Shown here: one piece after another, positions 1-64,000 of the stretch
Layout of the letters: each line of letters starts with the position of its first letter
Numbering within the stretch: the stretch's first letter is position 1
Assembly: GCA_021822495.1 (NCBI GenBank)
Contig: JAKAQO010000001.1
Coordinates: 452,808 to 516,807 of the forward strand
DNA: 64,000 nucleotides
Reading direction: 5' to 3'
Source: a bacterium
GTDB taxonomy: Bacteria; Elusimicrobiota; Elusimicrobia; UBA1565; UBA9628
Translations under genes and position numbers: made by a program
The notes under the pieces: generated by a model
What the model saw: the letters and a program-made list of their open reading frames with translations, nothing else
Database searches by the model: none
What the model was told of the DNA's origin: nothing

Positions 1-162
1 TTCAATCATTTCCTTATACGAGAGAGGATGCTTTTGATATTGCCGCATCCGAACGCTTTCTGAACAAAAAACGCAGTCTTGATTACAAACATAAGACATA
101 TGAAATTCAAGACGTTTGACGGGACGTTTGGGAGCTCCAACCGTCGTTTGGAAATCAGTCAA
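1..162 (-). CDS. Radical SAM protein, N-terminal fragment cut by window edge
   Basis: The first 54 codons of a minus-strand gene that continues past base 1. I translated it by hand. The frame is open to the edge and carries CNQDCVFC (Cys26, Cys30, Cys33 counted from the TTG start), the signature for the [4Fe-4S] cluster that cleaves S-adenosylmethionine. The local sequence (KRLEFHMSYVCNQDCVFCSE) resembles the N-termini of the proteins at 7179-8162 and 17362-18306, so it is probably another short radical-SAM enzyme of that subfamily. The proposed TTG start at 162-160 overlaps the TGA of the upstream gene (TTGA), as expected for coupled translation. The first in-frame ATG lies 21 codons further in, only four residues before the first cluster cysteine. 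The substrate is unknown. Confidence 0.8.
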   Translation of the reverse strand, partial: MTDFQTTVGAPKRPVKRLEFHMSYVCNQDCVFCSESVRMRQYQKHPLSYKEMIE

Positions 163-1178
163 GATTGCACCTCATCTAAGAATTCAATGGGAGTAATTTC
201 AGGTTCCCCATATAATTCTAAATAGGAACGATAAACTCCCATACAGAATGGACTCAGGCGGCATTTCTCGCAAGCCGAAACCTTGCCTCGAAAAACATCG
301 CGGCCCTTTTCATGCCAATTAAAACGCTGAGCCCCCCCCTTCTTATCCGGCCATAAAAAAGATACCTCCGTCGGCAAATCCATTCCTTCCTCGTAAAAAT
401 AACTCCGAAGGAGCCCCCAATTTTTGTGAAGGGAAGTCGGCAAAACGCAATAAGGAATTCCGCCAAAACTAAGCCTCATTTTGATTTCTTTTTCATTTTT
501 TAAAATTAGTCCCAGAACATACGGAATAACGTCTTTAAAGCGCGGAACAACGGTCTTGTCGTTTTTAACCCTGGATTCGGGCCAGATAAAATTAAAGCGG
601 ATATCATCTATCCCAAGAGATTTAAAAAAACGAACATAGTCTTCCATATGCGGAGCATTAGGGCGGCAAAGAACAGGGTTTAAAGAAACTCCATCTTTAA
701 AAAATCCTTGACCGCGAGCTTTAACCAGGTTTTTAATCGCTTGAATTTTCTTGTCTAAAATTTTTGGAACTCCAACCAAATATTCCTCAATTTCTGGGAT
801 ATGACTGTGAAGGGAAACCGTCACTCGAGTCAGCCCCGCATCCAGGCAGGATTTGAGAAAATCCTCATTGGCGAGACGCGTGCCGTTGGTGCACAAAGCA
901 ATGCGCTTATACCCCAAGTCCCGAGCCCGGCCAATACAATCAAGAATATGCGGATAGGCCGAAGGTTCGCCTCCCAGAAATCCCAGGGAACGCGCTCCCT
1001 CTTTAAACCGCGCCTCAATCTCCGCAAACATTCTTTTAGGGTCGGCCCACGGCTCATGATCATCACGATCTTCCCCGCTCATGCAAAAAACGCATTTATT
1101 ATTACAAAGCCTGCCGGGGTTAATCTCGACATTGATGAGTTTTTCAGTCCCATCCTGAAAGTATTTCGTCGCGCCCAT
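159..1178 (-). CDS. Radical SAM protein with C-terminal Cys cluster (paralog of 2071-3060)
   Basis: A 339-residue radical-SAM enzyme. CNNKCVFC (Cys25, Cys29, Cys32) binds the SAM cluster and GGEP (about residues 69-72) is the usual SAM-contacting motif. A CxxCx5C group near residues 303-312 could bind a second, auxiliary cluster. I chose the ATG at 1178, which overlaps the upstream TAA as TAATG; an upstream in-frame start at 1202 would add eight residues inside the neighbouring gene. The protein is a clear paralog of the one at 2071-3060, with near-identical sequence around the cluster motif and a shared RFNFIWP segment. The two copies flank a third radical-SAM gene, just downstream of the NifH-like gene. 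The reaction is unknown. Confidence 0.88.
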   Translation of the reverse strand: MGATKYFQDGTEKLINVEINPGRLCNNKCVFCMSGEDRDDHEPWADPKRMFAEIEARFKEGARSLGFLGGEPSAYPHILDCIGRARDLGYKRIALCTNGTRLANEDFLKSCLDAGLTRVTVSLHSHIPEIEEYLVGVPKILDKKIQAIKNLVKARGQGFFKDGVSLNPVLCRPNAPHMEDYVRFFKSLGIDDIRFNFIWPESRVKNDKTVVPRFKDVIPYVLGLILKNEKEIKMRLSFGGIPYCVLPTSLHKNWGLLRSYFYEEGMDLPTEVSFLWPDKKGGAQRFNWHEKGRDVFRGKVSACEKCRLSPFCMGVYRSYLELYGEPEITPIEFLDEVQS

Positions 1179-2074
1179 TAAGCCAACACCTCGTTTGAAC
1201 AAACCCCGATATTGTTCACAAAACGCGTCAATAGTTCATCAACCCGGCACGTCGAGTTCCAGGTTTCTCCCGCCCAGCGTTTGAGTATCTCGCGCAAAAA
1301 ACGCCCGTCTCGGCGCGCGTCTTTTTCTTTTGGCCAATCTTCAATTGAACCGATACGCAAAAAGGGACGCAACGCATCCATGCCCCGGCTTTCAATCAGG
1401 CTTGAGGAATAAACCGTTCCATCGGAATCAACCGTTAAGGCCGCGTTGTAAAGAGGAATCGGGCTAAAAACCTCTGAATTTTTAATCTTTAACTCAAGGC
1501 CCCTATCCCAGGCGCCCTTAAAAATTTGAAGGAGCGCCTGAAAAGTTTTTTCTAATTCTCCCAAATTTTCTTCACTCCAATGAGAAAAATAAGCCGGTAA
1601 AAAATTAAACTGACGGTATCCCTCGGAAATTAAAAACTTCATTTTCTCAACCACGCTTTCAGCCGACTGGTTTTGAGTCAAAACGAAGGTAAACCAAACC
1701 CCCGGCAAAGACCATCCCTCTTGAGCTCTAAAACTAAGAGTCACTTCCAACTCGGGGCGAACCTTAAGATAGGAAAGTTTTTCCTGATCTAAAAACATCC
1801 CGTTGGTAGAAACCTGAAATGAGATTTTGGTCTTCTCGGCGCGCGCTTCATCCACAATAGCTTTGATCACCGGCCAATTAAGAAAGGGTTCCCCGCCAAA
1901 AAATTTGACCTTGGGATGAGTTTCCGCCGGCAAATTCTGAAGATATTTCTTCACCGCCTTGCGGGCCACCCCTAAACTCATATCCTCTCCGGTAAATTCA
2001 ACGGGGCAAAACCCGCAACGGATATTGCAGCGGCGGGAAACAAGCAAACAAAGGCGGTGATCCAGCATATTCAT
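1178..2074 (-). CDS. Short radical SAM protein
   Basis: A 298-residue radical-SAM protein with CNIRCGFC (Cys16, Cys20, Cys23) and GGEPFLNWP, the latter resembling the motif of SPASM-type peptide maturases. It lacks the C-terminal CxxC group of its two neighbours, so it may carry only the SAM cluster. The ATG at 2074 overlaps the stop of the preceding gene as ATGA. The longer in-frame extension back to 2122 runs inside that gene and is unlikely. It lies between two paralogous radical-SAM genes in the same transcription unit. Substrate unknown. Confidence 0.85.
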   Translation of the reverse strand: MNMLDHRLCLLVSRRCNIRCGFCPVEFTGEDMSLGVARKAVKKYLQNLPAETHPKVKFFGGEPFLNWPVIKAIVDEARAEKTKISFQVSTNGMFLDQEKLSYLKVRPELEVTLSFRAQEGWSLPGVWFTFVLTQNQSAESVVEKMKFLISEGYRQFNFLPAYFSHWSEENLGELEKTFQALLQIFKGAWDRGLELKIKNSEVFSPIPLYNAALTVDSDGTVYSSSLIESRGMDALRPFLRIGSIEDWPKEKDARRDGRFLREILKRWAGETWNSTCRVDELLTRFVNNIGVCSNEVLA

Positions 2075-3060
2075 GCCGCGGCAAACTCCTCCTCTCCATA
2101 GAGAGAAACATAACTTCGCCAAACTCCCAAGCAGGCGGAATTAAGCGAACAATCTCGACAAACAGGCATTTTCATTCTGTGATCGTAGCGCGTGCGCGCT
2201 TTTAAGGTAAACCGATTGACCGTCCCCTCCTCATCGGGGTTAATAAAACCCACATCCGTTGGATGGTCTCGGCTCTCCTCGGAGAAATATTTAAACAGAA
2301 TATCTTTATGCTTTTTAAAGAAATCAGGGACCACGCAAAAGGGAACAGCCCCAAAACTAATCGAAATTTTCCATTCGCGCTCGTTAAGCAGAATCACTTT
2401 GAGGATTTCAGGCATCACATCGCGAAACCGCGGAATAACAGCGGTATCCGTCAGGACGCGGGACTGCGGCCAAATAAAATTAAAACGAATATCATTAATC
2501 CCCATGGATTTTAAAAAGTGAATATAGTTTTCCATATAAGGAGCATTTAAGCGATTGAGAACAGGATTAAGGGAAACATTGTCCGGCAAACGCCCGGAGT
2601 CGCGGGCGCTAATTAGGTTTTGAAGGGCCTTAATCTTCATCTTAAGAATCCCAGGAACTCCAACCAAGCGCTCTTCAATTTCTGGGATATGACTGTGAAG
2701 GGAAACCGTTGAGCGGGTCAGTCCCGCGCGAAGAGCTTCCTCAAAGAATCCGGTTTGAGCCAAACGCATTCCATTTGTGCAAAGAGCGATGCGCTGATAA
2801 CCCAGTTTTTTCGCATGAGAAATACTGTCGATAATATATGGATAGGCCGTCGGCTCTCCGCCCAAGAATCCAACTGAGCGCGCGCCCTGCAAGTAGTGAT
2901 ACTCTAATTCCCGCGCCACTCGGTCAAAGGAAGCCCAGGGATTATGGTCGTCGCGGTCTTCGCCGCTCATGCAAAAAACACATTTATTGTTGCAAAGTCT
3001 TCCGGGGTTAATCTCGACGTTTTTAACGCGAGCAGAAGAAACCCTATCGGACACAACCAT
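2071..3060 (-). CDS. Radical SAM protein with C-terminal Cys cluster (paralog of 159-1178)
   Basis: About 329 residues, with the CNNKCVFCMSGEDRDDH cluster region, FLGGEPTAYP and a C-terminal CxxC...C group (CRDCSLNSACLG) that could hold an auxiliary Fe-S cluster. It aligns along its whole length with the protein at 159-1178, which points to a gene duplication within the cluster. The start is either the GTG at 3063 or the adjoining ATG at 3060; I prefer the ATG. It follows the NifH-like gene directly: the stop of that gene is at 3064-3066. The tight linkage suggests that it acts with the nitrogenase-like reductase, but the reaction cannot be told from sequence. Confidence 0.88.
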   Translation of the reverse strand: MVVSDRVSSARVKNVEINPGRLCNNKCVFCMSGEDRDDHNPWASFDRVARELEYHYLQGARSVGFLGGEPTAYPYIIDSISHAKKLGYQRIALCTNGMRLAQTGFFEEALRAGLTRSTVSLHSHIPEIEERLVGVPGILKMKIKALQNLISARDSGRLPDNVSLNPVLNRLNAPYMENYIHFLKSMGINDIRFNFIWPQSRVLTDTAVIPRFRDVMPEILKVILLNEREWKISISFGAVPFCVVPDFFKKHKDILFKYFSEESRDHPTDVGFINPDEEGTVNRFTLKARTRYDHRMKMPVCRDCSLNSACLGVWRSYVSLYGEEEFAAA

Positions 3061-3063
3061 CAC

Positions 3064-3990
3064 TTAAAGCCGCCTCTCCCAAGCAAGCAGCGTGTCCTCA
3101 TCTGGCATTCCTCCATCAATGGAACTTGGATCTTTTTTCTCTGAGGACAACGCGGTTTTGACTCTTTTACCTTCAAAGGTCTCTCGAGAAAGAGCGTGGA
3201 ACTCCGCGTCGGTCAAGGGATTGGGAATGCGCTGGGGAGAAGCCGGAGTTTCAAGGAGAATCTGGGCTAAGGTTTTAATTCTCTGAACCAAGGGAGAATT
3301 GGGGTGCGTTTCAATTATTGTTTTCTTCTGATATTCGGCTTGACGAACCAAGGGATCGCGCGGTAAAAATTGCAAGACACGAGTCTCAATTAGATTGGCA
3401 AAACGATTAATGACGCCTTCATCGCAACCCGGATCTCTTAAGTTAGCGATGAGCCCTAAAAGGGAAATCCCGTTAGAAGCGTAATTGCAAACGGCTTTTG
3501 CGATATTATTGGCGGCATAAAGAGACATCAGCTCTTCCGATGTGACAATGACAACCTTATCGGCAAACCCTTGACGCAAGGGCGCGGCAAACCCCCCGCA
3601 AACAACGTCTCCCAAAACGTCATAAAGGATCGCGTCGTATTTCGAATCATCTACAATCCCAACTTCCTTAAGGATTTCGCTCATGCGGGTAATTCCACGC
3701 CCAGCGCATCCAATGCCCGGCTCGGGCCCGCCGGCTTCAACGCAGTCAATTCCATAAGACCCTTTGACCACAATATTGGAAGCTGGAGAATGTCCCCCCA
3801 AGAAAGCCGCGCTATCTAAAACCGTCGGAATTTGACGGCCTCCCGTGAGATAAACAGTCGTGTCATGTTTTGGATCGCAACCGACGACAAGAACCTTCAT
3901 CCCCATCTGGGCATAGACAATGGCCAAATTGGTCGTGGTCGTTGATTTTCCAATTCCACCCTTGCCAAACAAAACAATTTTGTGTTGCAT
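3064..3990 (-). CDS. NifH/BchL/CfbC-like Fe-protein ATPase
   Basis: A 308-residue homolog of the nitrogenase Fe protein. These homodimers hydrolyse ATP and pass single low-potential electrons from a [4Fe-4S] cluster to a component-1 partner. The Walker A motif GKGGIGKST (residues 9-17), the CDPKHDTT switch region (38-45), and both cluster cysteines, GIGCAGRG (Cys95) and GDVVCGG (Cys131), are present, so it should be functional. An acidic, charged tail follows the core. The ATG at 3990 has AGGGGTGA about 5 bases upstream; a TTG at 4008 is the alternative. Family members include NifH (N2), BchL/ChlL (protochlorophyllide), BchX and CfbC (F430 synthesis). The radical-SAM context and the lack of nif genes argue for a tetrapyrrole-type role. 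It lies directly after the two component-1-like genes. Confidence 0.93.
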   Translation of the reverse strand: MQHKIVLFGKGGIGKSTTTTNLAIVYAQMGMKVLVVGCDPKHDTTVYLTGGRQIPTVLDSAAFLGGHSPASNIVVKGSYGIDCVEAGGPEPGIGCAGRGITRMSEILKEVGIVDDSKYDAILYDVLGDVVCGGFAAPLRQGFADKVVIVTSEELMSLYAANNIAKAVCNYASNGISLLGLIANLRDPGCDEGVINRFANLIETRVLQFLPRDPLVRQAEYQKKTIIETHPNSPLVQRIKTLAQILLETPASPQRIPNPLTDAEFHALSRETFEGKRVKTALSSEKKDPSSIDGGMPDEDTLLAWERRL

Positions 3991-4000
3991 ACATTCACCC

Positions 4001-5845
4001 CTATCCAAGCGGAGTCGCCCATTTCCCCATGATGGCGTTCGCCATCCGATCGACGATATTCATCGTAGACTCCAAAGAACTCTCCAAGTCGTAATTCATG
4101 TCTCTTTCATCCAATTCAACAAACGCGCAATTGGGATTAAGAAGTTCGATTCCATTGAAATTAGAAATGAGTAAATCGCATTCCGGCGAAAGCTCATTCC
4201 AAGAAGACTTTACTTGATCATAAGAGCCCGCTTCATCTACGAAAACAGAAATAAGACTTACCCCCAATTCTTCAAACAAGGGTTTAATGGCTAAAAAAAC
4301 CTCTTTTTTCCCAAAAAAGATAAATTTCTTATTGAGAAAGACAAACGGAATCGCCCATTCCAAACGAGGAATTAATTTAGAGAGCTTTTGACTCATGGAA
4401 TTTTCTTTGAGTTTCTGATCTCCGCGGGACATCGCCTCCTTAAATCCAAATGGAAGGGATTCTGAAATATCTCGCGTGTGACGGCCTTGGACTGGAGATA
4501 AACGCGGACGAATTATTTTTTGATGAGAAGCGATTTGGTCCGCTATCCTCAGCGCGAAATCAAGGCAACCCCGAAAACCTAGAAACGGATGCCCTTCAAG
4601 AGCGTGATAAAAATAACTAGGGTATCCAAATTCGACAAATACCGCTTCTCCATTGACCATGCGCCGCACATCTCCGTTAGCGATAACGCAATCAACGCCC
4701 AAATCCCGCGCACGCGCATAGGAACGCCTTAAAAGTCCGGCCGTGGGACGTTCTAAGACGGAGGATTTCATCGCGCCAAAGGAAATATTTTTTTCAGGAA
4801 TACAGCCGACGGAGACTCGGCTTTCAACAGAAGCCCCTAATTCCTCAACCAGTGTCGAGATATTAAAAAGGGCATAGGGCTCAGCGGCAATCATAATTTT
4901 TTTGCCCTGGATATAGGTCTTTGAAAGGAAATCCAAAGGCTGCGAAAGACGCGCTTTTTCATCTTGGATAAAATTCTCGGCGCGGTTTTCATGACCTACG
5001 GCTTCTCCTAAGCGGCGCACCCATGTTTCAGAATTTTTCATTCCCCAAGGCAAATCAAGTTCAATAAGTTTTGCATGGGTCTTTTCAGCCACGATACGAG
5101 CCGCATCGCGGGCATAAGGCAAGGAAATAATCCATCCCGCATCGCGGGCCCGCCGTAAACCTTCCAAAGACCCGCCATCCGGCCACACGCTGACTAGATC
5201 AAGCCCCGCGCCCGCTACAAGACGTTTAAGCTCGCGGAGATTAGAGTAATGGTCATCCTCTGTTCGATCCATGAAATATCCGACAATGGCGGCCTTTTTT
5301 TCATCCCGAAGACCCCCGGAAAGTTCCAGGGACTCCGCCAATCCTTTCAAACCCTCGGCGTATCCATCCAGGAAAAAAGCTCTCAAAGAATTGGACGGAA
5401 TATGAACGACGGGTTTTCCGAGCTCTGAGGAGACATCACGGCTGACCTTAACATAGTCTGTACCGGTCAATAAACACATCGGCATTGCGGCAAAAAATAT
5501 CGCCTCAATATCCTCGCGCGCCTTGAATTTCAAGAGGGCTTTCCCGATGGCCTCTTCTCGGGAGACAACGGTGTTGCGAACGTCCGTTCCGCTAAAGAAA
5601 ATACGATAGCTTTCGACGCAGTCCAGGATGCTTGAATTAAAATCGTGCTTTCCAAACACGTGTTCAGCTTTTCCCATCACGCAATCCGGACCATCTATAA
5701 ACGCGGCGGAATCAGAAATCGCGTTAACCAAAAGATAAAGCCCCGTCAAATAGGTGTAATCTAATGGCTGTCCATAACGATCAAGAGAATCTGTCTCTGG
5801 AGAGATTAAGCGGGGCTCAACCCTTGGTAAGATTAATCCGCCCAT
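4001..5845 (-). CDS. Nitrogenase component 1-like subunit (NifD/BchN/CfbD-like), extended
   Basis: A 614-residue protein of the NifD/K/E/N-BchN/B superfamily, the catalytic partner of the NifH-like protein. Cys55 (GPDCVMGK) and Cys124 (MPMCLLTG) sit where the family binds its Fe-S cluster between subunits; Cys76 may be a third ligand. A Rossmann-like segment near residues 300-330 (KIMIAAEPYALFNISTLVEE) is typical of the fold. The last 150 or so residues add another such segment (FIFFGKKEVFLAIKPLFEEL), making it longer than usual subunits of about 400-540 residues. I see no FeMo-cofactor Cys/His pair. The start at 5845 has a strong GGGAGGT ribosome site and overlaps the upstream gene by 13 bases. 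The substrate is unknown; a tetrapyrrole is the best guess by analogy. Confidence 0.82.
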   Translation of the reverse strand: MGGLILPRVEPRLISPETDSLDRYGQPLDYTYLTGLYLLVNAISDSAAFIDGPDCVMGKAEHVFGKHDFNSSILDCVESYRIFFSGTDVRNTVVSREEAIGKALLKFKAREDIEAIFFAAMPMCLLTGTDYVKVSRDVSSELGKPVVHIPSNSLRAFFLDGYAEGLKGLAESLELSGGLRDEKKAAIVGYFMDRTEDDHYSNLRELKRLVAGAGLDLVSVWPDGGSLEGLRRARDAGWIISLPYARDAARIVAEKTHAKLIELDLPWGMKNSETWVRRLGEAVGHENRAENFIQDEKARLSQPLDFLSKTYIQGKKIMIAAEPYALFNISTLVEELGASVESRVSVGCIPEKNISFGAMKSSVLERPTAGLLRRSYARARDLGVDCVIANGDVRRMVNGEAVFVEFGYPSYFYHALEGHPFLGFRGCLDFALRIADQIASHQKIIRPRLSPVQGRHTRDISESLPFGFKEAMSRGDQKLKENSMSQKLSKLIPRLEWAIPFVFLNKKFIFFGKKEVFLAIKPLFEELGVSLISVFVDEAGSYDQVKSSWNELSPECDLLISNFNGIELLNPNCAFVELDERDMNYDLESSLESTMNIVDRMANAIMGKWATPLG

Positions 5846-7182
5846 GAATTTCTACCTCCCAGATAGCGGCCATACTCTCTGTAAAACGGCAAGCGGCATA
5901 TCCCCAACAGCCTTTCAAACGTCCGCAAAGCCCCCCACGGCCCCGCTTCAAAAACGGAAAGAGAAAATTGCGCTTTTCCCGCTCGACTGATTCTTCGATC
6001 GAAAAAATAATCAGAATAAACCGCGTCAAAAGCGCCCTCTTTGAGAAGGCGGTTTAATTCTTCTTCTTTGGAAAAGAAATCCACCGAAGCCTTAAACTGG
6101 GCGTTTGGAAGTTTCAATTTCAAATGATTTTTGGAAAAAATAAGAAAATCGAAATCAAAACCCATTTCGCTCAACATCTCAAACATTGGAATAGCGAAAG
6201 TCCAGCGGGAATCGATAATTTGAGGAATTTGCCTCGGCGAAAGAACAAAGGCTAGTCTTCTGCCCCGAGACTGACTCACTAGATTTTCCCACCGGCTTTT
6301 GAGGGGACTCCAATTCTTTCCCCAAACTTCCTGCGCGATTTGGCGATTGATACCGGCAGCTTCGCACACAGCTTCCAGCCACAAACGCCCTGCTTTGATG
6401 CCATAGGGCGCGGGCGGCGTCAAGGAATGCGTCGGAAATTGCAAGGCGAAATCTTTCGACTCACTCTCAAAAAGACGATGCCCAATCATGATGTTGAGAG
6501 ACGCCTTTCTCGCCAAACGCAGGGCTTCAAAGCCCAAAGAGGGAACGACGCAAGCGGCGACTGAAATCCCCGCTTGGTTTAGAAGTGAAACGAGTTCCTC
6601 CCGAGCCTTGCCCCCGGGATACCCGACCAGATTCACCGTCTTAGGCTCCGGCGAGAAATCTTTTTGCTTTTCCGATGATTTCTTAATCATCTCCTCCGTC
6701 GTTGAATAGGCAACATCGCGGCCATCGGAGGCGCGATAGATGCTTTTTATCTTTTCGCCGTGTTTGGGTAGAAAAGGCGTCGGATCCTCTCCGGTTAAAT
6801 CGGGAACGCAGGCGGAGTTAAGCATGATGATGTCATCAGGCCGAGCTTCTTGAGCCGCCAACCTAAAAGAATCTTCCACTTTTTTAAGGCTCTTTTGTCC
6901 TTCGGTCACCTCGGTCTCATTTAAATCCGTAAAAAGAAGTTTATAGGCTGCCGGTTTGGTCTCTTGATTGGCGATAGTCCAAGGAAAATTCCAAAATGGA
7001 ACTGTTTTCCCGTCAAACCATGGGAAGGTATAACGGCATTCAAGGTCTCCGTGCATGATATCAGTCGTTGGATTCTCGGGCACAAAAGAAGTTCTTCGGT
7101 GTCTCTGAATGTCCTCTGGACAGAAAAACCGGGCCCACAAATCTTGAAGAGCCGTGTGTAAAACGTAATTAAGAACGCTCAT
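5833..7182 (-). CDS. Nitrogenase component 1-like second subunit (NifK/BchB-like)
   Basis: A 449-residue protein related to nitrogenase component 1 beta-type subunits. Cys49 (GDLECRY) and Cys125 (LNSACVPDLTGED) match two family cluster ligands; the second resembles the TxCxxExIGDD region of NifK-type proteins. Together with the 614-residue neighbour it would form a hetero-oligomeric reductase, like DPOR or NifDK and unlike the homodimeric CfbD. The ATG at 7182 overlaps the preceding stop as ATGA; the upstream in-frame start at 7230 lies inside the neighbour. The order is K-like, D-like, H-like, all minus strand and overlapping or nearly so, which strongly suggests a single complex. The family is divergent, so subunit naming is by resemblance only. 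Confidence 0.78.
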   Translation of the reverse strand: MSVLNYVLHTALQDLWARFFCPEDIQRHRRTSFVPENPTTDIMHGDLECRYTFPWFDGKTVPFWNFPWTIANQETKPAAYKLLFTDLNETEVTEGQKSLKKVEDSFRLAAQEARPDDIIMLNSACVPDLTGEDPTPFLPKHGEKIKSIYRASDGRDVAYSTTEEMIKKSSEKQKDFSPEPKTVNLVGYPGGKAREELVSLLNQAGISVAACVVPSLGFEALRLARKASLNIMIGHRLFESESKDFALQFPTHSLTPPAPYGIKAGRLWLEAVCEAAGINRQIAQEVWGKNWSPLKSRWENLVSQSRGRRLAFVLSPRQIPQIIDSRWTFAIPMFEMLSEMGFDFDFLIFSKNHLKLKLPNAQFKASVDFFSKEEELNRLLKEGAFDAVYSDYFFDRRISRAGKAQFSLSVFEAGPWGALRTFERLLGICRLPFYREYGRYLGGRNSWAD

Positions 7183-8162
7183 GCGAGAACTCCTGTCGGG
7201 GACAAGGCGCGAAGGCTTTGAACCGTCCAAGGTTTTAGAGCCTCGCTTTCAAACAACTGCGTATAATCCCAATAGATTCCTCCGCAACGGCCTTTTAAAG
7301 CGCAATGGCCGCAGTCCTCGGGATAAAATTTCTCTCGAGAAGAGAACTCCGTATTTTCAAAATGCCAGCCAATTTTTCCGTTTTCCAGACGAGCCCGGGC
7401 GATCGTGGTGCGCGGACTATAAAACAAATCGTTAGAATAGCGCCAATAAGGCCCTAAAAGGCAAACAGGAATTCCATAAAAGCGCAAAGCGACTCTACGC
7501 TCTTGAGCTAATTCATGTAACTTAGGCAGGTGACGGGTAATTTCCTGATGTCGCACCGCCAAATCCTTATAATGCGCCCCACCGCCCCCATGCGGAGTGA
7601 TGTTTGAAACCAGAAATTGATCTAATTTCCCGTTGCGACTCAAAACATCCAACGTTTCTGGAATAACAGAAACATTCAGCCTCGTCACGACGTGATTAAT
7701 CATTAAAAAATTCAAATTTCCAAAATGAGAGATATGCCTCATCGCCAACATCAATTTATCAAAACTTCCGGAGACGCGCGTAGCCTGGTCATGAATTTTT
7801 TTATTAGGCCCATGAACTGATAGACATAGTTCATCGACATAGGGCAAAAGCTTCTCCGCATATCCTTGATTAGCGAGAGCGGAGCCATTGGATATGACAA
7901 AAACTCGATAGCCTATCCTCTTGGCGAAAGCCGCGATTTCCCAGAATTTGGGATACAGAGTCGGCTCTCCTCCAGTAAGCGTGACGTGATCAAAACCTTC
8001 CTCTCTTTTTGCCTCAAGCATCCCCAATATTTCTTCGCGCGAAACCGGAAAACCTCCGAATTCCCGCATATGGAATTCCTCGCTGCAAAAAACGCAGCGG
8101 TCAACACAGCGATAGATGATGTGAAACTCAAGACGCTTCATGGAATTTACGGATAAACTCAT
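7179..8162 (-). CDS. Short radical SAM protein with C-terminal CxxC group
   Basis: A 327-residue radical-SAM protein. YRCVDRCVFC gives Cys19, Cys23 and Cys26; TGGEPTLYP is the GGEP motif; and CGHCALKGRCGG near the C-terminus could bind an auxiliary cluster. It has the HDxxTxxxGSF segment shared with the proteins at 8159-9091, 17362-18306 and 33663-34556, which defines a subfamily within this cluster. The start at 8162 overlaps the preceding stop as ATGA. The internal ATG at 8141 is less likely. It is directly upstream of, and coupled to, the component-1-like genes, so it probably works on the same substrate. Reaction unknown. Confidence 0.87.
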   Translation of the reverse strand: MSLSVNSMKRLEFHIIYRCVDRCVFCSEEFHMREFGGFPVSREEILGMLEAKREEGFDHVTLTGGEPTLYPKFWEIAAFAKRIGYRVFVISNGSALANQGYAEKLLPYVDELCLSVHGPNKKIHDQATRVSGSFDKLMLAMRHISHFGNLNFLMINHVVTRLNVSVIPETLDVLSRNGKLDQFLVSNITPHGGGGAHYKDLAVRHQEITRHLPKLHELAQERRVALRFYGIPVCLLGPYWRYSNDLFYSPRTTIARARLENGKIGWHFENTEFSSREKFYPEDCGHCALKGRCGGIYWDYTQLFESEALKPWTVQSLRALSPTGVLA

Positions 8163-9091
8163 GATTGAGAAACCTCGGCGGATTTAAAAGGTATCAGTTC
8201 CGCATCTCCAAATTTTTCACAATAACGGGCTCCAGGACCGCCGCAAGGCTCGCGATAAGCGCACCCTTGGCATTTTTGAGTCAAGGTCTGAGCCGGATCG
8301 GCCAGGGAACTGTCCATCTCCCGCAAAGAGGGTTTTCCTTCTTTGTCGCGCACTCGAAAAACACTGAGAGCCGGATAGCGTTCCCAAACAACAGAGTTTT
8401 GATGGCGGCCATTGAGAATACAAAAAGGAAGTCCATAAAATCGAAGCGGAACCGGGCTCGCGCGACGCGCCATATCCTCAATTTTCTGGGCAATTACGCG
8501 ATGCTCTAAAATCAACTCATCATAATGGCGAGAACCATGGCCGATGGGAACTAATTCCGAAAGCCAGAACTCCTTGATTTTTGCTCTTTGATTGATTAAT
8601 GAAATGAGTTCCGGCAAGGAATTGATATTGATGGTCGTCGCAACCATGTTGACCGTAATTGTTGTTTTTGGACTCATCGAAGCGTTGTTTAAGGCTTGCA
8701 TCATTCTCTCAAAACTCCCGCAAGAACGGGTCATCTGGTCATGGCTTTCCGGAGTTCCGCCGTGGATGGATAAACAAAGCTCATCTAGGTATGGTAGCAC
8801 AGTTTTGACGGCAGAAGGCGCGGCAAATCCCGCTCCATTTGAGACGGCGCGGGTTCGGTAGCCCAAGCGTTTTGCAAACTGAAGAATAGCCCCAAAACGC
8901 GGATAGAGACTGGGTTCTCCTCCCACAAAACTCACATGGGAAAACCCTTCCCGCCTTTTGCGCAAAAGAATCATCTGCACTTCTTTTTCCTCAAGGGGCC
9001 ACGGGGCAAAAGCCTTCATGATTTGGGCATGGCTGCAAAAAACGCAGTCCACATCGCATTCGTAGGATAAGGTTATTTCAAGACAGCGCAT
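8159..9091 (-). CDS. Short radical SAM protein with C-terminal Cys-rich group
   Basis: 310 residues. CDVDCVFC (Cys12, Cys16, Cys19) and VGGEPSLYP mark the radical-SAM core. CQGCAYREPCGGPGARYC near the C-terminus suggests an auxiliary Fe-S cluster. It shares the HDQMTRSCGSF segment with its short radical-SAM relatives in the window. It overlaps the HemN-like gene upstream by 14 bases and is coupled by ATGA to the next gene, consistent with tight co-translation. Substrate unknown. Confidence 0.87.
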   Translation of the reverse strand: MRCLEITLSYECDVDCVFCSHAQIMKAFAPWPLEEKEVQMILLRKRREGFSHVSFVGGEPSLYPRFGAILQFAKRLGYRTRAVSNGAGFAAPSAVKTVLPYLDELCLSIHGGTPESHDQMTRSCGSFERMMQALNNASMSPKTTITVNMVATTININSLPELISLINQRAKIKEFWLSELVPIGHGSRHYDELILEHRVIAQKIEDMARRASPVPLRFYGLPFCILNGRHQNSVVWERYPALSVFRVRDKEGKPSLREMDSSLADPAQTLTQKCQGCAYREPCGGPGARYCEKFGDAELIPFKSAEVSQS

Positions 9092-10610
9092 GATATTTTT
9101 GGAAGCCTTGAGTTTTTAACGGGGAAGATTCTCGATAGTAAACACGCTGAAAATAAAAGTCTGAAATCTTTCGACGAATATTCTCTTCTAAGTTCACAGA
9201 GGACTTGTCATAGACCTCATAAAACCGAGCGCGCTCCTTCTCATAATAGCCAACCAAGGCCGAAACAAGACTCGGAGAATAGAATTTCCTTAATAAAACT
9301 TGTCGAGATAAGATGTCGGTGATTTTCCAACAAATCTCACGAGAATCAACAGAAATAATTTTTAGGCGCTCCAATTGAGAGATGATGGTCGCGAGAGGCT
9401 CATGCTCAACCACGTCCTTATGAAATATTCTTCGGAAGTCAGACCGATCTATATGATGGAAACGGCTTAGATTCCGAACCGCATAATGCCGCATTTCCTC
9501 TTCTAAATTGGATTCAAAGCAAAAGTAGGGAGGGATTCTCCCCATGGAAGATTTCGCCAAAGCAATCGGACGATGCTCATACCAACAAGAACCGAAGGCG
9601 TGGGACTTTGCGGCAAGCCCAAAACCCAAAACTGACGCCCCAAACTTTCTCAAACTCCCATCCTGGCGTTCCTCCAAGGGATTATCAATATCTTCCCCAG
9701 GAACCCAGTTTGACTGTCTATAACCCGAGCTTTTTAGTATCCTATCAGCGGCCAAACGCACGGCATCTGAATCCTTCCAATCAATTCCTTCCAAACGCTT
9801 ATGAAAACGAGACGCTAATGTTTGAGGACGCGAGTCGTAACTATAAACATGTATGACCTGCGGGCCAATTTTAACCATGGAATATAAATCACGCAAAAAT
9901 GAAAGCGTGGACTGCCCAGGCAACCCCATCATTAAGTCGACGTCAACAATAAGCGGCAACGAGAGAAGACTACGCAAAATATATTCCACTTTCTTCCGCG
10001 ACTGACCTACACGATTGACCCCGGAAACAATCCCGTCATCCAGCGACTGAACACCAAGAGTCACCCGGTTGACCCCATGAAAAATCAGCGTCTGCAACTT
10101 TGATTCCGTCAACGTCGCGGGAGAAGTTTCAACATAGAATTGAGCCCCAGGGGTCAGACGAAACCGAGAACGAACATGATTTAAGAGAGAAGATAATTCT
10201 TCATCGAGCATAAATGTCGGGGTCCCACCGCCAATATAAACGCTACCAAAAGCGTGGTTTCTGAAAACATCAGAAAAAGCGTCCATTTCTTCTTTTAGCG
10301 CATGAGCATACGCCTTCATTCCCACATCCCCATTTGGAACCGTCATGCTACAATGGCAAAACGTGCATTGACTTGGACAAAATGGCCAATGAATATAAAT
10401 CCCAATCTCTTTAGGCGCTCGTCCTGTGTCAATCAATTCCAATGTCTTTTTCCAAAATCCACGGATTTCTTCAAGGCTTGATTTTCGGAAATAAGGATAG
10501 TCCTGGTAAGGGCCGGTTTTAGGCGGACAGTCATCAGCCCTCCCCAAAGAGCTGAGAAATAGATACTTAATCCATTGACTCTTGGAGATTCCGCTCACGA
10601 TTTCCCCCAA
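9078..10610 (-). CDS. HemN-like radical SAM protein
   Basis: 510 residues. YIHWPFCPSQCTFCHC gives Cys78, Cys82, Cys85 and Cys87, the CxxxCxxCxC pattern of oxygen-independent coproporphyrinogen III oxidase HemN. GGGTPTF and the C-terminal winged-helix-like part (EEEMRHYAVRNLSRF) also fit the HemN/HemW/ChuW family, whose known members act on tetrapyrroles or transfer heme. It is one of five intact HemN-like paralogs here. All share an SHAFGSxWY-type segment that I do not recall from ordinary HemN, so a dedicated role is more likely than general heme synthesis. The start at 10610 overlaps the upstream stop by 16 bases. Confidence 0.88.
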   Translation of the reverse strand: MGEIVSGISKSQWIKYLFLSSLGRADDCPPKTGPYQDYPYFRKSSLEEIRGFWKKTLELIDTGRAPKEIGIYIHWPFCPSQCTFCHCSMTVPNGDVGMKAYAHALKEEMDAFSDVFRNHAFGSVYIGGGTPTFMLDEELSSLLNHVRSRFRLTPGAQFYVETSPATLTESKLQTLIFHGVNRVTLGVQSLDDGIVSGVNRVGQSRKKVEYILRSLLSLPLIVDVDLMMGLPGQSTLSFLRDLYSMVKIGPQVIHVYSYDSRPQTLASRFHKRLEGIDWKDSDAVRLAADRILKSSGYRQSNWVPGEDIDNPLEERQDGSLRKFGASVLGFGLAAKSHAFGSCWYEHRPIALAKSSMGRIPPYFCFESNLEEEMRHYAVRNLSRFHHIDRSDFRRIFHKDVVEHEPLATIISQLERLKIISVDSREICWKITDILSRQVLLRKFYSPSLVSALVGYYEKERARFYEVYDKSSVNLEENIRRKISDFYFQRVYYRESSPLKTQGFQKYHALS

Positions 10611-12079
10611 AACCTTGCGTCATGATAAACTCGAAACCCAGGAACGCTGTTTTTGCGAAGGACTTCTTGCCTCCAAAGAGCCGCGGAGTTAGAATCGCGG
10701 CCAAAAGCATGGATTTCCTTTGACCAACGGGAAATTAAAGCGGTTTTTATTTCCTCGCTATAAAGGTCCTTTAGGAAAACTTCTCTCTCAACTAAATCAT
10801 CAATATTTTGCAAAGAGATAAAATCCTTGCCAATGGCGACCTTTCTCTCTTTTTCCCAGCGATGAAAAACGGAAGCAAACGCGGTCTCCATAACATCCAC
10901 TTGAAACAAATTCAAAAAAGCTATTCGCGACAATCGCCTCGTTTGAGATAAGTACCAAATGGCATAGCCTCTCATTTCTTCCTCAATACTTGATTCCATC
11001 CAAAAAAATGGCGAAATTTTAGATTCATCTCCATGGGAAACCGGTGGATGCGTATACCAAGCGCTCCCATAAGCGTGGGAAATCGCGCTGGGGCCAATTC
11101 CCAAGACCGATGAGCGAAATTTCCGCAACCCGCCATCTTGTCTCTCTTCCCAAGGGTAAAGAACCGGACGCACGTTATCGTCCCGCTGTTGGCGATAGCC
11201 CCGTAAAGAACTTAAGCGATCCGCCAATTTAAGGACCTCTTCATACTCTTTTTTAAGGTCTCCCAACGCCTTTTCTCTGCGCCTTAACCAAGGAACCTGC
11301 GGACGCTCGTCAAAACTGTAAATATGGAGAAGATGCGGCCTTAAAAGCAAGACCTCATTCATATCCCGCAAAAATCCGGCAAATGATTGTCTCTCAATTC
11401 CCAACATCATGTCAATATCAACAATAAGCCCAGGAATGCTTTTAAGCTTCTGAAAAAGTTCTATAACTTTTTTGCGATTCTGACCTTGCCGATTGACCGC
11501 GGAGGTCACTTCATCGCTCAAGCTTTGAATCCCCAGGGTGATTCGGTTAACGCCGTATTTAATCAGTATCTCTAATTTTGAATCCGTTAACGTAGCTGGC
11601 GAAGCCTCAATATAAATTTGCGCATTCTGAGAAAATACAAATGAACGGCGAACATGGGAAAGAAGAAAATCCAGCTGTTGATCCGTCATAAAGGTCGGCG
11701 TCCCACCACCCATCCACAAACTTGAGAGAGACGTTCCAGAGAAAACATCGGAAAAAGAGTTAATTTCCTCAATTATGGAAGAATATACTCTTTCTACTTC
11801 CGTTTTATTCTTTGGAACCGCCATGCTACAAGCGCAAAAATCACAATGGCTGGGACAGAAGGGCCAATGAATATAAAGACCTACATCGGAGGGGGCGCGG
11901 CCCTCGCGGATGAGCCCCAAGGTTCTTCTCCATGCGTTTTGAATTTCCTCAAGACGCACAGGCTTAAAGTAAGTGGCTTGATAGGAAGAATTATCCCGCG
12001 GATAATAGAGTTCGCCATTCCAAACTAGAAAAGTCAGGAATTCAGGCAAAGAAAGGTTTCTTGTCAGAGCGAAACTCAT
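10595..12079 (-). CDS. HemN-like radical SAM protein
   Basis: 494 residues, with HWPFCPSHCDFCAC (Cys75, Cys79, Cys82, Cys84) and GGGTPTFMTD. The central region reads TLGIQSLSDEVTSAVNRQGQ, matching the HemN/HemW family consensus, and the C-terminal domain resembles HemN_C. The ATG at 12079 overlaps the preceding stop as ATGA, which favours it over the longer start at 12094. It follows a sister paralog (12076-13590) and precedes another (9078-10610), so three HemN-like genes lie in tandem. By family it should generate a 5'-deoxyadenosyl radical and probably act on a porphyrin-like or related compound; the exact step is unknown. Confidence 0.88.
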   Translation of the reverse strand: MSFALTRNLSLPEFLTFLVWNGELYYPRDNSSYQATYFKPVRLEEIQNAWRRTLGLIREGRAPSDVGLYIHWPFCPSHCDFCACSMAVPKNKTEVERVYSSIIEEINSFSDVFSGTSLSSLWMGGGTPTFMTDQQLDFLLSHVRRSFVFSQNAQIYIEASPATLTDSKLEILIKYGVNRITLGIQSLSDEVTSAVNRQGQNRKKVIELFQKLKSIPGLIVDIDMMLGIERQSFAGFLRDMNEVLLLRPHLLHIYSFDERPQVPWLRRREKALGDLKKEYEEVLKLADRLSSLRGYRQQRDDNVRPVLYPWEERQDGGLRKFRSSVLGIGPSAISHAYGSAWYTHPPVSHGDESKISPFFWMESSIEEEMRGYAIWYLSQTRRLSRIAFLNLFQVDVMETAFASVFHRWEKERKVAIGKDFISLQNIDDLVEREVFLKDLYSEEIKTALISRWSKEIHAFGRDSNSAALWRQEVLRKNSVPGFRVYHDARFWGKS

Positions 12080-13590
12080 AAAATCGAAGACCAAACGCGA
12101 GAGTCATAATAGGCCATGGTGTCATGCCCTGATTGGCCCTCACGGATAATTCTCCTCCAGTCTATCTCGTTTTTCCCAAACTTCAAGGAAAATGTATGGA
12201 ATGGTCCCGCTTCTGATTTAAAAATTGCCGCAATAATTTCCTTGCTATAAAGCCGTTTGATTTGAACGGCCAAATCAACCGGGTCTTGGTTTTTCCATAG
12301 GATAAAATCTGACTCTATATTTATAAACCCACGTCCTGCTAAATCCAAAATCGGCTCGGCCAAGAAATTAAAATTGAGAATATCATCTTTAAAAACATCT
12401 CGAAATACTTTCCTAGACATCTTGCGGCTGCGAGCTAGAGATTCAATGGCATAGCCCCGCATTTCTTCTTCAGCGCTGGAAGAAATTAAAAAATAAGAGG
12501 GAATTTGCGCGCCATAATTCCCTGAGAAAAAATCTTTTCCAGGCGCGCGCGGGTGACAATACCAAGCCGAACCAAAAGCATGGGATAAAGCGCTGTGGCC
12601 AAGCCCCAAGAAAGAACCCCTAAAACGCCTCCATGACGCTTCTTGGCGGCTTTCCCAAGGATAAAGCGTAGAGTCGTTCCAATTATCGTTCCATCTCTGG
12701 TAACCCGCGCGAGAGCACATTCGATCGGCAAGAAGCGTCAATTGTGATTCTATTTTTCTCTCTTGATCGGTAACCATTTTTCCCTGTTTGCGAAATTCTG
12801 TTTGGGGAGCGTCTTCAAAGGGGTAAAGATGAATACAGCGAGGCCTTAGATGGATAATCTCTTCCATGTCCTTAACAAAAATTGGCGCCTTCTGTCCTTC
12901 CATGCTAATCATCAAATCTACATCCGTAATCAGATTAGGGATGTGAGACATCTTTTCAAAAATATCTCTCACCTTGGCCTTCGTCTGTCCAGTTCGGTTA
13001 AGCTTTTTGAGAAGCTCGTCGTCAAAAGTTTGAACCCCCACGGTGATTCGATTAAACCCGTGTTTGAGTAGAATATCGAGTTTTTTCGGAGTTAAGGTTG
13101 AAGGCGAGGCTTCGGTATAAATCTGAGCCGAACGGGAAAATTGAAAACTCTGGTGCATATGCGACAAAAAATCATCCAACATTTGATCGGTCATGAAGGT
13201 CGGCGTCCCGCCGCCCATATAAACGCTGGAAAACTCCATGCCCTTAAATACCTCTCGAAATTGACTCATCTCATCTTTAAGGGCGATCATGGCGCCTTCC
13301 ATGTCTCGGTTTCTATCGGGAACGAGCATGCTACAGCGGCAAAAAGTACATTGACTAGGACAAAAAGGCCAATGGATGTAAAGGCCAAGCTCCGAAGGAG
13401 CTTTCCCCTCCCTCATCAAGGAAATAGTATGCCGCCACGCTTCTTTGACGCGATCCAGTTCCGCTTTTTGGAAATAACGCGCGGTAATAAAAGAACCGTC
13501 CAATGGGGGATAATATTCATCCCTGTAAATAGTTGAGATAAACTCTGCCCAAGGCAAAGAAAGCGCTTGTTTATTTAAAGTTGATAGCAC
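12076..13590 (-). CDS. HemN-like radical SAM protein
   Basis: 504 residues. HWPFCPSQCTFCRC (Cys77, Cys81, Cys84, Cys86), GGGTPTFMTD and a VGVQTFDDELLKKLNRTGQ region place it with HemN/HemW. The N-terminal 70 residues (SLPWAEFIST..YYPPLDGSF..ARYF) are shared by all HemN-like paralogs in this window but lie outside the radical-SAM core, so they may form a docking or substrate-binding element. It begins 10 bases after the TPR gene ends. The C-terminal region has the usual winged-helix character (EEEMRGYAIESLARS). Confidence 0.88.
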   Translation of the reverse strand: MLSTLNKQALSLPWAEFISTIYRDEYYPPLDGSFITARYFQKAELDRVKEAWRHTISLMREGKAPSELGLYIHWPFCPSQCTFCRCSMLVPDRNRDMEGAMIALKDEMSQFREVFKGMEFSSVYMGGGTPTFMTDQMLDDFLSHMHQSFQFSRSAQIYTEASPSTLTPKKLDILLKHGFNRITVGVQTFDDELLKKLNRTGQTKAKVRDIFEKMSHIPNLITDVDLMISMEGQKAPIFVKDMEEIIHLRPRCIHLYPFEDAPQTEFRKQGKMVTDQERKIESQLTLLADRMCSRAGYQRWNDNWNDSTLYPWESRQEASWRRFRGSFLGLGHSALSHAFGSAWYCHPRAPGKDFFSGNYGAQIPSYFLISSSAEEEMRGYAIESLARSRKMSRKVFRDVFKDDILNFNFLAEPILDLAGRGFINIESDFILWKNQDPVDLAVQIKRLYSKEIIAAIFKSEAGPFHTFSLKFGKNEIDWRRIIREGQSGHDTMAYYDSRVWSSIL

Positions 13591-13600
13591 AAAACACCCC

Positions 13601-15850
13601 TCAGATTTTGCGAATGCACTCTAAAATTCCCCTTTCTTTTTCTAATTGCATTATGATTCCCTCAAGGCGCCCCACCTCTTTCATCTCTCTGTTCTCATTC
13701 AATATTCGAGTTAAAATAGAAGCAATATCAAGAAGTTGAGAATTATACATCACATCTGCTGCGCGCATGGCGAGAAGAGTTTTTGGCGAATTCGGTCTCT
13801 GCCTTCGCTCAACGAAACTGCGGACCATGCTCTTCTTTTGTAAGATTCGCGCCGCTCTACAATCATCTCTACCAATCAAGCAAATTTCGGCCAACAAAGC
13901 TCGTTCAATATCTTCTATTTCTCGTTGTAGATGGAAGATATCCGGCATATGCCAACGGATCCAATGGTAGGAAATATTGTCCTGACTCGGAAATTCCTGC
14001 GAAACTGCTTCAATAAAATCCAGATAGGCTTCTTTCCGCCTGCCCGCGAAAAAGAATGCCTTTCCTCTCCACAATCTGGGAAGAATAAATGTTGGAGACA
14101 TTCTAAGAGCGCAATCTAAACTCTCAATCGCTCTTTCATATTTCCCAGCCCTAAAGTAGGATTCTCCCAACCATGTCCAGGTCAAGGAGTTCCGAGGATT
14201 TTGTTTAAGCGCTTTAAGCAGCATCACGCGAGCTTGATTGATTTTATTATCGTTAAGATAAAGTCTCCCTATCCATGAAGGGGAATGCTCCAATAAACGT
14301 TCTCTTATCAACGGTGCGCCCCAAGCGGGGAAAGGCGAGGCCAATCGATTCCGTATTCGTCTACGGAGATTCTTTAGTTTCTGAAAAGAAGGAGAACTCT
14401 CTCCATAAATAGGCATAGGCCCCACACTGACCAAGTCATCATCCCCGGAATAGCTCAGGGAATATTTTCCGGAAGACATCATGCATTTCTCAAGTTCCTC
14501 AAGCGCGTCCTTCCATTGTTCCAATCGCCATAGAACTAAGGATTTTTCATGGATAGCTCTTTCGTGGAAAAAGAGGGCATTAACCCTCATTGAAAGAGAA
14601 GAATCTAAATCTTTTTTAGCTTCCACAAATTTCCCTTGAGAATTCTCCAGGCGAGCCCGCCAATAATAAGACAGCGCATAATCCTTATCCAGCCGAATTG
14701 CCTCATCAATATCTTCAAGGGCTTTTGTGGAATCCGTTTTTCTTCTCAATATCTGCGACCTAAAAGCTCTGATCCAACCGCAATGCGGAGCCAACCTCAC
14801 GGCATCTTCTATACACCCCTCTCCATAACTGGACAGATCATATCCAGCCTGTTCCTCAAGTGGGACGGAGGCCATTCGTGCCGCTAACGCATAATGCCAA
14901 GCGCGCCTAGATGACATCGCCAAATTTTTGAGCTCGAAATCAATACGATGAAATTTTGAAATAGAGATGAAGGAATGATAAAAAAGCAGATCGTGCGCAA
15001 CCATATAAGCCCATTCCGCCTGGGGATTCTTAGCGATAAATTGGCTAACAATCTTTATCAGTTGAATGGTATCTATGGGTCTATCCGAAATATCGATTTT
15101 CTCTTCTAGTAAAATAATTCGGATAAATCCGTCTAAAATATTGCACCCCCTATAAACGGCCTCATACGCCGCATCAATCGCAGAGTTTTTGTCTCCCAAT
15201 CTCCACAAGATATCAGCCTCTATGACCCATAAACCCGGAGAGCGGGGATTTAGATTTTTCGCCATTGAAATTTTCTTCTTGGCCTCCTCCCATCGGCATA
15301 ACTTCATCTTGACGATAGAATCTAAAACCCAAGCTACTTCCAAACGAGTATCCGCCTGTTCTATTATTGATAGATCAAAATCGGCCAACTCCCACTCTCC
15401 GCCAATTATGTACGCATAGGAACGCCACAATCTAAAATAGGTATTGCACTCATCTGCCTTTACGGCGCTATTCAGGCAACTCAAAGCAACTGAGATGTTG
15501 TTGGATAAAAAGCATTCGCCCTTTAGCGCATCTACCCATGGATGTCCCGGAGAAATTTTTTCGGCTAACTCTAAATTTCTCATTGCCTCATTAGGAAACC
15601 CCATTAATCTATTGAATCGGCCAAGAGCGCAAAAATCCCAGAATTCTCGAGACGAAACCTCTTCTAATTTTTCGAGAGACTCTTTATAATAGTCAGCACG
15701 ACGCGCAGAAGCAAAGGGAAGAAAATAATCGAAATTAAAAATAGAAATTCCCTTATAAGCCAGTGATAATACGTATTGTTCTATTCGTGGATGAATCCAC
15801 AAAAGATCAAGATCAGGAAGTTTAACCGCAGGCTTTAAAAGAGTCTCCAC
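13601..15850 (-). CDS. Large tetratricopeptide-repeat protein
   Basis: 749 residues made largely of helical 34-residue TPR-like units. Clear examples are WTWLGESYFRAGKYERAIES followed by LDCALRMSP in the C-terminal third, and ALSYYWRARLENSQGKFVEA in the middle. I see no signal peptide or catalytic motif, so it is probably a cytoplasmic scaffold. It sits between two HemN-like genes (gaps of 10 and 1 bases), which suggests that it assembles or organises those enzymes or binds a peptide substrate. A Cys-poor sequence argues against redox function. The scaffold role is inference from context only. Confidence 0.85.
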   Translation of the reverse strand: METLLKPAVKLPDLDLLWIHPRIEQYVLSLAYKGISIFNFDYFLPFASARRADYYKESLEKLEEVSSREFWDFCALGRFNRLMGFPNEAMRNLELAEKISPGHPWVDALKGECFLSNNISVALSCLNSAVKADECNTYFRLWRSYAYIIGGEWELADFDLSIIEQADTRLEVAWVLDSIVKMKLCRWEEAKKKISMAKNLNPRSPGLWVIEADILWRLGDKNSAIDAAYEAVYRGCNILDGFIRIILLEEKIDISDRPIDTIQLIKIVSQFIAKNPQAEWAYMVAHDLLFYHSFISISKFHRIDFELKNLAMSSRRAWHYALAARMASVPLEEQAGYDLSSYGEGCIEDAVRLAPHCGWIRAFRSQILRRKTDSTKALEDIDEAIRLDKDYALSYYWRARLENSQGKFVEAKKDLDSSLSMRVNALFFHERAIHEKSLVLWRLEQWKDALEELEKCMMSSGKYSLSYSGDDDLVSVGPMPIYGESSPSFQKLKNLRRRIRNRLASPFPAWGAPLIRERLLEHSPSWIGRLYLNDNKINQARVMLLKALKQNPRNSLTWTWLGESYFRAGKYERAIESLDCALRMSPTFILPRLWRGKAFFFAGRRKEAYLDFIEAVSQEFPSQDNISYHWIRWHMPDIFHLQREIEDIERALLAEICLIGRDDCRAARILQKKSMVRSFVERRQRPNSPKTLLAMRAADVMYNSQLLDIASILTRILNENREMKEVGRLEGIIMQLEKERGILECIRKI

Positions 15851-15851
15851 A

Positions 15852-17357
15852 TCAAGACCGCCCTAGCAAATACTCCGGGCAACACGCATCTTCAAATAGA
15901 GAACGCCTATAGTAAATACGGCAGTCGATATGGCCTTGCCGAGCGCGTATGCGCTGTTCTGATGAGGCTCCTTCAAAAGCATGAGTATGGTTTAAACGAA
16001 GCGTTGATTGAATCAGCGCTTCCGCCATTTTAGGACTATAAAGACTTTGAAGCGCGACGGCGCGCTCAACGATATCTTGCCCCCGCCAATACAAAGCCCT
16101 AGAATCAATTTTTATCAAGCCGCGCTTTTGAAACTCCTCCAAGGCGTGGAATACGGACGCGCATTCCGATATATCTTGGTGGAACAAACGACGGAATGCC
16201 TCGCGAGATATCTTGTTATTGCGCACAATACTCTCGATGACATAACCGCGCATTTCTTCTTCTACGTCAAATTCCAACATCTTGATGGGAGGAACGGCAT
16301 TATTTGACACCCCTTCAGGAGGCGGTTTTGGATGATAATACCAAGCCGCGCCAAAAATATGCGATAAAGCGCCATAACCAATCCCTAATATGGATGCCCG
16401 AAAATCCCTCCACAAAGCCTCATGCCTAGTCTCCCAAGAATTTTGCTTTAAAGTTTCCCAGTCTTCATAACCAGTCACATACCCCGCTTTCCTAGCCATG
16501 TAGTCGGCCAAATTAAGCAAGTGAGAGTTTCTGTCTTTTTGATTAAGGACAACTTTTTTTCCCCGTTTTTTCCACAAAGTCCTCTCATCATCCGCGAAAG
16601 GATAAAGATGAATAGAATGCGGAGAAAGCGTCAATATCCGAGAAAAATCTTTTACAAAAGTGGAATCCCTTTGTCCTTCCAAACCAATCATCATATCGGT
16701 GTCGATAAACAAATCAGGAAACTTTCTAAACAAAGCAAATAATGTCCGCACTTTCTGTTCATCTTGTCCTTTCCTATCAATTCGGCCGAGAACCTGCGCG
16801 TCGAATGTTTGGATGCCCAATGTCATTCGGTTGGCTCCATGGCGAATAAGTATTTTCAGTTTAGACTCAGTCAAGGTCGCCGGAGAAGCATCCACATGAA
16901 TTTGGGCCCCAGGAGCGAGTTTAAAACTCTCGCGTATAGCGGATAAAAAATTTTCCAGCATCGCATCCGTCATAAAAGTCGGCGTCCCACCGCCTATATA
17001 CAAACTTGGAAAAGAAATTCCCTTAAACGTATCCTTGAAACGACCCATTTCTTCTCTCAATGAGTTCAAAACCAACTCTTGTTCTTTATGGTGACTGGAA
17101 GATTCCATCCCAAAGCGACAAAAAGAGCAATAACTTGAACAAAAAGGCCAGTGAACATAAAGAAGTATTGGATGCGAAAGGCCCAGGGGCGAGGACAAAG
17201 TCCTTTTCCATAACTCTCGAATTTCTTCAATAGATGTATCCTTAAAATAGGCAAAAGACTTATCAGATAGACCTCTATCCAATGGTGGGTAATGTTCCGC
17301 TCTATAGGAAAAAGGAATAATATAGGAGTTTGGAATTTCTTTTAGTAAGTTAGTCAT
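15852..17357 (-). CDS. HemN/HemW-like radical SAM protein with CxF in place of CxC
   Basis: 501 residues of the same paralog family. The cluster motif is HWPFCSSYCSFCRF (Cys73, Cys77, Cys80). The fourth HemN cysteine is replaced by Phe82, as in HemW-type proteins, while the other intact paralogs in the window keep CxC. GGGTPTFMTD and LGIQTFDAQVLGRIDRKGQ are otherwise typical. It starts four bases after the short radical-SAM gene at 17362-18306. The substitution may reflect a different role in the set, such as cofactor binding or transfer, although HemW itself still binds SAM. The inference is weak. Confidence 0.87.
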   Translation of the reverse strand: MTNLLKEIPNSYIIPFSYRAEHYPPLDRGLSDKSFAYFKDTSIEEIRELWKRTLSSPLGLSHPILLYVHWPFCSSYCSFCRFGMESSSHHKEQELVLNSLREEMGRFKDTFKGISFPSLYIGGGTPTFMTDAMLENFLSAIRESFKLAPGAQIHVDASPATLTESKLKILIRHGANRMTLGIQTFDAQVLGRIDRKGQDEQKVRTLFALFRKFPDLFIDTDMMIGLEGQRDSTFVKDFSRILTLSPHSIHLYPFADDERTLWKKRGKKVVLNQKDRNSHLLNLADYMARKAGYVTGYEDWETLKQNSWETRHEALWRDFRASILGIGYGALSHIFGAAWYYHPKPPPEGVSNNAVPPIKMLEFDVEEEMRGYVIESIVRNNKISREAFRRLFHQDISECASVFHALEEFQKRGLIKIDSRALYWRGQDIVERAVALQSLYSPKMAEALIQSTLRLNHTHAFEGASSEQRIRARQGHIDCRIYYRRSLFEDACCPEYLLGRS

Positions 17358-17361
17358 ATCA

Positions 17362-18306
17362 CTAGCGTTCCAATAAGATTGAAACCGGGTTTAACTCTCC
17401 CGCGCCAAAGTGTTGGATATAAACATTGGAAACCCCAAGGCAAGTCTTTCCTTTTAAAGAACAATGACAACAAAGATCAGGGAAAGCCCTCATTCGTTGT
17501 GGGCCATAGCGACGACTGTCTTCTAAATCCAAGCCATGTTCTCTCAAAATTCGCGTTCTACCAGAGGATAGCGATAACTCTTGGTGAAAATCCGCGGAAT
17601 ATGGAAATACTTCCCCCAAAACGCAAGCTGGTATTCCCAAAAAGCGCACATCTCGTCCATGTTGCTGTGCTAGACGAACCCATTCCGGCGCCTTCGCGCG
17701 AATTTGTTCTAAACGCACCACGCGCTCAAGATATTTGGATATAGGCTCTGTTTCGTTGGGAGTTAAGTTTGAAATTAGAAAATGCCTAACGACGGAATAG
17801 GAACTAAATAGCCGCAGGAGCTCCTCGATACCAAAAAAATTATCCCGCGTTAAAACGGAACTAATTGAGACTTCGGGACAATGAGCAGCCTCTTTGAAAA
17901 TAGACAAGGACTTAAGGATATTGCCAAAGCTCCCGGGAGTTGCAGTTAGAGAATCATGGATTTTTTCGGATGGCCCATGAACCGAAAATACAAGCTCATC
18001 AATTAACGGTAACGCTTTTTGGGCAAAATTCTCGCGCGCAAGCCTCTGGCCATCAGTGATTACGAGGGTCCTATAACCCAAAATTTTTGCGCTCCGCAAG
18101 ATTTTTAAGAAAGACGGATGAATCGTCGGTTCTCCGCCGACAAAGGTAATATGTTCATATCCTTCTTTCCTTTTCCTAATCATGACGGCCAAAAGCTCTT
18201 CTTGACCGGGTTGGCGATTCCCATATTTTTTCATACGCGAAGATTCAGAGCAAAAAACGCATTTCTGATCGCATTTATAAGAGAGATAAAGTTCTAAACT
18301 TTTCAT
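17362..18306 (-). CDS. Short radical SAM protein with C-terminal Cys group
   Basis: 314 residues. YKCDQKCVFC (Cys12, Cys16, Cys19), VGGEPTIHP, IHDSLTATPGSF, and a C-terminal CCHCSLKGKTCLG that may ligate a second cluster. It belongs to the same subfamily as 7179-8162 and 8159-9091. The ATG at 18306 overlaps the preceding HemN-like stop by four bases (ATGA). The alternation of short radical-SAM and HemN-like genes in this stretch suggests paired action. Substrate unknown. Confidence 0.87.
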   Translation of the reverse strand: MKSLELYLSYKCDQKCVFCSESSRMKKYGNRQPGQEELLAVMIRKRKEGYEHITFVGGEPTIHPSFLKILRSAKILGYRTLVITDGQRLARENFAQKALPLIDELVFSVHGPSEKIHDSLTATPGSFGNILKSLSIFKEAAHCPEVSISSVLTRDNFFGIEELLRLFSSYSVVRHFLISNLTPNETEPISKYLERVVRLEQIRAKAPEWVRLAQQHGRDVRFLGIPACVLGEVFPYSADFHQELSLSSGRTRILREHGLDLEDSRRYGPQRMRAFPDLCCHCSLKGKTCLGVSNVYIQHFGAGELNPVSILLER

Positions 18307-19793
18307 TGCTGGTTAATTTTATAATAGATACGGCAATCTCGCCGCGAATAACTGTCAATGACTGATTTTCTCCATTCCTGATCGCCCACAGCGTAGCGTT
18401 TTAAAAAATCTTGAAAGCAATCATGATCGGCCGATAAAACCATATCGCGGATAAACGGGCTGTAAAGGCTTTTGAGGGCGATAGCTTTCTCAAGCCAGTC
18501 TTCAGTCTCCCAAAAAAGTGCGTTCTTATCTATTCTAATAATACCTTCACACTCCATTCGAAGAAGAACTGATGACAAAAAATCTACCTCCAGCATATCT
18601 ACTCCAAAGAGAGAGCGGAAAGACCTGCGTGAAACGAACCTATTTTCTCCTAAAAATCCGATAATAAAAGAGCGCATTTCCTCTTCGATGCTGAAGTCAA
18701 CTGAGAAAAACGGAGGAATGACGGGGTGGGGCAATTCTCTGCTGGCTGGAATCATCTCATGGTGATACCACAAGGTTCCAAACGCGTGCGAAACGGTTCC
18801 ATATCCCAAAGCCAAGATAGATCCTTTTCCGCGCCGCCAAGGCGCCTCTCGGGTTGACTCAGAATCGCAAAGAATGGAGCTTTTACATTCATCAGAACGA
18901 TACCCGGCCTTACCAGCCATATAGTCCGCTAATTTCAACAAATGCTCCATTTGAGCGCGCTTCTCAAGAGATACTCTTCCAGACTTTTGACTAAATTGAG
19001 TCTGTGGCGAATCTTTGAAGAGATAAAGGTGCATACAATCTGGTTTAAGACTAAGGGCCGTTTCCATATCTTTAATAAATATAGAAGGAGTCTGCCCCTC
19101 AAGACCCACAATGAGGTCGATATCCGTTGTCAGATTAGGAACGCAAGCAAGCATCTGAAAAGCTTCAATTGAGTTCTCTCTTGTCTGGCCCTGTCGGTTA
19201 AGAGAGCTCAAAAGTTTATTATCAAAGGTCTCAATTCCCATCGCAATGCGATTAAAACCATGCCTGAGTAAAATATCCAATTTTGATTTTGTCAGCGTGG
19301 CTGGAGAACTCTCTGAATAAATCTCAGCCCCAGGAGCGAAATTAAAATATCTCTTAATATAAGAGAGAAAATCGTCCAACATATCGTCATCCATAAAAGT
19401 CGGGGTTCCGCCCCCGATATAAAAACTCGAAAGCAAAATTCCAGAAAAAATAGGACTAAATAAATCAATTTCTTTTTTCAAGGCTTGAAGACCTGCTTTA
19501 ACGACCTCGCGCCCATGAGGAACCGCCATTTGGCAAAAGCAAAAACTGCACTGCGAAGGACAAAATGGCCAGTGTATATAGAGATTGATCTCTGGCGGAG
19601 CTAACCCCTCGCGGATAAGACGAATTGTTTTCTTCCATCCTGAAACAATATCCACGGATTGAGATGCTTTAAAACAACTAGAAGGACTGTGAATATCTCC
19701 GACAGGGAAATATCTCCGATTGTCATAAGTTGCCGCTAAAAAAGCCGCCCAGTCTGGGATATTAAGTTCAGCAACTCCAGAATTTTTGGTCAT
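18303..19793 (-). CDS. HemN-like radical SAM protein
   Basis: 496 residues. HWPFCPSQCSFCFC (Cys78, Cys82, Cys85, Cys87), GGGTPTFMDD and MGIETFDNKLLSSLNRQGQ place it among the HemN-like paralogs. It has the conserved N-terminal extension (PDWAAFLAATYDNRRYFPVG) and the C-terminal winged-helix-like part. It overlaps the degenerate paralog upstream by 26 bases. Family knowledge gives SAM-radical chemistry, commonly on tetrapyrrole side chains. The actual reaction here is unknown. Confidence 0.88.
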   Translation of the reverse strand: MTKNSGVAELNIPDWAAFLAATYDNRRYFPVGDIHSPSSCFKASQSVDIVSGWKKTIRLIREGLAPPEINLYIHWPFCPSQCSFCFCQMAVPHGREVVKAGLQALKKEIDLFSPIFSGILLSSFYIGGGTPTFMDDDMLDDFLSYIKRYFNFAPGAEIYSESSPATLTKSKLDILLRHGFNRIAMGIETFDNKLLSSLNRQGQTRENSIEAFQMLACVPNLTTDIDLIVGLEGQTPSIFIKDMETALSLKPDCMHLYLFKDSPQTQFSQKSGRVSLEKRAQMEHLLKLADYMAGKAGYRSDECKSSILCDSESTREAPWRRGKGSILALGYGTVSHAFGTLWYHHEMIPASRELPHPVIPPFFSVDFSIEEEMRSFIIGFLGENRFVSRRSFRSLFGVDMLEVDFLSSVLLRMECEGIIRIDKNALFWETEDWLEKAIALKSLYSPFIRDMVLSADHDCFQDFLKRYAVGDQEWRKSVIDSYSRRDCRIYYKINQQ

Positions 19794-21111
19794 AATAGAT
19801 GCGCGTTTTTGAATGCAATTGCCTCAAAGCGACTTGTCTTTTTATTTCTTCATTATTTTCTTTAAAGTTTATCGAAAATTCCCGGAGAGCATACCCATCA
19901 GCCTTAAGCAATCTTTTGATAACATGAGGGCTCAAAAACCACTTCAGACAAGTCGCTTTTTCAAACGCATCTCTCCCAATCCATGAGATAAAATCATGGT
20001 TGACGGAGATTAAGCCTAATTTCACTAAGCGAGAAAACAATGGGTTTAAGAACTCAACTTCCAGCGCGTCTCTCTTAAATAAATCCTTAAAATTTCGGCG
20101 AGAAAGCCTATTTGTCTGTTCTAATGACCCCAACGCATAAGACCTTATTTCATCCTCCATGCTCCAATCAGTCACGGCGTTATAACGAAAACCATTACCC
20201 ATGCGAGGTGAAAATTCGCAAGCATACCATCCAACACCAAAAGCATGAGACATCACTTGGGGGCCTAAGCCTACGCTAGAAAAACGCAATTTATGTTTTG
20301 AACGCCAAACCTTTGTCTCCCAAGGCCAAAAATCCAAGTAGCCAATCCGATCATCTTCTTGCATGGCATAACCGTTCTTTCGCAAATAAGAGCCCAGTAA
20401 ATCCCACCAATTGGTTTTAAAACGTGGAGAATTTTCAATTGAACTCAAACATAAAATTTGAGGCCTTATCTTTAAAACATCCTTTAATTTTTTTTCAAAA
20501 GATTCTGCGCTATAGATATCCTTGACAGAAACCTCCAAAGAGAGCATGATTTTAGGAAGTTCCTTCAAAGAACTTAAGATGCCCTCTAAATTTTTATTCT
20601 CTTGGGGAGAAATATGAAGAGAAACAGAGGAAACATATCTCAGAATATTTCTTCCAACCTTTGCGGCACGATCTAAAATCTTAAGAGAGAAAAAGGCTCC
20701 GGGCTCAAGATCGAACTGTTCCCTAATCAAACACAAAAATTCTTCAATTTCATCAACCGATGAATTCATAGCCTCAAGAGATACTCCCTTAAACGGAATC
20801 CCGCGAAAAATCCCACCTAGATTAGATATATCTCTCTTTAAAATCTCCGTGGTATTTCTTTCTAAAGGAAGAACAATTTCTAAAGCTATTTCTTCTGGGA
20901 TGACTCTTTGCTGCCTAAGTAAAAGATACTCATTCCATAATTGATAGATATAGGACGATTTTACTGGATCAAAATAGGCAGGTAAATGGGTTGAACTCTT
21001 CCGTGGGAAACAGTAGTATTGCCGATAATTGGCGGATAAAAACTCAGGCCAAAGAAAAGATGAATCTGTTTTGAGCGGTTGAACCCTTCCTGCGGTCAGA
21101 AGCCGCTCCAT
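19768..21111 (-). CDS. Degenerate HemN-like paralog without cluster cysteines
   Basis: 447 residues, co-linear with the HemN-like neighbours. It keeps the N-terminal extension (LWPEFLSANYRQYYCFP), an SHAFGVGWY segment and the C-terminal winged-helix part (MEDEIRSYALGSLEQTNRLS), but the region that should hold HWPFCxxxCxFCxC reads ALEIVLPLERNTTEILKRD, with no cysteine. It cannot bind the SAM cluster and is likely a non-catalytic partner or scaffold. The frame is intact over the full length, so it is not an ordinary decaying pseudogene. The start is the ATG at 21111, or a TTG at 21117 just after the upstream stop. Confidence 0.8.
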   Translation of the reverse strand: MERLLTAGRVQPLKTDSSFLWPEFLSANYRQYYCFPRKSSTHLPAYFDPVKSSYIYQLWNEYLLLRQQRVIPEEIALEIVLPLERNTTEILKRDISNLGGIFRGIPFKGVSLEAMNSSVDEIEEFLCLIREQFDLEPGAFFSLKILDRAAKVGRNILRYVSSVSLHISPQENKNLEGILSSLKELPKIMLSLEVSVKDIYSAESFEKKLKDVLKIRPQILCLSSIENSPRFKTNWWDLLGSYLRKNGYAMQEDDRIGYLDFWPWETKVWRSKHKLRFSSVGLGPQVMSHAFGVGWYACEFSPRMGNGFRYNAVTDWSMEDEIRSYALGSLEQTNRLSRRNFKDLFKRDALEVEFLNPLFSRLVKLGLISVNHDFISWIGRDAFEKATCLKWFLSPHVIKRLLKADGYALREFSINFKENNEEIKRQVALRQLHSKTRIYYDQKFWSC

Positions 21112-21117
21112 GCGCAA

Positions 21118-22173
21118 CTACTCTTGGGAATCCGACGGGGAAGGCCCCTGCGGGGGTTGTTTGTTCATGAGGGAACGCTTAATTTTTTGAAAACGTTTGA
21201 GTTCCTCGGCTCGTTCCTGTTTTTTGTCGTAGTACTTTTCCTTCTGATCTTGTGGTAAGAAGTTTATGAATTTATCGCCATCTTTATAAGGTGGCAAATG
21301 GTTAATTTTGCGAAATGTCGCTTCTTGGTGGATCATTTCCGAAAACTTATGCTTGACAAACCCAACGCAATATTCACGTACAGCCGCCTTTTGCTTTAAT
21401 TTCAAGGCCTCTTCCAAAGATTCTTTTAGAGGGGAGCAGGCATCTCCATGTGATATGCTAAGAAGGCCTCTACAAACGGCAGAATCTCCGCACAAAGCGG
21501 GATCCCCTTTTGAGCGAACCATCGCCGCCATATCCTTACAGTGCTCGGCATAAGCCGAACCCCACTTGGACATTCCCATACAGGCCTTGGACCCCGCCAA
21601 ATAAGCGAACTGATGTTTACAAGACGGATCCGTCATCCCAAGATTCTCGCAAAGTTTGGCCGGAGTCATTCCCTGTCTTATGCCTTCTACCATCTTCGAG
21701 CAAAGACGATTCCGTTGATCTAAAGGGATTGAAGCGGAAGAGGGAATGGTTTTCAAACACAATGAAACCGCTCCTGGAGATTTGGAAACCATCGCGGCAA
21801 TAGACATATCCTCTTCATAACGCCTCTGACAAGAAAGAACTCCTTTAGACCCGCAACTTTTTTGAAATTTAGCGCAAGGTTTCATGCTCTTAGCAATTAA
21901 GGCCCTACAGACTTGGTAAGACATCAACTTGCCTTCGCATTGGGCAGGCAAATGCCCCTTCGGCATATGAGCGCCACGGGAATAATCAATGGATTCTGGA
22001 GGGGTCTTGAGACATTGTTCCGTTAGAAAACGTTTAAGGCCGGCTTTTGTCCGCGGCAAATTAGCATAGGCCGGGGCAACAGTATGATGCGGCGGAGGCG
22101 GCTTAGGTCCTGCCGCAAAAGCAGAAACAGACGTTAGAAAGGGCAAAAAACCAAAACAAAAAATATATTTCAT
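21118..22173 (-). CDS. Secreted cysteine-rich protein
   Basis: 351 residues. The N-terminus (MKYIFCFGFLPFLTSVSAFAA) is a clear signal peptide, followed by a proline/histidine stretch (GPKPPPPHH). The mature part holds 16 cysteines spaced at roughly 10-25 residues (for example KPCAKFQKSCGSKGVLSCQ), suggesting many disulfides or metal sites; no CxxCH heme motif is present. The C-terminus is charged. The gene begins three bases after the stop of the HGS-repeat gene, so the two are almost certainly co-expressed. It may be an export partner or envelope receiver of the modified repeat protein. I do not recognise the family. Confidence 0.78.
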   Translation of the reverse strand: MKYIFCFGFLPFLTSVSAFAAGPKPPPPHHTVAPAYANLPRTKAGLKRFLTEQCLKTPPESIDYSRGAHMPKGHLPAQCEGKLMSYQVCRALIAKSMKPCAKFQKSCGSKGVLSCQRRYEEDMSIAAMVSKSPGAVSLCLKTIPSSASIPLDQRNRLCSKMVEGIRQGMTPAKLCENLGMTDPSCKHQFAYLAGSKACMGMSKWGSAYAEHCKDMAAMVRSKGDPALCGDSAVCRGLLSISHGDACSPLKESLEEALKLKQKAAVREYCVGFVKHKFSEMIHQEATFRKINHLPPYKDGDKFINFLPQDQKEKYYDKKQERAEELKRFQKIKRSLMNKQPPQGPSPSDSQE

Positions 22174-22176
22174 AAA

Positions 22177-22548
22177 TCACCAAGCTCCATGGGAACCATG
22201 GGAACCATGGGAACCATGGGAACCATGGGAACCATGGGAACCGTGAGAACCATGCGAACCATGCGAACCATGCGAACCATGCGAACCATGCGAACCATGC
22301 GAACCATGCGAATTATGAGACGTATGCCCCGATGAACCACCATCGTTATAAAGATAATTTGCATGCTGTTGTATCTGCGCTGCCGCTTGATGAGCTGGAA
22401 GAAATGTCGCTCCAATAATACCCAAAACTGCCGCGGTTTTAACGATATCTGAGTCTAAAACCTTGGCTTCCTCGCTGGTCAAAAAACGCTTAAAATCCTT
22501 TTTCAGGCCAGGAAATTTTTTCTTCTTTTCTTTTTTTTCTTCGCTCAT
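22177..22548 (-). CDS. His-Xaa-Ser repeat protein, candidate RiPP-like substrate (HxsA-like)
   Basis: A 123-residue protein with a very Lys-rich N-terminus, a middle part (FLTSEEAKVLDSDIVKTAAV) and a hydrophobic stretch (VLGIIGATFLPA). The tail is HTS, HNS, then 13 HGS units, ending HGAW. This matches the idea of HxsA proteins in the His-Xaa-Ser system, in which a repeat protein is encoded beside radical-SAM maturases and is thought to be modified on the repeats; the modification is not, to my knowledge, established. It lies six bases after the HxsB-like gene. I chose the ATG at 22548 because the earlier start overlaps that gene. A weak AGGA lies about 11 bases upstream. Confidence 0.83.
   Translation of the reverse strand: MSEEKKEKKKKFPGLKKDFKRFLTSEEAKVLDSDIVKTAAVLGIIGATFLPAHQAAAQIQQHANYLYNDGGSSGHTSHNSHGSHGSHGSHGSHGSHGSHGSHGSHGSHGSHGSHGSHGSHGAW
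22193..22309 (-). repeat. Tandem 9-bp repeat coding HGS, 13 units
   Basis: Thirteen perfect or near-perfect 9-base units encoding His-Gly-Ser. Six units nearest the C-terminus use TCC for Ser, then comes one CACGGTTCT-type unit, then six units using TCG. The two homogeneous blocks point to separate recent expansions by slippage or unequal exchange. Boundaries are approximate to within a unit. It is coding sequence, not a CRISPR array. Confidence 0.9.
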
Positions 22549-22553
22549 AAAGG

Positions 22554-24038
22554 CTAATTCCTTTGGAATATATCCGCGCGAATAGGTTTTCCGGCTTTGG
22601 CCACCCATCTCTCAAAAACCGCTTTAACATCGGGCTCTCGCATTTTCTCAAAAAGATAATCCAAGATACCCATGTGAATATGACAGCGATGATTGGAATG
22701 CATGCGGCTGACAATATCTCCTTCGGTCACGTAATTATAAATAGGGCACACGCCATCATAAGGTTTGTAAACACAGGTTGAACATTGCGGCTGTCCCTCA
22801 AGACTAGAAGAGGCAATCAAGGACCTTACAGCTGGATGGCGCATATAATCCACAAAGCTACCTTCCTTCACATGGCCAATGCGGAAAGATTCATCTTTCA
22901 TGCGGCTGAGCATGCGCCCCTCATCACAAGTATAGATCGCGCCATCAAAATTGTAAGCTACTTGCCCAATTCCCGCGCCGCAAGGATTGCGAACATCCAT
23001 ATTGTTGGGATCCTCGCTTAACAAAATTTTAGTCAGAAATTGCTTGGCCATGTTCTCAAAAAACAGTTTTTTCTTATCCTTTAAATTAATCTCTATGATG
23101 TAATCCATCGCCGTTTTATAAAACGCAAGATATTCATCCGAAGTGTATCCGATTTTCTCCCACGTCCTGAGAGCAAAGCCCAAGGGACTTAGATAGCGAA
23201 GATAAATCCCGCGCGCGCCAAGAGCGCGGTATTCATCGATAATTTCCTTAGGGTGGGATAAAGACAGGCGCGTAATCGTGGTCAACGCATCAATGCGGTA
23301 TTTTTTGCGCTTGGTCTTTTCCATAATCACATTCCACCAGCGAGCGACCTCGCCGTGAGCGGTCCCGCCCAACCATTTGCGGTTTTCTTCATGAACCGAA
23401 GCCGGCCCGTCCAGAGAGGTGCAAAAAGTCACATTGTTTTTAAGAAGAAAATCGATTTTTTCTTCGTCCATCAAACTCAAATTTGAGACAAGGCCAATCA
23501 TGAGATTTTTCTTGGCCGTTTTGTTAATTTTTCGCGCCGCTTCAACGACATAGCGGATAATCGGCCAATTAACCAAGGGCTCTCCGCCTTGAAATTCAAT
23601 CGTAATCGAGGGATTAGGACTTTCAAAAATACGCCGAACAACCTGGGAGGCCGTTTCTTCCGTCATATCGGTCGAGGTCTCATTCATCCCAACAGAAGTC
23701 ACCTGGCAATAAACGCATTTTTGATTGCACCGAAGAGTGACAACTATAATATGAAGCCCCGTGCCCGTAGACAGGAAAGCGTTTCGCTGCGCCCAATCCT
23801 TGGATAGCGCCTGAAAATCCATCCACTCACGAAGAAAACCTCGGGTTTGAAGTTCAACACCCAACGGAGTTTTGGGATCAACTTCCCCACGGGTAAAACG
23901 CTTAAAGTCTTCTTCATCAAGTTCGAGATATTTACCCGAATCATTCGTAATCAAATATTTTCCATTAAGGACCCGGTAATAGAAAGGCCCAACTTTCTTA
24001 TCGTCTGTTTTTTGAACGTCTTCCAAGGTTAGGGTCAT
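22554..24038 (-). CDS. hxsB: HxsB-like SPASM radical SAM maturase
   Basis: 494 residues. A PqqD-like N-terminal region of about 90 residues (GPFYYRVLNGKYLITNDSG) precedes the radical-SAM core: CNQKCVYC (Cys104, Cys108, Cys111) and QGGEPLVNWP. The C-terminal SPASM-type cysteines are CGAGIGQ..YTCDEGRM and CSTCVYKPYDGVCPIYNYV..HRCHIH, which should bind auxiliary [4Fe-4S] clusters. This layout is that of the peptide-modifying maturase HxsB of the His-Xaa-Ser system, and the neighbouring genes are HxsD-like and an HGS-repeat protein. It likely modifies those repeats, but the product is not known. The start at 24038 lies three bases after the preceding stop. The symbol rests on resemblance and context. 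Confidence 0.85.
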   Translation of the reverse strand: MTLTLEDVQKTDDKKVGPFYYRVLNGKYLITNDSGKYLELDEEDFKRFTRGEVDPKTPLGVELQTRGFLREWMDFQALSKDWAQRNAFLSTGTGLHIIVVTLRCNQKCVYCQVTSVGMNETSTDMTEETASQVVRRIFESPNPSITIEFQGGEPLVNWPIIRYVVEAARKINKTAKKNLMIGLVSNLSLMDEEKIDFLLKNNVTFCTSLDGPASVHEENRKWLGGTAHGEVARWWNVIMEKTKRKKYRIDALTTITRLSLSHPKEIIDEYRALGARGIYLRYLSPLGFALRTWEKIGYTSDEYLAFYKTAMDYIIEINLKDKKKLFFENMAKQFLTKILLSEDPNNMDVRNPCGAGIGQVAYNFDGAIYTCDEGRMLSRMKDESFRIGHVKEGSFVDYMRHPAVRSLIASSSLEGQPQCSTCVYKPYDGVCPIYNYVTEGDIVSRMHSNHRCHIHMGILDYLFEKMREPDVKAVFERWVAKAGKPIRADIFQRN

Positions 24039-24041
24039 ATT

Positions 24042-24251
24042 TTAGGCCATTTGGGCGAGGACGTGATTGGAAAACTCTCCCCAAAACTCCTCGTTTATTT
24101 CGGTTCCAGATTCAGGCCGAACAAAAATTTCAATTTTTCCATTTTCCTCGGCGATGGAAAATTGAGCGAACTCCGAAAAATCCGTCGCCGCGGATTCTAC
24201 CGCTTTTTTTGAATACAAAGATGAGTCAAGGAGATATTTTTTCTCGCTCAT
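24042..24251 (-). CDS. Small HxsD-like protein
   Basis: 69 residues, with YSKKAVESAATDFSEFAQFS and a following beta-rich part (KIEIFVRPESGTEINEEFW). It looks like a shortened relative of the HxsD-like protein just upstream (YSLESIYKACYHFLEKFYV...VYFRPKSGT). In Hxs loci HxsD is a small partner of the maturases, probably in substrate recognition. The ATG at 24251 overlaps the upstream stop as ATGA. It is between the larger HxsD-like gene and HxsB, so a two-part recognition system is possible. Confidence 0.7.
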   Translation of the reverse strand: MSEKKYLLDSSLYSKKAVESAATDFSEFAQFSIAEENGKIEIFVRPESGTEINEEFWGEFSNHVLAQMA

Positions 24252-24799
24252 CTCTTGGGCGTCCCCGGCGCGGCATTTGCAGCGGATGAAGGATTTTTAT
24301 CTTCCCAGGGAGCGCTAATTTTAAGGGGGTCATCTCCCTCGGAAGATTTTTCTACCTCAGCCAAAAGCTTTTCGATTTCTTTTTCCAATTCTTCATCCAA
24401 GACCGGAGAAGACGCCTCTGAATCGGATCCGTCTTTTGAAGAAGGGCTTCCACCGCCCATTCCCTCCGCTCCAGAAAGGGCGCCTTTCATTTCCGGGGTC
24501 ACGCCTTCCGCCGCGGCCAAGGCCTGGGTCACGATATATTCTCTGATTTTTTGATTGGAAGCCGACACCTTTGCGCGGAGGGCCTGATGAATCAGCTCGT
24601 TTTGAAAATCGCCCAAGGCTTCCTCTAGGGATTTTTCCGGAGTCCCGGATTTGGGCCGGAAATAGACCATGACAGCCTCTTTAGGATCGCCATCCAGCCT
24701 CACATAGAATTTCTCAAGAAAATGATAACACGCTTTATAAATAGACTCAAGACTGTAAAGCCCGACTTTGATTTCGACGCTTTTCTCGTTTGTGTTCAT
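24248..24799 (-). CDS. hxsD: HxsD-like protein with acidic C-terminal extension
   Basis: 183 residues. The first 105 or so match the HxsD pattern as I recall it: LYSLESIYKACYHFLEKFYV, a strand with FRPKSG, and ALRAKVSASNQKIREYIVTQ. The rest is an acidic, Ser/Gly/Pro-rich tail (for example DEELEKEIEKLLAEVEKSSE) that is probably disordered or coiled. HxsD is a small non-catalytic member of His-Xaa-Ser systems. It begins 33 bases downstream of the membrane TPR gene and is coupled to the small paralog. The extension is unusual compared with the typical length of about 100 residues. The symbol is by resemblance. Confidence 0.78.
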   Translation of the reverse strand: MNTNEKSVEIKVGLYSLESIYKACYHFLEKFYVRLDGDPKEAVMVYFRPKSGTPEKSLEEALGDFQNELIHQALRAKVSASNQKIREYIVTQALAAAEGVTPEMKGALSGAEGMGGGSPSSKDGSDSEASSPVLDEELEKEIEKLLAEVEKSSEGDDPLKISAPWEDKNPSSAANAAPGTPKR

Positions 24800-24831
24800 T
24801 TTAACCCTCGGTTATGAATATAAATCCATAT

Positions 24832-27018
24832 TTAAAGCGGCTTTGTCAAGCACAATTTTATTAGATCATCTTCAACCTGTTTCCGAGCAAAAATTACTCT
24901 CGCATCCAAAGCCGCTTTACAAAATCCAGGAATTTTATTTTTGCGGTTTTCAGACAAATAAATAGAGATTAAGGTCAAATAAGCCGGGAGATAGTCTTGA
25001 TTTCGAGAAATGGCCGCTTTTAAATCTTGAACGGCTTTTTTCTTTTGGCCTAGCAAATCCTCAATCACCGCGCGATCATTAAGCGCATCCGGAATATTGG
25101 GGTACCGCCGCACAAGCCCGTCAGATATTTTAAGAGCTTTCGCGTAATGATGGTATCTCTGCTCTTGGTAAAGTCTCTGAGCGGAAGAAGTATATTTTAT
25201 CTTTTCTAAGGGTTTCCTTAGCGGAAGCAAATCGTGAGAAATATCAACAAGTCCTTGCAGAAAAAGGTCTCGCGTCTCCTGACGTTTAAAAACCGCGGGA
25301 TTTTTTAAAACCATTTCCAGTCTTGTTAACAGAGTCTCCCGTTTGGCCATGGGCCACGCCAAAAGCAAATTCCTAATGTCATACACAATTCGATTATCTA
25401 AATCTCTAATCTGGCAAGAAACCATTCTCGATTGAGGATCGCTTCCACGTTCCATGACATCAGTCTTGCGCCATAAATTCAAGGCCTTAAGCCAATAGGA
25501 AGTAGCTTTTTTCATGCGATTGCGCTCTAAGTAGAAAATCATCTCAATTAAGTCAGAACGTACCTTAATCTGAGGATTTCTTGAAATAATGGAATATAAA
25601 AGAAGACGCGGATTTTGCCCTAAAACCGCCTCGGTCCAAGCCTCATCCAACGCAATTGTCGCGCTCATGCGTAATTTTAAAGTTCGTCTAAAGTCATGAC
25701 TTGCCTTTTGGGGGTTTCCCGAAAAAAGTTCTTTCCTCCCAAACCGCCACCAAAGCCAGGGGTTTTGCGGATTACTCCCAACAATGACGCCCAAAGGTTG
25801 CGGATGGGCTTCTCTCAATGGATAGGCCGCCACCAAGAGCTCTGTTCCAAGCGCAAACGTGGAAAAAAATAGAACTGCGCTTCCAACAGAAATCAGAGAC
25901 CAAGATTGAGGGATATCAAAATTAAGGTGTTCCATAACCTTCCATCGGCTTTTAACCCAAAGGCTTATTTGTACGGAAGCGAAAACGCACAAAATTGGCT
26001 CAATCGGCAAAAAATATCGCGGTTCTACAGGCATCAGACAATGAATACCAATATAATACCCGCAAAAAACCACTAGTCGCCTAATACTTTCCTGGAAGCG
26101 AAGTTTCCAAGCGCTCCATAAAGCCAACGCTGTTATGATGGGAGAAAGACTAAAGACAAACCATAATCTCTCAAGATAGGCCCATCCAAATCTCAAGGGA
26201 TGCCGAAGAGTTTCCCCCATGGCCCATAAGAGAGGAGACGTTCCACGGGTATAGCCCGCAAGTTTTCTAAAATTTCCCTCCATGGTCTGAACCATCCCCA
26301 GAGCCCCAGCCACAACGTTATTGTCCGCTCGACCATTCTCGAATAAAATCCAATGTCCATAAACCGCATGATTCATATAAATCCACGGGATAAGCATGGA
26401 GTAAGGAATTAATAGGATAGGTAAAACCTCTTTTAGCGGAATGCGCGGCCTCGCAAGACGGTTAAGATAAAGAGCCAAAATCAAGGGGAATAGAAACAGT
26501 TCAGAACGGATCAGAAGCGAACACCCAATAACCCCTCCAACGATATAAGAATATTCTACAGACCAAGCGTTCTTACTCAAAAAAACCGCCAAAAGAGCCG
26601 CCACCAGGATGAAAAGCCCCATTTCGTTTAGAGAAACAAAAGGCGCCCAGTCTATAGTCAAAATCAGATGAAAATAAAACACAAGGGCAAAAACTCCGCC
26701 AAGAAAAGATTCAATTTGGTTTGCGAGAATAAAAATAAAGCCAAAAAAAAGACCGCTCAAGGCAACGATTAAAAAAGTGGGGACCCAAGCAGGCGTATGA
26801 TCATAAACAAAAGCGTCAACAATCGAAGCCATCGGCATATTTCGCGAAAGGTTGACCCTTTGAAACCCTATATTGGGCGAAAGGCCGTAAACCAAAATTT
26901 CTCCGCGGCTTATGGCGCCGTCATCCATCGAGAGATGCATCTGGCGAGCCCCAAAACTAGGGAGAGCAGAAGCTAAAATTAGAAGCGCTCCAAAGGCAGA
27001 ACTACGGAAAGTAACCAT
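24832..27018 (-). CDS. Polytopic membrane protein with C-terminal TPR-like region
   Basis: About 728 residues. The N-terminal 400 or so contain many hydrophobic helices (VPTFLIVALSGLFFGFIFIL), in a layout resembling the GT-C / dolichyl-mannosyltransferase-like superfamily; the C-terminal 300 are helical repeats (YLPAYLTLISIYLSENRKNK). The best start is the ATG at 27018, which has AGGA about five bases upstream and overlaps the stop of its paralog. The longer start at 27084 lies in that gene. A role in glycosylating or assembling a surface protein is plausible but not proved; I did not find a decisive catalytic motif. It is just upstream of the Hxs genes. Confidence 0.7.
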   Translation of the reverse strand: MVTFRSSAFGALLILASALPSFGARQMHLSMDDGAISRGEILVYGLSPNIGFQRVNLSRNMPMASIVDAFVYDHTPAWVPTFLIVALSGLFFGFIFILANQIESFLGGVFALVFYFHLILTIDWAPFVSLNEMGLFILVAALLAVFLSKNAWSVEYSYIVGGVIGCSLLIRSELFLFPLILALYLNRLARPRIPLKEVLPILLIPYSMLIPWIYMNHAVYGHWILFENGRADNNVVAGALGMVQTMEGNFRKLAGYTRGTSPLLWAMGETLRHPLRFGWAYLERLWFVFSLSPIITALALWSAWKLRFQESIRRLVVFCGYYIGIHCLMPVEPRYFLPIEPILCVFASVQISLWVKSRWKVMEHLNFDIPQSWSLISVGSAVLFFSTFALGTELLVAAYPLREAHPQPLGVIVGSNPQNPWLWWRFGRKELFSGNPQKASHDFRRTLKLRMSATIALDEAWTEAVLGQNPRLLLYSIISRNPQIKVRSDLIEMIFYLERNRMKKATSYWLKALNLWRKTDVMERGSDPQSRMVSCQIRDLDNRIVYDIRNLLLAWPMAKRETLLTRLEMVLKNPAVFKRQETRDLFLQGLVDISHDLLPLRKPLEKIKYTSSAQRLYQEQRYHHYAKALKISDGLVRRYPNIPDALNDRAVIEDLLGQKKKAVQDLKAAISRNQDYLPAYLTLISIYLSENRKNKIPGFCKAALDARVIFARKQVEDDLIKLCLTKPL

Positions 27019-29173
27019 TCGTCCTACTCGCAGTTTTACGGCGTAGACTATGCCCCTTAAAAACACGAATATTATTACAAACACTATAAACAGCGGAAGC
27101 TAATTCGTAGTCCCATGCGAGGTTTTTAAGGGCCCCCTGGCAATCTTTTCTGGCAGCGGCAAAATTACCACGCTCCCTATCCATGGCCACTAAACTCAAA
27201 TAAATAGAAGGGTCATGGGGATTTAGACTCCTAGAAAGTTTAAAATCAGCTTCTGCACGATTTTTATCTCCCATTAAGTATTCACAAATAGCAAGGTCCT
27301 TTCTATAAACTCCATTCTCCGGATACCGCCTCGCTAAAAAATTAAAAATGAATCTCGCAATGGGTCGTGAGATCGCATATTCTTGAAGATAAAGCGCTTC
27401 TTCATGCAAATATTCTTGCGGCTGAAGCAGAGAGGAAATTGGGACAGGAGCGGGGGAGACGCTCTCAATTGGAGATTGGCTCTTTGTGTCATCTAAAGCT
27501 TCCATTGAGACTCGGGCCAGTTCTTTATTAAAAGTAGCCTTAACCCCTGGATTAAGCAACGATACGCCCCACAGAGACGCAAATTCAGAATAGAAATCAT
27601 GAATGGATGCCAGGCGCAACTTTTTCTCAACCTCAATCTCTCTAGGAGAAGACGGGTCCCGAACAAAGGATTTTCCTACGGCAATAGATAATGCGCGTAC
27701 AATAAAATTCCGGCCTTCCGGCAACTTTTTCTGGGAAAAAGCGGCCAGAGCTTGCATCAGATAAGCTTTTTCTGCCACATCAGGCGAAACGCCATTTTGC
27801 GGGAAATGGAATTCCATTAACGCCTTTGGCTGTCCATTGAGAAACTCCGCCCAGGCCAAGTCAAGTTTATAACTCACAAGAGGTAAGGCGCGAACCGCTC
27901 GGGACAATTCTGGTAGGGCAATTTCCAAATTCCCCTCCAACAAATCTCTCATGCCTTTTTCATGAAGCAACCACCCATCTCTTGGATGCCGTAAAAGGGC
28001 TTTATTTAGAGCGTCTTTTGAAGCTGTCATTTGTGGATAAAGAGCGACCTTCTCAGCGACAAAAAAACAAACCAGGACGCTCATGGCAAGAGTTGTCGCA
28101 AAAATTATAATCCCCGTCGTTTCTCCTTCGGGAGACAAAAAGAAAATCAAGGGGAGCGACGCGAAAACAGCCAGTAAAGGCCTTAAGGGCATGAAATAAG
28201 CGAATTCAACAGCCATCAGGCAATGAATGAGCAATAGATACAGGATGAGAAGCGCCACGGATGAAATTCTTGATCGGAACGGAAAAAGCCAAAACCCAGC
28301 GATGGCCAGCATGAACAGAAAAGGGTTCCATCCAATCACTCGGAAAAGCCTCAAGAAAACTGCGTTTATATATCGCAACGGACGCTTCGCAACCTCAGAC
28401 ATAGCCCAACCAAGCGCTGAAGTGGTCATTGTTTTTGAAGAAAAAATCCCCCAATTTCCTTCCACCGTTCCCACTATTCCCAGCGCCCCCACAACGACAT
28501 TTGAATTCGCTTCTCCCCCCTCAAGCGGGATGAATTTATGATAAAGCTCTGCGTTCATGAAAATCCACGGTAAAAGAAACAAGTAAGGTACTATTAAAAG
28601 AATCAAAATTTCTTTCTTTGAAATACGGGCTTTCTTCCTCCAAGAAGTAAAGATTTCGGCAAAGACCAGGAGCGGCGGAAAAAAAACTAACGTGGAACGG
28701 TAAAGGAGTGAACAACCGATGGAAAGGGCAACCGCACAGGCGCTCAGGACCGAGGGATGACGAGCGCGGAAAACAAGAAAACCCGCGACAAGCAGTATCA
28801 GCAGAGTAAAAACAGATTGTGGAAAGCTCAGGGAGATGTATGAAAGGATCCAGATAGGGATAGCCGCCATGGCTAGAACTGGAGAAAAAATTTCAGCGCA
28901 GAGGGCCGTCAATAAGACTAAAGCAAGAAAGGGAATAAACCGGTTTAGATAAGGCGCACGGTCATAGAGCGCCGCGGCTGTTATGCTTGCCGCTGGAAGA
29001 TGCCAGTCGACCTTACTCCCAAAAGCGGGAACGCCCCCCCATAAGACCTCGCCTGCATTTAAATAATCGATTTGAATGGCTTCATCGGTGTGGACTTTCA
29101 GGACCAGCGACCCCAAAATAATAAACCCAAAGGTTAATATCCCGACCCATGGATATTTCCCCAAGGCTTTCAT
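27002..29173 (-). CDS. Polytopic membrane protein with TPR-like region (paralog of 24832-27018)
   Basis: 723 residues with the same architecture as its neighbour: an N-terminal domain of about 10-12 hydrophobic helices (WVGILTFGFIILGSLVLKV), a middle loop region (NVVVGALGIVGTVEGNW) shared with the paralog, and a C-terminal repeat region (NPHDPSIYLSLVAMDRERGN). The two probably arose by duplication and may act together. By resemblance it could be a membrane glycosyltransferase of the GT-C type, but this is tentative. It follows the STYYPAP protein by 32 bases, and its stop overlaps the paralog's start. Confidence 0.72.
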   Translation of the reverse strand: MKALGKYPWVGILTFGFIILGSLVLKVHTDEAIQIDYLNAGEVLWGGVPAFGSKVDWHLPAASITAAALYDRAPYLNRFIPFLALVLLTALCAEIFSPVLAMAAIPIWILSYISLSFPQSVFTLLILLVAGFLVFRARHPSVLSACAVALSIGCSLLYRSTLVFFPPLLVFAEIFTSWRKKARISKKEILILLIVPYLFLLPWIFMNAELYHKFIPLEGGEANSNVVVGALGIVGTVEGNWGIFSSKTMTTSALGWAMSEVAKRPLRYINAVFLRLFRVIGWNPFLFMLAIAGFWLFPFRSRISSVALLILYLLLIHCLMAVEFAYFMPLRPLLAVFASLPLIFFLSPEGETTGIIIFATTLAMSVLVCFFVAEKVALYPQMTASKDALNKALLRHPRDGWLLHEKGMRDLLEGNLEIALPELSRAVRALPLVSYKLDLAWAEFLNGQPKALMEFHFPQNGVSPDVAEKAYLMQALAAFSQKKLPEGRNFIVRALSIAVGKSFVRDPSSPREIEVEKKLRLASIHDFYSEFASLWGVSLLNPGVKATFNKELARVSMEALDDTKSQSPIESVSPAPVPISSLLQPQEYLHEEALYLQEYAISRPIARFIFNFLARRYPENGVYRKDLAICEYLMGDKNRAEADFKLSRSLNPHDPSIYLSLVAMDRERGNFAAARKDCQGALKNLAWDYELASAVYSVCNNIRVFKGHSLRRKTASRTNGYFP

Positions 29174-29205
29174 CAGGAACTAAGGGGAAAAACTAAAACC
29201 ATTCC

Positions 29206-30132
29206 TCACTTCGAGCAACAGTACCATTGATTACCTACGCCATTAATGTCAGAGGCGGCACAAATATCTTCCCATCCATTCCAGCTTCCGCCACCATAAC
29301 TAAAATTTACATCGAGCAACAAGGCATTCCATTGGCCGTTGCAGTCAATACCCAGGTTAACCCATCCATAATTAGGATTTAAAACCCCCCATTGTTCACG
29401 AGAGTGATTCCATTGACCTTCTACATAAAGGCCGGGAGCCCAAGTTGCGTAACAGTTAGAACAACCAAGCGCAGCGCACGACTGATTGTCCGCGCCCTGC
29501 CCCTCGGCCTGACAATTCTGACCATTCACATGAAGGTAAGAATTCCCATCGCCGCTAGGGGCAATCGCAGGGCCAATGGAAACATTGCCCCCGCCTTGAT
29601 TAATAACCGTTCCGCCGCCGCCCGAGTCAATATAGGTCGGCGCGTTTTGATCTCCATTAATCCATAAAGGTTGCCCTGGGCTTCCTGATTCAAGATGGCC
29701 ATTTCCATCATCAAAAAGCTGAACATTCTCGCCATTGGAGGCGGCTTGGACCATAACGCCGTTCCAAGTCCCAGCCCCCTCAACAGACAATAATTCCGGC
29801 GGGCTCGTTGTTCCAATCCCCACATTACCATTCATAACCGCCAACTTAGTATTACCCCCAACAGCGGCATTACTCCCTATCTCCACAAAACTTTGACCTC
29901 CACTTGGCAAGGGATCCCTCGCCAGCCAGGTATTTCCAATGGTCACCATATTGTTGTAAGCGCCGGCGGGAGCGGGGTAATAAGTGGAAAGAGTGATCGA
30001 TTCAGTCGCGATGGGGGCGACCAAGGTCAAAACAAAAACCGCGCCCAACCCCCATTTCCAAACCTTCGACTTAGGATTAAATTTGGGAAATCTTGGAACA
30101 TGAACGCGAAACTCAATAATTTTTTCTTCCAT
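29206..30132 (-). CDS. Secreted or surface protein with STYYPAP motif
   Basis: 308 residues. A basic N-terminus and one hydrophobic segment (WGLGAVFVLTLVAPIA, about residues 27-42) precede LSTYYPAPAGAYNNM, a motif seen in many surface proteins of Elusimicrobiota and Omnitrophota. The middle part has the NVGIGTTSP-type repeats of phage-tail-fibre-like or surface beta-structures. The C-terminus holds ten cysteines, including CAALGCSNC and YCCSK. It is the first gene after promoter-like sequence at 30151-30179 and has AGGGG eight bases upstream of the ATG. A substrate of the adjacent modification genes is possible but unproved. Confidence 0.8.
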   Translation of the reverse strand: MEEKIIEFRVHVPRFPKFNPKSKVWKWGLGAVFVLTLVAPIATESITLSTYYPAPAGAYNNMVTIGNTWLARDPLPSGGQSFVEIGSNAAVGGNTKLAVMNGNVGIGTTSPPELLSVEGAGTWNGVMVQAASNGENVQLFDDGNGHLESGSPGQPLWINGDQNAPTYIDSGGGGTVINQGGGNVSIGPAIAPSGDGNSYLHVNGQNCQAEGQGADNQSCAALGCSNCYATWAPGLYVEGQWNHSREQWGVLNPNYGWVNLGIDCNGQWNALLLDVNFSYGGGSWNGWEDICAASDINGVGNQWYCCSK

Positions 30133-30150
30133 AGTGATAACCCCTCAGTT

Positions 30151-30179
30151 AGGATAACAGAAGACCGGTTTTTCGTCAA
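30151..30179 (-). promoter_or_regulatory. Sigma70-like promoter for the 30132 gene
   Basis: On the minus strand TTGACG (30179-30174), a 17-base spacer and TATCCT (30156-30151), followed 18 bases later by the ATG. It is placed between the HExxH gene and the STYYPAP gene and could start a second transcript reading through the Hxs genes. Confidence 0.6.
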
Positions 30180-30188
30180 GGCCCAAAC

Positions 30189-31448
30189 TTACGATGGAAC
30201 CCCCTCGCCCTGGTGCCGCTTTTCCAGGGCTTCAAGTTCATCCATCAAGGCGCGTCCGGCGGGGGTCCAATGGGCGTGCATCCTTAAGGTGTCCATGCCC
30301 TCGCGGTTTTTTTCGTCGATTTCGGCCAGGCGTTTCTCAAAATCGGGAGTCTGAGAAACCGGGTGATGGGCCGCGCGCATTTTACGGTAAAACTCGGCCA
30401 CAGGAAGAAAAGCGTGAACCGCCAAAAGCACTCCCCACAAGGGCCTGGGATCCGGCCGAACCGGAGATTTATACAAAGGAAAGAACGCGTTCTCAAGGAA
30501 TGGGTCAAAATATGAAGCCAGATTCATCTTGTTGTGCTGGAACTCATGAATGAGGGCTTCCGTCATCGTCAAAAGATGAGGATGAAGGGTCATGTAAATA
30601 GTCCCCACTGCCTCTTTATAGGACGCGGAAAGATGTTTGGTGTCGGAATAACCCACCGGGACGATTTGCCGAAGCAAAATTTCCATTTCTTCAAACAACT
30701 CCGGCCATAATTCCAATATCCAGTCAAGACACTGCGCCAAGGACGCCCGCCAGTCTTCTTCCGAATGCCCGCCCAAATCCAAGGCATTTCCCGCTTTATC
30801 CGGATGAGCCTCGATAGAAGAGATGGGGTTTAAATCTTTTAAGGCCAGCTTAATCGGGCGGGGAGGTTTGAGAGTCACATAACACAATTCAGAAGAAATA
30901 CCCGCGACGGCGGGCCTGCGGCCCAAAAGAGTCTCTGAATTTAAATTGACGCTTCCTTGATTGTGAGAATTACCCAGGGCGGAAACTCTCCCATTTTCAA
31001 AACGCCAACCCGTTCCCTCTTTCAAGGTCAGTGAAAACCCCAGAGAATGGGCCGTCAACGAAAAGGGGACTGTCCCCTTTTCCCAAGAAATGCCGCTTTC
31101 GGGCAAAAGCCCGCGCGCGGCCAAGGGCAAAAGAAGAGAACCCGGCAAAGCCGCCAAGGCCGCCTCAATGCTTTTTTCAAAACCCGGAAAATCTTTTTTT
31201 CGGCGCGCGCACCAAACCGTCGGGGCAATTTCAGGGGAAGACAGAACTTCAAGGACGGCTTTTGAATTTTTCTTTAAAGCGCCAGCCAAAAGTTCATAAA
31301 AAGGCGGCGTCAAATTCCAAGACCGGTTTTGGGCCGCAATTAAAAGCGTTTCGCGCAAAAGCTCTTTAAGATAAGCCTCTTTAAGTTCTTTCAGGGTTTG
31401 GTGTCCGGCTTTGGGAGTGAGTAGAGCCGAGGCGTCAAAGGTCTTCAT
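30189..31448 (-). CDS. HExxH-type putative peptide modification protein
   Basis: 419 residues. HEFQH at about 301-305 is a zinc- or iron-type HExxH motif; the following region (PRPLWGVLLAVHAFLPVAEFY) matches the mod_HExxH family, which accompanies radical-SAM RiPP genes. Some members have been described as 2-oxoglutarate-dependent peptide hydroxylases; whether this one is so is inference. It overlaps the fused radical-SAM gene by four bases (ATGA), so they are one unit. A copy of the GGGGAC palindrome is translated in frame as EKGTVPF at about residues 123-129. No obvious precursor peptide lies beside it. Confidence 0.8.
   Translation of the reverse strand: MKTFDASALLTPKAGHQTLKELKEAYLKELLRETLLIAAQNRSWNLTPPFYELLAGALKKNSKAVLEVLSSPEIAPTVWCARRKKDFPGFEKSIEAALAALPGSLLLPLAARGLLPESGISWEKGTVPFSLTAHSLGFSLTLKEGTGWRFENGRVSALGNSHNQGSVNLNSETLLGRRPAVAGISSELCYVTLKPPRPIKLALKDLNPISSIEAHPDKAGNALDLGGHSEEDWRASLAQCLDWILELWPELFEEMEILLRQIVPVGYSDTKHLSASYKEAVGTIYMTLHPHLLTMTEALIHEFQHNKMNLASYFDPFLENAFFPLYKSPVRPDPRPLWGVLLAVHAFLPVAEFYRKMRAAHHPVSQTPDFEKRLAEIDEKNREGMDTLRMHAHWTPAGRALMDELEALEKRHQGEGVPS
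31061..31081. repeat. GGGGAC-N-GTCCCC palindrome, copy 1 (in CDS)
   Basis: A 21-base palindrome with A and T flanks inside the HExxH gene, where it is translated in frame as EKGTVPF. It is one of four copies in the window (others at 33797, 33824, 46841). It looks like a mobile or spreading short element that tolerates insertion into genes. Confidence 0.85.
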
Positions 31449-33661
31449 GTAGAGAAAACAGGAGCGGGGACTTTAGAACTCACCCTCAATTCCGGCGTCG
31501 GCTTTGGAAAACCGCAGCGGCGGATATGTTGAATCGGCGCTCCGGCGCAGGAATCGTTTAAGCGGCACTCGCGGCAGGATTTTCCCTTGGCGAAATAACG
31601 TCTTCGGATATGAAATTCAACATACTCCTTCATTTTAAAATCAGGGGAAGAAGAATGTTCAAGTTCGAGTTTTCCAGCTTTCTCAAAATCCCGCATGGCC
31701 TCGCCGTCATTTTCCAGGCACTCCGGAAGCGGATAAGCCTTTAATTTTTTTTCTTCATTGAGTTTGACGATGTCTCCGCACAGGTTTTGCAAAAAGCAAT
31801 GCGGACACCGCCCCCAACAATCCGGCTTGATTCCGTAATGGAGAAATTTGTCAAAAAGAACCCCGCGGCCAGAGGCCTCGTCATGGAGTTTGGACGGCGG
31901 CTGAATCAGATCCTCATAGCCTTCCAGATATTGAGGCAAAAGCCGATTGGTCCACAACACCACATCCCCTCTTTTAAGAACCTCAAGAGCCCGGTGAAGA
32001 TGGGGCAGTTCCGCTTCGACGTCATAAAAAAGCTCTTCTTTATTCTCCCAGGCGCTCCCAAAAGGAATGACCTGAAGCAAATCAAATTCATGGACGCCCT
32101 CATGAATAAAGAAATCTAGAATATCCCTTAAATGCCGGATGTTTTGTTTATTGATAACAATGTCCACGCTCACAATAAGCCCTGAAATCTTAAGGGCGCG
32201 CCTTAAGGCCACAAGCCCTTGAACAAAGGAACCCGAAGATCCCGTCAGACGATCATGAATTTCCGGAGTGTGGCCGTGAAGAGAAAAAGTAACTTCCTTA
32301 AGCCCCGCCTTGACCGCGCCGTTCATGAAATCGGGATAACACATCCGTCTTCCGTTGGTCACGGTTTGAATATGGTCGTAGCCCATCTCCCGCGCCTTTG
32401 AGACAATCTGAATAAACTCCGGGTGGATGGTCGGTTCCCCGCCGCTTAAGACTAAACGCTTAATGCCAAGACCTCGGCCTTTTTCAAGGTCAGACACGAC
32501 TGCGTGCCAGGGAATCGCGGTTCCATTCCAGGCGGGAGTATCCAGACAAAAACTGCAATGATCGTTACAGACCCGGGTGAGTCTCACCCAATGCCGCTTT
32601 TCCGGCGGCTTTTCCGAAAAAGGGTGCGGCACCCTTTCCTTGACTGGCGCGGTCAAGGCCGAAGGCCGGGCGTACACGTCGCGCTTTTGGAAAGGCGTCA
32701 GCGGCGCGTAAGCGCTCTTTTCTTCGTCAAGGATTTTTTGAACAATGGGCTCTTTGGGAATAAAGACCGGGGATAATTCCGAGGGGTCATACCAATCGCC
32801 TATATCAAAAGCCCCGGCGCAAATATCATCGAGCGAACAAAAACGGCAAGCCTCGGATTTAAGATGCTTGAAATCGGTTTGGCGAACAGTGCCCTTTTCA
32901 TCCAAGAAATGGACGATGCGCTCTTCTCCCTTGACGATTTTTCGCGTCTCGGTCGAGCAATGGGCGAACTCCGTCATAAAACACAAGGGCACGCGCTCAA
33001 CCCGAAAACTTTTTCCCTGGTTATCCAGATAACGCATCGCCTTTGACAATGAAACCTCAAAATCCCGGAAGCGCGGAGCCGTATCACGATTGGTCTCGGC
33101 GCGCCCCATGGAGGGATCGAGATTATTCCAGACGAAATGGGAAATAACCGGAAACTTTTCCACAAAAAAGCGTACGGTCTCGTCTAAATGATCCGCGTTA
33201 TAGGCGTTGATGACGGTGTTAATATTGACCGCAATGGGATATTCCTTCGCCAAAACGGAGAGATTCTCCAAGGCCAAAAGGGCCTTATCGAAAGAATTTT
33301 TAACTCCAGTTAAAAAATTTTCGACTTCAGGACGGGAAGAGTGAATCGAAACGTGATAATGATGGAGCCCCGCCTCGGCAAAAGAGCGGGCGATATTCGC
33401 CTCCGCGACGCGAGAGCCGTTGGTAATCATCCGCACATGCAAACCGCGGCTGACCGCGTAGCGGGTAATTTCCGGGATATTTGGAGAAAGGCTCGGCTCG
33501 CCTCCGGTCAAGATAATCCCGAAGTATCCGCGTTGAACGAAATCGTCAATCTGTTTTTTGGCGGTTTCGACATCCAGCATATATTCCGTCTCGGGGTTGG
33601 AACAAAAGCGGCAATACTGGTTGCAATGGCGCACCACCTGCATGTATCCGATATTAGCCAT
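31445..33661 (-). CDS. Tandem radical SAM fusion protein (two radical SAM domains)
   Basis: 738 residues with two full radical-SAM domains. The first has CNQYCRFC (Cys13, Cys17, Cys20), TGGEPSLSP and a CRFCSLDDICAG group near 272-281. The second starts near residue 357, with CNDHCSFC (Cys365, Cys369, Cys372), SGGEPTIHP, a middle CWGRCPHCFLQNLCGD group and a final CRECRLNDSCAG group. So two catalytic and up to three auxiliary clusters are possible. It follows a single-domain relative by one base and is coupled to the HExxH gene. Two domains on one chain suggest sequential or alternating modification of one substrate, likely a peptide. The full length has no frameshift. Confidence 0.87.
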   Translation of the reverse strand: MANIGYMQVVRHCNQYCRFCSNPETEYMLDVETAKKQIDDFVQRGYFGIILTGGEPSLSPNIPEITRYAVSRGLHVRMITNGSRVAEANIARSFAEAGLHHYHVSIHSSRPEVENFLTGVKNSFDKALLALENLSVLAKEYPIAVNINTVINAYNADHLDETVRFFVEKFPVISHFVWNNLDPSMGRAETNRDTAPRFRDFEVSLSKAMRYLDNQGKSFRVERVPLCFMTEFAHCSTETRKIVKGEERIVHFLDEKGTVRQTDFKHLKSEACRFCSLDDICAGAFDIGDWYDPSELSPVFIPKEPIVQKILDEEKSAYAPLTPFQKRDVYARPSALTAPVKERVPHPFSEKPPEKRHWVRLTRVCNDHCSFCLDTPAWNGTAIPWHAVVSDLEKGRGLGIKRLVLSGGEPTIHPEFIQIVSKAREMGYDHIQTVTNGRRMCYPDFMNGAVKAGLKEVTFSLHGHTPEIHDRLTGSSGSFVQGLVALRRALKISGLIVSVDIVINKQNIRHLRDILDFFIHEGVHEFDLLQVIPFGSAWENKEELFYDVEAELPHLHRALEVLKRGDVVLWTNRLLPQYLEGYEDLIQPPSKLHDEASGRGVLFDKFLHYGIKPDCWGRCPHCFLQNLCGDIVKLNEEKKLKAYPLPECLENDGEAMRDFEKAGKLELEHSSSPDFKMKEYVEFHIRRRYFAKGKSCRECRLNDSCAGAPIQHIRRCGFPKPTPELRVSSKVPAPVFST

Positions 33662-33662
33662 A

Positions 33663-34556
33663 TTATTTTTTCACAGGACTCGGCGGCTTTCCCCCGGGAA
33701 GTTCCGCCCCAGTGAAGATTGCCGGAAATAATTTCTGAAGCTCGGCCCCCGTTTTAGGCGCCCCTCGCCTTTCCCCAAGCCCCGGCTTGGGCCGTGAAAA
33801 GGGGACAGTCCCCTTTTTTTGAAAAAAGGGGACTGTCCCCTTTTCCGCGGGCTGATAGAGGCCGATGCCCGCGAATAAATCGCGAGTATCCTCCGAAAAT
33901 ACGCGGCCTAAAACTAACAAAGAAAGGCCGAGATTTTTAGATAAATTTACCGCCTCTTCCAAATGCGAACCCGCCATTTCGGCAGAAGGAATCACCCGCG
34001 CCCAGGATTTTCCGGCTTCCCCGTAAGGCAAGGCGAGATTTAAATGAAATCCTTTTGCGCCTAAATGATGGGCCAAGCGCGCGATTTCAGTTAAATGTCT
34101 GAAATTCGATCGCGTGATTACGGTTGAAACGCCAATCGTAAAACCAAGCTCACGCGCGCGTTTAATTCCCAGAATCGTCTGCGCCCAACTTCCGGAAACC
34201 TGCGTGTGATAATCATGCATCGTGGGCGTTGAACCTTGAAGAGAAATATCCAAGGCGCTCACGCCCGCATCCTTTAAGGATCGCGCAAAAGATTCATAGG
34301 CAAGCCTGCGGCCATTGGTTTGAACGAGAACATGAGAAGCCCCGGCTTCTTTAGCGGCAGAAACAGCAACCATGAGCCCCGGGTGAAGAGTAGGCTCTCC
34401 CCCGACAAAAGCGATTTTAGAATCCCGCCCGACAACTTCTAGCGTTTTTTGAATCAAAGTGTTTTCGTCTTTCGCAAATTTTTCCGCGCTTAAGCCTTTT
34501 TGAGCGCAAAAAATGCAGTGGTTGTTGCACTGAAAGCTCGTCGAGATGAGTTCCAT
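33663..34556 (-). CDS. Short radical SAM protein, first gene of the operon
   Basis: 297 residues. CNNHCIFC (Cys10, Cys14, Cys17), VGGEPTLHPG and MHDYHTQVSGSW mark the same subfamily as the short radical-SAM proteins further down. It lacks a C-terminal Cys group. Two copies of the GGGGAC palindrome lie side by side in frame near the end and are translated as EKGTVPFFQKKGTVPF, so the tail may be an insertion-derived extension that replaced or displaced the usual C-terminus. AAGGA lies immediately ahead of the ATG at 34556. A promoter is plausible in the 52-base gap that separates it from the divergent adenosyltransferase gene. Confidence 0.85.
   Translation of the reverse strand: MELISTSFQCNNHCIFCAQKGLSAEKFAKDENTLIQKTLEVVGRDSKIAFVGGEPTLHPGLMVAVSAAKEAGASHVLVQTNGRRLAYESFARSLKDAGVSALDISLQGSTPTMHDYHTQVSGSWAQTILGIKRARELGFTIGVSTVITRSNFRHLTEIARLAHHLGAKGFHLNLALPYGEAGKSWARVIPSAEMAGSHLEEAVNLSKNLGLSLLVLGRVFSEDTRDLFAGIGLYQPAEKGTVPFFQKKGTVPFSRPKPGLGERRGAPKTGAELQKLFPAIFTGAELPGGKPPSPVKK
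33797..33817. repeat. GGGGAC-N-GTCCCC palindrome, copy 2 (in CDS)
   Basis: Palindromic 21-mer with GGGGACAGTCCCC core on the plus strand, translated within the radical-SAM gene at 33663-34556. It is separated by six bases from copy 3, which has the opposite central base (T). Confidence 0.85.
33824..33844. repeat. GGGGAC-N-GTCCCC palindrome, copy 3 (in CDS)
   Basis: A second copy with GGGGACTGTCCCC core on the plus strand. Copies 2 and 3 together form a larger inverted pair and encode two KGTVPF units in the protein tail. Confidence 0.85.
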
Positions 34557-34571
34557 TCCTTTGATTCTACA

Positions 34572-34599
34572 ATAATTATTTCGCTTTTAAATTTGTCAA
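34572..34599 (-). promoter_or_regulatory. Possible promoter of the radical SAM operon
   Basis: On the minus strand a perfect TTGACA (34599-34594) is followed after 16 bases by AATTAT (34577-34572), a fair -10 element, 15 bases before the ATG at 34556. The region is A/T rich, and the divergent adenosyltransferase gene starts at 34609, so regulation could be shared. Confidence 0.5.
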
Positions 34600-34608
34600 A
34601 ATAAAAAA

Positions 34609-35163
34609 ATGAAAATCTACACCAAGACCGGCGACGCGGGCGAAACCGGGCTTTTCGGGGGCAAGCGCGTTTTAAAGAATCATCCTCGCGTCAAGACCTG
34701 CGGAGATTTAGACGAACTCAATTCTGCTTTGGGACTTATTCTCTCCTCCATCAAACCCCAAAATCCCGCCTCCGCCCTCGCCCATCCCTTGGGACAAATC
34801 CAAAATGAGCTTTTCGATCTTGGGGCTCTCGTCGCTAGTCCCAAAGCCCCATTTCAACCATCACAAGAAGAAAGCCTCAAGAACGCCGTCTCAAGGCTCG
34901 AAAAAGACATTGACGAAATGACGGAATCCTTAGAGACCCTCAAAAATTTTATTTTGCCCGGAGGTTCTGAAACCGCCGCGCGTCTTTTTTGGGCGAGAGC
35001 CGTTTGCCGAAGGGCGGAAAGAAGCCTTTGCGAAATCAAGGAAGAAGACCCGTCCTTAAACCATGCCCTCATCTATTTAAATCGCCTCTCCGATTATCTT
35101 TTTACCGCCGCGCGCTGGGCCAACAAGGCCGCCAGAAAACCCGAAGTAATTTGGAAGCGCTGA
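34609..35163 (+). CDS. pduO: Cob(I)alamin adenosyltransferase, PduO type
   Basis: 184 residues. KIYTKTGDAGETGLFGGKRV at the N-terminus is the ATP-binding signature of PduO-type ATP:co(I)rrinoid adenosyltransferases, which make adenosylcobalamin from reduced cobalamin. The central and C-terminal helices (RAVCRRAERSL, LNRLSDYLFTAARW) are also family hallmarks. The length is normal. It is divergent from the radical-SAM operon with a 52-base gap, which could link corrinoid supply to that cluster, although it may be general B12 metabolism. No clear ribosome site is seen before the ATG. Confidence 0.92.
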   Translation: MKIYTKTGDAGETGLFGGKRVLKNHPRVKTCGDLDELNSALGLILSSIKPQNPASALAHPLGQIQNELFDLGALVASPKAPFQPSQEESLKNAVSRLEKDIDEMTESLETLKNFILPGGSETAARLFWARAVCRRAERSLCEIKEEDPSLNHALIYLNRLSDYLFTAARWANKAARKPEVIWKR

Positions 35164-35170
35164 AATTTCA

Positions 35171-35199
35171 TTGAACAAACAGGCGAACTTTTTTGTAAA
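35171..35199 (+). promoter_or_regulatory. Sigma70-like promoter for the His/Lys-rich secreted protein
   Basis: TTGAAC (35171-35176), a 17-base spacer and TGTAAA (35194-35199), followed by a leader of about 60 bases with a strong AAGGAGGA ribosome site before the ATG at 35265. Confidence 0.55.
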
Positions 35200-35264
35200 C
35201 TAAACGTATTAGTAACAGCCGCCAAAAGCGGCATGGACTAGTCCAAACCAAGGAGGAGTACTCG

Positions 35265-35819
35265 ATGAAGAATGCGCGCAAAACCTGCGCTTTTGTGATG
35301 GGAGCGGCTCTTTTTGTTCCCGCCTTAGCGTTGGCTCAAAACAACATGAACGGCATGAATATGCCCCAAAATGGGCAACAACAGGCCGCTTCACCCGCCC
35401 AGCCTGCGGGAACCCAGGCTCAGCCGAACTACAAGGACCTCGTCAACAAGAAAAAGGCCTTGTTGCAAAAAAAGAAGGCGCGGATCGCCAAGAAAAATAG
35501 CGATCTCAAAGCCCTTTCGGCCAATGAGAAAAAAGAGATCGCCGCCGTTAAAGCGGATAAATCTCTGACGAAGAAGCAGAAAATGGCCAAAATCGCCGCC
35601 ATTAAAAAAGACTACGGAAACAGACGCAAGGGTCTTTGGGCGGACTTTAAAAAAGACATGGGTGGAATCGGCCATGATCTCGCCGGAGTCGGGCACGACA
35701 TGGAATTCTGGAGAGCTCATCACAAGCATCCGAAGCACCACAAGCATCACAAGAAAACCAAAATCGCCAAAGCCCCGAAAGCGGCTCAACCCGCGAACGC
35801 AACTCCCGCGGCTCAATAA
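35265..35819 (+). CDS. Secreted Lys/His-rich protein
   Basis: 184 residues. MKNARKTCAFVMGAALFVPALALA is a signal peptide. The mature part has an Asn/Met-rich start (NNMNGMNMPQNG), a long Lys/Ala-rich helical stretch (KKKALLQKKKARIAKKNSD) and a His cluster (HHKHPKHHKHHKK) near the end. The His and Met content suggests metal or polyanion binding in the periplasm, which would fit the RND export genes just downstream, but this is inference. A good terminator follows. Confidence 0.75.
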   Translation: MKNARKTCAFVMGAALFVPALALAQNNMNGMNMPQNGQQQAASPAQPAGTQAQPNYKDLVNKKKALLQKKKARIAKKNSDLKALSANEKKEIAAVKADKSLTKKQKMAKIAAIKKDYGNRRKGLWADFKKDMGGIGHDLAGVGHDMEFWRAHHKHPKHHKHHKKTKIAKAPKAAQPANATPAAQ

Positions 35820-35836
35820 TTAGAAACGTAAAAAAG

Positions 35837-35871
35837 CCCCTGCGCGCAGGATTGGCGCAGGGGTTCTTTTT
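35837..35871 (+). terminator. Rho-independent terminator
   Basis: A 9-base-pair perfect stem (CCCCTGCGC with GCGCAGGGG), a 9-base loop and a T-rich tail. It ends only 14 bases before the TolC-like start, so the downstream operon needs read-through or a promoter inside this region. Confidence 0.85.
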
Positions 35872-35884
35872 AGATAGAAAACTG

Positions 35885-37198
35885 ATGAGTAAAAGCGCGA
35901 GGGTTTTTGCGGCCTGCGCTCTCTTTTTTTTGCCTCTATCCTCAAATTCCGCCTTTGGAGCCGAAACTCTTTCTCTTCAAGACTGCATTTCTCGCGCTGA
36001 AAAATTTTCGCCTCAAGCGGTGATTGGTCTTTTAAAAGAAGCCCAGGCTCATTCCGCCGCGAAAGGAGCTCAAGCCGGGCTTTTGCCCCAGGCCTCGGCC
36101 ATTGGCAATTACCAACAATCAAATAGCCAAAGCATCCAAGCCATCGATATTAATCAAGCGACCTTAAGCCTGACTCAAAACATCTCCCCGTTCTCCCCGC
36201 AATGGGTTTTAGTCCGCCAAAAGAAGGCTGATTACCGCGCCGCCCAGGCCGAACATATCGCGACGGAAGAAGACGTCGAACTCCAGGTTAAAATTCTTTA
36301 TATTTCCATACTCAAAGAAAAAGATTATCTCGATAAATTTCAGCGCCTTGAAAAAAAACTTTCCAACATGAAGAAAGCCCTCATCCCCCGCTATAGCGTT
36401 GGACGCGTGCCGCCGTTTGATTTAGTCAAGATTGAAATGGCTCTGAGCTCCCTCGCTAAAAACCGGGAATTTACCGAAGCGCAACTTGCATCCGACAAGG
36501 AAAGTCTGGCCTTGATCGCCGGATTTAAAGACGGAAGCCAAATTGCCCTCAAAGCGCTGACGAAAACGCCTCCTCTTCTGTTTGACGCCGCTTCCTTTGG
36601 CGAAAACACAAACCCCCGCCTTCTCGCTCTTAAACGCCGGGTTGAATCCTCTCGCCTGGCGGTAAAGGCCGCCGAATATGAGCGCTACCCTTCCCTCAAT
36701 GCCGGGCTTAATTATGGATATGAAGGCTCAGACGGGTTTTTTAATTTTATCCCCAACACCAGCTTCCCGAACAATATTTATGGTCTCCCCCTTGAATCCG
36801 GATGGAACGCGTCTTTATCCCTGAATCTGCCTATTTGGGATTGGGGAATTATTTCTTCTCATATCGCGCAAAGAAAAGAAGAAGCCGCCCTGACCAACAG
36901 CCGCCTCAATCTTAAGAAGCAAGACCTCCAAATCCAATTCATCAAATGGGAGAAACTGGCCCAGGCCCATTTAGCCGACAAGAAAAGAATGGACGAGCTT
37001 CTGCCCCAAACCCAAGAAGCGGCCAAGATTCAAACCCGACGCTATCGTCTGGGAGCCAGCGGAATTTTAGAGGCCGCAGATGCCTTAAACATCTGGCTCA
37101 ACACCATGATTTCGGAAAGAGACGATTACTATTCCTATCTTTCGGATTTGGCCCAAATCGAGCATCTCATGGGCCAAAACACGGTGGATTATGAATAA
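35885..37198 (+). CDS. TolC-like outer membrane efflux protein
   Basis: 437 residues. The signal peptide (ARVFAACALFFLPLSSNSAFGA) is followed by ETLSLQDCISRAEKFSPQAV, typical of the OEP family (TolC/OprM/CusC). Two long helical halves and a central beta region (SLNLPIWDWGIISSHIAQRK) fit the alpha-barrel channel. The ATG at 35885 is preferred because the earlier TTG lies in the terminator hairpin and would spoil the signal peptide. It overlaps the adaptor gene by eight bases and probably forms the exit duct for the RND pump. Confidence 0.88.
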   Translation: MSKSARVFAACALFFLPLSSNSAFGAETLSLQDCISRAEKFSPQAVIGLLKEAQAHSAAKGAQAGLLPQASAIGNYQQSNSQSIQAIDINQATLSLTQNISPFSPQWVLVRQKKADYRAAQAEHIATEEDVELQVKILYISILKEKDYLDKFQRLEKKLSNMKKALIPRYSVGRVPPFDLVKIEMALSSLAKNREFTEAQLASDKESLALIAGFKDGSQIALKALTKTPPLLFDAASFGENTNPRLLALKRRVESSRLAVKAAEYERYPSLNAGLNYGYEGSDGFFNFIPNTSFPNNIYGLPLESGWNASLSLNLPIWDWGIISSHIAQRKEEAALTNSRLNLKKQDLQIQFIKWEKLAQAHLADKKRMDELLPQTQEAAKIQTRRYRLGASGILEAADALNIWLNTMISERDDYYSYLSDLAQIEHLMGQNTVDYE

Positions 37199-37823
37199 AA
37201 ATTGGAAAAAAACATTTTTCTTTCTTCTCATAACGACTTTTGCGTGCTCACGCCGTTCTTCCTTTAAAACAGGGAATCTTCCGGATGAGATTGTCACGAC
37301 CACTGCAACTTTCACGGAAATGCGAGCTAAAATTCCCGCCTACGGAATCGTGATTAATAAAAATGGGCAAAAAGAACTCGAAGTCAATATTGAAGCCGGC
37401 GATACGAAAAGCCTTAAAGTCGGACAAGAAGCGAAAGCCTTTATCGGTTCGCTGAAAACTCCGGTCCCGGCCCGAGTGGGCCGCGTCTTGCGCGCAGTCA
37501 GTTCCGAGACAGGGCAGTCTCTTGCCTGGTTGATCCCCTTAAAAAAATCCCCAATTTCATCCGGACAATTCGTGACGGCCTGGATTTATACTTCCCGCAA
37601 GAGAAAAGTCATTGCCGTTCCCAAGCCCTCAATTCTCATTCGAGATGGAAAAAAACTAATCGTTGTAAAAACAGGCGATGATTACCAAGTTCAAGAAGTA
37701 AAGACGGGCATTTCATCCGATAAGGAAATAGAAATTTCAAGCGGACTTAAGCCAGGGGATCAAATTTTGACCAAGGGCGGCCTTTTTTTTCTTTATCCCG
37801 ATTTCAAAGCGGTGGATGATTAA
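37191..37823 (+). CDS. Very short RND membrane-fusion (adaptor) lipoprotein
   Basis: 210 residues. A hydrophobic start ends in TTFAC, a lipobox-like site, so it is probably lipid-anchored. The remaining part matches the beta-barrel and membrane-proximal domains of periplasmic adaptors (VGQEAKAFIGS, IAVPKPSILIRDGKKLIVVK, IEISSGLKPGDQILTKGG). Normal adaptors have about 350-400 residues; this one has no recognisable alpha-hairpin and lipoyl domains, which usually contact TolC. Its place between the channel and pump genes leaves little doubt about the role. Confidence 0.8.
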   Translation: MNKNWKKTFFFLLITTFACSRRSSFKTGNLPDEIVTTTATFTEMRAKIPAYGIVINKNGQKELEVNIEAGDTKSLKVGQEAKAFIGSLKTPVPARVGRVLRAVSSETGQSLAWLIPLKKSPISSGQFVTAWIYTSRKRKVIAVPKPSILIRDGKKLIVVKTGDDYQVQEVKTGISSDKEIEISSGLKPGDQILTKGGLFFLYPDFKAVDD

Positions 37824-40800
37824 TGTTCGAGCGATTTCTTTCCAAGATTCTAAAATCTCCGGCCCTCGTTGGGATATTGGTTTTGTTTTTATTTGCCGCC
37901 GGAATCATCTCTTACCGCGGCCTCAATGTTGATTTATTTCCGCCCTTGGATTTTCCAGTTCTCAATATTATCGCGGAAGCACCCGGATTTTCTTCCCTGG
38001 AAATGGAAAGACAGGTCACTCTTCCCATTGAGAGCGCCGCCAGCGGAGTCCTGGGAGTCATCCGCGTTCGCTCGGTCATGGCAACCGGAATTTCAATGAT
38101 CTCAGCTGAATTTCAGTGGGGAACCGACATGATCACCGCCCGGCAACTCATTCTCGCCGCCCTGACTCAAACCGCCGGGCAACTACCGCCCGAGGTTGAG
38201 CCCTCCGTTGAGAATCTCAGCGCGACTTTGGCTCTCATTGAGGGCTACAGCCTTCAAGGCGGAGATGATTTAATCAAACTCCGGGATATCGCCAATTACG
38301 AACTTAAGCCCCGGCTTCAGGGAATTCTTGGGGTCTATAAAGTCGTGGTCGCCGGAGGTAAAATCCGCGAATACGCGGTTTACCCCAATCCCTTTTTGAT
38401 GATGAAATATAATTTGGCCTTAAGCGATCTGAAACATGCCTTGGCCAACAATAACATTCTCGTCTCACCAGGAGTGGTCAATAACTACTCCCAGGAGTTC
38501 GTGGTTCGGGCCAACGGGCAATTTAAAAATCCAGAGGATATCAAAAACGTCGTCGTCGCCATCAAGTCTGGAATTCCGATTAAAATCGAAGACATCGCGC
38601 GCGTGATTGACGCCTACCAATTCCAACGCCAAGACGCCTCTGAAAAAGGACGGCCGTCTGTCTTAATCAATATCTACAAACAACCGCGTTTTGACACGAT
38701 CAAGGTCGCGCATGCCATCGCTCAAAAAATCGCGGAATTTCAAAGAACCCTGCCTCGGGGATTTACCATCCATAATTATTATGACCAGTCCGAGCTGGTC
38801 TCGGATTCCATCGGTAGCGTCAAAGAAAGCGTCGTCATCGGGGCGGTCTTAGTTGTCTTGGTATTGCTCGCTTTTTTACGCAACCTGCGGCTGACATTGG
38901 TCGCGACTCTCAGCATTCCCATCTCGGTCATTGCCGCCATTGTTTTGATGCGTCTTTTTGGGGTGGGGCTTAATATCATGTCCTTAGGGGGCCTAGCCGT
39001 GGGAAGCGGAATTATTGTTGATGACGCGATTGTCGTCATCGAGAATATCTTTCGGCATTTGTCTCAATTCCGCGCAAATTCTCTTGAAAACCTCCTGAAA
39101 ATTATCGTTGAGGCCGTGTCTGAAGTCGTGCGACCGGTGATCGTTTCTACTCTCACCAATATCGGGATATTCGCCCCGATGGTCTTTGTCGCGGGTCTGG
39201 CGGGAAGCCTATTTAAACCGGTGGCCCTCACCGTTACCTTCGCCCTCTTGGCTTCTTTGGTCGTCGCTTTAACGGTGATTCCAGTCTTGGTTCTTAAACT
39301 CGCGGCCCAATCCAGGATTCAAGAAAAATCCGAAGGCGTCTTCGAAAAATATTACCTGCACTTTCTCAACCTCTCGCTCAATTATCCCCTCAAGACGATT
39401 TTATTGGTGGGACTCATCCCCTTTCTGATTTCGTGGACCGCGTTTAAGCGCCTCAACACTGAATTTCTGCCGGCCTTAGATGAAAGCGCGATTCAGCTTC
39501 AAACGACCCTCCCGCCGGGAGCGTCGCTATCGGAATCCCGCAAAGTCAACAGCGCCATCGAACATTGGATCAAAAAAATTCCCGGAGTCATTACGGTAGT
39601 TCGAAACACCGGACACGCACCCGGAACCTTGGACGTCGACAGCGTCAACCGAAGCGACATCAACGTCAAATTGGTTCCTAAAACGCGACGCCCGATTTCT
39701 ATAAACGACCTCATCGCGGCTTTATCGGAAAAAACTTCCAAACTCCCCGGGGTCAACGTGGAGTATTTAATGCCCCTGGCCGATAAAATTAACGACGCCA
39801 TGGGCGGAATTCCCTATGACATCGGAATTGATTTTTTCGGCCCCAGTCTTACGACCTTGGGAAAACTCACTGCGGATTTAACCACGCGCATTAAATCCAT
39901 TCCCGGGGTCGCAGATATTAAACCGCCGGAGAACATTCCTCTTCCTTCTCTTAAAGCTTCCATCAACCGAAAAGAGGCGGGGCGATTGGGAATATCGGAG
40001 CGCTCAATTTTCGACCTCTTGCAGGCTTATTCGGTGGGCCTGACTGCGACCTCCGTTCGCCGCTTATTTAAGTCTATCGGAGTCGTGCTTCATTTCACAA
40101 AACCCGGCCAGAATATTGATCTTGAGGCCTTAAAAAGTCTGCCCCTTAAAACCGCCGGCGGGAATATCGTTCCTTTAGAACAAGTCGCGAACTTTAACTA
40201 CGCGGAAACCCCCAGCAAAATCTATCATGAGCATTTGTCGCGAAAAATGACGGTGGCCTTTAACGTTCGAGGCCGAAACGTAAACGACGTGGCCAAAGAC
40301 GTGGAAAAACAAATAGCAGCCATGAATCTCCCCAAGGGATATAGCTGGAGTTATTCCGGAAAATACGCCTCGGGGCAAAGCGCGATGATGAATATGGAGG
40401 CTGTCTTTCTCATGGCCATCTTTGTCGTTGCCATCATTCTCTGGATGGAATTTAAGTCCCTCGTTCAAGTGGGGCTCATTTTACTGACACTTCCTCTAGC
40501 GGCGGTCGGCGCAGCGTTGAGCCTGTGGCTCTTTAAAGAAAGCCTGAATGTTTCCTCGATGATTGGGGCGGTGATGCTCATCGGAATTGTCGTCAGAAAC
40601 GGTATCATCCTGTTGGATTACATGAACTCAGGGCTTGCAAAGGGACAATCCCTCAAAGAAGCGCTCAGAGCCGCCGCTTTAAAACGCGCGCGCCCCATTC
40701 TCATGACGGCTTCCGTCGCGATTCTGGGGCTGGTTCCGATTGCGACAGGATGGGGAACGGGTTCTGAACTCTTACAGCCTTTGGCGATTGCAGTTATCGG

Positions 40801-40876
40801 AGGGCTTTTAACTTCGACGATTCTGACCTTGATTGTTTTGCCCGCGGCAGCCGTGGTTGCGATTAAAAACCCCTAA
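37823..40876 (+). CDS. RND-family efflux pump, inner membrane subunit
   Basis: 1017 residues, the usual RND length. There are two repeats, each with six predicted helices and a large periplasmic loop. GSGIIVDDAIVVIENIFRHL in helix 4 contains the acidic pair of the proton relay, and GAVMLIGIVVRNGIILLDYM is the matching helix in the second half. It is closest by eye to the HAE1/CzcA groups; the substrate (drugs, lipid or metal) cannot be told. It overlaps the adaptor stop by one base. Its stop overlaps the convergent aldo-keto reductase stop by four bases. Confidence 0.93.
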   Translation: MFERFLSKILKSPALVGILVLFLFAAGIISYRGLNVDLFPPLDFPVLNIIAEAPGFSSLEMERQVTLPIESAASGVLGVIRVRSVMATGISMISAEFQWGTDMITARQLILAALTQTAGQLPPEVEPSVENLSATLALIEGYSLQGGDDLIKLRDIANYELKPRLQGILGVYKVVVAGGKIREYAVYPNPFLMMKYNLALSDLKHALANNNILVSPGVVNNYSQEFVVRANGQFKNPEDIKNVVVAIKSGIPIKIEDIARVIDAYQFQRQDASEKGRPSVLINIYKQPRFDTIKVAHAIAQKIAEFQRTLPRGFTIHNYYDQSELVSDSIGSVKESVVIGAVLVVLVLLAFLRNLRLTLVATLSIPISVIAAIVLMRLFGVGLNIMSLGGLAVGSGIIVDDAIVVIENIFRHLSQFRANSLENLLKIIVEAVSEVVRPVIVSTLTNIGIFAPMVFVAGLAGSLFKPVALTVTFALLASLVVALTVIPVLVLKLAAQSRIQEKSEGVFEKYYLHFLNLSLNYPLKTILLVGLIPFLISWTAFKRLNTEFLPALDESAIQLQTTLPPGASLSESRKVNSAIEHWIKKIPGVITVVRNTGHAPGTLDVDSVNRSDINVKLVPKTRRPISINDLIAALSEKTSKLPGVNVEYLMPLADKINDAMGGIPYDIGIDFFGPSLTTLGKLTADLTTRIKSIPGVADIKPPENIPLPSLKASINRKEAGRLGISERSIFDLLQAYSVGLTATSVRRLFKSIGVVLHFTKPGQNIDLEALKSLPLKTAGGNIVPLEQVANFNYAETPSKIYHEHLSRKMTVAFNVRGRNVNDVAKDVEKQIAAMNLPKGYSWSYSGKYASGQSAMMNMEAVFLMAIFVVAIILWMEFKSLVQVGLILLTLPLAAVGAALSLWLFKESLNVSSMIGAVMLIGIVVRNGIILLDYMNSGLAKGQSLKEALRAAALKRARPILMTASVAILGLVPIATGWGTGSELLQPLAIAVIGGLLTSTILTLIVLPAAAVVAIKNP

Positions 40877-41868
40877 ACGTAGAAGTTTCTGATCCAGCGG
40901 TGTTTGGCAAGACTCGCCAATTCCAAAGCGCTGTAATAATTTCCATCCGGGGCCACGGCGTTTTTCTGGACATGAGACACTCTTCTCATTCCGGGAATAA
41001 CCGTTGACACCGCTTCAAAACTCAGCACGAATTTCAGGGCGGCCACAGAAAGAGTGGACGCTTTCGGCCCCAGCGCGTCTTTTTTCAGACTCTCCAAACG
41101 CTCGCAGGTTTCTTTCAAACGCGATCCCCCAAAATAATGGCTTCTGAAATCTTCTGGTGGAAACTGCGTGTCCGGCTTTAACTCGCCGGTCAGGCTTCCC
41201 TCGTCAAAAGGACAACGAACGACCACTCCTACTTTTTTCTCCCTGCAAAGCGGAAACAAAACGTCGGCGGCGCGTTGATCAAACAGATTAAATAGGACTT
41301 GAATCTGATCGACAAAGCCGCTTTTGACGATTTCAATCGCCGTTTCGGGATTATCCCCTGCGGAAACCCCGACGAAACGAACCTTGCCAGATTTTTTTAG
41401 ATTTTCAAAGGTCTCCACGACCTTCGGCCACAAGGGATCTTTAATCCAGGAATCCGTCCAAACATGGAATTGCTCCAGGGTTAGAGTATCACAAGAAAGA
41501 TTTCTTAGAGAACGGTCCACGCAGGAAATAATCCAATCGGGAGGAAAAGCCCGGGACAAGGGAGTTTGGGCCCGCGCCGGCCATTCCATGTTTTTAGGCG
41601 GAATTTTGGTTGAGACCGTTAGACGAGTTCCGATTTCCTTAAAAAGTTTGGCGATTAATTTCTCGGAATGTCCGTGTCCGTAAGCGAAAGCCGTATCGAA
41701 ATAAGTAATACCTAAATCAACTGCAGCGTGAAGGGCGCGCATGGATTCCGAATCGTCGGACGGCCCCCACATGGTTTTCCCGATTCCCCACCCGCCAAAG
41801 CCGATTTCAGAAACAGAAATCCCAGTGCGCCCTAAGACGCGGGAACGCATGACGGTCTTTTGCTCCAT
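40873..41868 (-). CDS. Aldo/keto reductase
   Basis: 331 residues. RVLGRTGISVSEIGFGGWGIG, FDTAFAYGHGHSE (catalytic Asp and Tyr), VSTKIPP (Lys) and LEQFHVW (His) give the catalytic tetrad of NAD(P)H-dependent aldo-keto reductases; a KFVLSFEAVSTVIPGMR segment near the C-terminus is the cofactor-binding part. The substrate is unknown. It is convergent with the RND gene and lies 17 bases upstream of nothing else on its strand, so it may be the last gene of the unit starting at lpxB or separately transcribed. Confidence 0.92.
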   Translation of the reverse strand: MEQKTVMRSRVLGRTGISVSEIGFGGWGIGKTMWGPSDDSESMRALHAAVDLGITYFDTAFAYGHGHSEKLIAKLFKEIGTRLTVSTKIPPKNMEWPARAQTPLSRAFPPDWIISCVDRSLRNLSCDTLTLEQFHVWTDSWIKDPLWPKVVETFENLKKSGKVRFVGVSAGDNPETAIEIVKSGFVDQIQVLFNLFDQRAADVLFPLCREKKVGVVVRCPFDEGSLTGELKPDTQFPPEDFRSHYFGGSRLKETCERLESLKKDALGPKASTLSVAALKFVLSFEAVSTVIPGMRRVSHVQKNAVAPDGNYYSALELASLAKHRWIRNFYV

Positions 41869-41885
41869 AATGTTATTATACCCTT

Positions 41886-42800
41886 TTAAGAAAAAAGGGA
41901 TTGAACTGAAAGGAGCTCTTTTTTAAGAACCCGGCGGTTTTCTTTGGAAAGCGGCGTCAGCGGCAAACGCGCATGGTCTTTGCAAAGCCCCATTTCTTCA
42001 AGGGCCGCCTTGACGGGAATGGGATTGGTCTCAATAAAAAGAGTTTTTGTGAGCGAAAATAGAAGCGAGTGGAGATGCCGGGCTTTTTGAGCGTCGCCTC
42101 TTAAAAATGCCTGACAGAGAGTTTGGATCTCTTTCGGAAACAAATTAGAGACAACCGAGATGACTCCCACGCCTCCCACAGACAAAATGGGAAGAGTCAA
42201 TGAATCGTCTCCCGATAAAACGCAAAAAGAATCCGGAAGCGTCCGGATAATTTCAGAAATTTGATCCAGATTTCCGGAGGATTCCTTAACCCCGACGATA
42301 TTGGGACAATCCTTGGCCAAACGCTCGAGAGTCGAAGGCAAAATATTGACCGCCGTCCGGCCGGGAATATTATAGACGACGATCGGCAAAGAGACCTTTT
42401 CCGCCACGGCCTTAAAATGCCGGTAGAGGCCTTCCTGGGTCGGCTTGTTGTAATAAGGGGATAAAACTAAAAGCGCGTCCGCCCCCACTTTCTGAACTTC
42501 CAAAGCCAATTGAACCGCCTTGGCGGTATCGTTTGAAGCGATTCCCGCCATGACCGGAATGCGGCCCTTGCAGCGCTTGACTCCTTCGCGAATCACCTTT
42601 AGAAATTCCTCGTGGCTTAAGGTCGCCGCTTCCCCGGTCGAACCGCATAAGACGACTCCCGAAACATGAGAAACTATTTGCCGATCTAATAATTTTTTTA
42701 AAGCCGTTAAATCCAGCGCTCCACTTTGTGTAAACGGGGTCACTAAGGCAGTCCAACAACCAGGCAAACGAGTTTTAAAATCAGAAATGCTTTGTCTCAT
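41886..42800 (-). CDS. dapA: 4-hydroxy-tetrahydrodipicolinate synthase
   Basis: 304 residues. It condenses pyruvate with aspartate semialdehyde in lysine and peptidoglycan precursor synthesis. GSTGEAATLSHEEF, LSPYYNKPTQEGLYRHF (active-site Tyr) and VGVKESSGNLDQI (the Schiff-base Lys) are all present. The ATG at 42800 overlaps the dapF stop as ATGA, so lpxB, dapF and dapA form one coupled unit. The length is normal for the family. Confidence 0.95.
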   Translation of the reverse strand: MRQSISDFKTRLPGCWTALVTPFTQSGALDLTALKKLLDRQIVSHVSGVVLCGSTGEAATLSHEEFLKVIREGVKRCKGRIPVMAGIASNDTAKAVQLALEVQKVGADALLVLSPYYNKPTQEGLYRHFKAVAEKVSLPIVVYNIPGRTAVNILPSTLERLAKDCPNIVGVKESSGNLDQISEIIRTLPDSFCVLSGDDSLTLPILSVGGVGVISVVSNLFPKEIQTLCQAFLRGDAQKARHLHSLLFSLTKTLFIETNPIPVKAALEEMGLCKDHARLPLTPLSKENRRVLKKELLSVQSLFS

Positions 42801-43591
42801 AAATGAATTTTTCCTCGATAGACGATTTTCACAGGGCCCTCCAAAAAAACGTGAGAAGCCCCTTGGCTCTCGGGCTCAAAGGAAACCTTAAGACGGCCTC
42901 CCCGGGCCACGACTTGAGCGGATTTCCCGCTTTTTCCCAAAAAATAAGAGAGAATCGCGGCGGCCACGACCCCGGTCCCGCAAGCTAAAGTTTCCGCTTC
43001 CACCCCTCTTTCAAAGGTGCGGATATAAATTTTTCCAGATTTAATTTCCACAAAATCCACGTTGGTCCCTCGGGGAGAAAAGCGCGGATGATTTCTAATG
43101 GCCTTTCCTAGAAGATTGACGTCTACTTCATCTAAATCTTTTACGATCACAACCGCGTGGGGAACGCCGGTGTCGATAAAGCTCACGCCGTAAGAACGGC
43201 CCAGCGCTGAAACCGGAAGATTCAGCCGCGCGCCCGAAGCTTTAGGCATTTGAACCGAAACCCTTTCTTTTCCCGTAATTTGAGCGTTTAGAATTCCTTG
43301 AGAGGTTTTGATGGCGAAAACTTTTTTCCCGCGCGTCCATCCTTCTTCATACATCCACCACGCGGCCGCCCGCATTCCATTTCCGCAAAAAGCCCGGCTT
43401 CCGTCGCGGTTATAATAATCAAATCCTAAACGCGGCATTCGGTAGACCAAAAGCAACCCGTCAGATCCAATTCCTTCTCTCCGATCGCATAAAATTCGCG
43501 CAAGAGCGCGCGCTCTGGAATTTTTATTTCCTTTGATAAGCACAAAATCATTTCCGGCGGCCGACATCTTAAAGAAGTTAAGGTCTTTCAT
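42797..43591 (-). CDS. dapF: Diaminopimelate epimerase
   Basis: 264 residues. It converts LL-DAP to meso-DAP. Both catalytic cysteines are visible: FCGNGMRAAAW and LACGTGVVAAA. KMSAAGNDFVLI at the N-terminus is the family start. I moved the start to the ATG at 43591, which overlaps the lpxB stop as ATGA; the longer frame to 43705 adds 38 residues that run inside lpxB. It is coupled to dapA downstream. Confidence 0.95.
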   Translation of the reverse strand: MKDLNFFKMSAAGNDFVLIKGNKNSRARALARILCDRREGIGSDGLLLVYRMPRLGFDYYNRDGSRAFCGNGMRAAAWWMYEEGWTRGKKVFAIKTSQGILNAQITGKERVSVQMPKASGARLNLPVSALGRSYGVSFIDTGVPHAVVIVKDLDEVDVNLLGKAIRNHPRFSPRGTNVDFVEIKSGKIYIRTFERGVEAETLACGTGVVAAAILSYFLGKSGKSAQVVARGGRLKVSFEPESQGASHVFLEGPVKIVYRGKIHL

Positions 43592-44691
43592 TTTAATTCC
43601 AACATCAAACGCGCCACGCGCTCGGAAACGCCGGGGCTTCCCAACTTCTTTCTTAACACAATCAACTCCTGGCGAATTTTCAAGTAAGTTTCCGGCTTCC
43701 CCCACAATTCCAAAAGAGCTTGAGCCAGTCCCTCGGGGCTGGCCTCCTTTTGAATCAATTCAGGAACGATTCTTTGTCCCGCCAAGATATTGGCCATCGC
43801 GATATAAGGAACTTTAACTAAAGCCCGCGCGAGAAAATAAGTCGGCCAAGACATTTTGTAGGCCACGACCATCGGTATTCCCAAAAGAGCGTTTTCAAGG
43901 GTCGCCGTTCCGGAAGAGCAAAGGGCGAGGTTTAACTCCACACGTTTTCGATAGTCTGATTCCCGAATAACCTCGACTCCCGCATCCGTAGCCGTCTGGT
44001 AGGCCGAATCCGGCAAGGAACGGGCGGCGAAAACGGCGGCGCGGGCCTTCGGCGCGCGTTTTTTAAAAATTTGAAAGGCCTCTAAAAAAATCGGAAGATG
44101 TCTTGAAACCTCAGACTTCCGGCTTCCGGGCAAAATTCCGACGAAAGGCGCTTGGGACGCGTCCGTTTGAGAAGCGGGTTCGGGAATAATATCTAAAAGC
44201 GGATGGCCGACAAACTCGCATTCCACCCCGGCCTCGCGATAAAGTTTTCCCTCAAACGGGAAAATGACGAAAACTTTCTTAACCCTCTGGGCGATTACGC
44301 GAATGCGATAAGGGCGGCTGGCCCAAACTTGAGGGCTGATGTAATAGTAAGCGGGGACTTGCGCTTTAAAAGCAAATTCAAGAAGGCGGCGGTTAAAGCC
44401 GTAATAGTCAATACAGATCAAAGCTTTGGCCCTTTTTGCTTCCAAGAAATCGCGAATTTTAAAAGCAATGCCCAAAAGACGCGGCATCTTCAAAACCGGC
44501 TCCAAAAATCCGACAATGCCTTCTCCCGCCAAATCCTCCAAAAACTCATCGGCGACTTCTTTCATTAAAGGGCCGCCCACGGCCGCGATCTTAATGGATG
44601 GGTTCTGTTTTTTAAAGGCGGCAATCAGGCGAGAACCATGTAAATCGCCCGAAGGATCCCCGGCCGTAATCAAGAAATCAAAAATTTCCAC
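43588..44691 (-). CDS. lpxB: Lipid-A-disaccharide synthase
   Basis: 367 residues. ITAGDPSGDLHGSRLIAAF at the N-terminus, GIVGFLEPVLKMPRL, VGHPLLD and ILPGSRKSEV are hallmarks of LpxB (GT19), which joins UDP-diacylglucosamine with lipid X. It shows that the organism makes lipid A and so an outer membrane. The start codon is GTG at 44691. A TACAAT-like -10 lies only seven bases ahead, so the leader may be very short. Confidence 0.95.
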   Translation of the reverse strand: MEIFDFLITAGDPSGDLHGSRLIAAFKKQNPSIKIAAVGGPLMKEVADEFLEDLAGEGIVGFLEPVLKMPRLLGIAFKIRDFLEAKRAKALICIDYYGFNRRLLEFAFKAQVPAYYYISPQVWASRPYRIRVIAQRVKKVFVIFPFEGKLYREAGVECEFVGHPLLDIIPEPASQTDASQAPFVGILPGSRKSEVSRHLPIFLEAFQIFKKRAPKARAAVFAARSLPDSAYQTATDAGVEVIRESDYRKRVELNLALCSSGTATLENALLGIPMVVAYKMSWPTYFLARALVKVPYIAMANILAGQRIVPELIQKEASPEGLAQALLELWGKPETYLKIRQELIVLRKKLGSPGVSERVARLMLELK

Positions 44692-44707
44692 GTTCCAATT
44701 GTATCAT

Positions 44708-44735
44708 TTGACATTAGCTCTCAAATTGTTACAAT
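44708..44735 (+). promoter_or_regulatory. Strong sigma70-like promoter for glutamate dehydrogenase
   Basis: Perfect TTGACA (44708-44713), a 16-base spacer, and TACAAT (44730-44735). An AGGAG ribosome site (44755-44759) precedes the ATG at 44766. Confidence 0.75.
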
Positions 44736-44765
44736 TCACTTGAGAAGTCCACCTAGGAGAAACCA

Positions 44766-46076
44766 ATGAAGACACAAGAAATTTTGCAAACCCCCAAAAA
44801 AGAATCAAAATCGGATTCCCATCTGGGAAATTCCGAGTCCAACCCCTGGCAACAGGCGATGGCGCAACTCGACCGCGCGGCGACCAAAATGAAAATCGAC
44901 CCCCTGGTCGTCGAACGACTGCGCCACTGCAAGAGAATTCTCACCGTCTCCGTTCCCATAAAAATGGATGATGGAAGTTTCAAGGTCTTCGAGGGATACC
45001 GGGTTCAACATAATATCGACCGCGGCCCGGCCAAGGGCGGAATTCGCTATCATCCGCAGGTTTCCTTGGATGAAGTGAAGGCTCTTTCTTTCTGGATGAC
45101 GATGAAATGCGCCGTCGTCAATCTTCCCTATGGCGGGGCCAAGGGCGGAATCATCTGCGATCCCTCGAAAATGTCCCTTGGAGAATTGGAGCGCTTAACC
45201 CGCCGCTACACTTCCGAAATTTCCATCATTATCGGTCCCGACAAGGACATTCCCGCGCCGGATGTGAACACTAACGACCAGGTCATGAGCTGGATCATGG
45301 ACACCTATTCGATGACGATTGGATATTCTTGCCCGGGAGTCGTGACGGGAAAACCGATAGAGGCGGGCGGTTCCCTGGGCCGCAAGGAAGCCACGGGTCG
45401 CGGAGTCTTTTATGTGACGCGAGAACTCGTTAAAGCCCAAGGAAAAGACTTGAAAAATATGACCATCGCCATCCAAGGATTTGGAAATGTTGGTTCCAAC
45501 GCGGCCAAGATTTTCCATGAAAACGGATCTAAGATTGTCGCCGTTTCGGACGTCAACGGCGGTCTTTACGATGAAAAAGGGCTAGACATTCCCGATCTCA
45601 TCAAATATGCCGCCGAACATAAGGGGTTCGCCTCCTATCCCAAGGCCAAAGCCATTTCCACCGACACCTTTGTCGAAGTCCCCTGCGACATCCTCATTCC
45701 TGCGGCAATGGAAAACCAGATCACCAGCCTCAACGCCGCGCGCGTCAAGGCCAAATACATCGTTGAAGGCGCCAACGGGCCGACCTCTGGAGAAGCCGAC
45801 CGAATCCTCCACGAAAAAGGCGTCTGGGTCATTCCGGACATTCTCGCCAACGCCGGCGGGGTCACCGTCAGCTATTTCGAGTGGGTGCAAGACATTCAGG
45901 CTTATTTCTGGAACGAAGACGACGTCAACCACCGGCTCCAGGACATCATCACCAAGGCCTTTAAGGAAATTTATGCGATGGCCCAAAAAGAGAATGTCGA
46001 CTTGAGGCTCGCCGCCTTCATGGTCGGCCTTAACCGTTTGGCTAAAACTGTGAAACTCAGAGGAACTTTCCCCTGA
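44766..46076 (+). CDS. gdhA: Glutamate dehydrogenase (Glu/Leu/Phe/Val dehydrogenase family)
   Basis: 436 residues. It interconverts glutamate and 2-oxoglutarate plus ammonia. GGIRYHP, MKCAVVNLPYGGAKGGI (catalytic Lys), IPAPDVNTN (catalytic Asp), and the Rossmann motif IQGFGNVGSNAA in the C-terminal domain are complete. The length is that of the small hexameric class. It has its own promoter and a good ribosome site. Coenzyme choice is not determined. The symbol could also be gudB or rocG by family. Confidence 0.94.
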   Translation: MKTQEILQTPKKESKSDSHLGNSESNPWQQAMAQLDRAATKMKIDPLVVERLRHCKRILTVSVPIKMDDGSFKVFEGYRVQHNIDRGPAKGGIRYHPQVSLDEVKALSFWMTMKCAVVNLPYGGAKGGIICDPSKMSLGELERLTRRYTSEISIIIGPDKDIPAPDVNTNDQVMSWIMDTYSMTIGYSCPGVVTGKPIEAGGSLGRKEATGRGVFYVTRELVKAQGKDLKNMTIAIQGFGNVGSNAAKIFHENGSKIVAVSDVNGGLYDEKGLDIPDLIKYAAEHKGFASYPKAKAISTDTFVEVPCDILIPAAMENQITSLNAARVKAKYIVEGANGPTSGEADRILHEKGVWVIPDILANAGGVTVSYFEWVQDIQAYFWNEDDVNHRLQDIITKAFKEIYAMAQKENVDLRLAAFMVGLNRLAKTVKLRGTFP

Positions 46077-46840
46077 TTTCAACCGTTAAGAAAAATTCCA
46101 TTCTGTGGGCGGGTTTGGGATTTTTCCTGACTGGGCTATTATCTTTAAGCGCCGCTTCTTTAAAAAAAGAAACGGCGCTTATTTCCAAAATCGACTTCCT
46201 TTATTTTCATCGCAATCAAAAAGATAATCTCGCCCAAAGCCTTAAACTCATAGAATCCGGCCTAAAACAAGACCCCTCCAACGCCGCTCTTTTATGGCGA
46301 AAGGGGCGCGATCTTGAGCGCATGGGGGAAAACCAAAAAAAATCAAAAGACAAACTCCGTTTCTTTGAGAAAGGGAGAAAAATTTTAGAAGACTCGATTA
46401 AAATCGATCCTAAAAGCCCGGACGCTCATTACTGGCTTGGAGTTACGATGGGAAGAATCGGCCAAACCCGCGGGATTTTACGATCTCTTTTTCTTTTGGA
46501 GCCTTTAAGGCGGCAAATGCGGGAAGCCTTAAGTCTTGATCCCAATTATGAACCAGCGGTCCACGTTTTGGGAGAAATTTACCGCGAACTTCCGCGCTTT
46601 GTTGGCGGCAGTATTCCCAAGGCCATTACCCGTTTTAAGAAAGCGAGACAAATGAACCCCAACGATTTAGTTAACTTATTATCCTTGGGGCAAGCCTACC
46701 AGGACGCCGGAGAAAACGCAAAGGCCCTCAAAGTTCTTAATGACGCTCTGGCCGTCAAAAATCCGGCGGACCCCGGGGAAGCCGAAGACAACCGCAAGGA
46801 TATTCGCAAGGTTATCCAGGAAATCAAAACCGGAAACTAA
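46076..46840 (+). CDS. TPR protein with N-terminal signal or anchor (non-standard start)
   Basis: About 254 residues. The C-terminal 190 are TPR-like helices, with units such as DAHYWLGVTMGRIGQTRG and LVNLLSLGQAYQDAGENAKA. A hydrophobic stretch (SILWAGLGFFLTGLLSLSAA) preceded by KK looks like a signal peptide or anchor. No ATG fits: the first conventional choice, TTG at 46115, would cut the hydrophobic part, while an ATT at 46076 overlapping the upstream TGA keeps it and has AGAGGA about 13 bases ahead. I therefore give 46076, with low confidence in the start. It ends at a palindrome repeat. Confidence 0.72.
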   Translation: MSTVKKNSILWAGLGFFLTGLLSLSAASLKKETALISKIDFLYFHRNQKDNLAQSLKLIESGLKQDPSNAALLWRKGRDLERMGENQKKSKDKLRFFEKGRKILEDSIKIDPKSPDAHYWLGVTMGRIGQTRGILRSLFLLEPLRRQMREALSLDPNYEPAVHVLGEIYRELPRFVGGSIPKAITRFKKARQMNPNDLVNLLSLGQAYQDAGENAKALKVLNDALAVKNPADPGEAEDNRKDIRKVIQEIKTGN

Positions 46841-46863
46841 AAAAAGGGGACTGTCCCCTTTTT
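46841..46863. repeat. GGGGAC-N-GTCCCC palindrome, copy 4 (intergenic)
   Basis: A perfect 23-base palindrome with five A and five T flanks, located between two convergent genes. Here it would work as a bidirectional Rho-independent terminator. It is the same element as the three coding copies. Confidence 0.85.
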
Positions 46864-46870
46864 ACCCTTT

Positions 46871-47710
46871 TTAGGCCAATTTAATATTGTCGATGAGGCG
46901 GGTTTTGCCAATCCAAACGGCGGCAAGAATCCGCGCTCCCAAGCGGGGAGATTTGATTTCTTCAAGACTCAAGCCGTCCACGGCGGCGAGATAATCAATT
47001 CGGCTATTCGGGATTGAGAGAATCTTTTGACGAGCCGCTTTGAGGGCGGAAGCAATTTCTATCCCCTGGTTAATTTTCTCGGAGGCCTCGCAAAGAGAAC
47101 GGTAAAGCATCGCCGCGTCGCGGCGTTCAGAGGGAGATAAATATTGATTGCGGCTTGACATCGCAAGTCCATCTTTTTCTCTTAACGTTTGGCATCCAAT
47201 TACGCGCATGGATAAATTCAAATCACGCGCCATCGTTTTGATGATGGTCAATTGTTGGTAATCTTTTTCCCCAAAATAAGCCCGCGCGGGCGAAACCGTC
47301 TGGAAGAGATTGAGAACCACCGTTGCCACTCCACGAAAGTGGCCCGGTCTAAAATGTCCGCACCACAACTGGGAAAGACCCTCAACCTCGATAAAGCTCT
47401 TGTATCCGGGAGGATAGATCGCCTCTGGGGATGGATGATAAAGGATATCTACTCCCAAGGCGGCGCAAAGAGCGCGATCCTTGTCAAAAGGACGGGGATA
47501 ACGTGAGAAATCCTCATTCGGGCCGAATTGAGCGGGATTGACGAAAATAGAGACGACGACCTTGTCGTTTTCTTTTCGAGCGCGGCGGATTAAGGATGCG
47601 TGGCCTTCATGGAGAGCCCCCATGGTCGGAACAAAGCCTATGGTTTGACCCTTTTTCTTCCACAAAATAGCCAAGCGGCTCATTTTTGACGGCGCCAAAA
47701 TAATTTTCAC
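46871..47710 (-). CDS. panC: Pantothenate synthetase (pantoate-beta-alanine ligase)
   Basis: 279 residues. It joins pantoate with beta-alanine for coenzyme A synthesis. GFVPTMGALHEGHASLIRRA is the HIGH-type nucleotidyl-transferase motif, FVNPAQFGPNEDFSRYPR follows, and AMSSRNQYLSPSERRDA is the KMSKS-region equivalent. The length is normal. It is convergent with the TPR gene and divergent from the M20 peptidase gene. Confidence 0.95.
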   Translation of the reverse strand: MKIILAPSKMSRLAILWKKKGQTIGFVPTMGALHEGHASLIRRARKENDKVVVSIFVNPAQFGPNEDFSRYPRPFDKDRALCAALGVDILYHPSPEAIYPPGYKSFIEVEGLSQLWCGHFRPGHFRGVATVVLNLFQTVSPARAYFGEKDYQQLTIIKTMARDLNLSMRVIGCQTLREKDGLAMSSRNQYLSPSERRDAAMLYRSLCEASEKINQGIEIASALKAARQKILSIPNSRIDYLAAVDGLSLEEIKSPRLGARILAAVWIGKTRLIDNIKLA

Positions 47711-47787
47711 AACCTATTTTTTCATTTGAGGAGCCTCTCACGCAAATTGATAGAATGAAAAGCAGACGGAAATTAAACGGAGAACCT

Positions 47788-49218
47788 ATGAACCAAGAAA
47801 CTTTGCGATTCGCGCAGTCCAACGAAGCAAAATTCATCGAAAATTTAAAAAATCTGGTGAAAATCCCCAGCGTCAGCTTTCCTGGATTTGATCCTCAATT
47901 CGTGGTCAACTCAGCTGAAGCGGTCGCGGGCCTTTTGAGGAGTTCGGGACTTCAAAATGTCGAGATTTTAAGAATCAAGGACGCCCATCCCTACGTCTAT
48001 GGAGAATGGATGAACGCTCCGGGAAAGCCCACCCTCCTTCTTTACGCCCATCACGATGTTCAGCCGGCGGGACGGGAAAGCCTTTGGAATTCCCCGCCCT
48101 TTGAAGCCATCGAAAGAGACGGCCGCCTTTATGGGCGCGGAACGGCCGATGACAAATGCGGCGCGGTCATTCACGCCTCGGCAATTTGGTCTTGTCTTAA
48201 AACCGAAGGGAAACTTCCCCTGAACGTCAAGATGATCGTAGAAGGCGAAGAAGAAATTGGTTCCCCGCATCTTGAGGAATTTCTCAAGGCCTATCACCAG
48301 AAGATGCAGGCGGACGCGATGATTTTGACTGACACCGGAAATTATGACACCGGAATTCCATCGATTACGACGTCTCTTCGCGGAATCGCTTCCGTGGATG
48401 TCCTTGTGCGCGCCTCGGATCACCCGCTTCACTCCGGCATGTGGGGAGGCCCCGTCGTTGACCCCGTTCAGGCTCTCTCTAAAATGATCGCGTCCTTGAC
48501 CGACAAAGACGGAAAAATGACGATTCCCGGGATTTATTCCAAGGTTCGCGCGCTCTCCAAAGCGGAAGCGCAGAGCCTTAAATCCCTAAAATATTCAGAA
48601 AAAGATTTTAGAAAGCAGGCCCAGATTCTTCCAAAAACAAAAATTATTGGCGGCAAGGATTTACTTAATTCCCTTTGGAATGAGCCTTCTTTGTCGGTCA
48701 ACGCCATTCAGGCTTCCTCCAAAAAAGACTGCGCCAATATCATTAATGAAGCCGCCTGGTGTCATATCGGCATTCGCCTGGTTCCCCATATGGACCCCAA
48801 GCAAACCCTGGAAAGCCTCAAAAAAGCTCTTCTCAAAGCGGCGCCCTGGGGAGTGACGGTTGAATTTTCGAACGGTCACGCCTCTCCGGCATGGCTTGCG
48901 GAAGCGGAAGGAACGGCTTTTCAAGCGGCCAGCCGCGCGCTCGAAAAAGGCTTTGGAAGAAAGACTGTTTTTATTGGTTGCGGCGGTTCCATTCCCTTTG
49001 TCGGCCCGTTCTCAAAAGTCCTTGGGGGCGTACCGGCCATTCTCATCGGAGCCGAAGACCCCTATACCAATCCGCATAGCGAAAATGAAAGCCTGCATTT
49101 GGGCGATTTCTTCAAATCTATCCAAAGTGCGATCCATCTTTATGAGGAAATGTCTAACATTTCGGCCCGGGTCAAATCCGCGGAAGGCCGTTTTTCCCGA
49201 GTTCTTTCCAAGGTTTAA
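47788..49218 (+). CDS. M20 family metallopeptidase (dipeptidase-like)
   Basis: 476 residues. LLLYAHHDVQPAG (metal His and Asp), RGTADDKCGAVIHASAI, EGEEEIGSPHLEEFL (catalytic Glu pair) and a central dimerisation-like domain place it in the M20 family near carnosinase/CNDP-type dipeptidases. I moved the start to the ATG at 47788 because a GGAG site lies seven bases ahead; an earlier ATG at 47755 has none. The substrate is unknown, probably di- or short peptides. Confidence 0.92.
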   Translation: MNQETLRFAQSNEAKFIENLKNLVKIPSVSFPGFDPQFVVNSAEAVAGLLRSSGLQNVEILRIKDAHPYVYGEWMNAPGKPTLLLYAHHDVQPAGRESLWNSPPFEAIERDGRLYGRGTADDKCGAVIHASAIWSCLKTEGKLPLNVKMIVEGEEEIGSPHLEEFLKAYHQKMQADAMILTDTGNYDTGIPSITTSLRGIASVDVLVRASDHPLHSGMWGGPVVDPVQALSKMIASLTDKDGKMTIPGIYSKVRALSKAEAQSLKSLKYSEKDFRKQAQILPKTKIIGGKDLLNSLWNEPSLSVNAIQASSKKDCANIINEAAWCHIGIRLVPHMDPKQTLESLKKALLKAAPWGVTVEFSNGHASPAWLAEAEGTAFQAASRALEKGFGRKTVFIGCGGSIPFVGPFSKVLGGVPAILIGAEDPYTNPHSENESLHLGDFFKSIQSAIHLYEEMSNISARVKSAEGRFSRVLSKV

Positions 49219-49223
49219 GAAAT

Positions 49224-49805
49224 ATGAGAATGTTTTTTACGGACGTTAAAACAAAGTTTGCTCTTGCTCTGGGTCTCTCCGCCTTAGCCCTTGGTTGCTC
49301 GCGAAAACACGACTCTCCAATTCTAGGTCAGGAAACTTATTGGTTATCCCCGCCTCTTGATCCGAGTAACTATTTTTTTCCCCTCGCCAACAAACACGTC
49401 TTTCGCCTAAAAAACATCCTCGTCGAAGAAACCAATGACGACCCGCGCGCCTATCCACCCGGATACACCGGTTATATCATCGACCTGGAGACGATATTAA
49501 CCCGAAATCAAACCGAGGCGGAATTCGTCGCCAATCTTCTCAAGGCGGCATACCCGGACGCAATGGGAGGGCCAACGGCCTACCCCGGTTCCGTGAATGT
49601 AGGCGGGGTTGAAGTGGAAACAGTTGAGCAATACGCCCGCAATGATGCCAAAGGCGGACATAGGGTCTCGCCAAACTCGCATTCCAATCAACTTTCTCCC
49701 GCGGAGGAAAAAGATTACCGTAAAACGCTCTCGGAACTTCTCTCTAAGATGAAAGGGTATGACATCTTGGTTTTACGCTTTGTGGATGTCAAACGCCAAA
49801 AATAA
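49224..49805 (+). CDS. Hypothetical lipoprotein
   Basis: 193 residues. The start (TKFALALGLSALALGCSRKH) has a lipobox LALGC, so it is likely lipid-modified. The rest (YTGYIIDLETILTRNQTEAE, GYDILVLRFVDVK) resembles no family I can name. It starts five bases after the M20 gene and is probably in the same transcript. It ends 29 bases before a convergent gene. Confidence 0.75.
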   Translation: MRMFFTDVKTKFALALGLSALALGCSRKHDSPILGQETYWLSPPLDPSNYFFPLANKHVFRLKNILVEETNDDPRAYPPGYTGYIIDLETILTRNQTEAEFVANLLKAAYPDAMGGPTAYPGSVNVGGVEVETVEQYARNDAKGGHRVSPNSHSNQLSPAEEKDYRKTLSELLSKMKGYDILVLRFVDVKRQK

Positions 49806-49834
49806 CGCTTTGAAAGTAAATTTTCCGGCAAAGT

Positions 49835-50524
49835 CTAATTGGAAATTATCTCACCGGGCTTAAACCAGACAGGTTTAAGCCCGGGACGAAAAAGTTTGGC
49901 TCTGGAAGAGCCTAAAACGCGAACATTCCCTTTTTCGATGACGAGCGCCGCGCCTTCCTCAATTCCAATGACCGGATTTTTGTTCACTTCGTGATATTCG
50001 CGAATCCGGTCATCCCGCGTCTCGCTAAATGGCGCCATGACAGGATCTGTTTCTCGATAATGGGGATTGATGTTAAAAGGGACTAGGCCCAGGGCCTTGA
50101 AACGAGAAAGCCCGACCACATTCCAGTCGTTGGTCGTTAAAATCGTCGGCCCGGCAAGATTACTTCCGGCGCTGGAACCGATATAAGGCATTCCGCTTTG
50201 GACGCGCGCGCGGATTGGCTTGAGTAAATGAGCCTGATACAGGCGAGAAAGCAAGGCATAGGTATTTCCCCCTCCCACATAAATCGCTTGAACTTGAGAG
50301 AGAGTCTTAATTGGATGATGATTCCATTGGATATGAAGCGCTTCAATTCCCATTTGGCTCAATGTTTTTTTAACGCGGAGAAAATAATCTTTCTCATTTC
50401 CTAGACTCGCGGCGCTGATAAAACCCACAGATTTACAATCTCCCAGAAATTTCACCAATTCCTTTCGCGCGATTTCCCCCATGGGACCGCCGGAATGAAG
50501 AAAGACTCTCAACTTTTTATTCAT
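49835..50524 (-). CDS. pepE: Peptidase E (S51 dipeptidase E)
   Basis: 229 residues. VYVGGGNTYALL-type motif (IYVGGGNTYALLSRL), the nucleophile elbow GSSAGSN (Ser) and NPHY (His) match peptidase E, which cleaves Asp-X dipeptides. Its length is typical. It is the last gene of the long minus-strand unit, five bases after the CCA-adding gene. Confidence 0.9.
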   Translation of the reverse strand: MNKKLRVFLHSGGPMGEIARKELVKFLGDCKSVGFISAASLGNEKDYFLRVKKTLSQMGIEALHIQWNHHPIKTLSQVQAIYVGGGNTYALLSRLYQAHLLKPIRARVQSGMPYIGSSAGSNLAGPTILTTNDWNVVGLSRFKALGLVPFNINPHYRETDPVMAPFSETRDDRIREYHEVNKNPVIGIEEGAALVIEKGNVRVLGSSRAKLFRPGLKPVWFKPGEIISN

Positions 50525-50529
50525 GGATT

Positions 50530-51678
50530 TTATTTTTTTCCTTTTTTAGATATCCGAGTTTTGAGCCAGCGCAGCTCTTCAGCCCGCGAGCTCATTTGCC
50601 CTCGCCATTGAAGACGCGCAGCTTTTTCCAGTATGTTTCCCATCTCCGGTCCGGGATTAATTCCTTGTCCGATTAAATCAGCTCCGCTGATCTTAAGCGC
50701 TTCAAAAGAAAACTTCGCTTTTTTAGGATAGACGGCGCGAAGAATATTTTGAGACAAATCAGGCAAAAAATTTCTTGGAGACTCCTGAGCGCGAGAAACT
50801 TTAATGGCCGTGAGAATTTCCTTGGAGGCGCGCGCTTCAAGAGGCAAGGACGCAATGAAATTTTCCGCCTGAGACCCCAGGGAAAAAGCCCAAAACCCAA
50901 GGCGGGTATAGGCGTCCAAGTCCCGCCATTCTGAAAGAGAAGGAACTTTTAAGCGAAAACCTAACAAATCTAAATAGCCCCATTTTTGAAGCAACACAAG
51001 CGCGGAATGCGGGTTTTCTTCCGATAGAATTTTCAGAATTTCAGACAGAACGCGGTGGCGGGATAATTTTTGCGGATATCCAGCTTTAAGAGAACGACGA
51101 GCCAATTTCTCAATTTCAGGCACGCAGGAAAAATTAAAACGCCCGGCATAACGAGCCGCCCGAAAAACGCGCGTGGGATCGTCTTCAAAACTAACGTCAT
51201 GAAGAACCCTGATTTTTCGGGATTGAATATCTTTAAGGCCTCCAAAGGGATCCAAAATCTCAGAAGAAATCTCCCCTGATAATTTTAAGGCCATCGCATT
51301 GATCGTAAAATCCCGCCGTTTTAAATCTTCTTCGATCGGAACCGGGGTTTTAACCACTGGGAGAGACGCCGGAAAGGGATAAGATTCCGAGCGAGACGTC
51401 GCAAAATCAATCTCCCATCTTTTTGAACCGACCAGCCTCCAGGTTCCAAAAGAATCAAAGGGAATAGGCTCTACTTTCACGAGTTTCGCGCAAAAATCAA
51501 CCAGGGGTTTAGGATTTCCATCGACCGTGAAATCAAGATCGCGAGTTCTTCGGCCCATGACGAAATCGCGAACCGCGCCCCCGACTAAATAAACCGGAAG
51601 TTTCCGTTTGAGGGCTTCGCCGGCTACGGCTTTTAAGATTTGGCGCGCGCCTTCTGGAATTCTAAGAGGAGATTTCAT
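50530..51678 (-). CDS. CCA tRNA nucleotidyltransferase / poly(A) polymerase family
   Basis: 382 residues. VYLVGGAVRDFVMGRRTRDLD holds the GG and DxD catalytic site of class II nucleotidyltransferases, and RRDFTINAMAL plus DDPTRVFRAARYAGRF are the following family motifs. It probably adds or repairs the tRNA 3' CCA, although some relatives are poly(A) polymerases or partial (A- or CC-adding) enzymes; sequence alone does not settle this. The start overlaps the preceding stop as ATGA. Confidence 0.9.
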   Translation of the reverse strand: MKSPLRIPEGARQILKAVAGEALKRKLPVYLVGGAVRDFVMGRRTRDLDFTVDGNPKPLVDFCAKLVKVEPIPFDSFGTWRLVGSKRWEIDFATSRSESYPFPASLPVVKTPVPIEEDLKRRDFTINAMALKLSGEISSEILDPFGGLKDIQSRKIRVLHDVSFEDDPTRVFRAARYAGRFNFSCVPEIEKLARRSLKAGYPQKLSRHRVLSEILKILSEENPHSALVLLQKWGYLDLLGFRLKVPSLSEWRDLDAYTRLGFWAFSLGSQAENFIASLPLEARASKEILTAIKVSRAQESPRNFLPDLSQNILRAVYPKKAKFSFEALKISGADLIGQGINPGPEMGNILEKAARLQWRGQMSSRAEELRWLKTRISKKGKK

Positions 51679-54600
51679 TGGGCAATCCTTCTTAAATAAT
51701 CTTTAAACAAACCCTGATATTCCAAGGGCGGTTTTTGTTTCATTGATTTTTCAATCTCCCGGCGCATTTTTTTGAGGGGTTGATAGTCTTTCAAACCTGG
51801 AAGAGGCGTCAAGTTCATTCGGGCCCCAAGGCCCTCCCCGGGATTTCCTTGTCCAAGAATCTGCAAGGTTGAAAAACCGCCAAAACCTTCCAGCAGAGAA
51901 GACTCCATTGATTTTTCTGAACTGAGGGAGCGGTCAAGAGAACCAAGACCTTGGGTCAATTTGGATAGAGCGTTTTCCTCGTCAATCAAAGCGCTTTGAG
52001 TCTGACCCTTCTTTAAACTCCCTTGAGCTGATTCTTCATCTCCTGAAGCTTCGGATAAATTTTTCATAGTCGATTCCGGAATTGCGACCGTCATTCCAAG
52101 GCTCTTAAGCTGTTTTAAGGCAGATTCCGCAACCGCCCTGGCCTGTTTTTGATTTTGGGCTTCCGCCTCGGATTTTTGCGGATCGGCCAAAATGCCGGAA
52201 ACGCCCCTTTCTAAAACCTTTCGGATTCGGTCTTCGCCTTGAGCGAAATAACCCCAAGGAAAGCGCGGGTTAAAGACCTTTGAGGCGCGAAGAGAATTCG
52301 ACGCTTGAAAAAGCTCTTCATCCGCTCTCCCCGCTTGTTCGCTTTTAAATTGCGTCTGAATCAATTTCATTTGATTTAAAATGAAAGAAGGAAATTCTCC
52401 TCCATAAGCGCTCGCTGAAGAAACGAGAATTCCTTGCATTTTTGCGAGCTTTTTCAACAGATCCTTTTGTTTTTCGATTTCCCTCTGGAGCCGTTCTTTT
52501 TCCAAAAATGAAGTCTCTTGTCTCACCCCGCTTTCTTTTTTTATCGCTTGAGACAAAGTCTTTCGCGCATTCGCCAGTTGCCGGGCCGCTTTTTCCATTT
52601 TTGACGAGAAAACCGAATTTCGGGCCATCTCGGACATGACGGAGTTCATCTGCTCCAACTCTTGTTCTAGTCGCTTCGCCATTTGAGAGGCCTTCTCATA
52701 ATTTCCGGAACCGAGAGCTTGAGCCAAATCGTTTAAAGACTGTTGGGCCTCTTGAAGAGGAAAGGGCGTCGAAGACGAAGCCGCTTTTCCCTTTGAATGG
52801 GGAATTTGAGCTATTTTCCGGGCGAATTTTTCGATTTCCTTTTCCAAAGTAGAAATTTCTTTTTGCATCTTGGCTTTTTGGTCCGCGGAAACGTTTTTCT
52901 CGCCGGCCATTTCCTTTAAACGAGAAGATAAGTCGGAGGCTTGGTTTTTCATTTGAGCCGCGTTCATCGCCTCATCTTCCAATTCTCCCAATTTCTCGCC
53001 TTGGGATAAAAATTGTCCGGCCTGTTCGGCGGAGTTAAGAATTTTTTGGTGTTGCGCCGACGCTTTTTCTGGACTACCCGACGCCAAATTTTTTCTCGCT
53101 TCCTTAAAATCATGCGACAATTCTTTTTTAAGACGACTTTTCAAAGCCGAAAGGGAAGATTTAAGCGCGGAATTAAGATAGGGATCTCGGCTTAAGGCGC
53201 GCCTGAGATCATCCATTTTCCAAAGCGCTTTTTGAGCGTCAGCCTGAGATAAGTCCGCCTGTTTTTGAGCTCCCAAGGGGTTCTGTTTAAGCGTAGACAA
53301 CACTTGCTTTTCAGAATCAGAGAGTTGCGACAAAGACTCTTCCGCTTTTTTCCAAGCTTTTTTGATTTTCCGCCTGATGCGGTTTAAATCAATCACTTGA
53401 ATTTGAATAGGAGAAGAATAAGACGTATGCGATGGACTCGCGTTGTCAACGGCCGCAATTTTTATGACGCTACTCCCCACTGGAAGTTGAGACAAGCTCA
53501 AGGAATAGTCTCCGTAAATTTCCTTGGCATTATCCGGAGTTTTAATCGTCAGTTCCCGCGTAGGGCCGCCCAAAGAAGAGAGGGATAAGAAAATTTTCAC
53601 AATCCCGCCGTCGTCACGGGCCAAATAGGAGATGGGAAGAGAATCAAACCGGGAGCCTTCCACCGGATAGCGGGGGTCGAGAATTTGAACCGTGGGAGGC
53701 TGATCGGGGAGAACGTGAACCCAGTATTTCAGATTTCCCCGGTTTTTTTCTCCGGTTTCCGAAATAAGAGAAAAGCCGAGACCGGCATCGCGAGAAACCG
53801 TGAAAGAAGCCTGATAAGCTCCGTTTCTCGCCTGTCTCATGGGCAAGGCGCGCTTAGGATTTGAAATCAAAAACGACGCTGATTTTAGATCTTCATTCGG
53901 TTGCCCGCGAATCTCCAATATATGCCCAGACAGAACATCCATCGTCGAATTTTCCACCCAAGAATTCCAGTCGGAATCGACATTTTGAGTCCTGGCTTCC
54001 ACAGACATCATCTTAGGCCGAACGATGGGAATGATGGAGTAGACCCTGGTCATGGCATCGCGAAAAACAAGCCGGTATTTAAGCGGGGAATGGATTTGGG
54101 AAAATTGAAGGGATGCGCCTTTCGGCGTTTGAGAATCCCAAGGAATATTTTCAAATCCATGAGGAGTCTCTACTTGAATCTTCAGATTTCGATAATCTCT
54201 AAAAACCAGGCAAGAAGGGTTCCAGGAAGCCTTAATTTCAAGAGACACTCCCCAATCCACGCGATCGTCTCCAGGAAAAACAGAAACTTCTTTGCCCAAG
54301 TTTTCTCGCGTCCATGGCCACAAAACTCTTTCGGAACCTCGATGAGAATAGGAAATGAGGGCTATCAAAACAGCGAGGGCTAATCCCGCTTGAACTATCG
54401 CGCGCATTAAATTTCCAAACGGCAGAAAAATTTTTGGAGATTCCCTCAAGAGCCTCTCTGTTTTTGCTTTATGCTCATCCTCAAGAGCCTGCGAATGAAA
54501 TTTTGGGCCTGAAGCGCGAGTCAACTCCCAGGAAGATTTAAGATGAGACGATAGTTGAGGGAAGCGTTTTTCCGTCTGAGTTAAAATCTCCAGGGTTGAA

Positions 54601-54848
54601 AAGTTAAAAAGGGGATAAAACAAATATTTCGCCAAAATCCAAGATAAAACCGCGGTTAAAAAAAACCAATAAGCTTGGCGAGTAACGGAAGACAAAATCA
54701 GCCCGTGATCAAGTAAAAGCCCAAACGATAAAAAAGCGAGGAGGCCGGTCGAGAAAGCCGCTACGCTTTCAAAAAATATCTCCAGAATTTTTTGAATTTG
54801 TAAGCGACGAACCGTTTTTTCTAACGAGGATCCTTGGCTGATGTCCAA
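51675..54848 (-). CDS. Large membrane protein with long coiled-coil region (DUF4175-like)
   Basis: 1057 residues. The N-terminal part has two hydrophobic helices near residues 28-75 and a third near 150-165, then a beta-rich periplasmic-type domain (to about 480) and a long Gln/Lys/Glu-rich helical region (for example AEQAGQFLSQGEKLGELEDE) over about 400 residues. Its layout matches DUF4175 proteins as I remember them. Such genes often follow large membrane operons; the function is not known. It follows actF by 27 bases and overlaps the CCA gene by four bases. Confidence 0.8.
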   Translation of the reverse strand: MDISQGSSLEKTVRRLQIQKILEIFFESVAAFSTGLLAFLSFGLLLDHGLILSSVTRQAYWFFLTAVLSWILAKYLFYPLFNFSTLEILTQTEKRFPQLSSHLKSSWELTRASGPKFHSQALEDEHKAKTERLLRESPKIFLPFGNLMRAIVQAGLALAVLIALISYSHRGSERVLWPWTRENLGKEVSVFPGDDRVDWGVSLEIKASWNPSCLVFRDYRNLKIQVETPHGFENIPWDSQTPKGASLQFSQIHSPLKYRLVFRDAMTRVYSIIPIVRPKMMSVEARTQNVDSDWNSWVENSTMDVLSGHILEIRGQPNEDLKSASFLISNPKRALPMRQARNGAYQASFTVSRDAGLGFSLISETGEKNRGNLKYWVHVLPDQPPTVQILDPRYPVEGSRFDSLPISYLARDDGGIVKIFLSLSSLGGPTRELTIKTPDNAKEIYGDYSLSLSQLPVGSSVIKIAAVDNASPSHTSYSSPIQIQVIDLNRIRRKIKKAWKKAEESLSQLSDSEKQVLSTLKQNPLGAQKQADLSQADAQKALWKMDDLRRALSRDPYLNSALKSSLSALKSRLKKELSHDFKEARKNLASGSPEKASAQHQKILNSAEQAGQFLSQGEKLGELEDEAMNAAQMKNQASDLSSRLKEMAGEKNVSADQKAKMQKEISTLEKEIEKFARKIAQIPHSKGKAASSSTPFPLQEAQQSLNDLAQALGSGNYEKASQMAKRLEQELEQMNSVMSEMARNSVFSSKMEKAARQLANARKTLSQAIKKESGVRQETSFLEKERLQREIEKQKDLLKKLAKMQGILVSSASAYGGEFPSFILNQMKLIQTQFKSEQAGRADEELFQASNSLRASKVFNPRFPWGYFAQGEDRIRKVLERGVSGILADPQKSEAEAQNQKQARAVAESALKQLKSLGMTVAIPESTMKNLSEASGDEESAQGSLKKGQTQSALIDEENALSKLTQGLGSLDRSLSSEKSMESSLLEGFGGFSTLQILGQGNPGEGLGARMNLTPLPGLKDYQPLKKMRREIEKSMKQKPPLEYQGLFKDYLRRIAQ

Positions 54849-54875
54849 ATTCTATAAAAAGGCGGGGCGCCTTTT

Positions 54876-56042
54876 TTATTCGTGAAGGGCCAGGCTTTCC
54901 TTGAGGAGAGGATCTCCCACGGGATAGGGCTTAGCTTGCCTAAAGGCATTTTCAAAAACCAAGACAAAAAGGGCGATAAAACCGCCAAAAATCAAAAGTT
55001 CAGGCAGGCCATACACCGGGCCCGTTTTCTCAAGAGGCGGCATAATCAAGAGATAAAGGTCCGTCCAGTGACCAATGGCGGAGATAGCGGCCGCTAAAAA
55101 GAGAGTTTTCGGGTTTTTCTTTCCCGCTACGCTCAAAAGAATCAAGAAGGGCAAAAGCCAGTTCATAATTACGTTTGGCCAAAAAACGTAAGCCCAATGG
55201 CCAATCGATCGCAGGGTAAAATGAGTGACTTCCTCGGGAATATTCTCATACCAAATCAGCATATACTGGGAAAACCACAAATAGACCCAGAAGATGCTGA
55301 AGGCAAAAAGGAGCTTGCCAATATCATGGTAATGAGCGGCGCCGATATCCTGATAGTAGTTCTTTTTTTGAAGCCATAAAAGAAGGAGAATGGTTGAGGC
55401 AAAGCCATTGACAAACATCCCCGCGAAAACAAACCAAGGATAAAGGGTGCTATACCAAAGCGGTTCCAAAGACATAATCCAATAAATAGCGATCAAGGAA
55501 TAAGAAAGGGCGAACGTCACGACATAGGCCGCGGCGACGCCTCGATTTTTCAAGGTGCGGGCAATGTCTCTTTCCTCGTCTTGCAAACGAGAATTGGAAA
55601 TGAGCTTACGAACAAAGAAAAGCCAAAGGGCAAAAGAAGCCAAAGACACGGAAACAAAGGCCTTCCAATTAAGAAAAATAGCTTTCGCCACAACGCCGGG
55701 AAGCTGCGAGCCTTGAGGAGTGGTCCAAAAATAAAGGCTTTTAATTCCGGCAAAAATAGAAACCGTGGCGATGGCGATACCGTAAGGAAGATATGAAGTG
55801 ATGGCTTCGGGAATTCTCCGGAAAGCGGTGGCCCAACCCGCCTTGGTCAGATAAAGAGCGGAAACGAAAACGGCGGCTGAAAGGCTTAAGGACAAGAAAT
55901 AAAAATTATCAATTAAAAGATTCGCCCAAGCCCGCTGGGGAGCCTTGTGAAATGTCCAACCCAAGGCCAAAAGACCAAACAAAATAAAGGCGCGGCAAAG
56001 CGTTTTCTCCGCGCTGCTTAAAAAACTTTTTGAATTTTCCAT
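54876..56042 (-). CDS. actF: Alternative Complex III subunit ActF (NrfD-like membrane protein)
   Basis: 388 residues with about ten hydrophobic helices, including FYFLSLSLSAAVFVSALYLT and AIAIYWIMSLEPLWYSTLYP (the latter starting SLIAIYWIM). It is the second NrfD-like membrane subunit of ACIII, which oxidises quinol and reduces a c-type cytochrome or oxidase. The ATG at 56042 is five bases after the actE stop; the earlier in-frame start at 56186 lies inside actE. Gene order supports the assignment. Confidence 0.88.
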   Translation of the reverse strand: MENSKSFLSSAEKTLCRAFILFGLLALGWTFHKAPQRAWANLLIDNFYFLSLSLSAAVFVSALYLTKAGWATAFRRIPEAITSYLPYGIAIATVSIFAGIKSLYFWTTPQGSQLPGVVAKAIFLNWKAFVSVSLASFALWLFFVRKLISNSRLQDEERDIARTLKNRGVAAAYVVTFALSYSLIAIYWIMSLEPLWYSTLYPWFVFAGMFVNGFASTILLLLWLQKKNYYQDIGAAHYHDIGKLLFAFSIFWVYLWFSQYMLIWYENIPEEVTHFTLRSIGHWAYVFWPNVIMNWLLPFLILLSVAGKKNPKTLFLAAAISAIGHWTDLYLLIMPPLEKTGPVYGLPELLIFGGFIALFVLVFENAFRQAKPYPVGDPLLKESLALHE

Positions 56043-56047
56043 GGGAG

Positions 56048-56716
56048 TTAGAAACTGTCTCCTCCGCCGCTTCCGCTTTGGCTTTTGGGAGCGGCCGCGG
56101 CGGCCGCTTTCTCCTTCGCATCCTCGGCCGCGTCTTTTTGCGCCTGATAACGCGCCAAGTCTTTCACATAAAGGGCGACCTTCCAACGATCATCGGGAGA
56201 TATTTGGGCCGCATAAGACGGCATAGGCGGTTTGCCAAAAGTGACAATGCCGAAAATTTGGCCAGGGCTTAATTTCTCAGCCGCCGTCGCGGCGGAAAAC
56301 TGAAACGGCGGAAAAGTCTTGGCCACCGGCCCGTCTCCAGTCCCATAAGGACCATGGCAGGGAAAGCAGAAAGTTTCAAAAACAAATCGGCCCCTTTGCA
56401 TGACCGCATAACTTCTTTTAAATGGGTCTTTCATGTTGTCAAATGCGGTTGGGCCTTTTTTTAGGGATTCTAAGTACCACAAAATTTTCTTATTGTGAGG
56501 AATCGTGTGCGGCACAGGTGGCTGATCGGTCTGACCGTTCGGCAAGACGGTATTGGGGCTTTGAGTTTGGTCCGCCACGGTATTGACCATGTCTTCAAAA
56601 GTAAAGAGACGAATATTGGGCTTACTAAAATTCCGGCGCGCAACAACTAAATATCCCCCGCAGACGACGGCTAAAAGAGCGGCGGGAATCAAGGATAAAG
56701 GACGCGGCTTTTTCAT
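56048..56716 (-). CDS. actE: Alternative Complex III subunit ActE (monoheme cytochrome c)
   Basis: 222 residues. A hydrophobic N-terminus (SLIPAALLAVVCGGYLVV) anchors or exports it, FCFPCHGPYGTGDGP is the single CxxCH heme site, and MPSYAAQISPDDRW offers the axial Met. It is the mobile-type cytochrome c domain of the ACIII complex. Its start overlaps the actD stop by four bases. The C-terminus is Ala/Gly/Ser-rich and probably disordered. Confidence 0.9.
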   Translation of the reverse strand: MKKPRPLSLIPAALLAVVCGGYLVVARRNFSKPNIRLFTFEDMVNTVADQTQSPNTVLPNGQTDQPPVPHTIPHNKKILWYLESLKKGPTAFDNMKDPFKRSYAVMQRGRFVFETFCFPCHGPYGTGDGPVAKTFPPFQFSAATAAEKLSPGQIFGIVTFGKPPMPSYAAQISPDDRWKVALYVKDLARYQAQKDAAEDAKEKAAAAAAPKSQSGSGGGDSF

Positions 56717-57228
56717 TCAATAATCTCTCTAATTTCCAGAGCCCCTTCTTGGTTTAGAAGACTGGACACTTTTTCAGCTTTACTCTCGGACTCCAAATCG
56801 AAAACCAGCGCGAATTTATTATTCTCCGTTTGGAGCCCCCAGAAAGGACTTGTTTTGAACGGATGCATTCCCCGGAGAAAGAGAAAGGCAAAAAATGTGG
56901 AGACCCCGGCAAAAAGAACGGTGAGTTCAAAACAGATGGGAACCATTGCAGGATAAGCCGTAAAAGATTTCCCCCCGATATTCATGGGCCAATAAACCGC
57001 ATGAACCCAGTATTGGAGAGTAAAAGCCGTCAAAAGACCCGTTGCCCCCCCGAAAAAACAAACCTTCGGCAAAATAGAGGGTTTGAGTTCCAAAATTTCA
57101 TCGATTCCATGAATCGGAAAAGGGGTATAAGCGTCGGAAGCGGAAAGCCCTAAATCCTTGGCCTTCTGAGCCGCATGAAGCATTTTCTCATCCGAATCAA
57201 AAATGCCGACTAAATTTTTATTAGGCAT
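56713..57228 (-). CDS. actD: Alternative Complex III subunit ActD (DUF3341)
   Basis: 171 residues. NLVGIFDSDEKMLHAAQKAK, DAYTPFPIHGIDEIL and two hydrophobic helices (FFGGATGLLTAFTLQYWV, FELTVLFAGVSTFFAFLFL) fit DUF3341/ActD. The ATG at 57228 has GGAG nine bases upstream; the alternative at 57243 has no such site. Its first eight bases overlap the end of actC, and it overlaps actE by four bases. Confidence 0.92.
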   Translation of the reverse strand: MPNKNLVGIFDSDEKMLHAAQKAKDLGLSASDAYTPFPIHGIDEILELKPSILPKVCFFGGATGLLTAFTLQYWVHAVYWPMNIGGKSFTAYPAMVPICFELTVLFAGVSTFFAFLFLRGMHPFKTSPFWGLQTENNKFALVFDLESESKAEKVSSLLNQEGALEIREIIE

Positions 57229-58609
57229 GTTGTTTCTCTCCATGCTTTTCGGAAGAAAGAACGTGCTTGATCTCGCTCATCGCGATCATCGGAAGCGATC
57301 TTGAGAATAAAAGGAAACAAGTGAAAAACAGGCCAAAGAGCCCAATAAGAAGCCCCCAGTCAACATAAGTCGGGTGATACATCGTCCAACTGGAAGTCAA
57401 GAAATCACGATGGAGACCGATGACAATGATGTTAAAGCGCTCCAGCCACATCCCGATATTAATGAAAATCGAGATAATGAACGCGACCACCGGAGACCTT
57501 CTAAATTTTTTGAACCAGAAAAATTGCGGCGCCACCACATTGCACAACATCTGCGTCCAGTAACAGTAGCGATAGGGGCCGGTCGCGGCGTTGATAAAAT
57601 AAAAGCGTTCAAAGGTGTTGGCGCTATACCAACCAATCAAGGTTTCCGTTAAATAAGCCATGCTCACAATCATCGAGGTTAAAAGGGTCACTTTTGCCAT
57701 GGCATCAATATGCTTGAGGGTGATATAATCCTTAAAGCCGAGAAATTCCCGAGACAAAGTAAGGAGAGTTAACACCATCGCAAAACCGGAGAAAATGGCG
57801 CCCGCGACAAAGAAAGGCGGGAAAATGGTCGAATGCCATCCCGGAACTATGGCGCAGGCAAAATCCATGCTCACGACCGTGTGAACAGAGAGAACCAAGG
57901 GGGTCGCGAGTCCCGCTAAAAGAAGGGAAGCCTTTTCATGATTGCGCCAGGTTCTGGCTGAACCGCTCCAGCCAAGACTCAAGGTTCTAAAAATAAAGCG
58001 GCGAATGGCGCCCTTGGCATGGGCGGCGGCGGTCGCCAGGTCCGGCAAAAGACCCATATACCAAAATAATAAGGAAATAGTTAAATAGGTGCTAACCGCA
58101 AAAACATCCCACAAAAGCGGAGAACGGAAATTGACAAACAAAGGTCCCATGGTATTGGGATAATAAGGAAACAACCAATAAAGACCTCTCCAAATGCGGC
58201 CCATGTGAAGAAGGGGGTTAAGCCCCGCGCACATAACGGCAAAGATAGTCATAGCTTCAGCCGAGCGGTTGATCGCGGTCCGCCATTTTTGCCGGAATAA
58301 AAGAAGAATAGCGGAAATCAAGGTTCCCGCATGACCAATACCGACCCAGAAGACAAAATCGGTAATCGCAAATCCCCAGGAAACGGTTTTGTTGAGTCCC
58401 CATGTCCCGACTCCAGTCCAGATGAGATCGGTGACCATGATGACGCCCCATAAAAGCGCGAGTCCCGCGACTGTAAAAGCTACAAACCAGCCCAAGGGCG
58501 GGCGCTTTTCCATCGGGGCGCAGATATCGTCGGTGATCTGTCCGTAGGTCTTTCCGCCCTCAACAAGGGGCGGGCGCAAAATCTCGCTTGAAGCCGTCGC
58601 GGTCGTCAT
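57221..58609 (-). CDS. actC: Alternative Complex III subunit ActC (NrfD-like membrane protein)
   Basis: 462 residues, about ten transmembrane helices. VGIGHAGTLISAILLLFRQ and WRGLYWLFPYYPN are typical of the NrfD/PsrC family quinol-interacting subunit. It overlaps actB by four bases, the tight spacing usual for this complex. Its role is quinol oxidation and possible proton translocation, by analogy with structurally studied ACIII. Confidence 0.93.
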   Translation of the reverse strand: MTTATASSEILRPPLVEGGKTYGQITDDICAPMEKRPPLGWFVAFTVAGLALLWGVIMVTDLIWTGVGTWGLNKTVSWGFAITDFVFWVGIGHAGTLISAILLLFRQKWRTAINRSAEAMTIFAVMCAGLNPLLHMGRIWRGLYWLFPYYPNTMGPLFVNFRSPLLWDVFAVSTYLTISLLFWYMGLLPDLATAAAHAKGAIRRFIFRTLSLGWSGSARTWRNHEKASLLLAGLATPLVLSVHTVVSMDFACAIVPGWHSTIFPPFFVAGAIFSGFAMVLTLLTLSREFLGFKDYITLKHIDAMAKVTLLTSMIVSMAYLTETLIGWYSANTFERFYFINAATGPYRYCYWTQMLCNVVAPQFFWFKKFRRSPVVAFIISIFINIGMWLERFNIIVIGLHRDFLTSSWTMYHPTYVDWGLLIGLFGLFFTCFLLFSRSLPMIAMSEIKHVLSSEKHGEKQHA

Positions 58610-61524
58610 GACTTTACATTCCTCACCTTGGTCTGATAGTAAATCGAAGGCTTAACTCCCAAATCGTCCAAAGCTCGATAGACCCGGGTGGACACGGCCT
58701 TTGAAGCCACCTGGGAATTAGAATCGTTGATGTCGCCAAAGACCAACGCCTGGGTCGGGCAACTCTGGACGCAAGCCGGTTGAACTTCGCCATCGTGAAT
58801 CTTCCGATTTTCGATCTGAGAGGTAATCTCAACGTCTCGAATTCTCTGATAGCAGAAATTACATTTTTCCATGACGCCGCGCTGGCGAACGGTCACGTCC
58901 GGATTTAAAACCAAATCTTGAACCGCGTCATCGCGGTCATAGTCGAACCAGTTAAAGCGGCGCACTTTATAGGGGCAGTTATTCTCGCAGTAGCGGGTTC
59001 CCACGCAGCGGTTATAGGTCTGCATATTAATCCCTTCGGAAGAATGAGTCGTCGCCGCGACCGGGCAAACCGTCTCACAAGGCGCGTTATCGCATTGCTG
59101 GCAGGTCATGGGCTGAAAGGCGACGGTCGGGTTTTCCGGAGCGTTGGTTTCGGAACCCGAATAATAGCGATCAATGCGAATCCAGTACATATCGCGGCTC
59201 TTTCGCACTTCGGATTTGCCCACGGTCGGAATATTATTTTCCGCTTGACAAGCGATCACGCAAGCCGCGCAACCGCTGCAACGATTTAAATCCACCGACA
59301 TCGCCCATTTATGGCCTGGGTATTCATGCTTATCCCACAAACCATCGCCCGAATTGGAACCGGAAGAAGTTCCGCCTCCAGAAGCGTTTTTGGCGTATTC
59401 CTCCAAAGTCTCTTCCCTTAAAGCATGCCTCTTATCTTGAAGATAAGGATCTCTCTGGAAATCATAACTCTGAATTTTCGCCAAGGGATGAATTTCTTCT
59501 CCTGCGGCGATGGAAACAAGGGAAGAATTTAAAAACGGATAAACGTTCGCGGTATGAAGTTTCGCGATCTCAATCGGGAAAAATTTAATTTTGGTGATGG
59601 GATAATTGGCCGCAATATCATCGGCCGTAATGCGCCCATAACCCAAGGCCGCGGCCACCACCCCTTCCGGCATTCCCAACTGAATTTGAGCCGGAATCTC
59701 GAAAGATTGTTTGCCGCTGGTCACGCGTACCATGCGCCCTTCAATAATCCCGAGACGTTTAGCGTCGGTCGGCGAAAACTGAACGTAATTCTCCCACGAC
59801 ACGCGGGTCACAGGATCGGGCAATTCCTCAAGCCACGGATTAAAAGCCTGATGCCCATCGTAGAGATTAATAGGCGCATAAGAAACAAATTCAAACTCTC
59901 CTTCTTTAGCCTTGGACCTGGAATTTTTAATTCCAGCTAAAGCTACGGAAGAGAATGAGGAATGGGGCAAAGACGGCGCTTCATAAGAGGCAACGCCGGA
60001 CTCCAAAGACTCGTCCCAAAAATGGTCGAAATTGTGGGAAGACTTTTGTTTAGGAAATACATGAGATTTCCAGTAACCGCGGACAAAATCATAAGCGCTC
60101 TGGGTTTTTCCAGCCAAAGCAAGTAAGGTTTCCATCGCCGGGCGACTATTGAAAAGAGGCCTAATCGCCGGCTGAACAATCGTAATCACTCCAGGAACCG
60201 GTTCGGCGTCCCCCCAGCTTTCTAGCGGATGGGAATCGGCGGCGACAAAGGAAGCGTGAGAAGCCGTCTCATCCAAACGATTAGCAAGAGAGACGGTCAA
60301 ATCTATTTTAGACAAGGCCTTGGCCAATTTTTCGCCGAGCGGATGATCATAGACGGGATTGGCTTCAATGAAAATGACTCCCGCGATTTTTCCGGCAACA
60401 GCCTCTTTAACGAATTCATCCATCGCCGTTTCGCTCCCCGAGCGAACCAAGGAAGGCTTTTGAATATCTAAGGTACTTCCATAATTTCCCAGAACTGAAT
60501 TCATCCAATTGACCAAAATCTGAACCGATAAGTCGCTTGATCCGCTCACCACCAAGCTCTCTTTCTTATGTTCGGCTAAAATTTGAGCGGCTTGGTCTAA
60601 AGACTCTGAAGAAGCGGTGGTGGAAACCTCCCCCACATGAGGAACAGCCGTTCCCAAAATTCTTGCCAGACGAATCGCGACTGAAGCGACGGTTGAATAT
60701 TCCTCGGAAGGCTTAATCGGAACGCGCAAATCCGCGTTTGAACCGGTTAAAGAAACGCGAGGTTCAAAATGAATATGGCGAGACATCTTTGGGCTTCCAG
60801 AGGTGGGAACGCGACCCTTAGCCCAATCCGAAGCAAACTCTACTGGAGAAATCCAGGTTCCAAGGAAATCCGCGTCAAAACCGACAATGGCTTTGGCCTT
60901 GGAAAATTGGTAATGAGGCAATACCCTCTTTCCATGGGTTTTTTGATGCGCGTCTAAAATAGAAGAGCTTGAAATAGGATCATAGACGATGTGCTTGACC
61001 GAGGGATGCGCGTTAAGAAATTCCGCAATCGCCGCGTTTAAGGAGGGATTGGGAAGAGTCTGGGTCACCAGGCGCACGGCTTTTCCGCTTAAACTTTTAA
61101 TTTTAGCGGAAAGTGTTTTATCCCAATCAGCCCAGGAAACTTTTTTTCCGTTAATTAAAGGATCTTTGAGTCTTCCGGAATCGTAAAGATCCAAGAGGGT
61201 CGCCTGACCGCGAGCGCACAGACCGCCTTGGGAAAGCGGGTGTTTTTTCAGGCCTTCCATTTTAATAGGTCGCCCATCGCGAATTTTAACCAAGGCCCCG
61301 CAAGAAGCGGAACAGCCGCCGCAAGTCGAAGCCTGCCAACGGGCGACCCCGGGAGTTACGCCTTCCGGACGGTCAATTTCAGGAACGGCTTTCGCGTGCG
61401 GCCATCTCCAATCGCAGGCGCCACCCAAAGCCGCAAGGCCAACGCCCATCGTCTTTAAGAAATCGCCTCGAGTCAGACCCGTTTTTAAGGCAGTCTCAAT
61501 TTTCTTTTCTTTTAGTGATGACAT
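58606..61524 (-). CDS. actB: Alternative Complex III subunit ActB (molybdopterin-like and Fe-S protein)
   Basis: 972 residues. The N-terminal two thirds are a molybdopterin oxidoreductase-like domain, with CGGCSASCGALVKIRDGRP, that in known ACIII lacks the cofactor. The C-terminal part is ferredoxin-like with CSGCAACVIACQAEN, CQQCDNAPCETVCP, CVGTRYCENNCP and CNFCYQRI..CVQSCP, enough for three [4Fe-4S] and one [3Fe-4S] clusters as in the family. The N-terminus has TRGDFLKTMGVGLAALGGAC, a Tat-like signal lacking the second Arg, with a possible lipobox Cys. I moved the start to 61524, where it overlaps actA by 13 bases. Confidence 0.94.
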   Translation of the reverse strand: MSSLKEKKIETALKTGLTRGDFLKTMGVGLAALGGACDWRWPHAKAVPEIDRPEGVTPGVARWQASTCGGCSASCGALVKIRDGRPIKMEGLKKHPLSQGGLCARGQATLLDLYDSGRLKDPLINGKKVSWADWDKTLSAKIKSLSGKAVRLVTQTLPNPSLNAAIAEFLNAHPSVKHIVYDPISSSSILDAHQKTHGKRVLPHYQFSKAKAIVGFDADFLGTWISPVEFASDWAKGRVPTSGSPKMSRHIHFEPRVSLTGSNADLRVPIKPSEEYSTVASVAIRLARILGTAVPHVGEVSTTASSESLDQAAQILAEHKKESLVVSGSSDLSVQILVNWMNSVLGNYGSTLDIQKPSLVRSGSETAMDEFVKEAVAGKIAGVIFIEANPVYDHPLGEKLAKALSKIDLTVSLANRLDETASHASFVAADSHPLESWGDAEPVPGVITIVQPAIRPLFNSRPAMETLLALAGKTQSAYDFVRGYWKSHVFPKQKSSHNFDHFWDESLESGVASYEAPSLPHSSFSSVALAGIKNSRSKAKEGEFEFVSYAPINLYDGHQAFNPWLEELPDPVTRVSWENYVQFSPTDAKRLGIIEGRMVRVTSGKQSFEIPAQIQLGMPEGVVAAALGYGRITADDIAANYPITKIKFFPIEIAKLHTANVYPFLNSSLVSIAAGEEIHPLAKIQSYDFQRDPYLQDKRHALREETLEEYAKNASGGGTSSGSNSGDGLWDKHEYPGHKWAMSVDLNRCSGCAACVIACQAENNIPTVGKSEVRKSRDMYWIRIDRYYSGSETNAPENPTVAFQPMTCQQCDNAPCETVCPVAATTHSSEGINMQTYNRCVGTRYCENNCPYKVRRFNWFDYDRDDAVQDLVLNPDVTVRQRGVMEKCNFCYQRIRDVEITSQIENRKIHDGEVQPACVQSCPTQALVFGDINDSNSQVASKAVSTRVYRALDDLGVKPSIYYQTKVRNVKS

Positions 61525-62369
61525 ACAATACAATCCAAGGGCCCACCGGCGTGTTTCCAATGAGCCGGAGCCTCTTTTTTCGTCAAGCGATGACAGTTAA
61601 TGCACCATCCCATGTTAAGGGGAGCGGCCTGTCTTACGCGAGTCATGGTTTGAATAGGCCCATGACATTCCTGGCAAGCGATTCCATTCGCAACATGGAT
61701 ACGATGACTAAATCGAACAAAAGACGGAAGCTTGTTGACGCGCTCCCACTCAACGGGACTCGGAGCGGCTGAATCTCGCGATTCCCAAGCCTTAATTAAT
61801 TTTGAGATTTCTGGATTCGGGCCGGAATCCCCGGTCGCGCTACGGACCAAGCTGTGGCAATTCATGCAGACGTTCACCGATGGAATCGAGGCCACGTCGG
61901 ATTTTTCGGCGTTATAGTGGCAATAAAGGCAGGCAATTTTTAATTTACCCGCGTGAAGCACATGCGGATAGGAAATAGGTTGCACGGGGGCATATTCTTG
62001 ATTATTAGCGAAATAATGATAGTAGTGCCGTTGTCCTAAAGCGAGGAAACCGGCGAAAAGGCCCAAAACAAAAAGAATGCCGGCAAAACTCTGAATATCA
62101 TTGGCCCAAAAGAGAACTCCACCAATAATCAAAAAAAACGCGATCCCCATTCCGATCCAGGAAACCCCGGTCTCTTCGTCCGGAGTTTTGACTTTAAAGC
62201 CAATGGGAGAACTCATTGGGTCAGGAGCGGGTTGAGAAATCTGGGGAGACCCCGAAGTCGAGGCATTAGGCGCCGTTTTTTTCTGAGCGGCCTGCGCCTT
62301 TGAGAGAGACACCGCGAAAACAACGAAAAGAAGCCCGGCCGCTTTAAAAATTTTTCCTAAAACTTTCAT
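61512..62369 (-). CDS. actA: Alternative Complex III subunit ActA (pentaheme cytochrome c)
   Basis: 285 residues. A signal-type N-terminus and a hydrophobic pair (IGMGIAFFLIIGGVLFW, FAGILFVLGLFAGFLAL) precede five CxxCH sites: CLYCH, CMNCH, CQECH, CINCH and CIVCH. This is the pentaheme subunit of ACIII. Additional His residues (HYNAEK, RFSHRIH, HWKH) can serve as axial ligands. Its start overlaps the ferredoxin-type gene by four bases (ATGA). Confidence 0.95.
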   Translation of the reverse strand: MKVLGKIFKAAGLLFVVFAVSLSKAQAAQKKTAPNASTSGSPQISQPAPDPMSSPIGFKVKTPDEETGVSWIGMGIAFFLIIGGVLFWANDIQSFAGILFVLGLFAGFLALGQRHYYHYFANNQEYAPVQPISYPHVLHAGKLKIACLYCHYNAEKSDVASIPSVNVCMNCHSLVRSATGDSGPNPEISKLIKAWESRDSAAPSPVEWERVNKLPSFVRFSHRIHVANGIACQECHGPIQTMTRVRQAAPLNMGWCINCHRLTKKEAPAHWKHAGGPLDCIVCHH

Positions 62370-62971
62370 TTCACAATCTTAATCCCAATCGCTTGGGCCG
62401 GACATATTTCAGCACAAAGCCCGCAACCAACGCAAGTTTTTACGTCTATGGAGACCTTGTTGACAGCCTGATCCACAAAAACGGATTTAAATTCCTTGGG
62501 ACACGCTTTTTCGCATTCGCGGCAGGGTTGATTGTCCTTTAAAATGCAACAGCTCTCATCGACAAAAGCCGTCCCCAAACGCGGGATTTTTTCTCCCTCA
62601 CGAAGGAGAGCTCCTTCGGGGCAAGAAGTTATGCAAGGAAAATCCACGCACATCAAACACGCCCCTTGCCGTGGCCACAAAGCGGGAGTTCCTTCTTTGT
62701 CGTCTCCCCACTCAGGTCCCAGCGCGCGCAAAACCAAGGGCGGACAGGCTTTAAGACAATCACCGCAACGAGTGCAGACTTCTAAAAAAGATTTTTCTTC
62801 AAGGGCCCCTGGAGGCCTTATCCAATCGGACTTAGCGTCGCCCAAAAAATTTTTTTCTTCTTTTTTTCCGCGAACTTCACGCAAGGCATCTAAAAATGAG
62901 CGGGCTAGATCAAGCGCTTTCCGGCCCGAATGGGAAAAAAATTCCCGCCTTGTTATCTCTGTTTCATCCAC
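62366..62971 (-). CDS. Ferredoxin-type protein with four [4Fe-4S] sites (NapG/MauM-like)
   Basis: 201 residues. Four cysteine groups: CTRCGDCLKACP, CLMCVDFPCITSCP, CCILKDNQPCRECEKACP and CVGCGLCAEICP. The N-terminus (ITRREFFSHSGRKALDLARS) has a Tat-like TRREFF motif without a strong hydrophobic stretch. It resembles NapG/MauM/NapF-type electron carriers. It is coupled to actA and may give electrons to, or accept them from, the complex; that is inference from position. Confidence 0.88.
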   Translation of the reverse strand: MDETEITRREFFSHSGRKALDLARSFLDALREVRGKKEEKNFLGDAKSDWIRPPGALEEKSFLEVCTRCGDCLKACPPLVLRALGPEWGDDKEGTPALWPRQGACLMCVDFPCITSCPEGALLREGEKIPRLGTAFVDESCCILKDNQPCRECEKACPKEFKSVFVDQAVNKVSIDVKTCVGCGLCAEICPAQAIGIKIVK

Positions 62972-62987
62972 AAGGGAATTTTATCAG

Positions 62988-63623
62988 TTATTGCGGCGGC
63001 AAAGGAGCAGGGAGGACTTGTCCGTTTTTCTGAATCCAATTCCAAAAGTCAGGACTGAGACGATAGTAATCCGGCCATAAGGCGGGCTCGGAGACGCGCT
63101 TAAATTCGCGCACAAAAGCGCTTATGTTTTTTATATCCCCCGCCGCGAGAGAGGAATCCGCGAAATAAAGCGGGGTGATGCGTTCAAGATTCTCATAAAG
63201 AAGGCTTTTCCCTCTATAATAAGAAACCATCGACAAGCCCGAAGGGACGGCCCTTCCTAAAATTTTTACTTTTTGGTCTGTCGTCGCAGTGCAGTGATCC
63301 GGAACGGAACCGTCGAGCGAAAAAATTCCCTCGACAAAAGGAGAAGCCGCCATGGAGGGGGCTTGAGATTCCGTCGTAACAGGATAAAATAGAACCTTAA
63401 AACCCATTTCTCCCGTTTTTTTGATTTTAAAAGGAATGGGAATCGAATGCGCGAATTCTTCCGGAATAACGTGAGAACAACCGGAATCAAAACGCAGTTT
63501 ATTTTCCGCCCGGCTGAGCTTTGTCGCATCCAGGCGGTCCATCCAATAACCACTATTTTTACAAGCCCCTAAACACAAAACACAGACTAGAAGATATAGA
63601 AATTTATTTTTTGGGTTTTTCAT
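62988..63623 (-). CDS. Hypothetical lipoprotein
   Basis: 211 residues. KFLYLLVCVLCLGACKNSGYW has a clear lipobox (CLGAC). The remaining sequence (IPFKIKKTGEMGFKVLFYPV, WPDYYRLSPDFWNWIQKNG) is unlike any family I know. The ATG at 63623 is favoured because it is right at the signal peptide; it overlaps the previous gene by 20 bases. It lies 16 bases ahead of the ferredoxin-type gene. Confidence 0.78.
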   Translation of the reverse strand: MKNPKNKFLYLLVCVLCLGACKNSGYWMDRLDATKLSRAENKLRFDSGCSHVIPEEFAHSIPIPFKIKKTGEMGFKVLFYPVTTESQAPSMAASPFVEGIFSLDGSVPDHCTATTDQKVKILGRAVPSGLSMVSYYRGKSLLYENLERITPLYFADSSLAAGDIKNISAFVREFKRVSEPALWPDYYRLSPDFWNWIQKNGQVLPAPLPPQ

Positions 63624-64000
63624 GAAACAAAACCATTTCATATCCATCGGCGCGCCAAGCGCGGTCAAAATCTCTTTTAGAAACAAAACGCGCGGCTTCC
63701 CCCGTTCCGGTATCGTTGATATAATAGCCTAAAACCTCGCCGTTTTTGTTGGAGACTTCTTCTCCTGTGACGAAAACTTCATGCGCTCCGGAAACATCAG
63801 GCAAATGCCACAAGCGCCCTGCTTCAACCCCCACAAGCGCCCCGCCATCTTTCTTAATGGCCTTATCTAAATTTTTCGTGCGAGTTGGATCCTTATCCGT
63901 TGGATCGAAAGCGGAAATGTCAAATCCATGATCCCGAAGCAATTTCCCCTCATCATCCAAAAAAGTCCATCCTGTCGAATCTCCCGATTTAAGTTCCGGC
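63604..64000 (-). CDS. Hypothetical protein, C-terminal part (5' end beyond the window)
   Basis: The frame is open to base 64000, so the gene starts outside. The visible 131 residues contain GWTFLDDEGKLLRDHGFDIS, YINDTGTGEAARFVSKRDFD and a final YEMVLFHEKPKK. They suggest a soluble, charged protein, possibly with a peptidase C39- or BtrH-like fold (the ALVGVEAGRLWHLPDVSGAHEVFVTG region looks like a Cys-peptidase-like beta part), but I cannot confirm this. It overlaps the lipoprotein gene by 20 bases. Confidence 0.7.
   Translation of the reverse strand, partial: PELKSGDSTGWTFLDDEGKLLRDHGFDISAFDPTDKDPTRTKNLDKAIKKDGGALVGVEAGRLWHLPDVSGAHEVFVTGEEVSNKNGEVLGYYINDTGTGEAARFVSKRDFDRAWRADGYEMVLFHEKPKK

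Follow-up and report, generated by a model that had tools for sequence, protein, structure and literature searches.

A probable group VI nitrogenase-like reductase in a radical-SAM array of an Elusimicrobia genome and its possible role in peptide or protein tailoring

The window, i.e., the whole stretch of 64,000 nucleotides that was analyzed, originates from an uncultured bacterium of the Elusimicrobia and encodes a nitrogenase-like trio embedded in an array of 15 or more radical-SAM (rSAM) genes (Table 1). A reading of the sequence alone (sequence-only reading) had proposed a NifH-like protein with both cluster cysteines and a Walker A motif next to two component-1-like subunits, and family searches bore this out. 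In its ATG form (3064-3990, 308 aa), the NifH-like protein features Cys95, Cys131 and the Walker A motif GKGGIGKS, all invariant in an alignment of relatives (85/85), while profiles and structure models distinguish the two component-1 genes as one beta-like and one alpha-like (ATG form of the latter: 5833-7182, 449 aa). The rSAM genes adjoin the trio on both sides as proposed, with the stop of the gene at 7179-8162 overlapping the alpha-like ATG at 7182 and the gene at 2071-3063 abutting position 3064. The array begins some 2 kb outside the left edge of the window, ends near 24.8 kb and hence extends beyond the span described in the sequence-only reading. The genes for H, alpha and beta and the neighboring rSAM genes are under purifying selection, with pN/pS values of 0.12-0.27 against a relative of the same genus.

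Table 1. Features of the nitrogenase-like locus and the surrounding array (window positions; L004 positions lie outside the window).
Feature	Position	Strand	Basis
A24 prepilin-type peptidase, outside the window beside the rSAM gene at 1..162	L004:16042-17208		
Further rSAM gene, 5' end, running out of the window	1..162	-	Full gene L004:17181-18161
rSAM protein, HxsC4-like	159..1202	-	Pfam and NCBIfam scans
rSAM protein, PapB/peptide-maturase-like	1178..2122	-	NF047865, 75 bits, below cut-off
rSAM protein, HxsC4-like	2071..3063	-	PF04055; NF038332, 134 bits, below cut-off of 500
NifH-like ATP-dependent reductase (component 2)	3064..4008	-	PF00142 Fer4_NifH, E 3e-85
Component-1 beta-like subunit, 614 aa	4001..5845	-	PF00148, E 1e-40
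Component-1 alpha-like subunit	5833..7230	-	PF00148, E 2e-15
rSAM protein, HxsC-like, overlaps alpha-like gene	7179..8162	-	TIGR03977, 88 bits, cut-off 268
rSAM protein, HxsC-like	8159..9091	-	Pfam and NCBIfam scans
Three HemN/STM4012-like rSAM genes	9078-10610, 10595-12094, 12076-13590	-	PF04055
TPR-repeat protein within the array	13601..15850	-	
HemN-like rSAM	15852-17357	-	
HxsC-like rSAM	17362-18306	-	
HemN-like rSAM	18303-19793	-	
HemN-like protein, CxxxCxxC motif lost	19768..21117	-	Matches HemN-like relatives; zero Pfam matches
Secreted Cys-rich protein, 17 Cys, Sec-type N-terminus	21118..22173	-	
HxsB, rSAM/SPASM maturase of the His-Xaa-Ser system	22554..24038	-	TIGR03978, 502 bits, cut-off 370
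HxsD	24248..24799	-	TIGR03976, 65 bits, cut-off 50

The rSAM genes nearest the reductase score below all named family cut-offs, and the HxsC score of the protein overlapping the alpha-like gene is the best among a part of the array's rSAM proteins. Two scanned HemN/STM4012-like proteins reach 147-154 bits with the STM4012 family and 118-126 bits with hemN, again below cut-off. The peptidase outside the window carries two A24 Asp motifs (DFKTRRVPN and PAGDAK) with zero NCBIfam matches, and the A24 domain is recognized by PF01478 (E 4e-6) in the homologue at L085:13342.

The genome of the window, 94.7% complete, contains one full-length NifH match and two PF00148 genes. Family searches of it revealed neither a second NifH nor a second component-1 pair (nifEN), and TIGR01290 gave zero nifB matches, in agreement with the sequence-only reading. 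The FeMo-cofactor ligands are missing as noted there: the 111-row alignment of the alpha family shows conserved cysteines only at Cys49, Cys125 and one C-terminal position, none of which corresponds to NifD Cys275. A conserved histidine of the beta family was considered as the equivalent of NifD His442, but it aligns with NifK and thus gives no evidence for FeMo-co. All NCBIfam cut-offs are missed by the NifH-like protein, the best-scoring model being nifH (296 bits, cut-off 394), followed by CfbC (289, 402) and BchL (206, 345). In a tree of H proteins built without CfbC and BchX sequences, a clade of NifH, MarH and Sporomusa Nfl (98/95) excludes the window protein. Although nifH is the best-scoring model, a true nitrogenase is refuted for practical purposes by the cut-off, the absence of nifB and EN, the missing FeMo-co cysteine and the tree, and the enzyme almost certainly does not fix nitrogen.

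The assignment of 4001-5845 as a D-like (alpha) subunit, derived from its stronger Pfam score, was overturned by profile and structure searches. The beta-like family profile matches NifK/AnfK best, and the corresponding model aligns best to BchB chains (Z 34.9) in a tie with NifN (Z 34.1), its top Foldseek match; in the finer structural alignment this tie includes VnfK and AnfK. For the alpha-like subunit, MarD gives the highest score with the family profile (102 bits), the model matches MarD (Z 24.6) and NifD (Z 24.5) best, and NifE is also a high match. The resemblance to DPOR (BchL/BchNB) claimed in the sequence-only reading consequently stands in part: the H plus alpha/beta architecture, the proximity of beta to BchB and the lack of FeMo-co are shared, whereas NifN ties, alpha is nearest MarD and NifD, and the cluster ligands differ. 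Curated BchN and BchB models gave 20-40 bits for alpha and beta at cut-offs of 324-490.

In DPOR, the ligand cysteines come from BchN and the aspartate from BchB. Compared to this set of three cysteines and one aspartate, the alpha-like subunit of the window keeps cysteines 1 and 3 only, namely Cys49 and Cys125 with zero cysteines between them, and the beta-like subunit features a cysteine in the place of the aspartate, at its first ligand position. In total, beta contributes Cys55, Cys76 and Cys124 at P-cluster positions, so that 5/6 of these positions are filled and the second one of alpha is missing. The five cysteines thus offered at the alpha/beta interface, three of them invariant across the family, form a pattern which is neither that of DPOR nor that of the P-cluster. 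CfbD of F430 biosynthesis is a homodimer without a second component-1 subunit, unlike the two subunits found here, and the host of the window lacks cobA; nevertheless, the NifH-like protein scores CfbC almost as high as nifH.

Group VI nitrogenase-like enzymes reportedly occur in Myxococcota as well, co-located with large rSAM arrays. The window enzyme probably belongs to this group, sharing with it the phylum and the neighboring rSAM genes, and homologues were detected in GWA2, RIFCSP and NC_groundwater Elusimicrobia MAGs and in Myxococcota. Many of these relatives feature a fusion of H and alpha, which are separate genes in the window, and several possess two or three adjacent alpha/beta pairs. 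Besides, the window's beta-like subunit has an extra C-terminal segment (residues ~446-614) which is restricted to its genus and resembles part of a second beta-like domain. The name of the group and its putative tetrapyrrole role are credited to Meheust 2020 (ISME J) in PMC9391474 and PMC11257099, and the locus fits the type from groundwater Elusimicrobia for which the sequence-only reading mentioned this prediction. As far as these papers show, it was the single published proposal for group VI and was repeated in later papers.

With HxsB and HxsD above their cut-offs and several HxsC-like rSAM proteins, the array represents an extended Hxs-like rSAM island and shares these components with the His-Xaa-Ser (Hxs) system (Haft and Basu), for which no demonstrated product was found in the literature searched. 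It differs in its extra rSAM genes, the Cys-rich protein, the A24 peptidase and the nitrogenase-like module, and HxsA, the His-Xaa-Ser repeat protein, was not found: TIGR03979 gave zero matches in the own genome and none over cut-off in 12 genomes. In 13 genomes, HxsB and the reductase are no more than 25 kb apart, compared to an expected 1.8 (P about 3e-9, relatedness ignored), and HxsB is present in 34/36 genomes with the reductase versus 42/259 without. The A24 peptidase is conserved in 18 distinct reductase loci, and Cys-rich secreted or membrane-anchored proteins recur across the island loci. Since HxsD-HxsB-rSAM-A24 islands also exist without the reductase (G097, G125, G198, G258, G200, G107 and G057), the latter is an added module. 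Nevertheless, the shared location of reductase and rSAM genes is not proof of a common pathway.

The cited tetrapyrrole role would make the enzyme a counterpart of DPOR, COR or CfbCD which reduces a porphyrinoid double bond, while the HemN-like rSAM enzymes would also modify the porphyrinoid to a new cofactor. The BchB matches of the beta-like model, the many HemN-like rSAM genes in the window, B12-binding-domain proteins in two related loci and the presence of hemB and hemC in the own genome are in favor of it. On the contrary, hemB is absent from 14/17 reductase carriers in family f5, several of them 98-100% complete; 7/8 of those searched possess no full hemC and 11/12 no cobA above cut-off. 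In G113, which lacks hemB, hemC and cobA, five HemN-like rSAM genes still surround the reductase, and the DPOR and CfbC models remain far below cut-off. Because many enzyme-bearing genomes are devoid of the tetrapyrrole pathway, tetrapyrrole reduction is not supported as a family rule, contrary to the published prediction, and the genomes argue that such a role cannot be general for group VI. In the window's genome cobA/cysG were not found and therefore no siroheme, corrin or F430 branch is expected, although a heme-branch substrate may exist there. Considering that a tetrapyrrole could be imported and that members may differ among themselves, this function is unlikely rather than discarded.

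A small-molecule C-S or C-O bond reductase resembling MarHDK or IsrHDK with an rSAM partner is quite improbable. Mar and Isr are nitrogenase-like, Isr requires an rSAM partner, and MarD is the best match of the alpha-like profile. Yet the [Fe8S9C] cluster of MarD depends on Cys270 and His429 (PMC12552129), and the alpha family here conserves no cysteine equivalent to Cys270. Likewise, nifB is missing, alpha lacks its second P-cluster cysteine, the H protein falls outside the NifH/MarH clade, the vicinity showed no sulfonate or methionine genes, and such a function would leave the 15 or more rSAM genes unexplained. Similarly improbable is a metallocluster scaffold or repair machine which, comparable to NifEN and NifH together, would provide the rSAM enzymes with Fe-S clusters or reduce these. 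The Foldseek match of beta to NifN, the high NifE match of alpha and the multiple alpha/beta pairs of relatives, reminiscent of nif loci with DK and EN, would fit such a machine, but the NifN match dissolves into the tie of the finer alignment, related rSAM islands lack the reductase and no nifB-like cluster source was found in the genome.

Since relatives keep the enzyme yet cannot make tetrapyrroles, the reductase more likely serves rSAM-mediated peptide or protein modification. The enzyme is accordingly interpreted, with a probability of roughly 40%, as an optional ATP-driven tailoring reductase in such a pathway, and the H/alpha/beta set, complete by gene order and folds, with its invariant catalytic motifs is in favor of this. 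Its place in the pathway, its reaction and its substrate are inferred. The NifH-like dimer would hydrolyze ATP and pass single electrons to the alpha/beta component 1, whose Fe-S cluster is predicted at the alpha-beta interface; a FeMo-co-type cofactor is not expected in such a two-component low-potential reductase. HxsB, the HxsC-like and the HemN-like rSAM proteins, together with HxsD, may modify an exported protein or peptide of ribosomal origin, the Cys-rich secreted protein being one candidate, and the reductase might then reduce a bond made by the rSAM enzymes. Somewhat more tentative is the notion that a genetically encoded peptide or protein is itself acted on by the nitrogenase-like reductase, which would be a novel kind of post-translational reduction, with electrons of nitrogenase-type potential finishing a multi-rSAM modification. 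Several observations count against the tailoring function, i.e., the absence of HxsA above cut-off, the sub-threshold scores of the nearest rSAM genes, two genomes of the same genus (G071 and G223) with the reductase and without detected HxsB, whose contigs stop inside or near the array, and some f5 genomes and several Myxococcota with few or zero rSAM genes within 10 kb. Trimming of the product on export may fall to an A24-type peptidase; the idea of an A24 substrate stays weak, as the prepilin-leader scan, likewise counted against the tailoring function, gave a clear leader on one Cys-rich protein only (L130/L049).

The characterized nitrogenase-like enzymes in the literature surveyed act on small molecules or tetrapyrroles. 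If a peptide is the true substrate, this would widen the scope of nitrogenase-like chemistry as well as that of rSAM-based peptide biology, and the genomes point to a specific alternative to the tetrapyrrole with candidate substrates and partners open to expression and testing. One rSAM class, with 0 members in the window and 0 in reductase-free islands, is exclusive to reductase neighborhoods, where it comprises 16 proteins.

The reductase belongs to a family which has already been described but is uncharacterised. In papers citing the Elusimicrobia study of Meheust et al. (2020), it is named group VI and assigned a putative role in tetrapyrrole biosynthesis (PMC9391474, PMC11257099). New here are a test of this prediction and the link to an island resembling the His-Xaa-Ser radical-SAM system (Hxs) with a peptidase and cysteine-rich exported proteins, which renders the function of the reductase testable. 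The minus-strand genes are closely packed from 24799 down beyond base 1 of the window, and about half of the 30 radical-SAM (rSAM) matches in the 2.2 Mb genome lie within this stretch.

Genes of the reductase array in order of transcription
Feature	Position in window	Strand	Basis
HxsD	24248-24799	-	65 bits (cut-off 50)
HxsB	22554-24038	-	502 bits (cut-off 370)
Secreted Cys-rich protein	21118-22173	-	
HemN-like protein without CxxxCxxC	19768-21117	-	
rSAM gene	18303-19793	-	
rSAM gene	17362-18306	-	
rSAM gene	15852-17357	-	
TPR protein	13601-15850	-	
HemN/STM4012-like rSAM genes (three)	9078-13590	-	
HxsC-like rSAM gene	8159-9091	-	
HxsC-like rSAM gene	7179-8162	-	
Alpha-like component 1	5833-7230	-	family profile, AlphaFold model
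Beta-like component 1	4001-5845	-	family profile, AlphaFold model
NifH-like reductase	3064-4008	-	Walker A, two cluster cysteines
rSAM gene	2071-3063	-	
rSAM gene	1178-2122	-	
rSAM gene	159-1202	-	
One further rSAM gene and A24-type peptidase	immediately left of window		

As proposed in the sequence-only reading, and confirmed here, a NifH-like (H) protein and two component-1-like subunits lie amid rSAM genes. Walker A and both cluster cysteines of the H protein are invariant in 85 relatives, and its matches to nifH (296 bits) and CfbC (289 bits) each stay under the curated cut-off. Family profiles identify one alpha-like (MarD and NifE rank first) and one beta-like subunit (NifK and AnfK rank first), and the AlphaFold models concur. 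The suspected likeness to DPOR holds for the beta-like model (pLDDT 78), which matches BchB best (Z 34.9, rmsd 3.3 over 400 residues; tied with NifN, VnfK close), but not for the alpha-like model (pLDDT 83), the best match of which is MarD (Z 24.6, rmsd 3.5 over 359 residues). Purifying selection acts on the reductase genes.

Three cysteines at P-cluster positions are kept throughout the family (about 110 sequences): alpha contributes a pair (110/111 and 111/111), beta a single one (111/111). The second P-cluster position of alpha is empty, with no cysteine between its two, and the window's beta carries two extra ones, present in 37/111 and 61/111 sequences. The FeMo-co position of the family alignment (about 110 sequences) shows no conserved cysteine, which agrees with the earlier failure to see FeMo-cofactor ligands. 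From these residues, an Fe-S cluster is predicted at the alpha/beta interface, of [4Fe-4S] type rather than a P-cluster plus FeMo-co. The beta-like subunit further features an extra C-terminal segment (residues ~446-614), complete only in the same genus and partial in G223, which shows a weak match (E about 1e-9) to part of a beta-like domain in other paralogues.

Of the 36 reductase-bearing genomes of the phylum, 34 carry HxsB, compared with 42 of the 259 without reductase; in both exceptions (G071, G223) contigs end inside or near the array. HxsB and the reductase are no more than 25 kb apart in 13 genomes, where 1.8 would be expected; the strength of this association is overstated, as kinship between genomes is uncorrected. 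The commonest non-rSAM neighbour is a membrane protein of ~400 residues with A24 prepilin-peptidase motifs (18 distinct loci). The island loci repeatedly contain Cys-rich proteins that are secreted or anchored in the membrane, one of them with a prepilin-like leader. The reductase appears to have joined the island as an additional module, since HxsD, HxsB, rSAM and A24 peptidase genes also occur without it in the stretches read of seven genomes (G097, G125, G198, G258, G200, G107, G057), where, as far as searched with the beta-like protein, no reductase was matched. HxsA, the defining repeat protein, was not found in the window's own genome, and none exceeded the cut-off in 12 genomes; therefore, the island is not called a classical Hxs system.

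Given this gene context, we tentatively favour a role in rSAM-dependent protein or peptide modification (probability roughly 0.4). Its conserved motifs, and what is known of the superfamily, suggest that the H dimer hydrolyses ATP and delivers electrons to alpha/beta, which may reduce a bond of a peptide or protein that rSAM enzymes have modified; the A24 peptidase might conceivably process the product. Tetrapyrrole reduction, the published prediction cited in the sequence-only reading, is less probable. Both hemB and hemC are present in the window's own genome, and a heme-branch substrate is possible there, but CobA/CysG was not found and thus a sirohydrochlorin-type substrate, as for CfbCD, is not made. 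The prediction loses weight as a rule for the whole family: hemB is absent from 14 of 17 reductase-bearing genomes of the related family f5, including 98-100% complete ones (G028, G087, G113, G230, G269), full hemC is missing in seven of eight searched, and cobA exceeded the cut-off in one of 12, G109, which is also the one with hemC. G113 lacks hemB, hemC and cobA, yet five HemN-like rSAM genes adjoin its fused reductase. Carriers may take up tetrapyrroles from outside, and different family members could act on different substrates.

A small-molecule reaction like that of Mar or Isr is less probable still. In its favour, MarD leads the alpha-like matches; against it, in an H-protein tree without CfbC and BchX, the window protein falls outside a clade (98/95) that unites NifH and MarH with a Sporomusa plasmid protein. 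A cluster-scaffold role is rated slightly lower again; the NifE and NifN matches speak for it, and the related rSAM islands that do without the reductase speak against it.

The beta-like protein was matched in 39 of 295 genomes of the phylum, 36 of them with members of the window's family, frequently more than one copy per genome. The remaining three matches are distant; in the one examined (G023, family f15; locus L057, 9494-17666), the H protein is of MarH type and groups with MarH, not with the window's family. The scan of named genomes located the family in Elusimicrobiota, Myxococcota/Deltaproteobacteria and Bradymonadales as well as in a Spirochaetes and a Bdellovibrio MAG. H and alpha are fused in many relatives (~750-900 residues), followed by beta, and such fusions are the window protein's nearest kin beyond its genus in the tree. 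Loci of some relatives hold two or three alpha/beta pairs. In L065 799-19699 (G218) and L083 (G111) these stand side by side with H genes, one pair having a beta short of ~60 residues, which recalls nifDK beside nifEN. In L130 7741-20200 and L134, fused H-alpha and beta lie amid at least 12 rSAM genes within 20 kb. On a Sporomusa termitida plasmid (L189 7998-11270), a nitrogenase-like H gene and two component-1 genes directly follow an iron/siderophore-type ABC transporter, with no annotated rSAM genes nearby.

Within the window, two long paralogous membrane proteins (24832-29173), one with C-terminal TPR repeats (24832-27084), are of a kind recurring near reductase loci (8 distinct genes). 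A 738-aa protein (31445-33661) contains two tandem rSAM domains, each with its own PF04055 match within a single open frame, and 34609-35163, adjoining the rSAM genes at 31445-34556, by eye resembles cobalamin adenosyltransferase in this genome without CobA/CysG. One rSAM class, absent from the window, is exclusive to nitrogenase-like gene neighbourhoods (16 proteins, none in reductase-free islands; L063 6045-7040, L084 2538-3770, L100 10531-12114 and 13 others); common to Elusimicrobiota and Myxococcota, it is possibly an obligate partner of the nitrogenase-like genes.

Follow-up and report, generated by a model that had tools for sequence, protein, structure and literature searches.

Why would a bacterium of the phylum Elusimicrobiota carry six genes for HemN-like proteins in one cluster, and on what would their products act? 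The window, the 64,000-nt stretch of DNA analyzed here, contains six such open reading frames on the minus strand, five intact and one catalytically dead, as a previous reading of the sequence alone (hereafter, the sequence-only reading) had recognized:

9078..10610, minus strand: N1, HemN-like radical SAM protein; sites intact; one-to-one partner in a second species (G003)
10595..12079, minus strand: N2, HemN-like radical SAM protein; sites intact; G003 partner with 66% identity
12076..13590, minus strand: N3, HemN-like radical SAM protein; AlphaFold pLDDT 87; closest solved fold HemN (1OLT)
15852..17357, minus strand: N4, HemN-like protein; lacks HemN Cys71, Asp replaces Glu145; G003 partner broken
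18303..19793, minus strand: N5, HemN-like radical SAM protein; adjoins the dead copy N6
19768..21111, minus strand: N6, HemN-like pseudoenzyme, catalytically dead; CxxxCxxC and GGGTP missing, Tyr replaced by Glu and Glu by Lys

Sequence and family placement of the HemN-like array

Identity to N1 is 41, 37, 34, 33, and 24% for N2 to N6, respectively. The N-terminal extension and the SHAFGxxWY segment that the sequence-only reading described as common to the six proteins are both real: the alignment shows a conserved stretch of ~65 residues upstream of the CxxxCxxC loop in all of them, and the segment occurs in the variants SHAFGSCWY, SHAYGSAWY, SHAFGSAWY, SHIFGAAWY, SHAFGTLWY, and SHAFGVGWY. 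In HemN numbering, which is used for the array proteins throughout, Tyr56, CxxxCxxC, GGGTP, Arg184, and Asp209 are retained throughout N1 to N5, and the CX3CX2CXC pattern of HemN is retained in four of these five active copies. Substitutions are found in N4 (Glu145 to Asp, Cys71 to Phe) and N5 (Gln172 to Glu). N6 has lost the Cys loop and GGGTP, carries Glu in place of the SAM-stacking Tyr56 and Lys in place of Glu145, and lacks the residues corresponding to those that bind SAM II in class C methylases (Tyr56 and Asp209), which are present in N1 to N5. Among the active copies, the barrel is more conserved (44 to 50% identity) than the C-terminal domain (31 to 36%).

In a phylogenetic tree in which ChuW stood for ChuW/HutW and which did not include HutW, HemZ, NosN, or NocN sequences, all six proteins formed a single supported clade separate from HemN, HemW, ChuW, and STM4012; the scattering among HemN and HemW clades that the sequence-only reading had named as contrary evidence did not occur. 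The best NCBIfam matches of N1 to N5 were to the STM4012, HemN, and HutW models (111 to 154 bits), far under the equivalog cut-offs, with neither the HemN model TIGR00538 (117 to 143 bits, cut-off 325) nor the ChuW/HutW model TIGR04107 (111 to 125 bits, cut-off 400) being reached, and N6 matched no NCBIfam family at all. The HemN_C domain was not recognized over the cut-off in the array proteins; a HemN_C search across the genome gave no match, even for the true HemW, and is therefore not counted as evidence. NocN was a sequence match of the array profile, and a search for related loci with array row A2 yielded mainly ordinary HemN relatives along with two closer ones, both already found by the genome search.

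The surrounding operon and its distribution

The array is embedded in a run of mostly overlapping genes on one strand (159-34556, about 34 kb; largest gap 209 nt). Beyond the array, this operon encodes HxsA4, HxsB, HxsD, an aKG-HExxH-type peptide beta-hydroxylase, a NifH/D/K-like complex, and eight further radical SAM proteins, mostly HxsC-like:

159..1202, minus strand: HxsC4-like radical SAM protein; the run continues past the window with another such gene
1178..2122, minus strand: radical SAM protein of peptide-maturase type; best model PapB, below cut-off
2071..3063, minus strand: HxsC4-like radical SAM protein
3064..4008, minus strand: NflH, NifH-type ATPase
4001..5845, minus strand: NflD, nitrogenase component 1-type protein; Cys55 invariant, with Cys79 and Cys123 largely retained
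5833..7230, minus strand: NflK, nitrogenase component 1-type protein; Cys65 and Cys141 invariant among relatives
7179..8162, minus strand: HxsC-like radical SAM protein
8159..9091, minus strand: HxsC-like radical SAM protein
13601..15850, minus strand: TPR-repeat protein, encoded between N3 and N4 and missing from G003
17362..18306, minus strand: HxsC/HxsC4-like radical SAM protein, below model cut-offs
21118..22173, minus strand: unnamed Cys-rich protein, apparent signal peptide; its gene immediately follows HxsA4, as it does in G001 and G010
22177..22608, minus strand: HxsA4, His-Xaa-Ser repeat peptide; NF038313, 98 bits (cut-off 55); 15 HxS units; C-terminal GAW
22554..24038, minus strand: HxsB, radical SAM/SPASM maturase; TIGR03978, 502 bits (cut-off 370)
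24248..24799, minus strand: HxsD; TIGR03976, 65 bits (cut-off 50)
24832..27084, minus strand: hydrophobic unnamed protein, probably membrane, TPR-like C terminus
27002..29173, minus strand: hydrophobic unnamed protein, probably membrane
29206..30132, minus strand: unnamed protein; recurs beside Hxs genes in other loci
30189..31448, minus strand: aKG-HExxH-type peptide beta-hydroxylase; TIGR04267, 101.8 bits (cut-off 40)
31445..33661, minus strand: two-domain HxsC/HxsC4-like radical SAM protein
33663..34556, minus strand: HxsC4-like radical SAM protein, first gene of the run

HxsA4 is a His-Gly-Ser repeat peptide that probably starts at an inner ATG. The HxsC-like genes all fall short of the HxsC (267.9) and HxsC4 (500) cut-offs. 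The nitrogenase-like set consists of a NifH and two component-1 proteins, with Fer4_NifH and Oxidored_nitro over their cut-offs; a PDB search with NflK returned nothing significant. In RiPP precursors, the residues hydroxylated by relatives of the HExxH enzyme are His and Asp or consecutive Gln residues (PMC12636437).

The co-occurrence of nitrogenase-like genes and HxsA4 was assessed across 294 genomes of the phylum, and the HemN family was searched for in 57 genomes. HxsA4 is present in 32 of the 34 carriers of nitrogenase-like genes in this class (Fisher p 1e-20, uncorrected for kinship; within the family, p 0.009 among the 57 genomes), and in both carriers without HxsA4, a contig end interrupts the locus. 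Apart from the cluster, the genome under study has a single HemN-family gene, an ordinary HemW, and about half of the 57 genomes have one HemN-family match or none, so that the array is unusual, in line with the statement of the sequence-only reading that ordinary genomes keep one or two. As for the same paralogs in other genomes, which that reading suggested searching for, N1 to N5 have one-to-one partners in G003, where a stop and a truncation disrupt the counterpart of N4 and the TPR gene is also lost, and a second dead copy was found in another species (G001).

Ten other genomes (G001, G010, G013, G017, G019, G020, G024, G026, G029, and G032) also have HemN-like genes no more than 16 kb from HxsA4. 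In the smaller locus of G001, two HemN-like genes, one of them active and the other dead, directly precede those for the secreted protein, HxsA4, HxsB, and HxsD; no nitrogenase-like gene was found in this genome, which is 80% complete, and thus, the link between HemN-like genes and HxsA4 seems to be independent of the nitrogenase-like gene. In another family of the class, most of the HxsA4 loci examined lack HemN-like genes, indicating that these are not core to the Hxs system.

Probable substrate of the array and possible role of the dead copy

Taken together, these observations make it probable that the HemN-like (class C-like) radical SAM enzymes tailor the repeat peptide in a RiPP-type maturation locus, with N6 as a non-catalytic partner, and that the array arose within this operon as an expansion specific to the lineage. 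This interpretation is supported by the presence, in the same operon, of HxsA4, HxsB, HxsD, and the peptide beta-hydroxylase, all over their NCBIfam cut-offs, and by the existence of HemN-family enzymes that act on RiPP peptides, namely, NosN, NocN, and TbtI (PMC12871812), together with the retention of the Tyr56, Arg184, and Asp209 equivalents in N1 to N5. The substrate would most likely be the HxsA4 precursor, which combines a core of 15 His-Xaa-Ser units with an N-terminal leader and what is probably a signal for export. Modification of the repeats would begin with HxsB (together with HxsD) and the HxsC-like enzymes, hydroxylation of beta-carbons would fall to the HExxH enzyme, and each of N1 to N5 would perform HemN/NosN-type two-SAM chemistry on peptide side chains at its own site or step, with the NifH/D/K-like complex possibly contributing a further, optional reductive step. 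Two observations weigh against the peptide as the substrate: the literature searched contained no product of any HxsA system, and HemN-like genes are lacking from most HxsA4 loci of the other family mentioned above.

In addition, the nitrogenase-like complex is related to tetrapyrrole-reducing enzymes; the genome also makes haem precursors, so that a tetrapyrrole substrate is available. The sequence-only reading had, indeed, proposed tetrapyrrole side chains as the target, and a corresponding pathway, although doubtful, deserves consideration: the HemN-like proteins would modify side chains of a porphyrin-type ring that the nitrogenase-like complex reduces, and the His-rich HxsA4 might subsequently bind the resulting novel cofactor. 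In its favor, the closest solved fold is HemN, the CX3CX2CXC pattern persists, and the genome has hemB, hemL, hemE, and a protoporphyrinogen-oxidase-type gene; furthermore, PMC9391474 (citing Meheust 2020) assigns such nitrogenase paralogs to group VI, "putative tetrapyrrole cofactor biosynthesis." However, RNFQGYTT and GPRYTSYPTA, the motifs required for coproporphyrinogen oxidation (PMC10320005) and present in five reference HemN sequences, are missing from all six array proteins, as is the HemW haem motif HNxxYW, the array being also outside the HemW clade. Moreover, no uroporphyrinogen methylase was found in the genome, where the sole TP_methylase match resembles RsmI, and the operon is a His-Xaa-Ser peptide locus that includes a peptide hydroxylase. 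The number of HemN-like copies among close relatives varies from two to six, with one copy decaying, which also speaks against a tetrapyrrole pathway and fits lineage-specific tailoring better than the fixed set of equivalent positions previously envisaged. The array is, accordingly, more likely to decorate a peptide than a haem-like pigment.

An ordinary pseudogene, decaying from a redundant paralog, is an improbable account of N6, as is transient copy-number noise of the array. Members of the array do decay, as the G003 counterpart of N4 demonstrates, and a tree of the C-terminal columns alone gives no support to a grouping of the two dead copies (34/18). By contrast, the N6 frame is intact over 447 codons and overlaps N5, and the dead copy of G001, also with an intact frame (493 aa), occupies the same position adjoining HxsA4 and is joined to N6 at 98/97 in the full-length tree. 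Given that the C-terminal columns do not support this grouping and that long-branch attraction may account for it, we state their orthology with reserve; N6 shares 28% identity with this counterpart, its only one. N6 retains its N- and C-terminal parts, and its predicted structure (pLDDT 79) still best matches HemN. Its C-terminal identity to the active copies (28 to 34%) is near the level among the latter, with relaxation confined to the barrel, which suggests continued constraint on the C-terminal domain, and 32 strongly conserved residues, many within SHAFGxxWY and the C-terminal domain, are kept in both dead copies. Of the hetero-oligomeric machine previously put forward, a non-catalytic subunit would fit these features; in the peptide-tailoring scheme, N6 might bind the peptide or pair with an active copy, most simply its operon neighbor N5.

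Finally, it is very unlikely that the HemN-like proteins are chaperones or transfer proteins that pass a cofactor to HxsA4 or secreted proteins, with structural SAM sites: HemW and Campylobacter jejuni CgdH2 of the HemN family are reported haem chaperones (PMC10320005), a dead member is tolerated, and the His repeats could bind metal or haem, but HNxxYW is absent, nearly all catalytic residues checked are retained in N1 to N5, and the better conservation of the barrel is the opposite of what would be expected if catalysis were unimportant.

More tentatively, a nitrogenase-fold, ATP-driven reductase and HemN-like enzymes with a dedicated dead partner might jointly act on a ribosomal His-Xaa-Ser repeat peptide. 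If so, a nitrogenase-like enzyme would enter RiPP maturation, and the group VI nitrogenase paralogs of Elusimicrobiota would be reassigned to peptide instead of tetrapyrrole chemistry. For His-Xaa-Ser systems and group VI paralogs alike, the co-occurrence described above yields one testable proposal regarding their products, namely, that both the radical SAM suite and the nitrogenase-like complex serve HxsA4. As a substrate-binding partner, the dead protein encoded beside the precursor gene is a concrete candidate, and G001, with its two-HemN locus, offers a small system for reconstitution.

Comparison with known systems

The array proteins resemble HemN, the oxygen-independent coproporphyrinogen III dehydrogenase, in fold (1OLT; TM 0.71 by target), Cys pattern (in four of the five active copies), and length of the N-terminal extension, but differ in their separate clade and in lacking both oxidation motifs and a HemN_C match over the cut-off. 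With the class C methylases NosN, NocN, and TbtI, some of which act on RiPPs (PMC12871812), they share the HemN-type fold family and, in N1 to N5, the conserved Tyr/Asp for two-SAM binding; N1 to N6 form their own clade in a tree without NosN and NocN. PsgB (TIGR04419), a HemN-related non-iron pseudo-SAM protein, provides a precedent for a HemN relative without an iron-sulfur site, although N6 does not match this model.

As with group VI nitrogenase paralogs, the NifH/D/K-like genes of this Elusimicrobiota genome are surrounded by many radical SAM genes. For such paralogs with radical SAM suites, the work of Meheust in ISME J (2020) reportedly predicted the reduction of a tetrapyrrole, whereas the present locus is tied to the HxsA4 peptide. 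The locus also resembles the HxsA4/HxsC4 NCBIfam variant of the His-Xaa-Ser (HxsABCD) systems, with HxsA4, HxsB, and HxsD over their cut-offs and HxsC/HxsC4-like radical SAM genes, all under theirs, in the same run; to this framework, the operon adds the HemN-like array with its dead member, the HExxH hydroxylase, and the NifH/D/K-like complex.

HemN-like genes and the operon around them

All six HemN-like genes that the sequence-only reading had placed in the window (N1-N6) are present as open reading frames, and the N-terminal extension and SHAFGxxWY segment it ascribed to them are common to all, as a ~65-residue stretch and with small variants in the segment. Their positions are as follows:

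From 9078, minus strand: N1, HemN-like ORF
Between N1 and N4, minus strand: N2 and N3, HemN-like ORFs
From 15852, minus strand: N4, HemN-like ORF
From 18303, minus strand: N5, HemN-like ORF
From 19768, minus strand: N6, HemN-like ORF, dead copy

Relative to Escherichia coli HemN, N1-N5 keep Tyr56, CxxxCxxC, GGGTP, Arg184, and Asp209, with deviations in N4 (Glu145 to Asp, Cys71 to Phe) and N5 (Gln172 to Glu). The HemN, HutW, and STM4012 models match N1-N5 at 111-154 bits, under every equivalog cut-off, and none of the three matches N6. Elsewhere in this draft genome (2.2 Mb, 15 contigs, 94.7% complete), the only HemN-family gene is one HemW.

The array belongs to a single-strand run of mostly overlapping genes (159-34556; gaps of at most 209 nt) that extends past the left window edge and also encodes a His-Xaa-Ser repeat peptide (HxsA4), its maturation-type proteins (HxsB, HxsD, and HxsC-like), and nitrogenase-like proteins (NflH, NflD, and NflK).

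Gene order of the operon, in the direction of transcription
Start: two HxsC-like radical SAM genes, HExxH peptide beta-hydroxylase, unnamed protein, two probable membrane proteins
Middle: HxsD, HxsB, HxsA4, apparently secreted protein, N6, N5, HxsC-like gene, N4, TPR, N3, N2, N1
End, after N1: two HxsC-like genes, NflK, NflD, NflH, three further radical SAM genes

The beta-hydroxylase scores 102 bits against TIGR04267 (cut-off 40), and NflD and NflK retain Cys residues as potential ligands of an iron-sulfur cluster. The leader of HxsA4 is conserved and seems to include an export signal; behind it come the His-Xaa-Ser units, 15 in the window and 9-34 among relatives. At least two C-terminal types of HxsA4 therefore exist, since the peptides of other relatives (L003, L004, L006, L007, and L008) end in CRGGWC[NC]PRC instead of GAW/GQW. 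The final radical SAM gene of the operon overlaps a gene immediately outside the left window edge (L077:2851-4017), whose product has a type IV prepilin peptidase domain. The window also holds a 17-bp palindromic repeat, AAGGGGACWGTCCCCTT (31063-31079, 33799-33815, 33826-33842, and 46844-46860), found at 79 places in the genome vs 0 for the reversed control; some copies are intragenic and add KGTVPF to proteins.

Age of the array and its dead copy

Rather than scattering among HemN and HemW, N1-N6 fall into one clade of a maximum-likelihood tree of 49 proteins (bootstrap 100, SH-aLRT 99), which also takes in proteins of five relatives (G003, G001, G017, G024, and G026) and leaves HemN (100/100), HemW, ChuW, and STM4012 outside. 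Members of the clade were found in 6 of 44 genomes of the family. As to whether the same paralog set occurs elsewhere, N1-N5 each have one partner in G003 (that of N4 a fragment), so that the duplications are older than the split from G003, but there is no fixed set: G003 has a broken, shortened N4 gene, no TPR gene, and an extra HemN-like gene flanked by NflK and the HxsC-like pair (L055:11604-13250) without counterpart in the window. The paralog set is thus old, though not fixed.

The claim of one catalytically dead paralog holds for N6, which lacks the cluster loop, GGGTP, Tyr56, and Glu145. An intact 493-aa HemN-like protein without CxxxCxxC and GGGTP is also encoded in G001, directly adjoining HxsA4 and the secreted protein, where N6 stands in the window. 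The two dead copies are joined at 98/97 on full-length data; C-terminal columns alone give no resolution. Among the pairs examined, identity between active copies is 44-50% in the barrel and 31-36% in the C-terminal domain, and for dead copies the barrel drops to 17-31% while the C-terminal domain still shows 28-34%. Judged from these identities, a relaxed barrel with a kept C-terminal domain would fit a pseudoenzyme on which selection still acts better than a pseudogene drifting freely. HemN (1OLT) is the best match of the predicted models of both N3 (pLDDT 87) and N6 (pLDDT 79), the fold of N6 being partly borrowed, because active copies stood in its alignment.

Association with HxsA4 across genomes

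Among 57 relatives, ten further genomes carry non-HemW HemN-like genes within 16 kb of HxsA4 on one contig, and at least two HemN-family matches occur in 19 of the 29 genomes with HxsA4 vs 6 of the 28 without, counts uncorrected for kinship. NflH-like genes are found in 43 of the 294 genomes of the phylum, 34 inside the class and nine outside. HxsA4 accompanies them in 32 of the 34 and in none of the nine; in the two exceptions (G003 and G004), the contigs end inside the locus. The core link is that of HxsA4 with radical SAM genes, often with Nfl genes, and the HemN-like array is the addition of one lineage, because another family of the class has its Nfl and HxsA4/HxsB genes within a few kb, usually with HemN-like genes missing.

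In another family of the class, L174:5119-16493 packs NflD, NflH, several radical SAM genes, HxsA4, HxsB, and HxsD closely together on one strand, with no HemN-like genes, so that the Nfl-peptide link could be tested more cleanly there.

Peptide and tetrapyrrole as possible substrates

Gene content points to the peptide as the substrate of the array. Some members of the HemN family, namely NosN, NocN, and TbtI, use two SAM molecules to act on RiPP peptides (PMC12871812), and N1-N5 keep the residues for such two-SAM chemistry. RiPP precursors are also substrates of HExxH enzymes, which hydroxylate their His, Asp, or Gln (PMC12636437). A tetrapyrrole substrate has published standing through group VI nitrogenase paralogs (PMC9391474) and agrees with the family relationship to HemN. 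However, N1-N6 lack the motifs that go with coproporphyrinogen oxidation and with haem binding by HemW. Judging from known coproporphyrin-dependent pathways, moreover, haem synthesis in this bacterium could proceed via HemE and a protoporphyrinogen-oxidase-type protein with no HemN needed, and haem is apparently made without it. The peptide and tetrapyrrole readings could be combined, should the peptide carry an attached tetrapyrrole. hemB-hemL stand beside succinate dehydrogenase genes, and hemE beside a protoporphyrinogen-oxidase-type gene (L075:12541-14804 and L081:10269-12714).

In the literature searched, a scope outside which a key 2020 paper lies, no description was found of the HemN-like array, its dead partner, or the link of nitrogenase-like genes with HxsA4; as kinds, both Hxs systems and group VI loci were already known.
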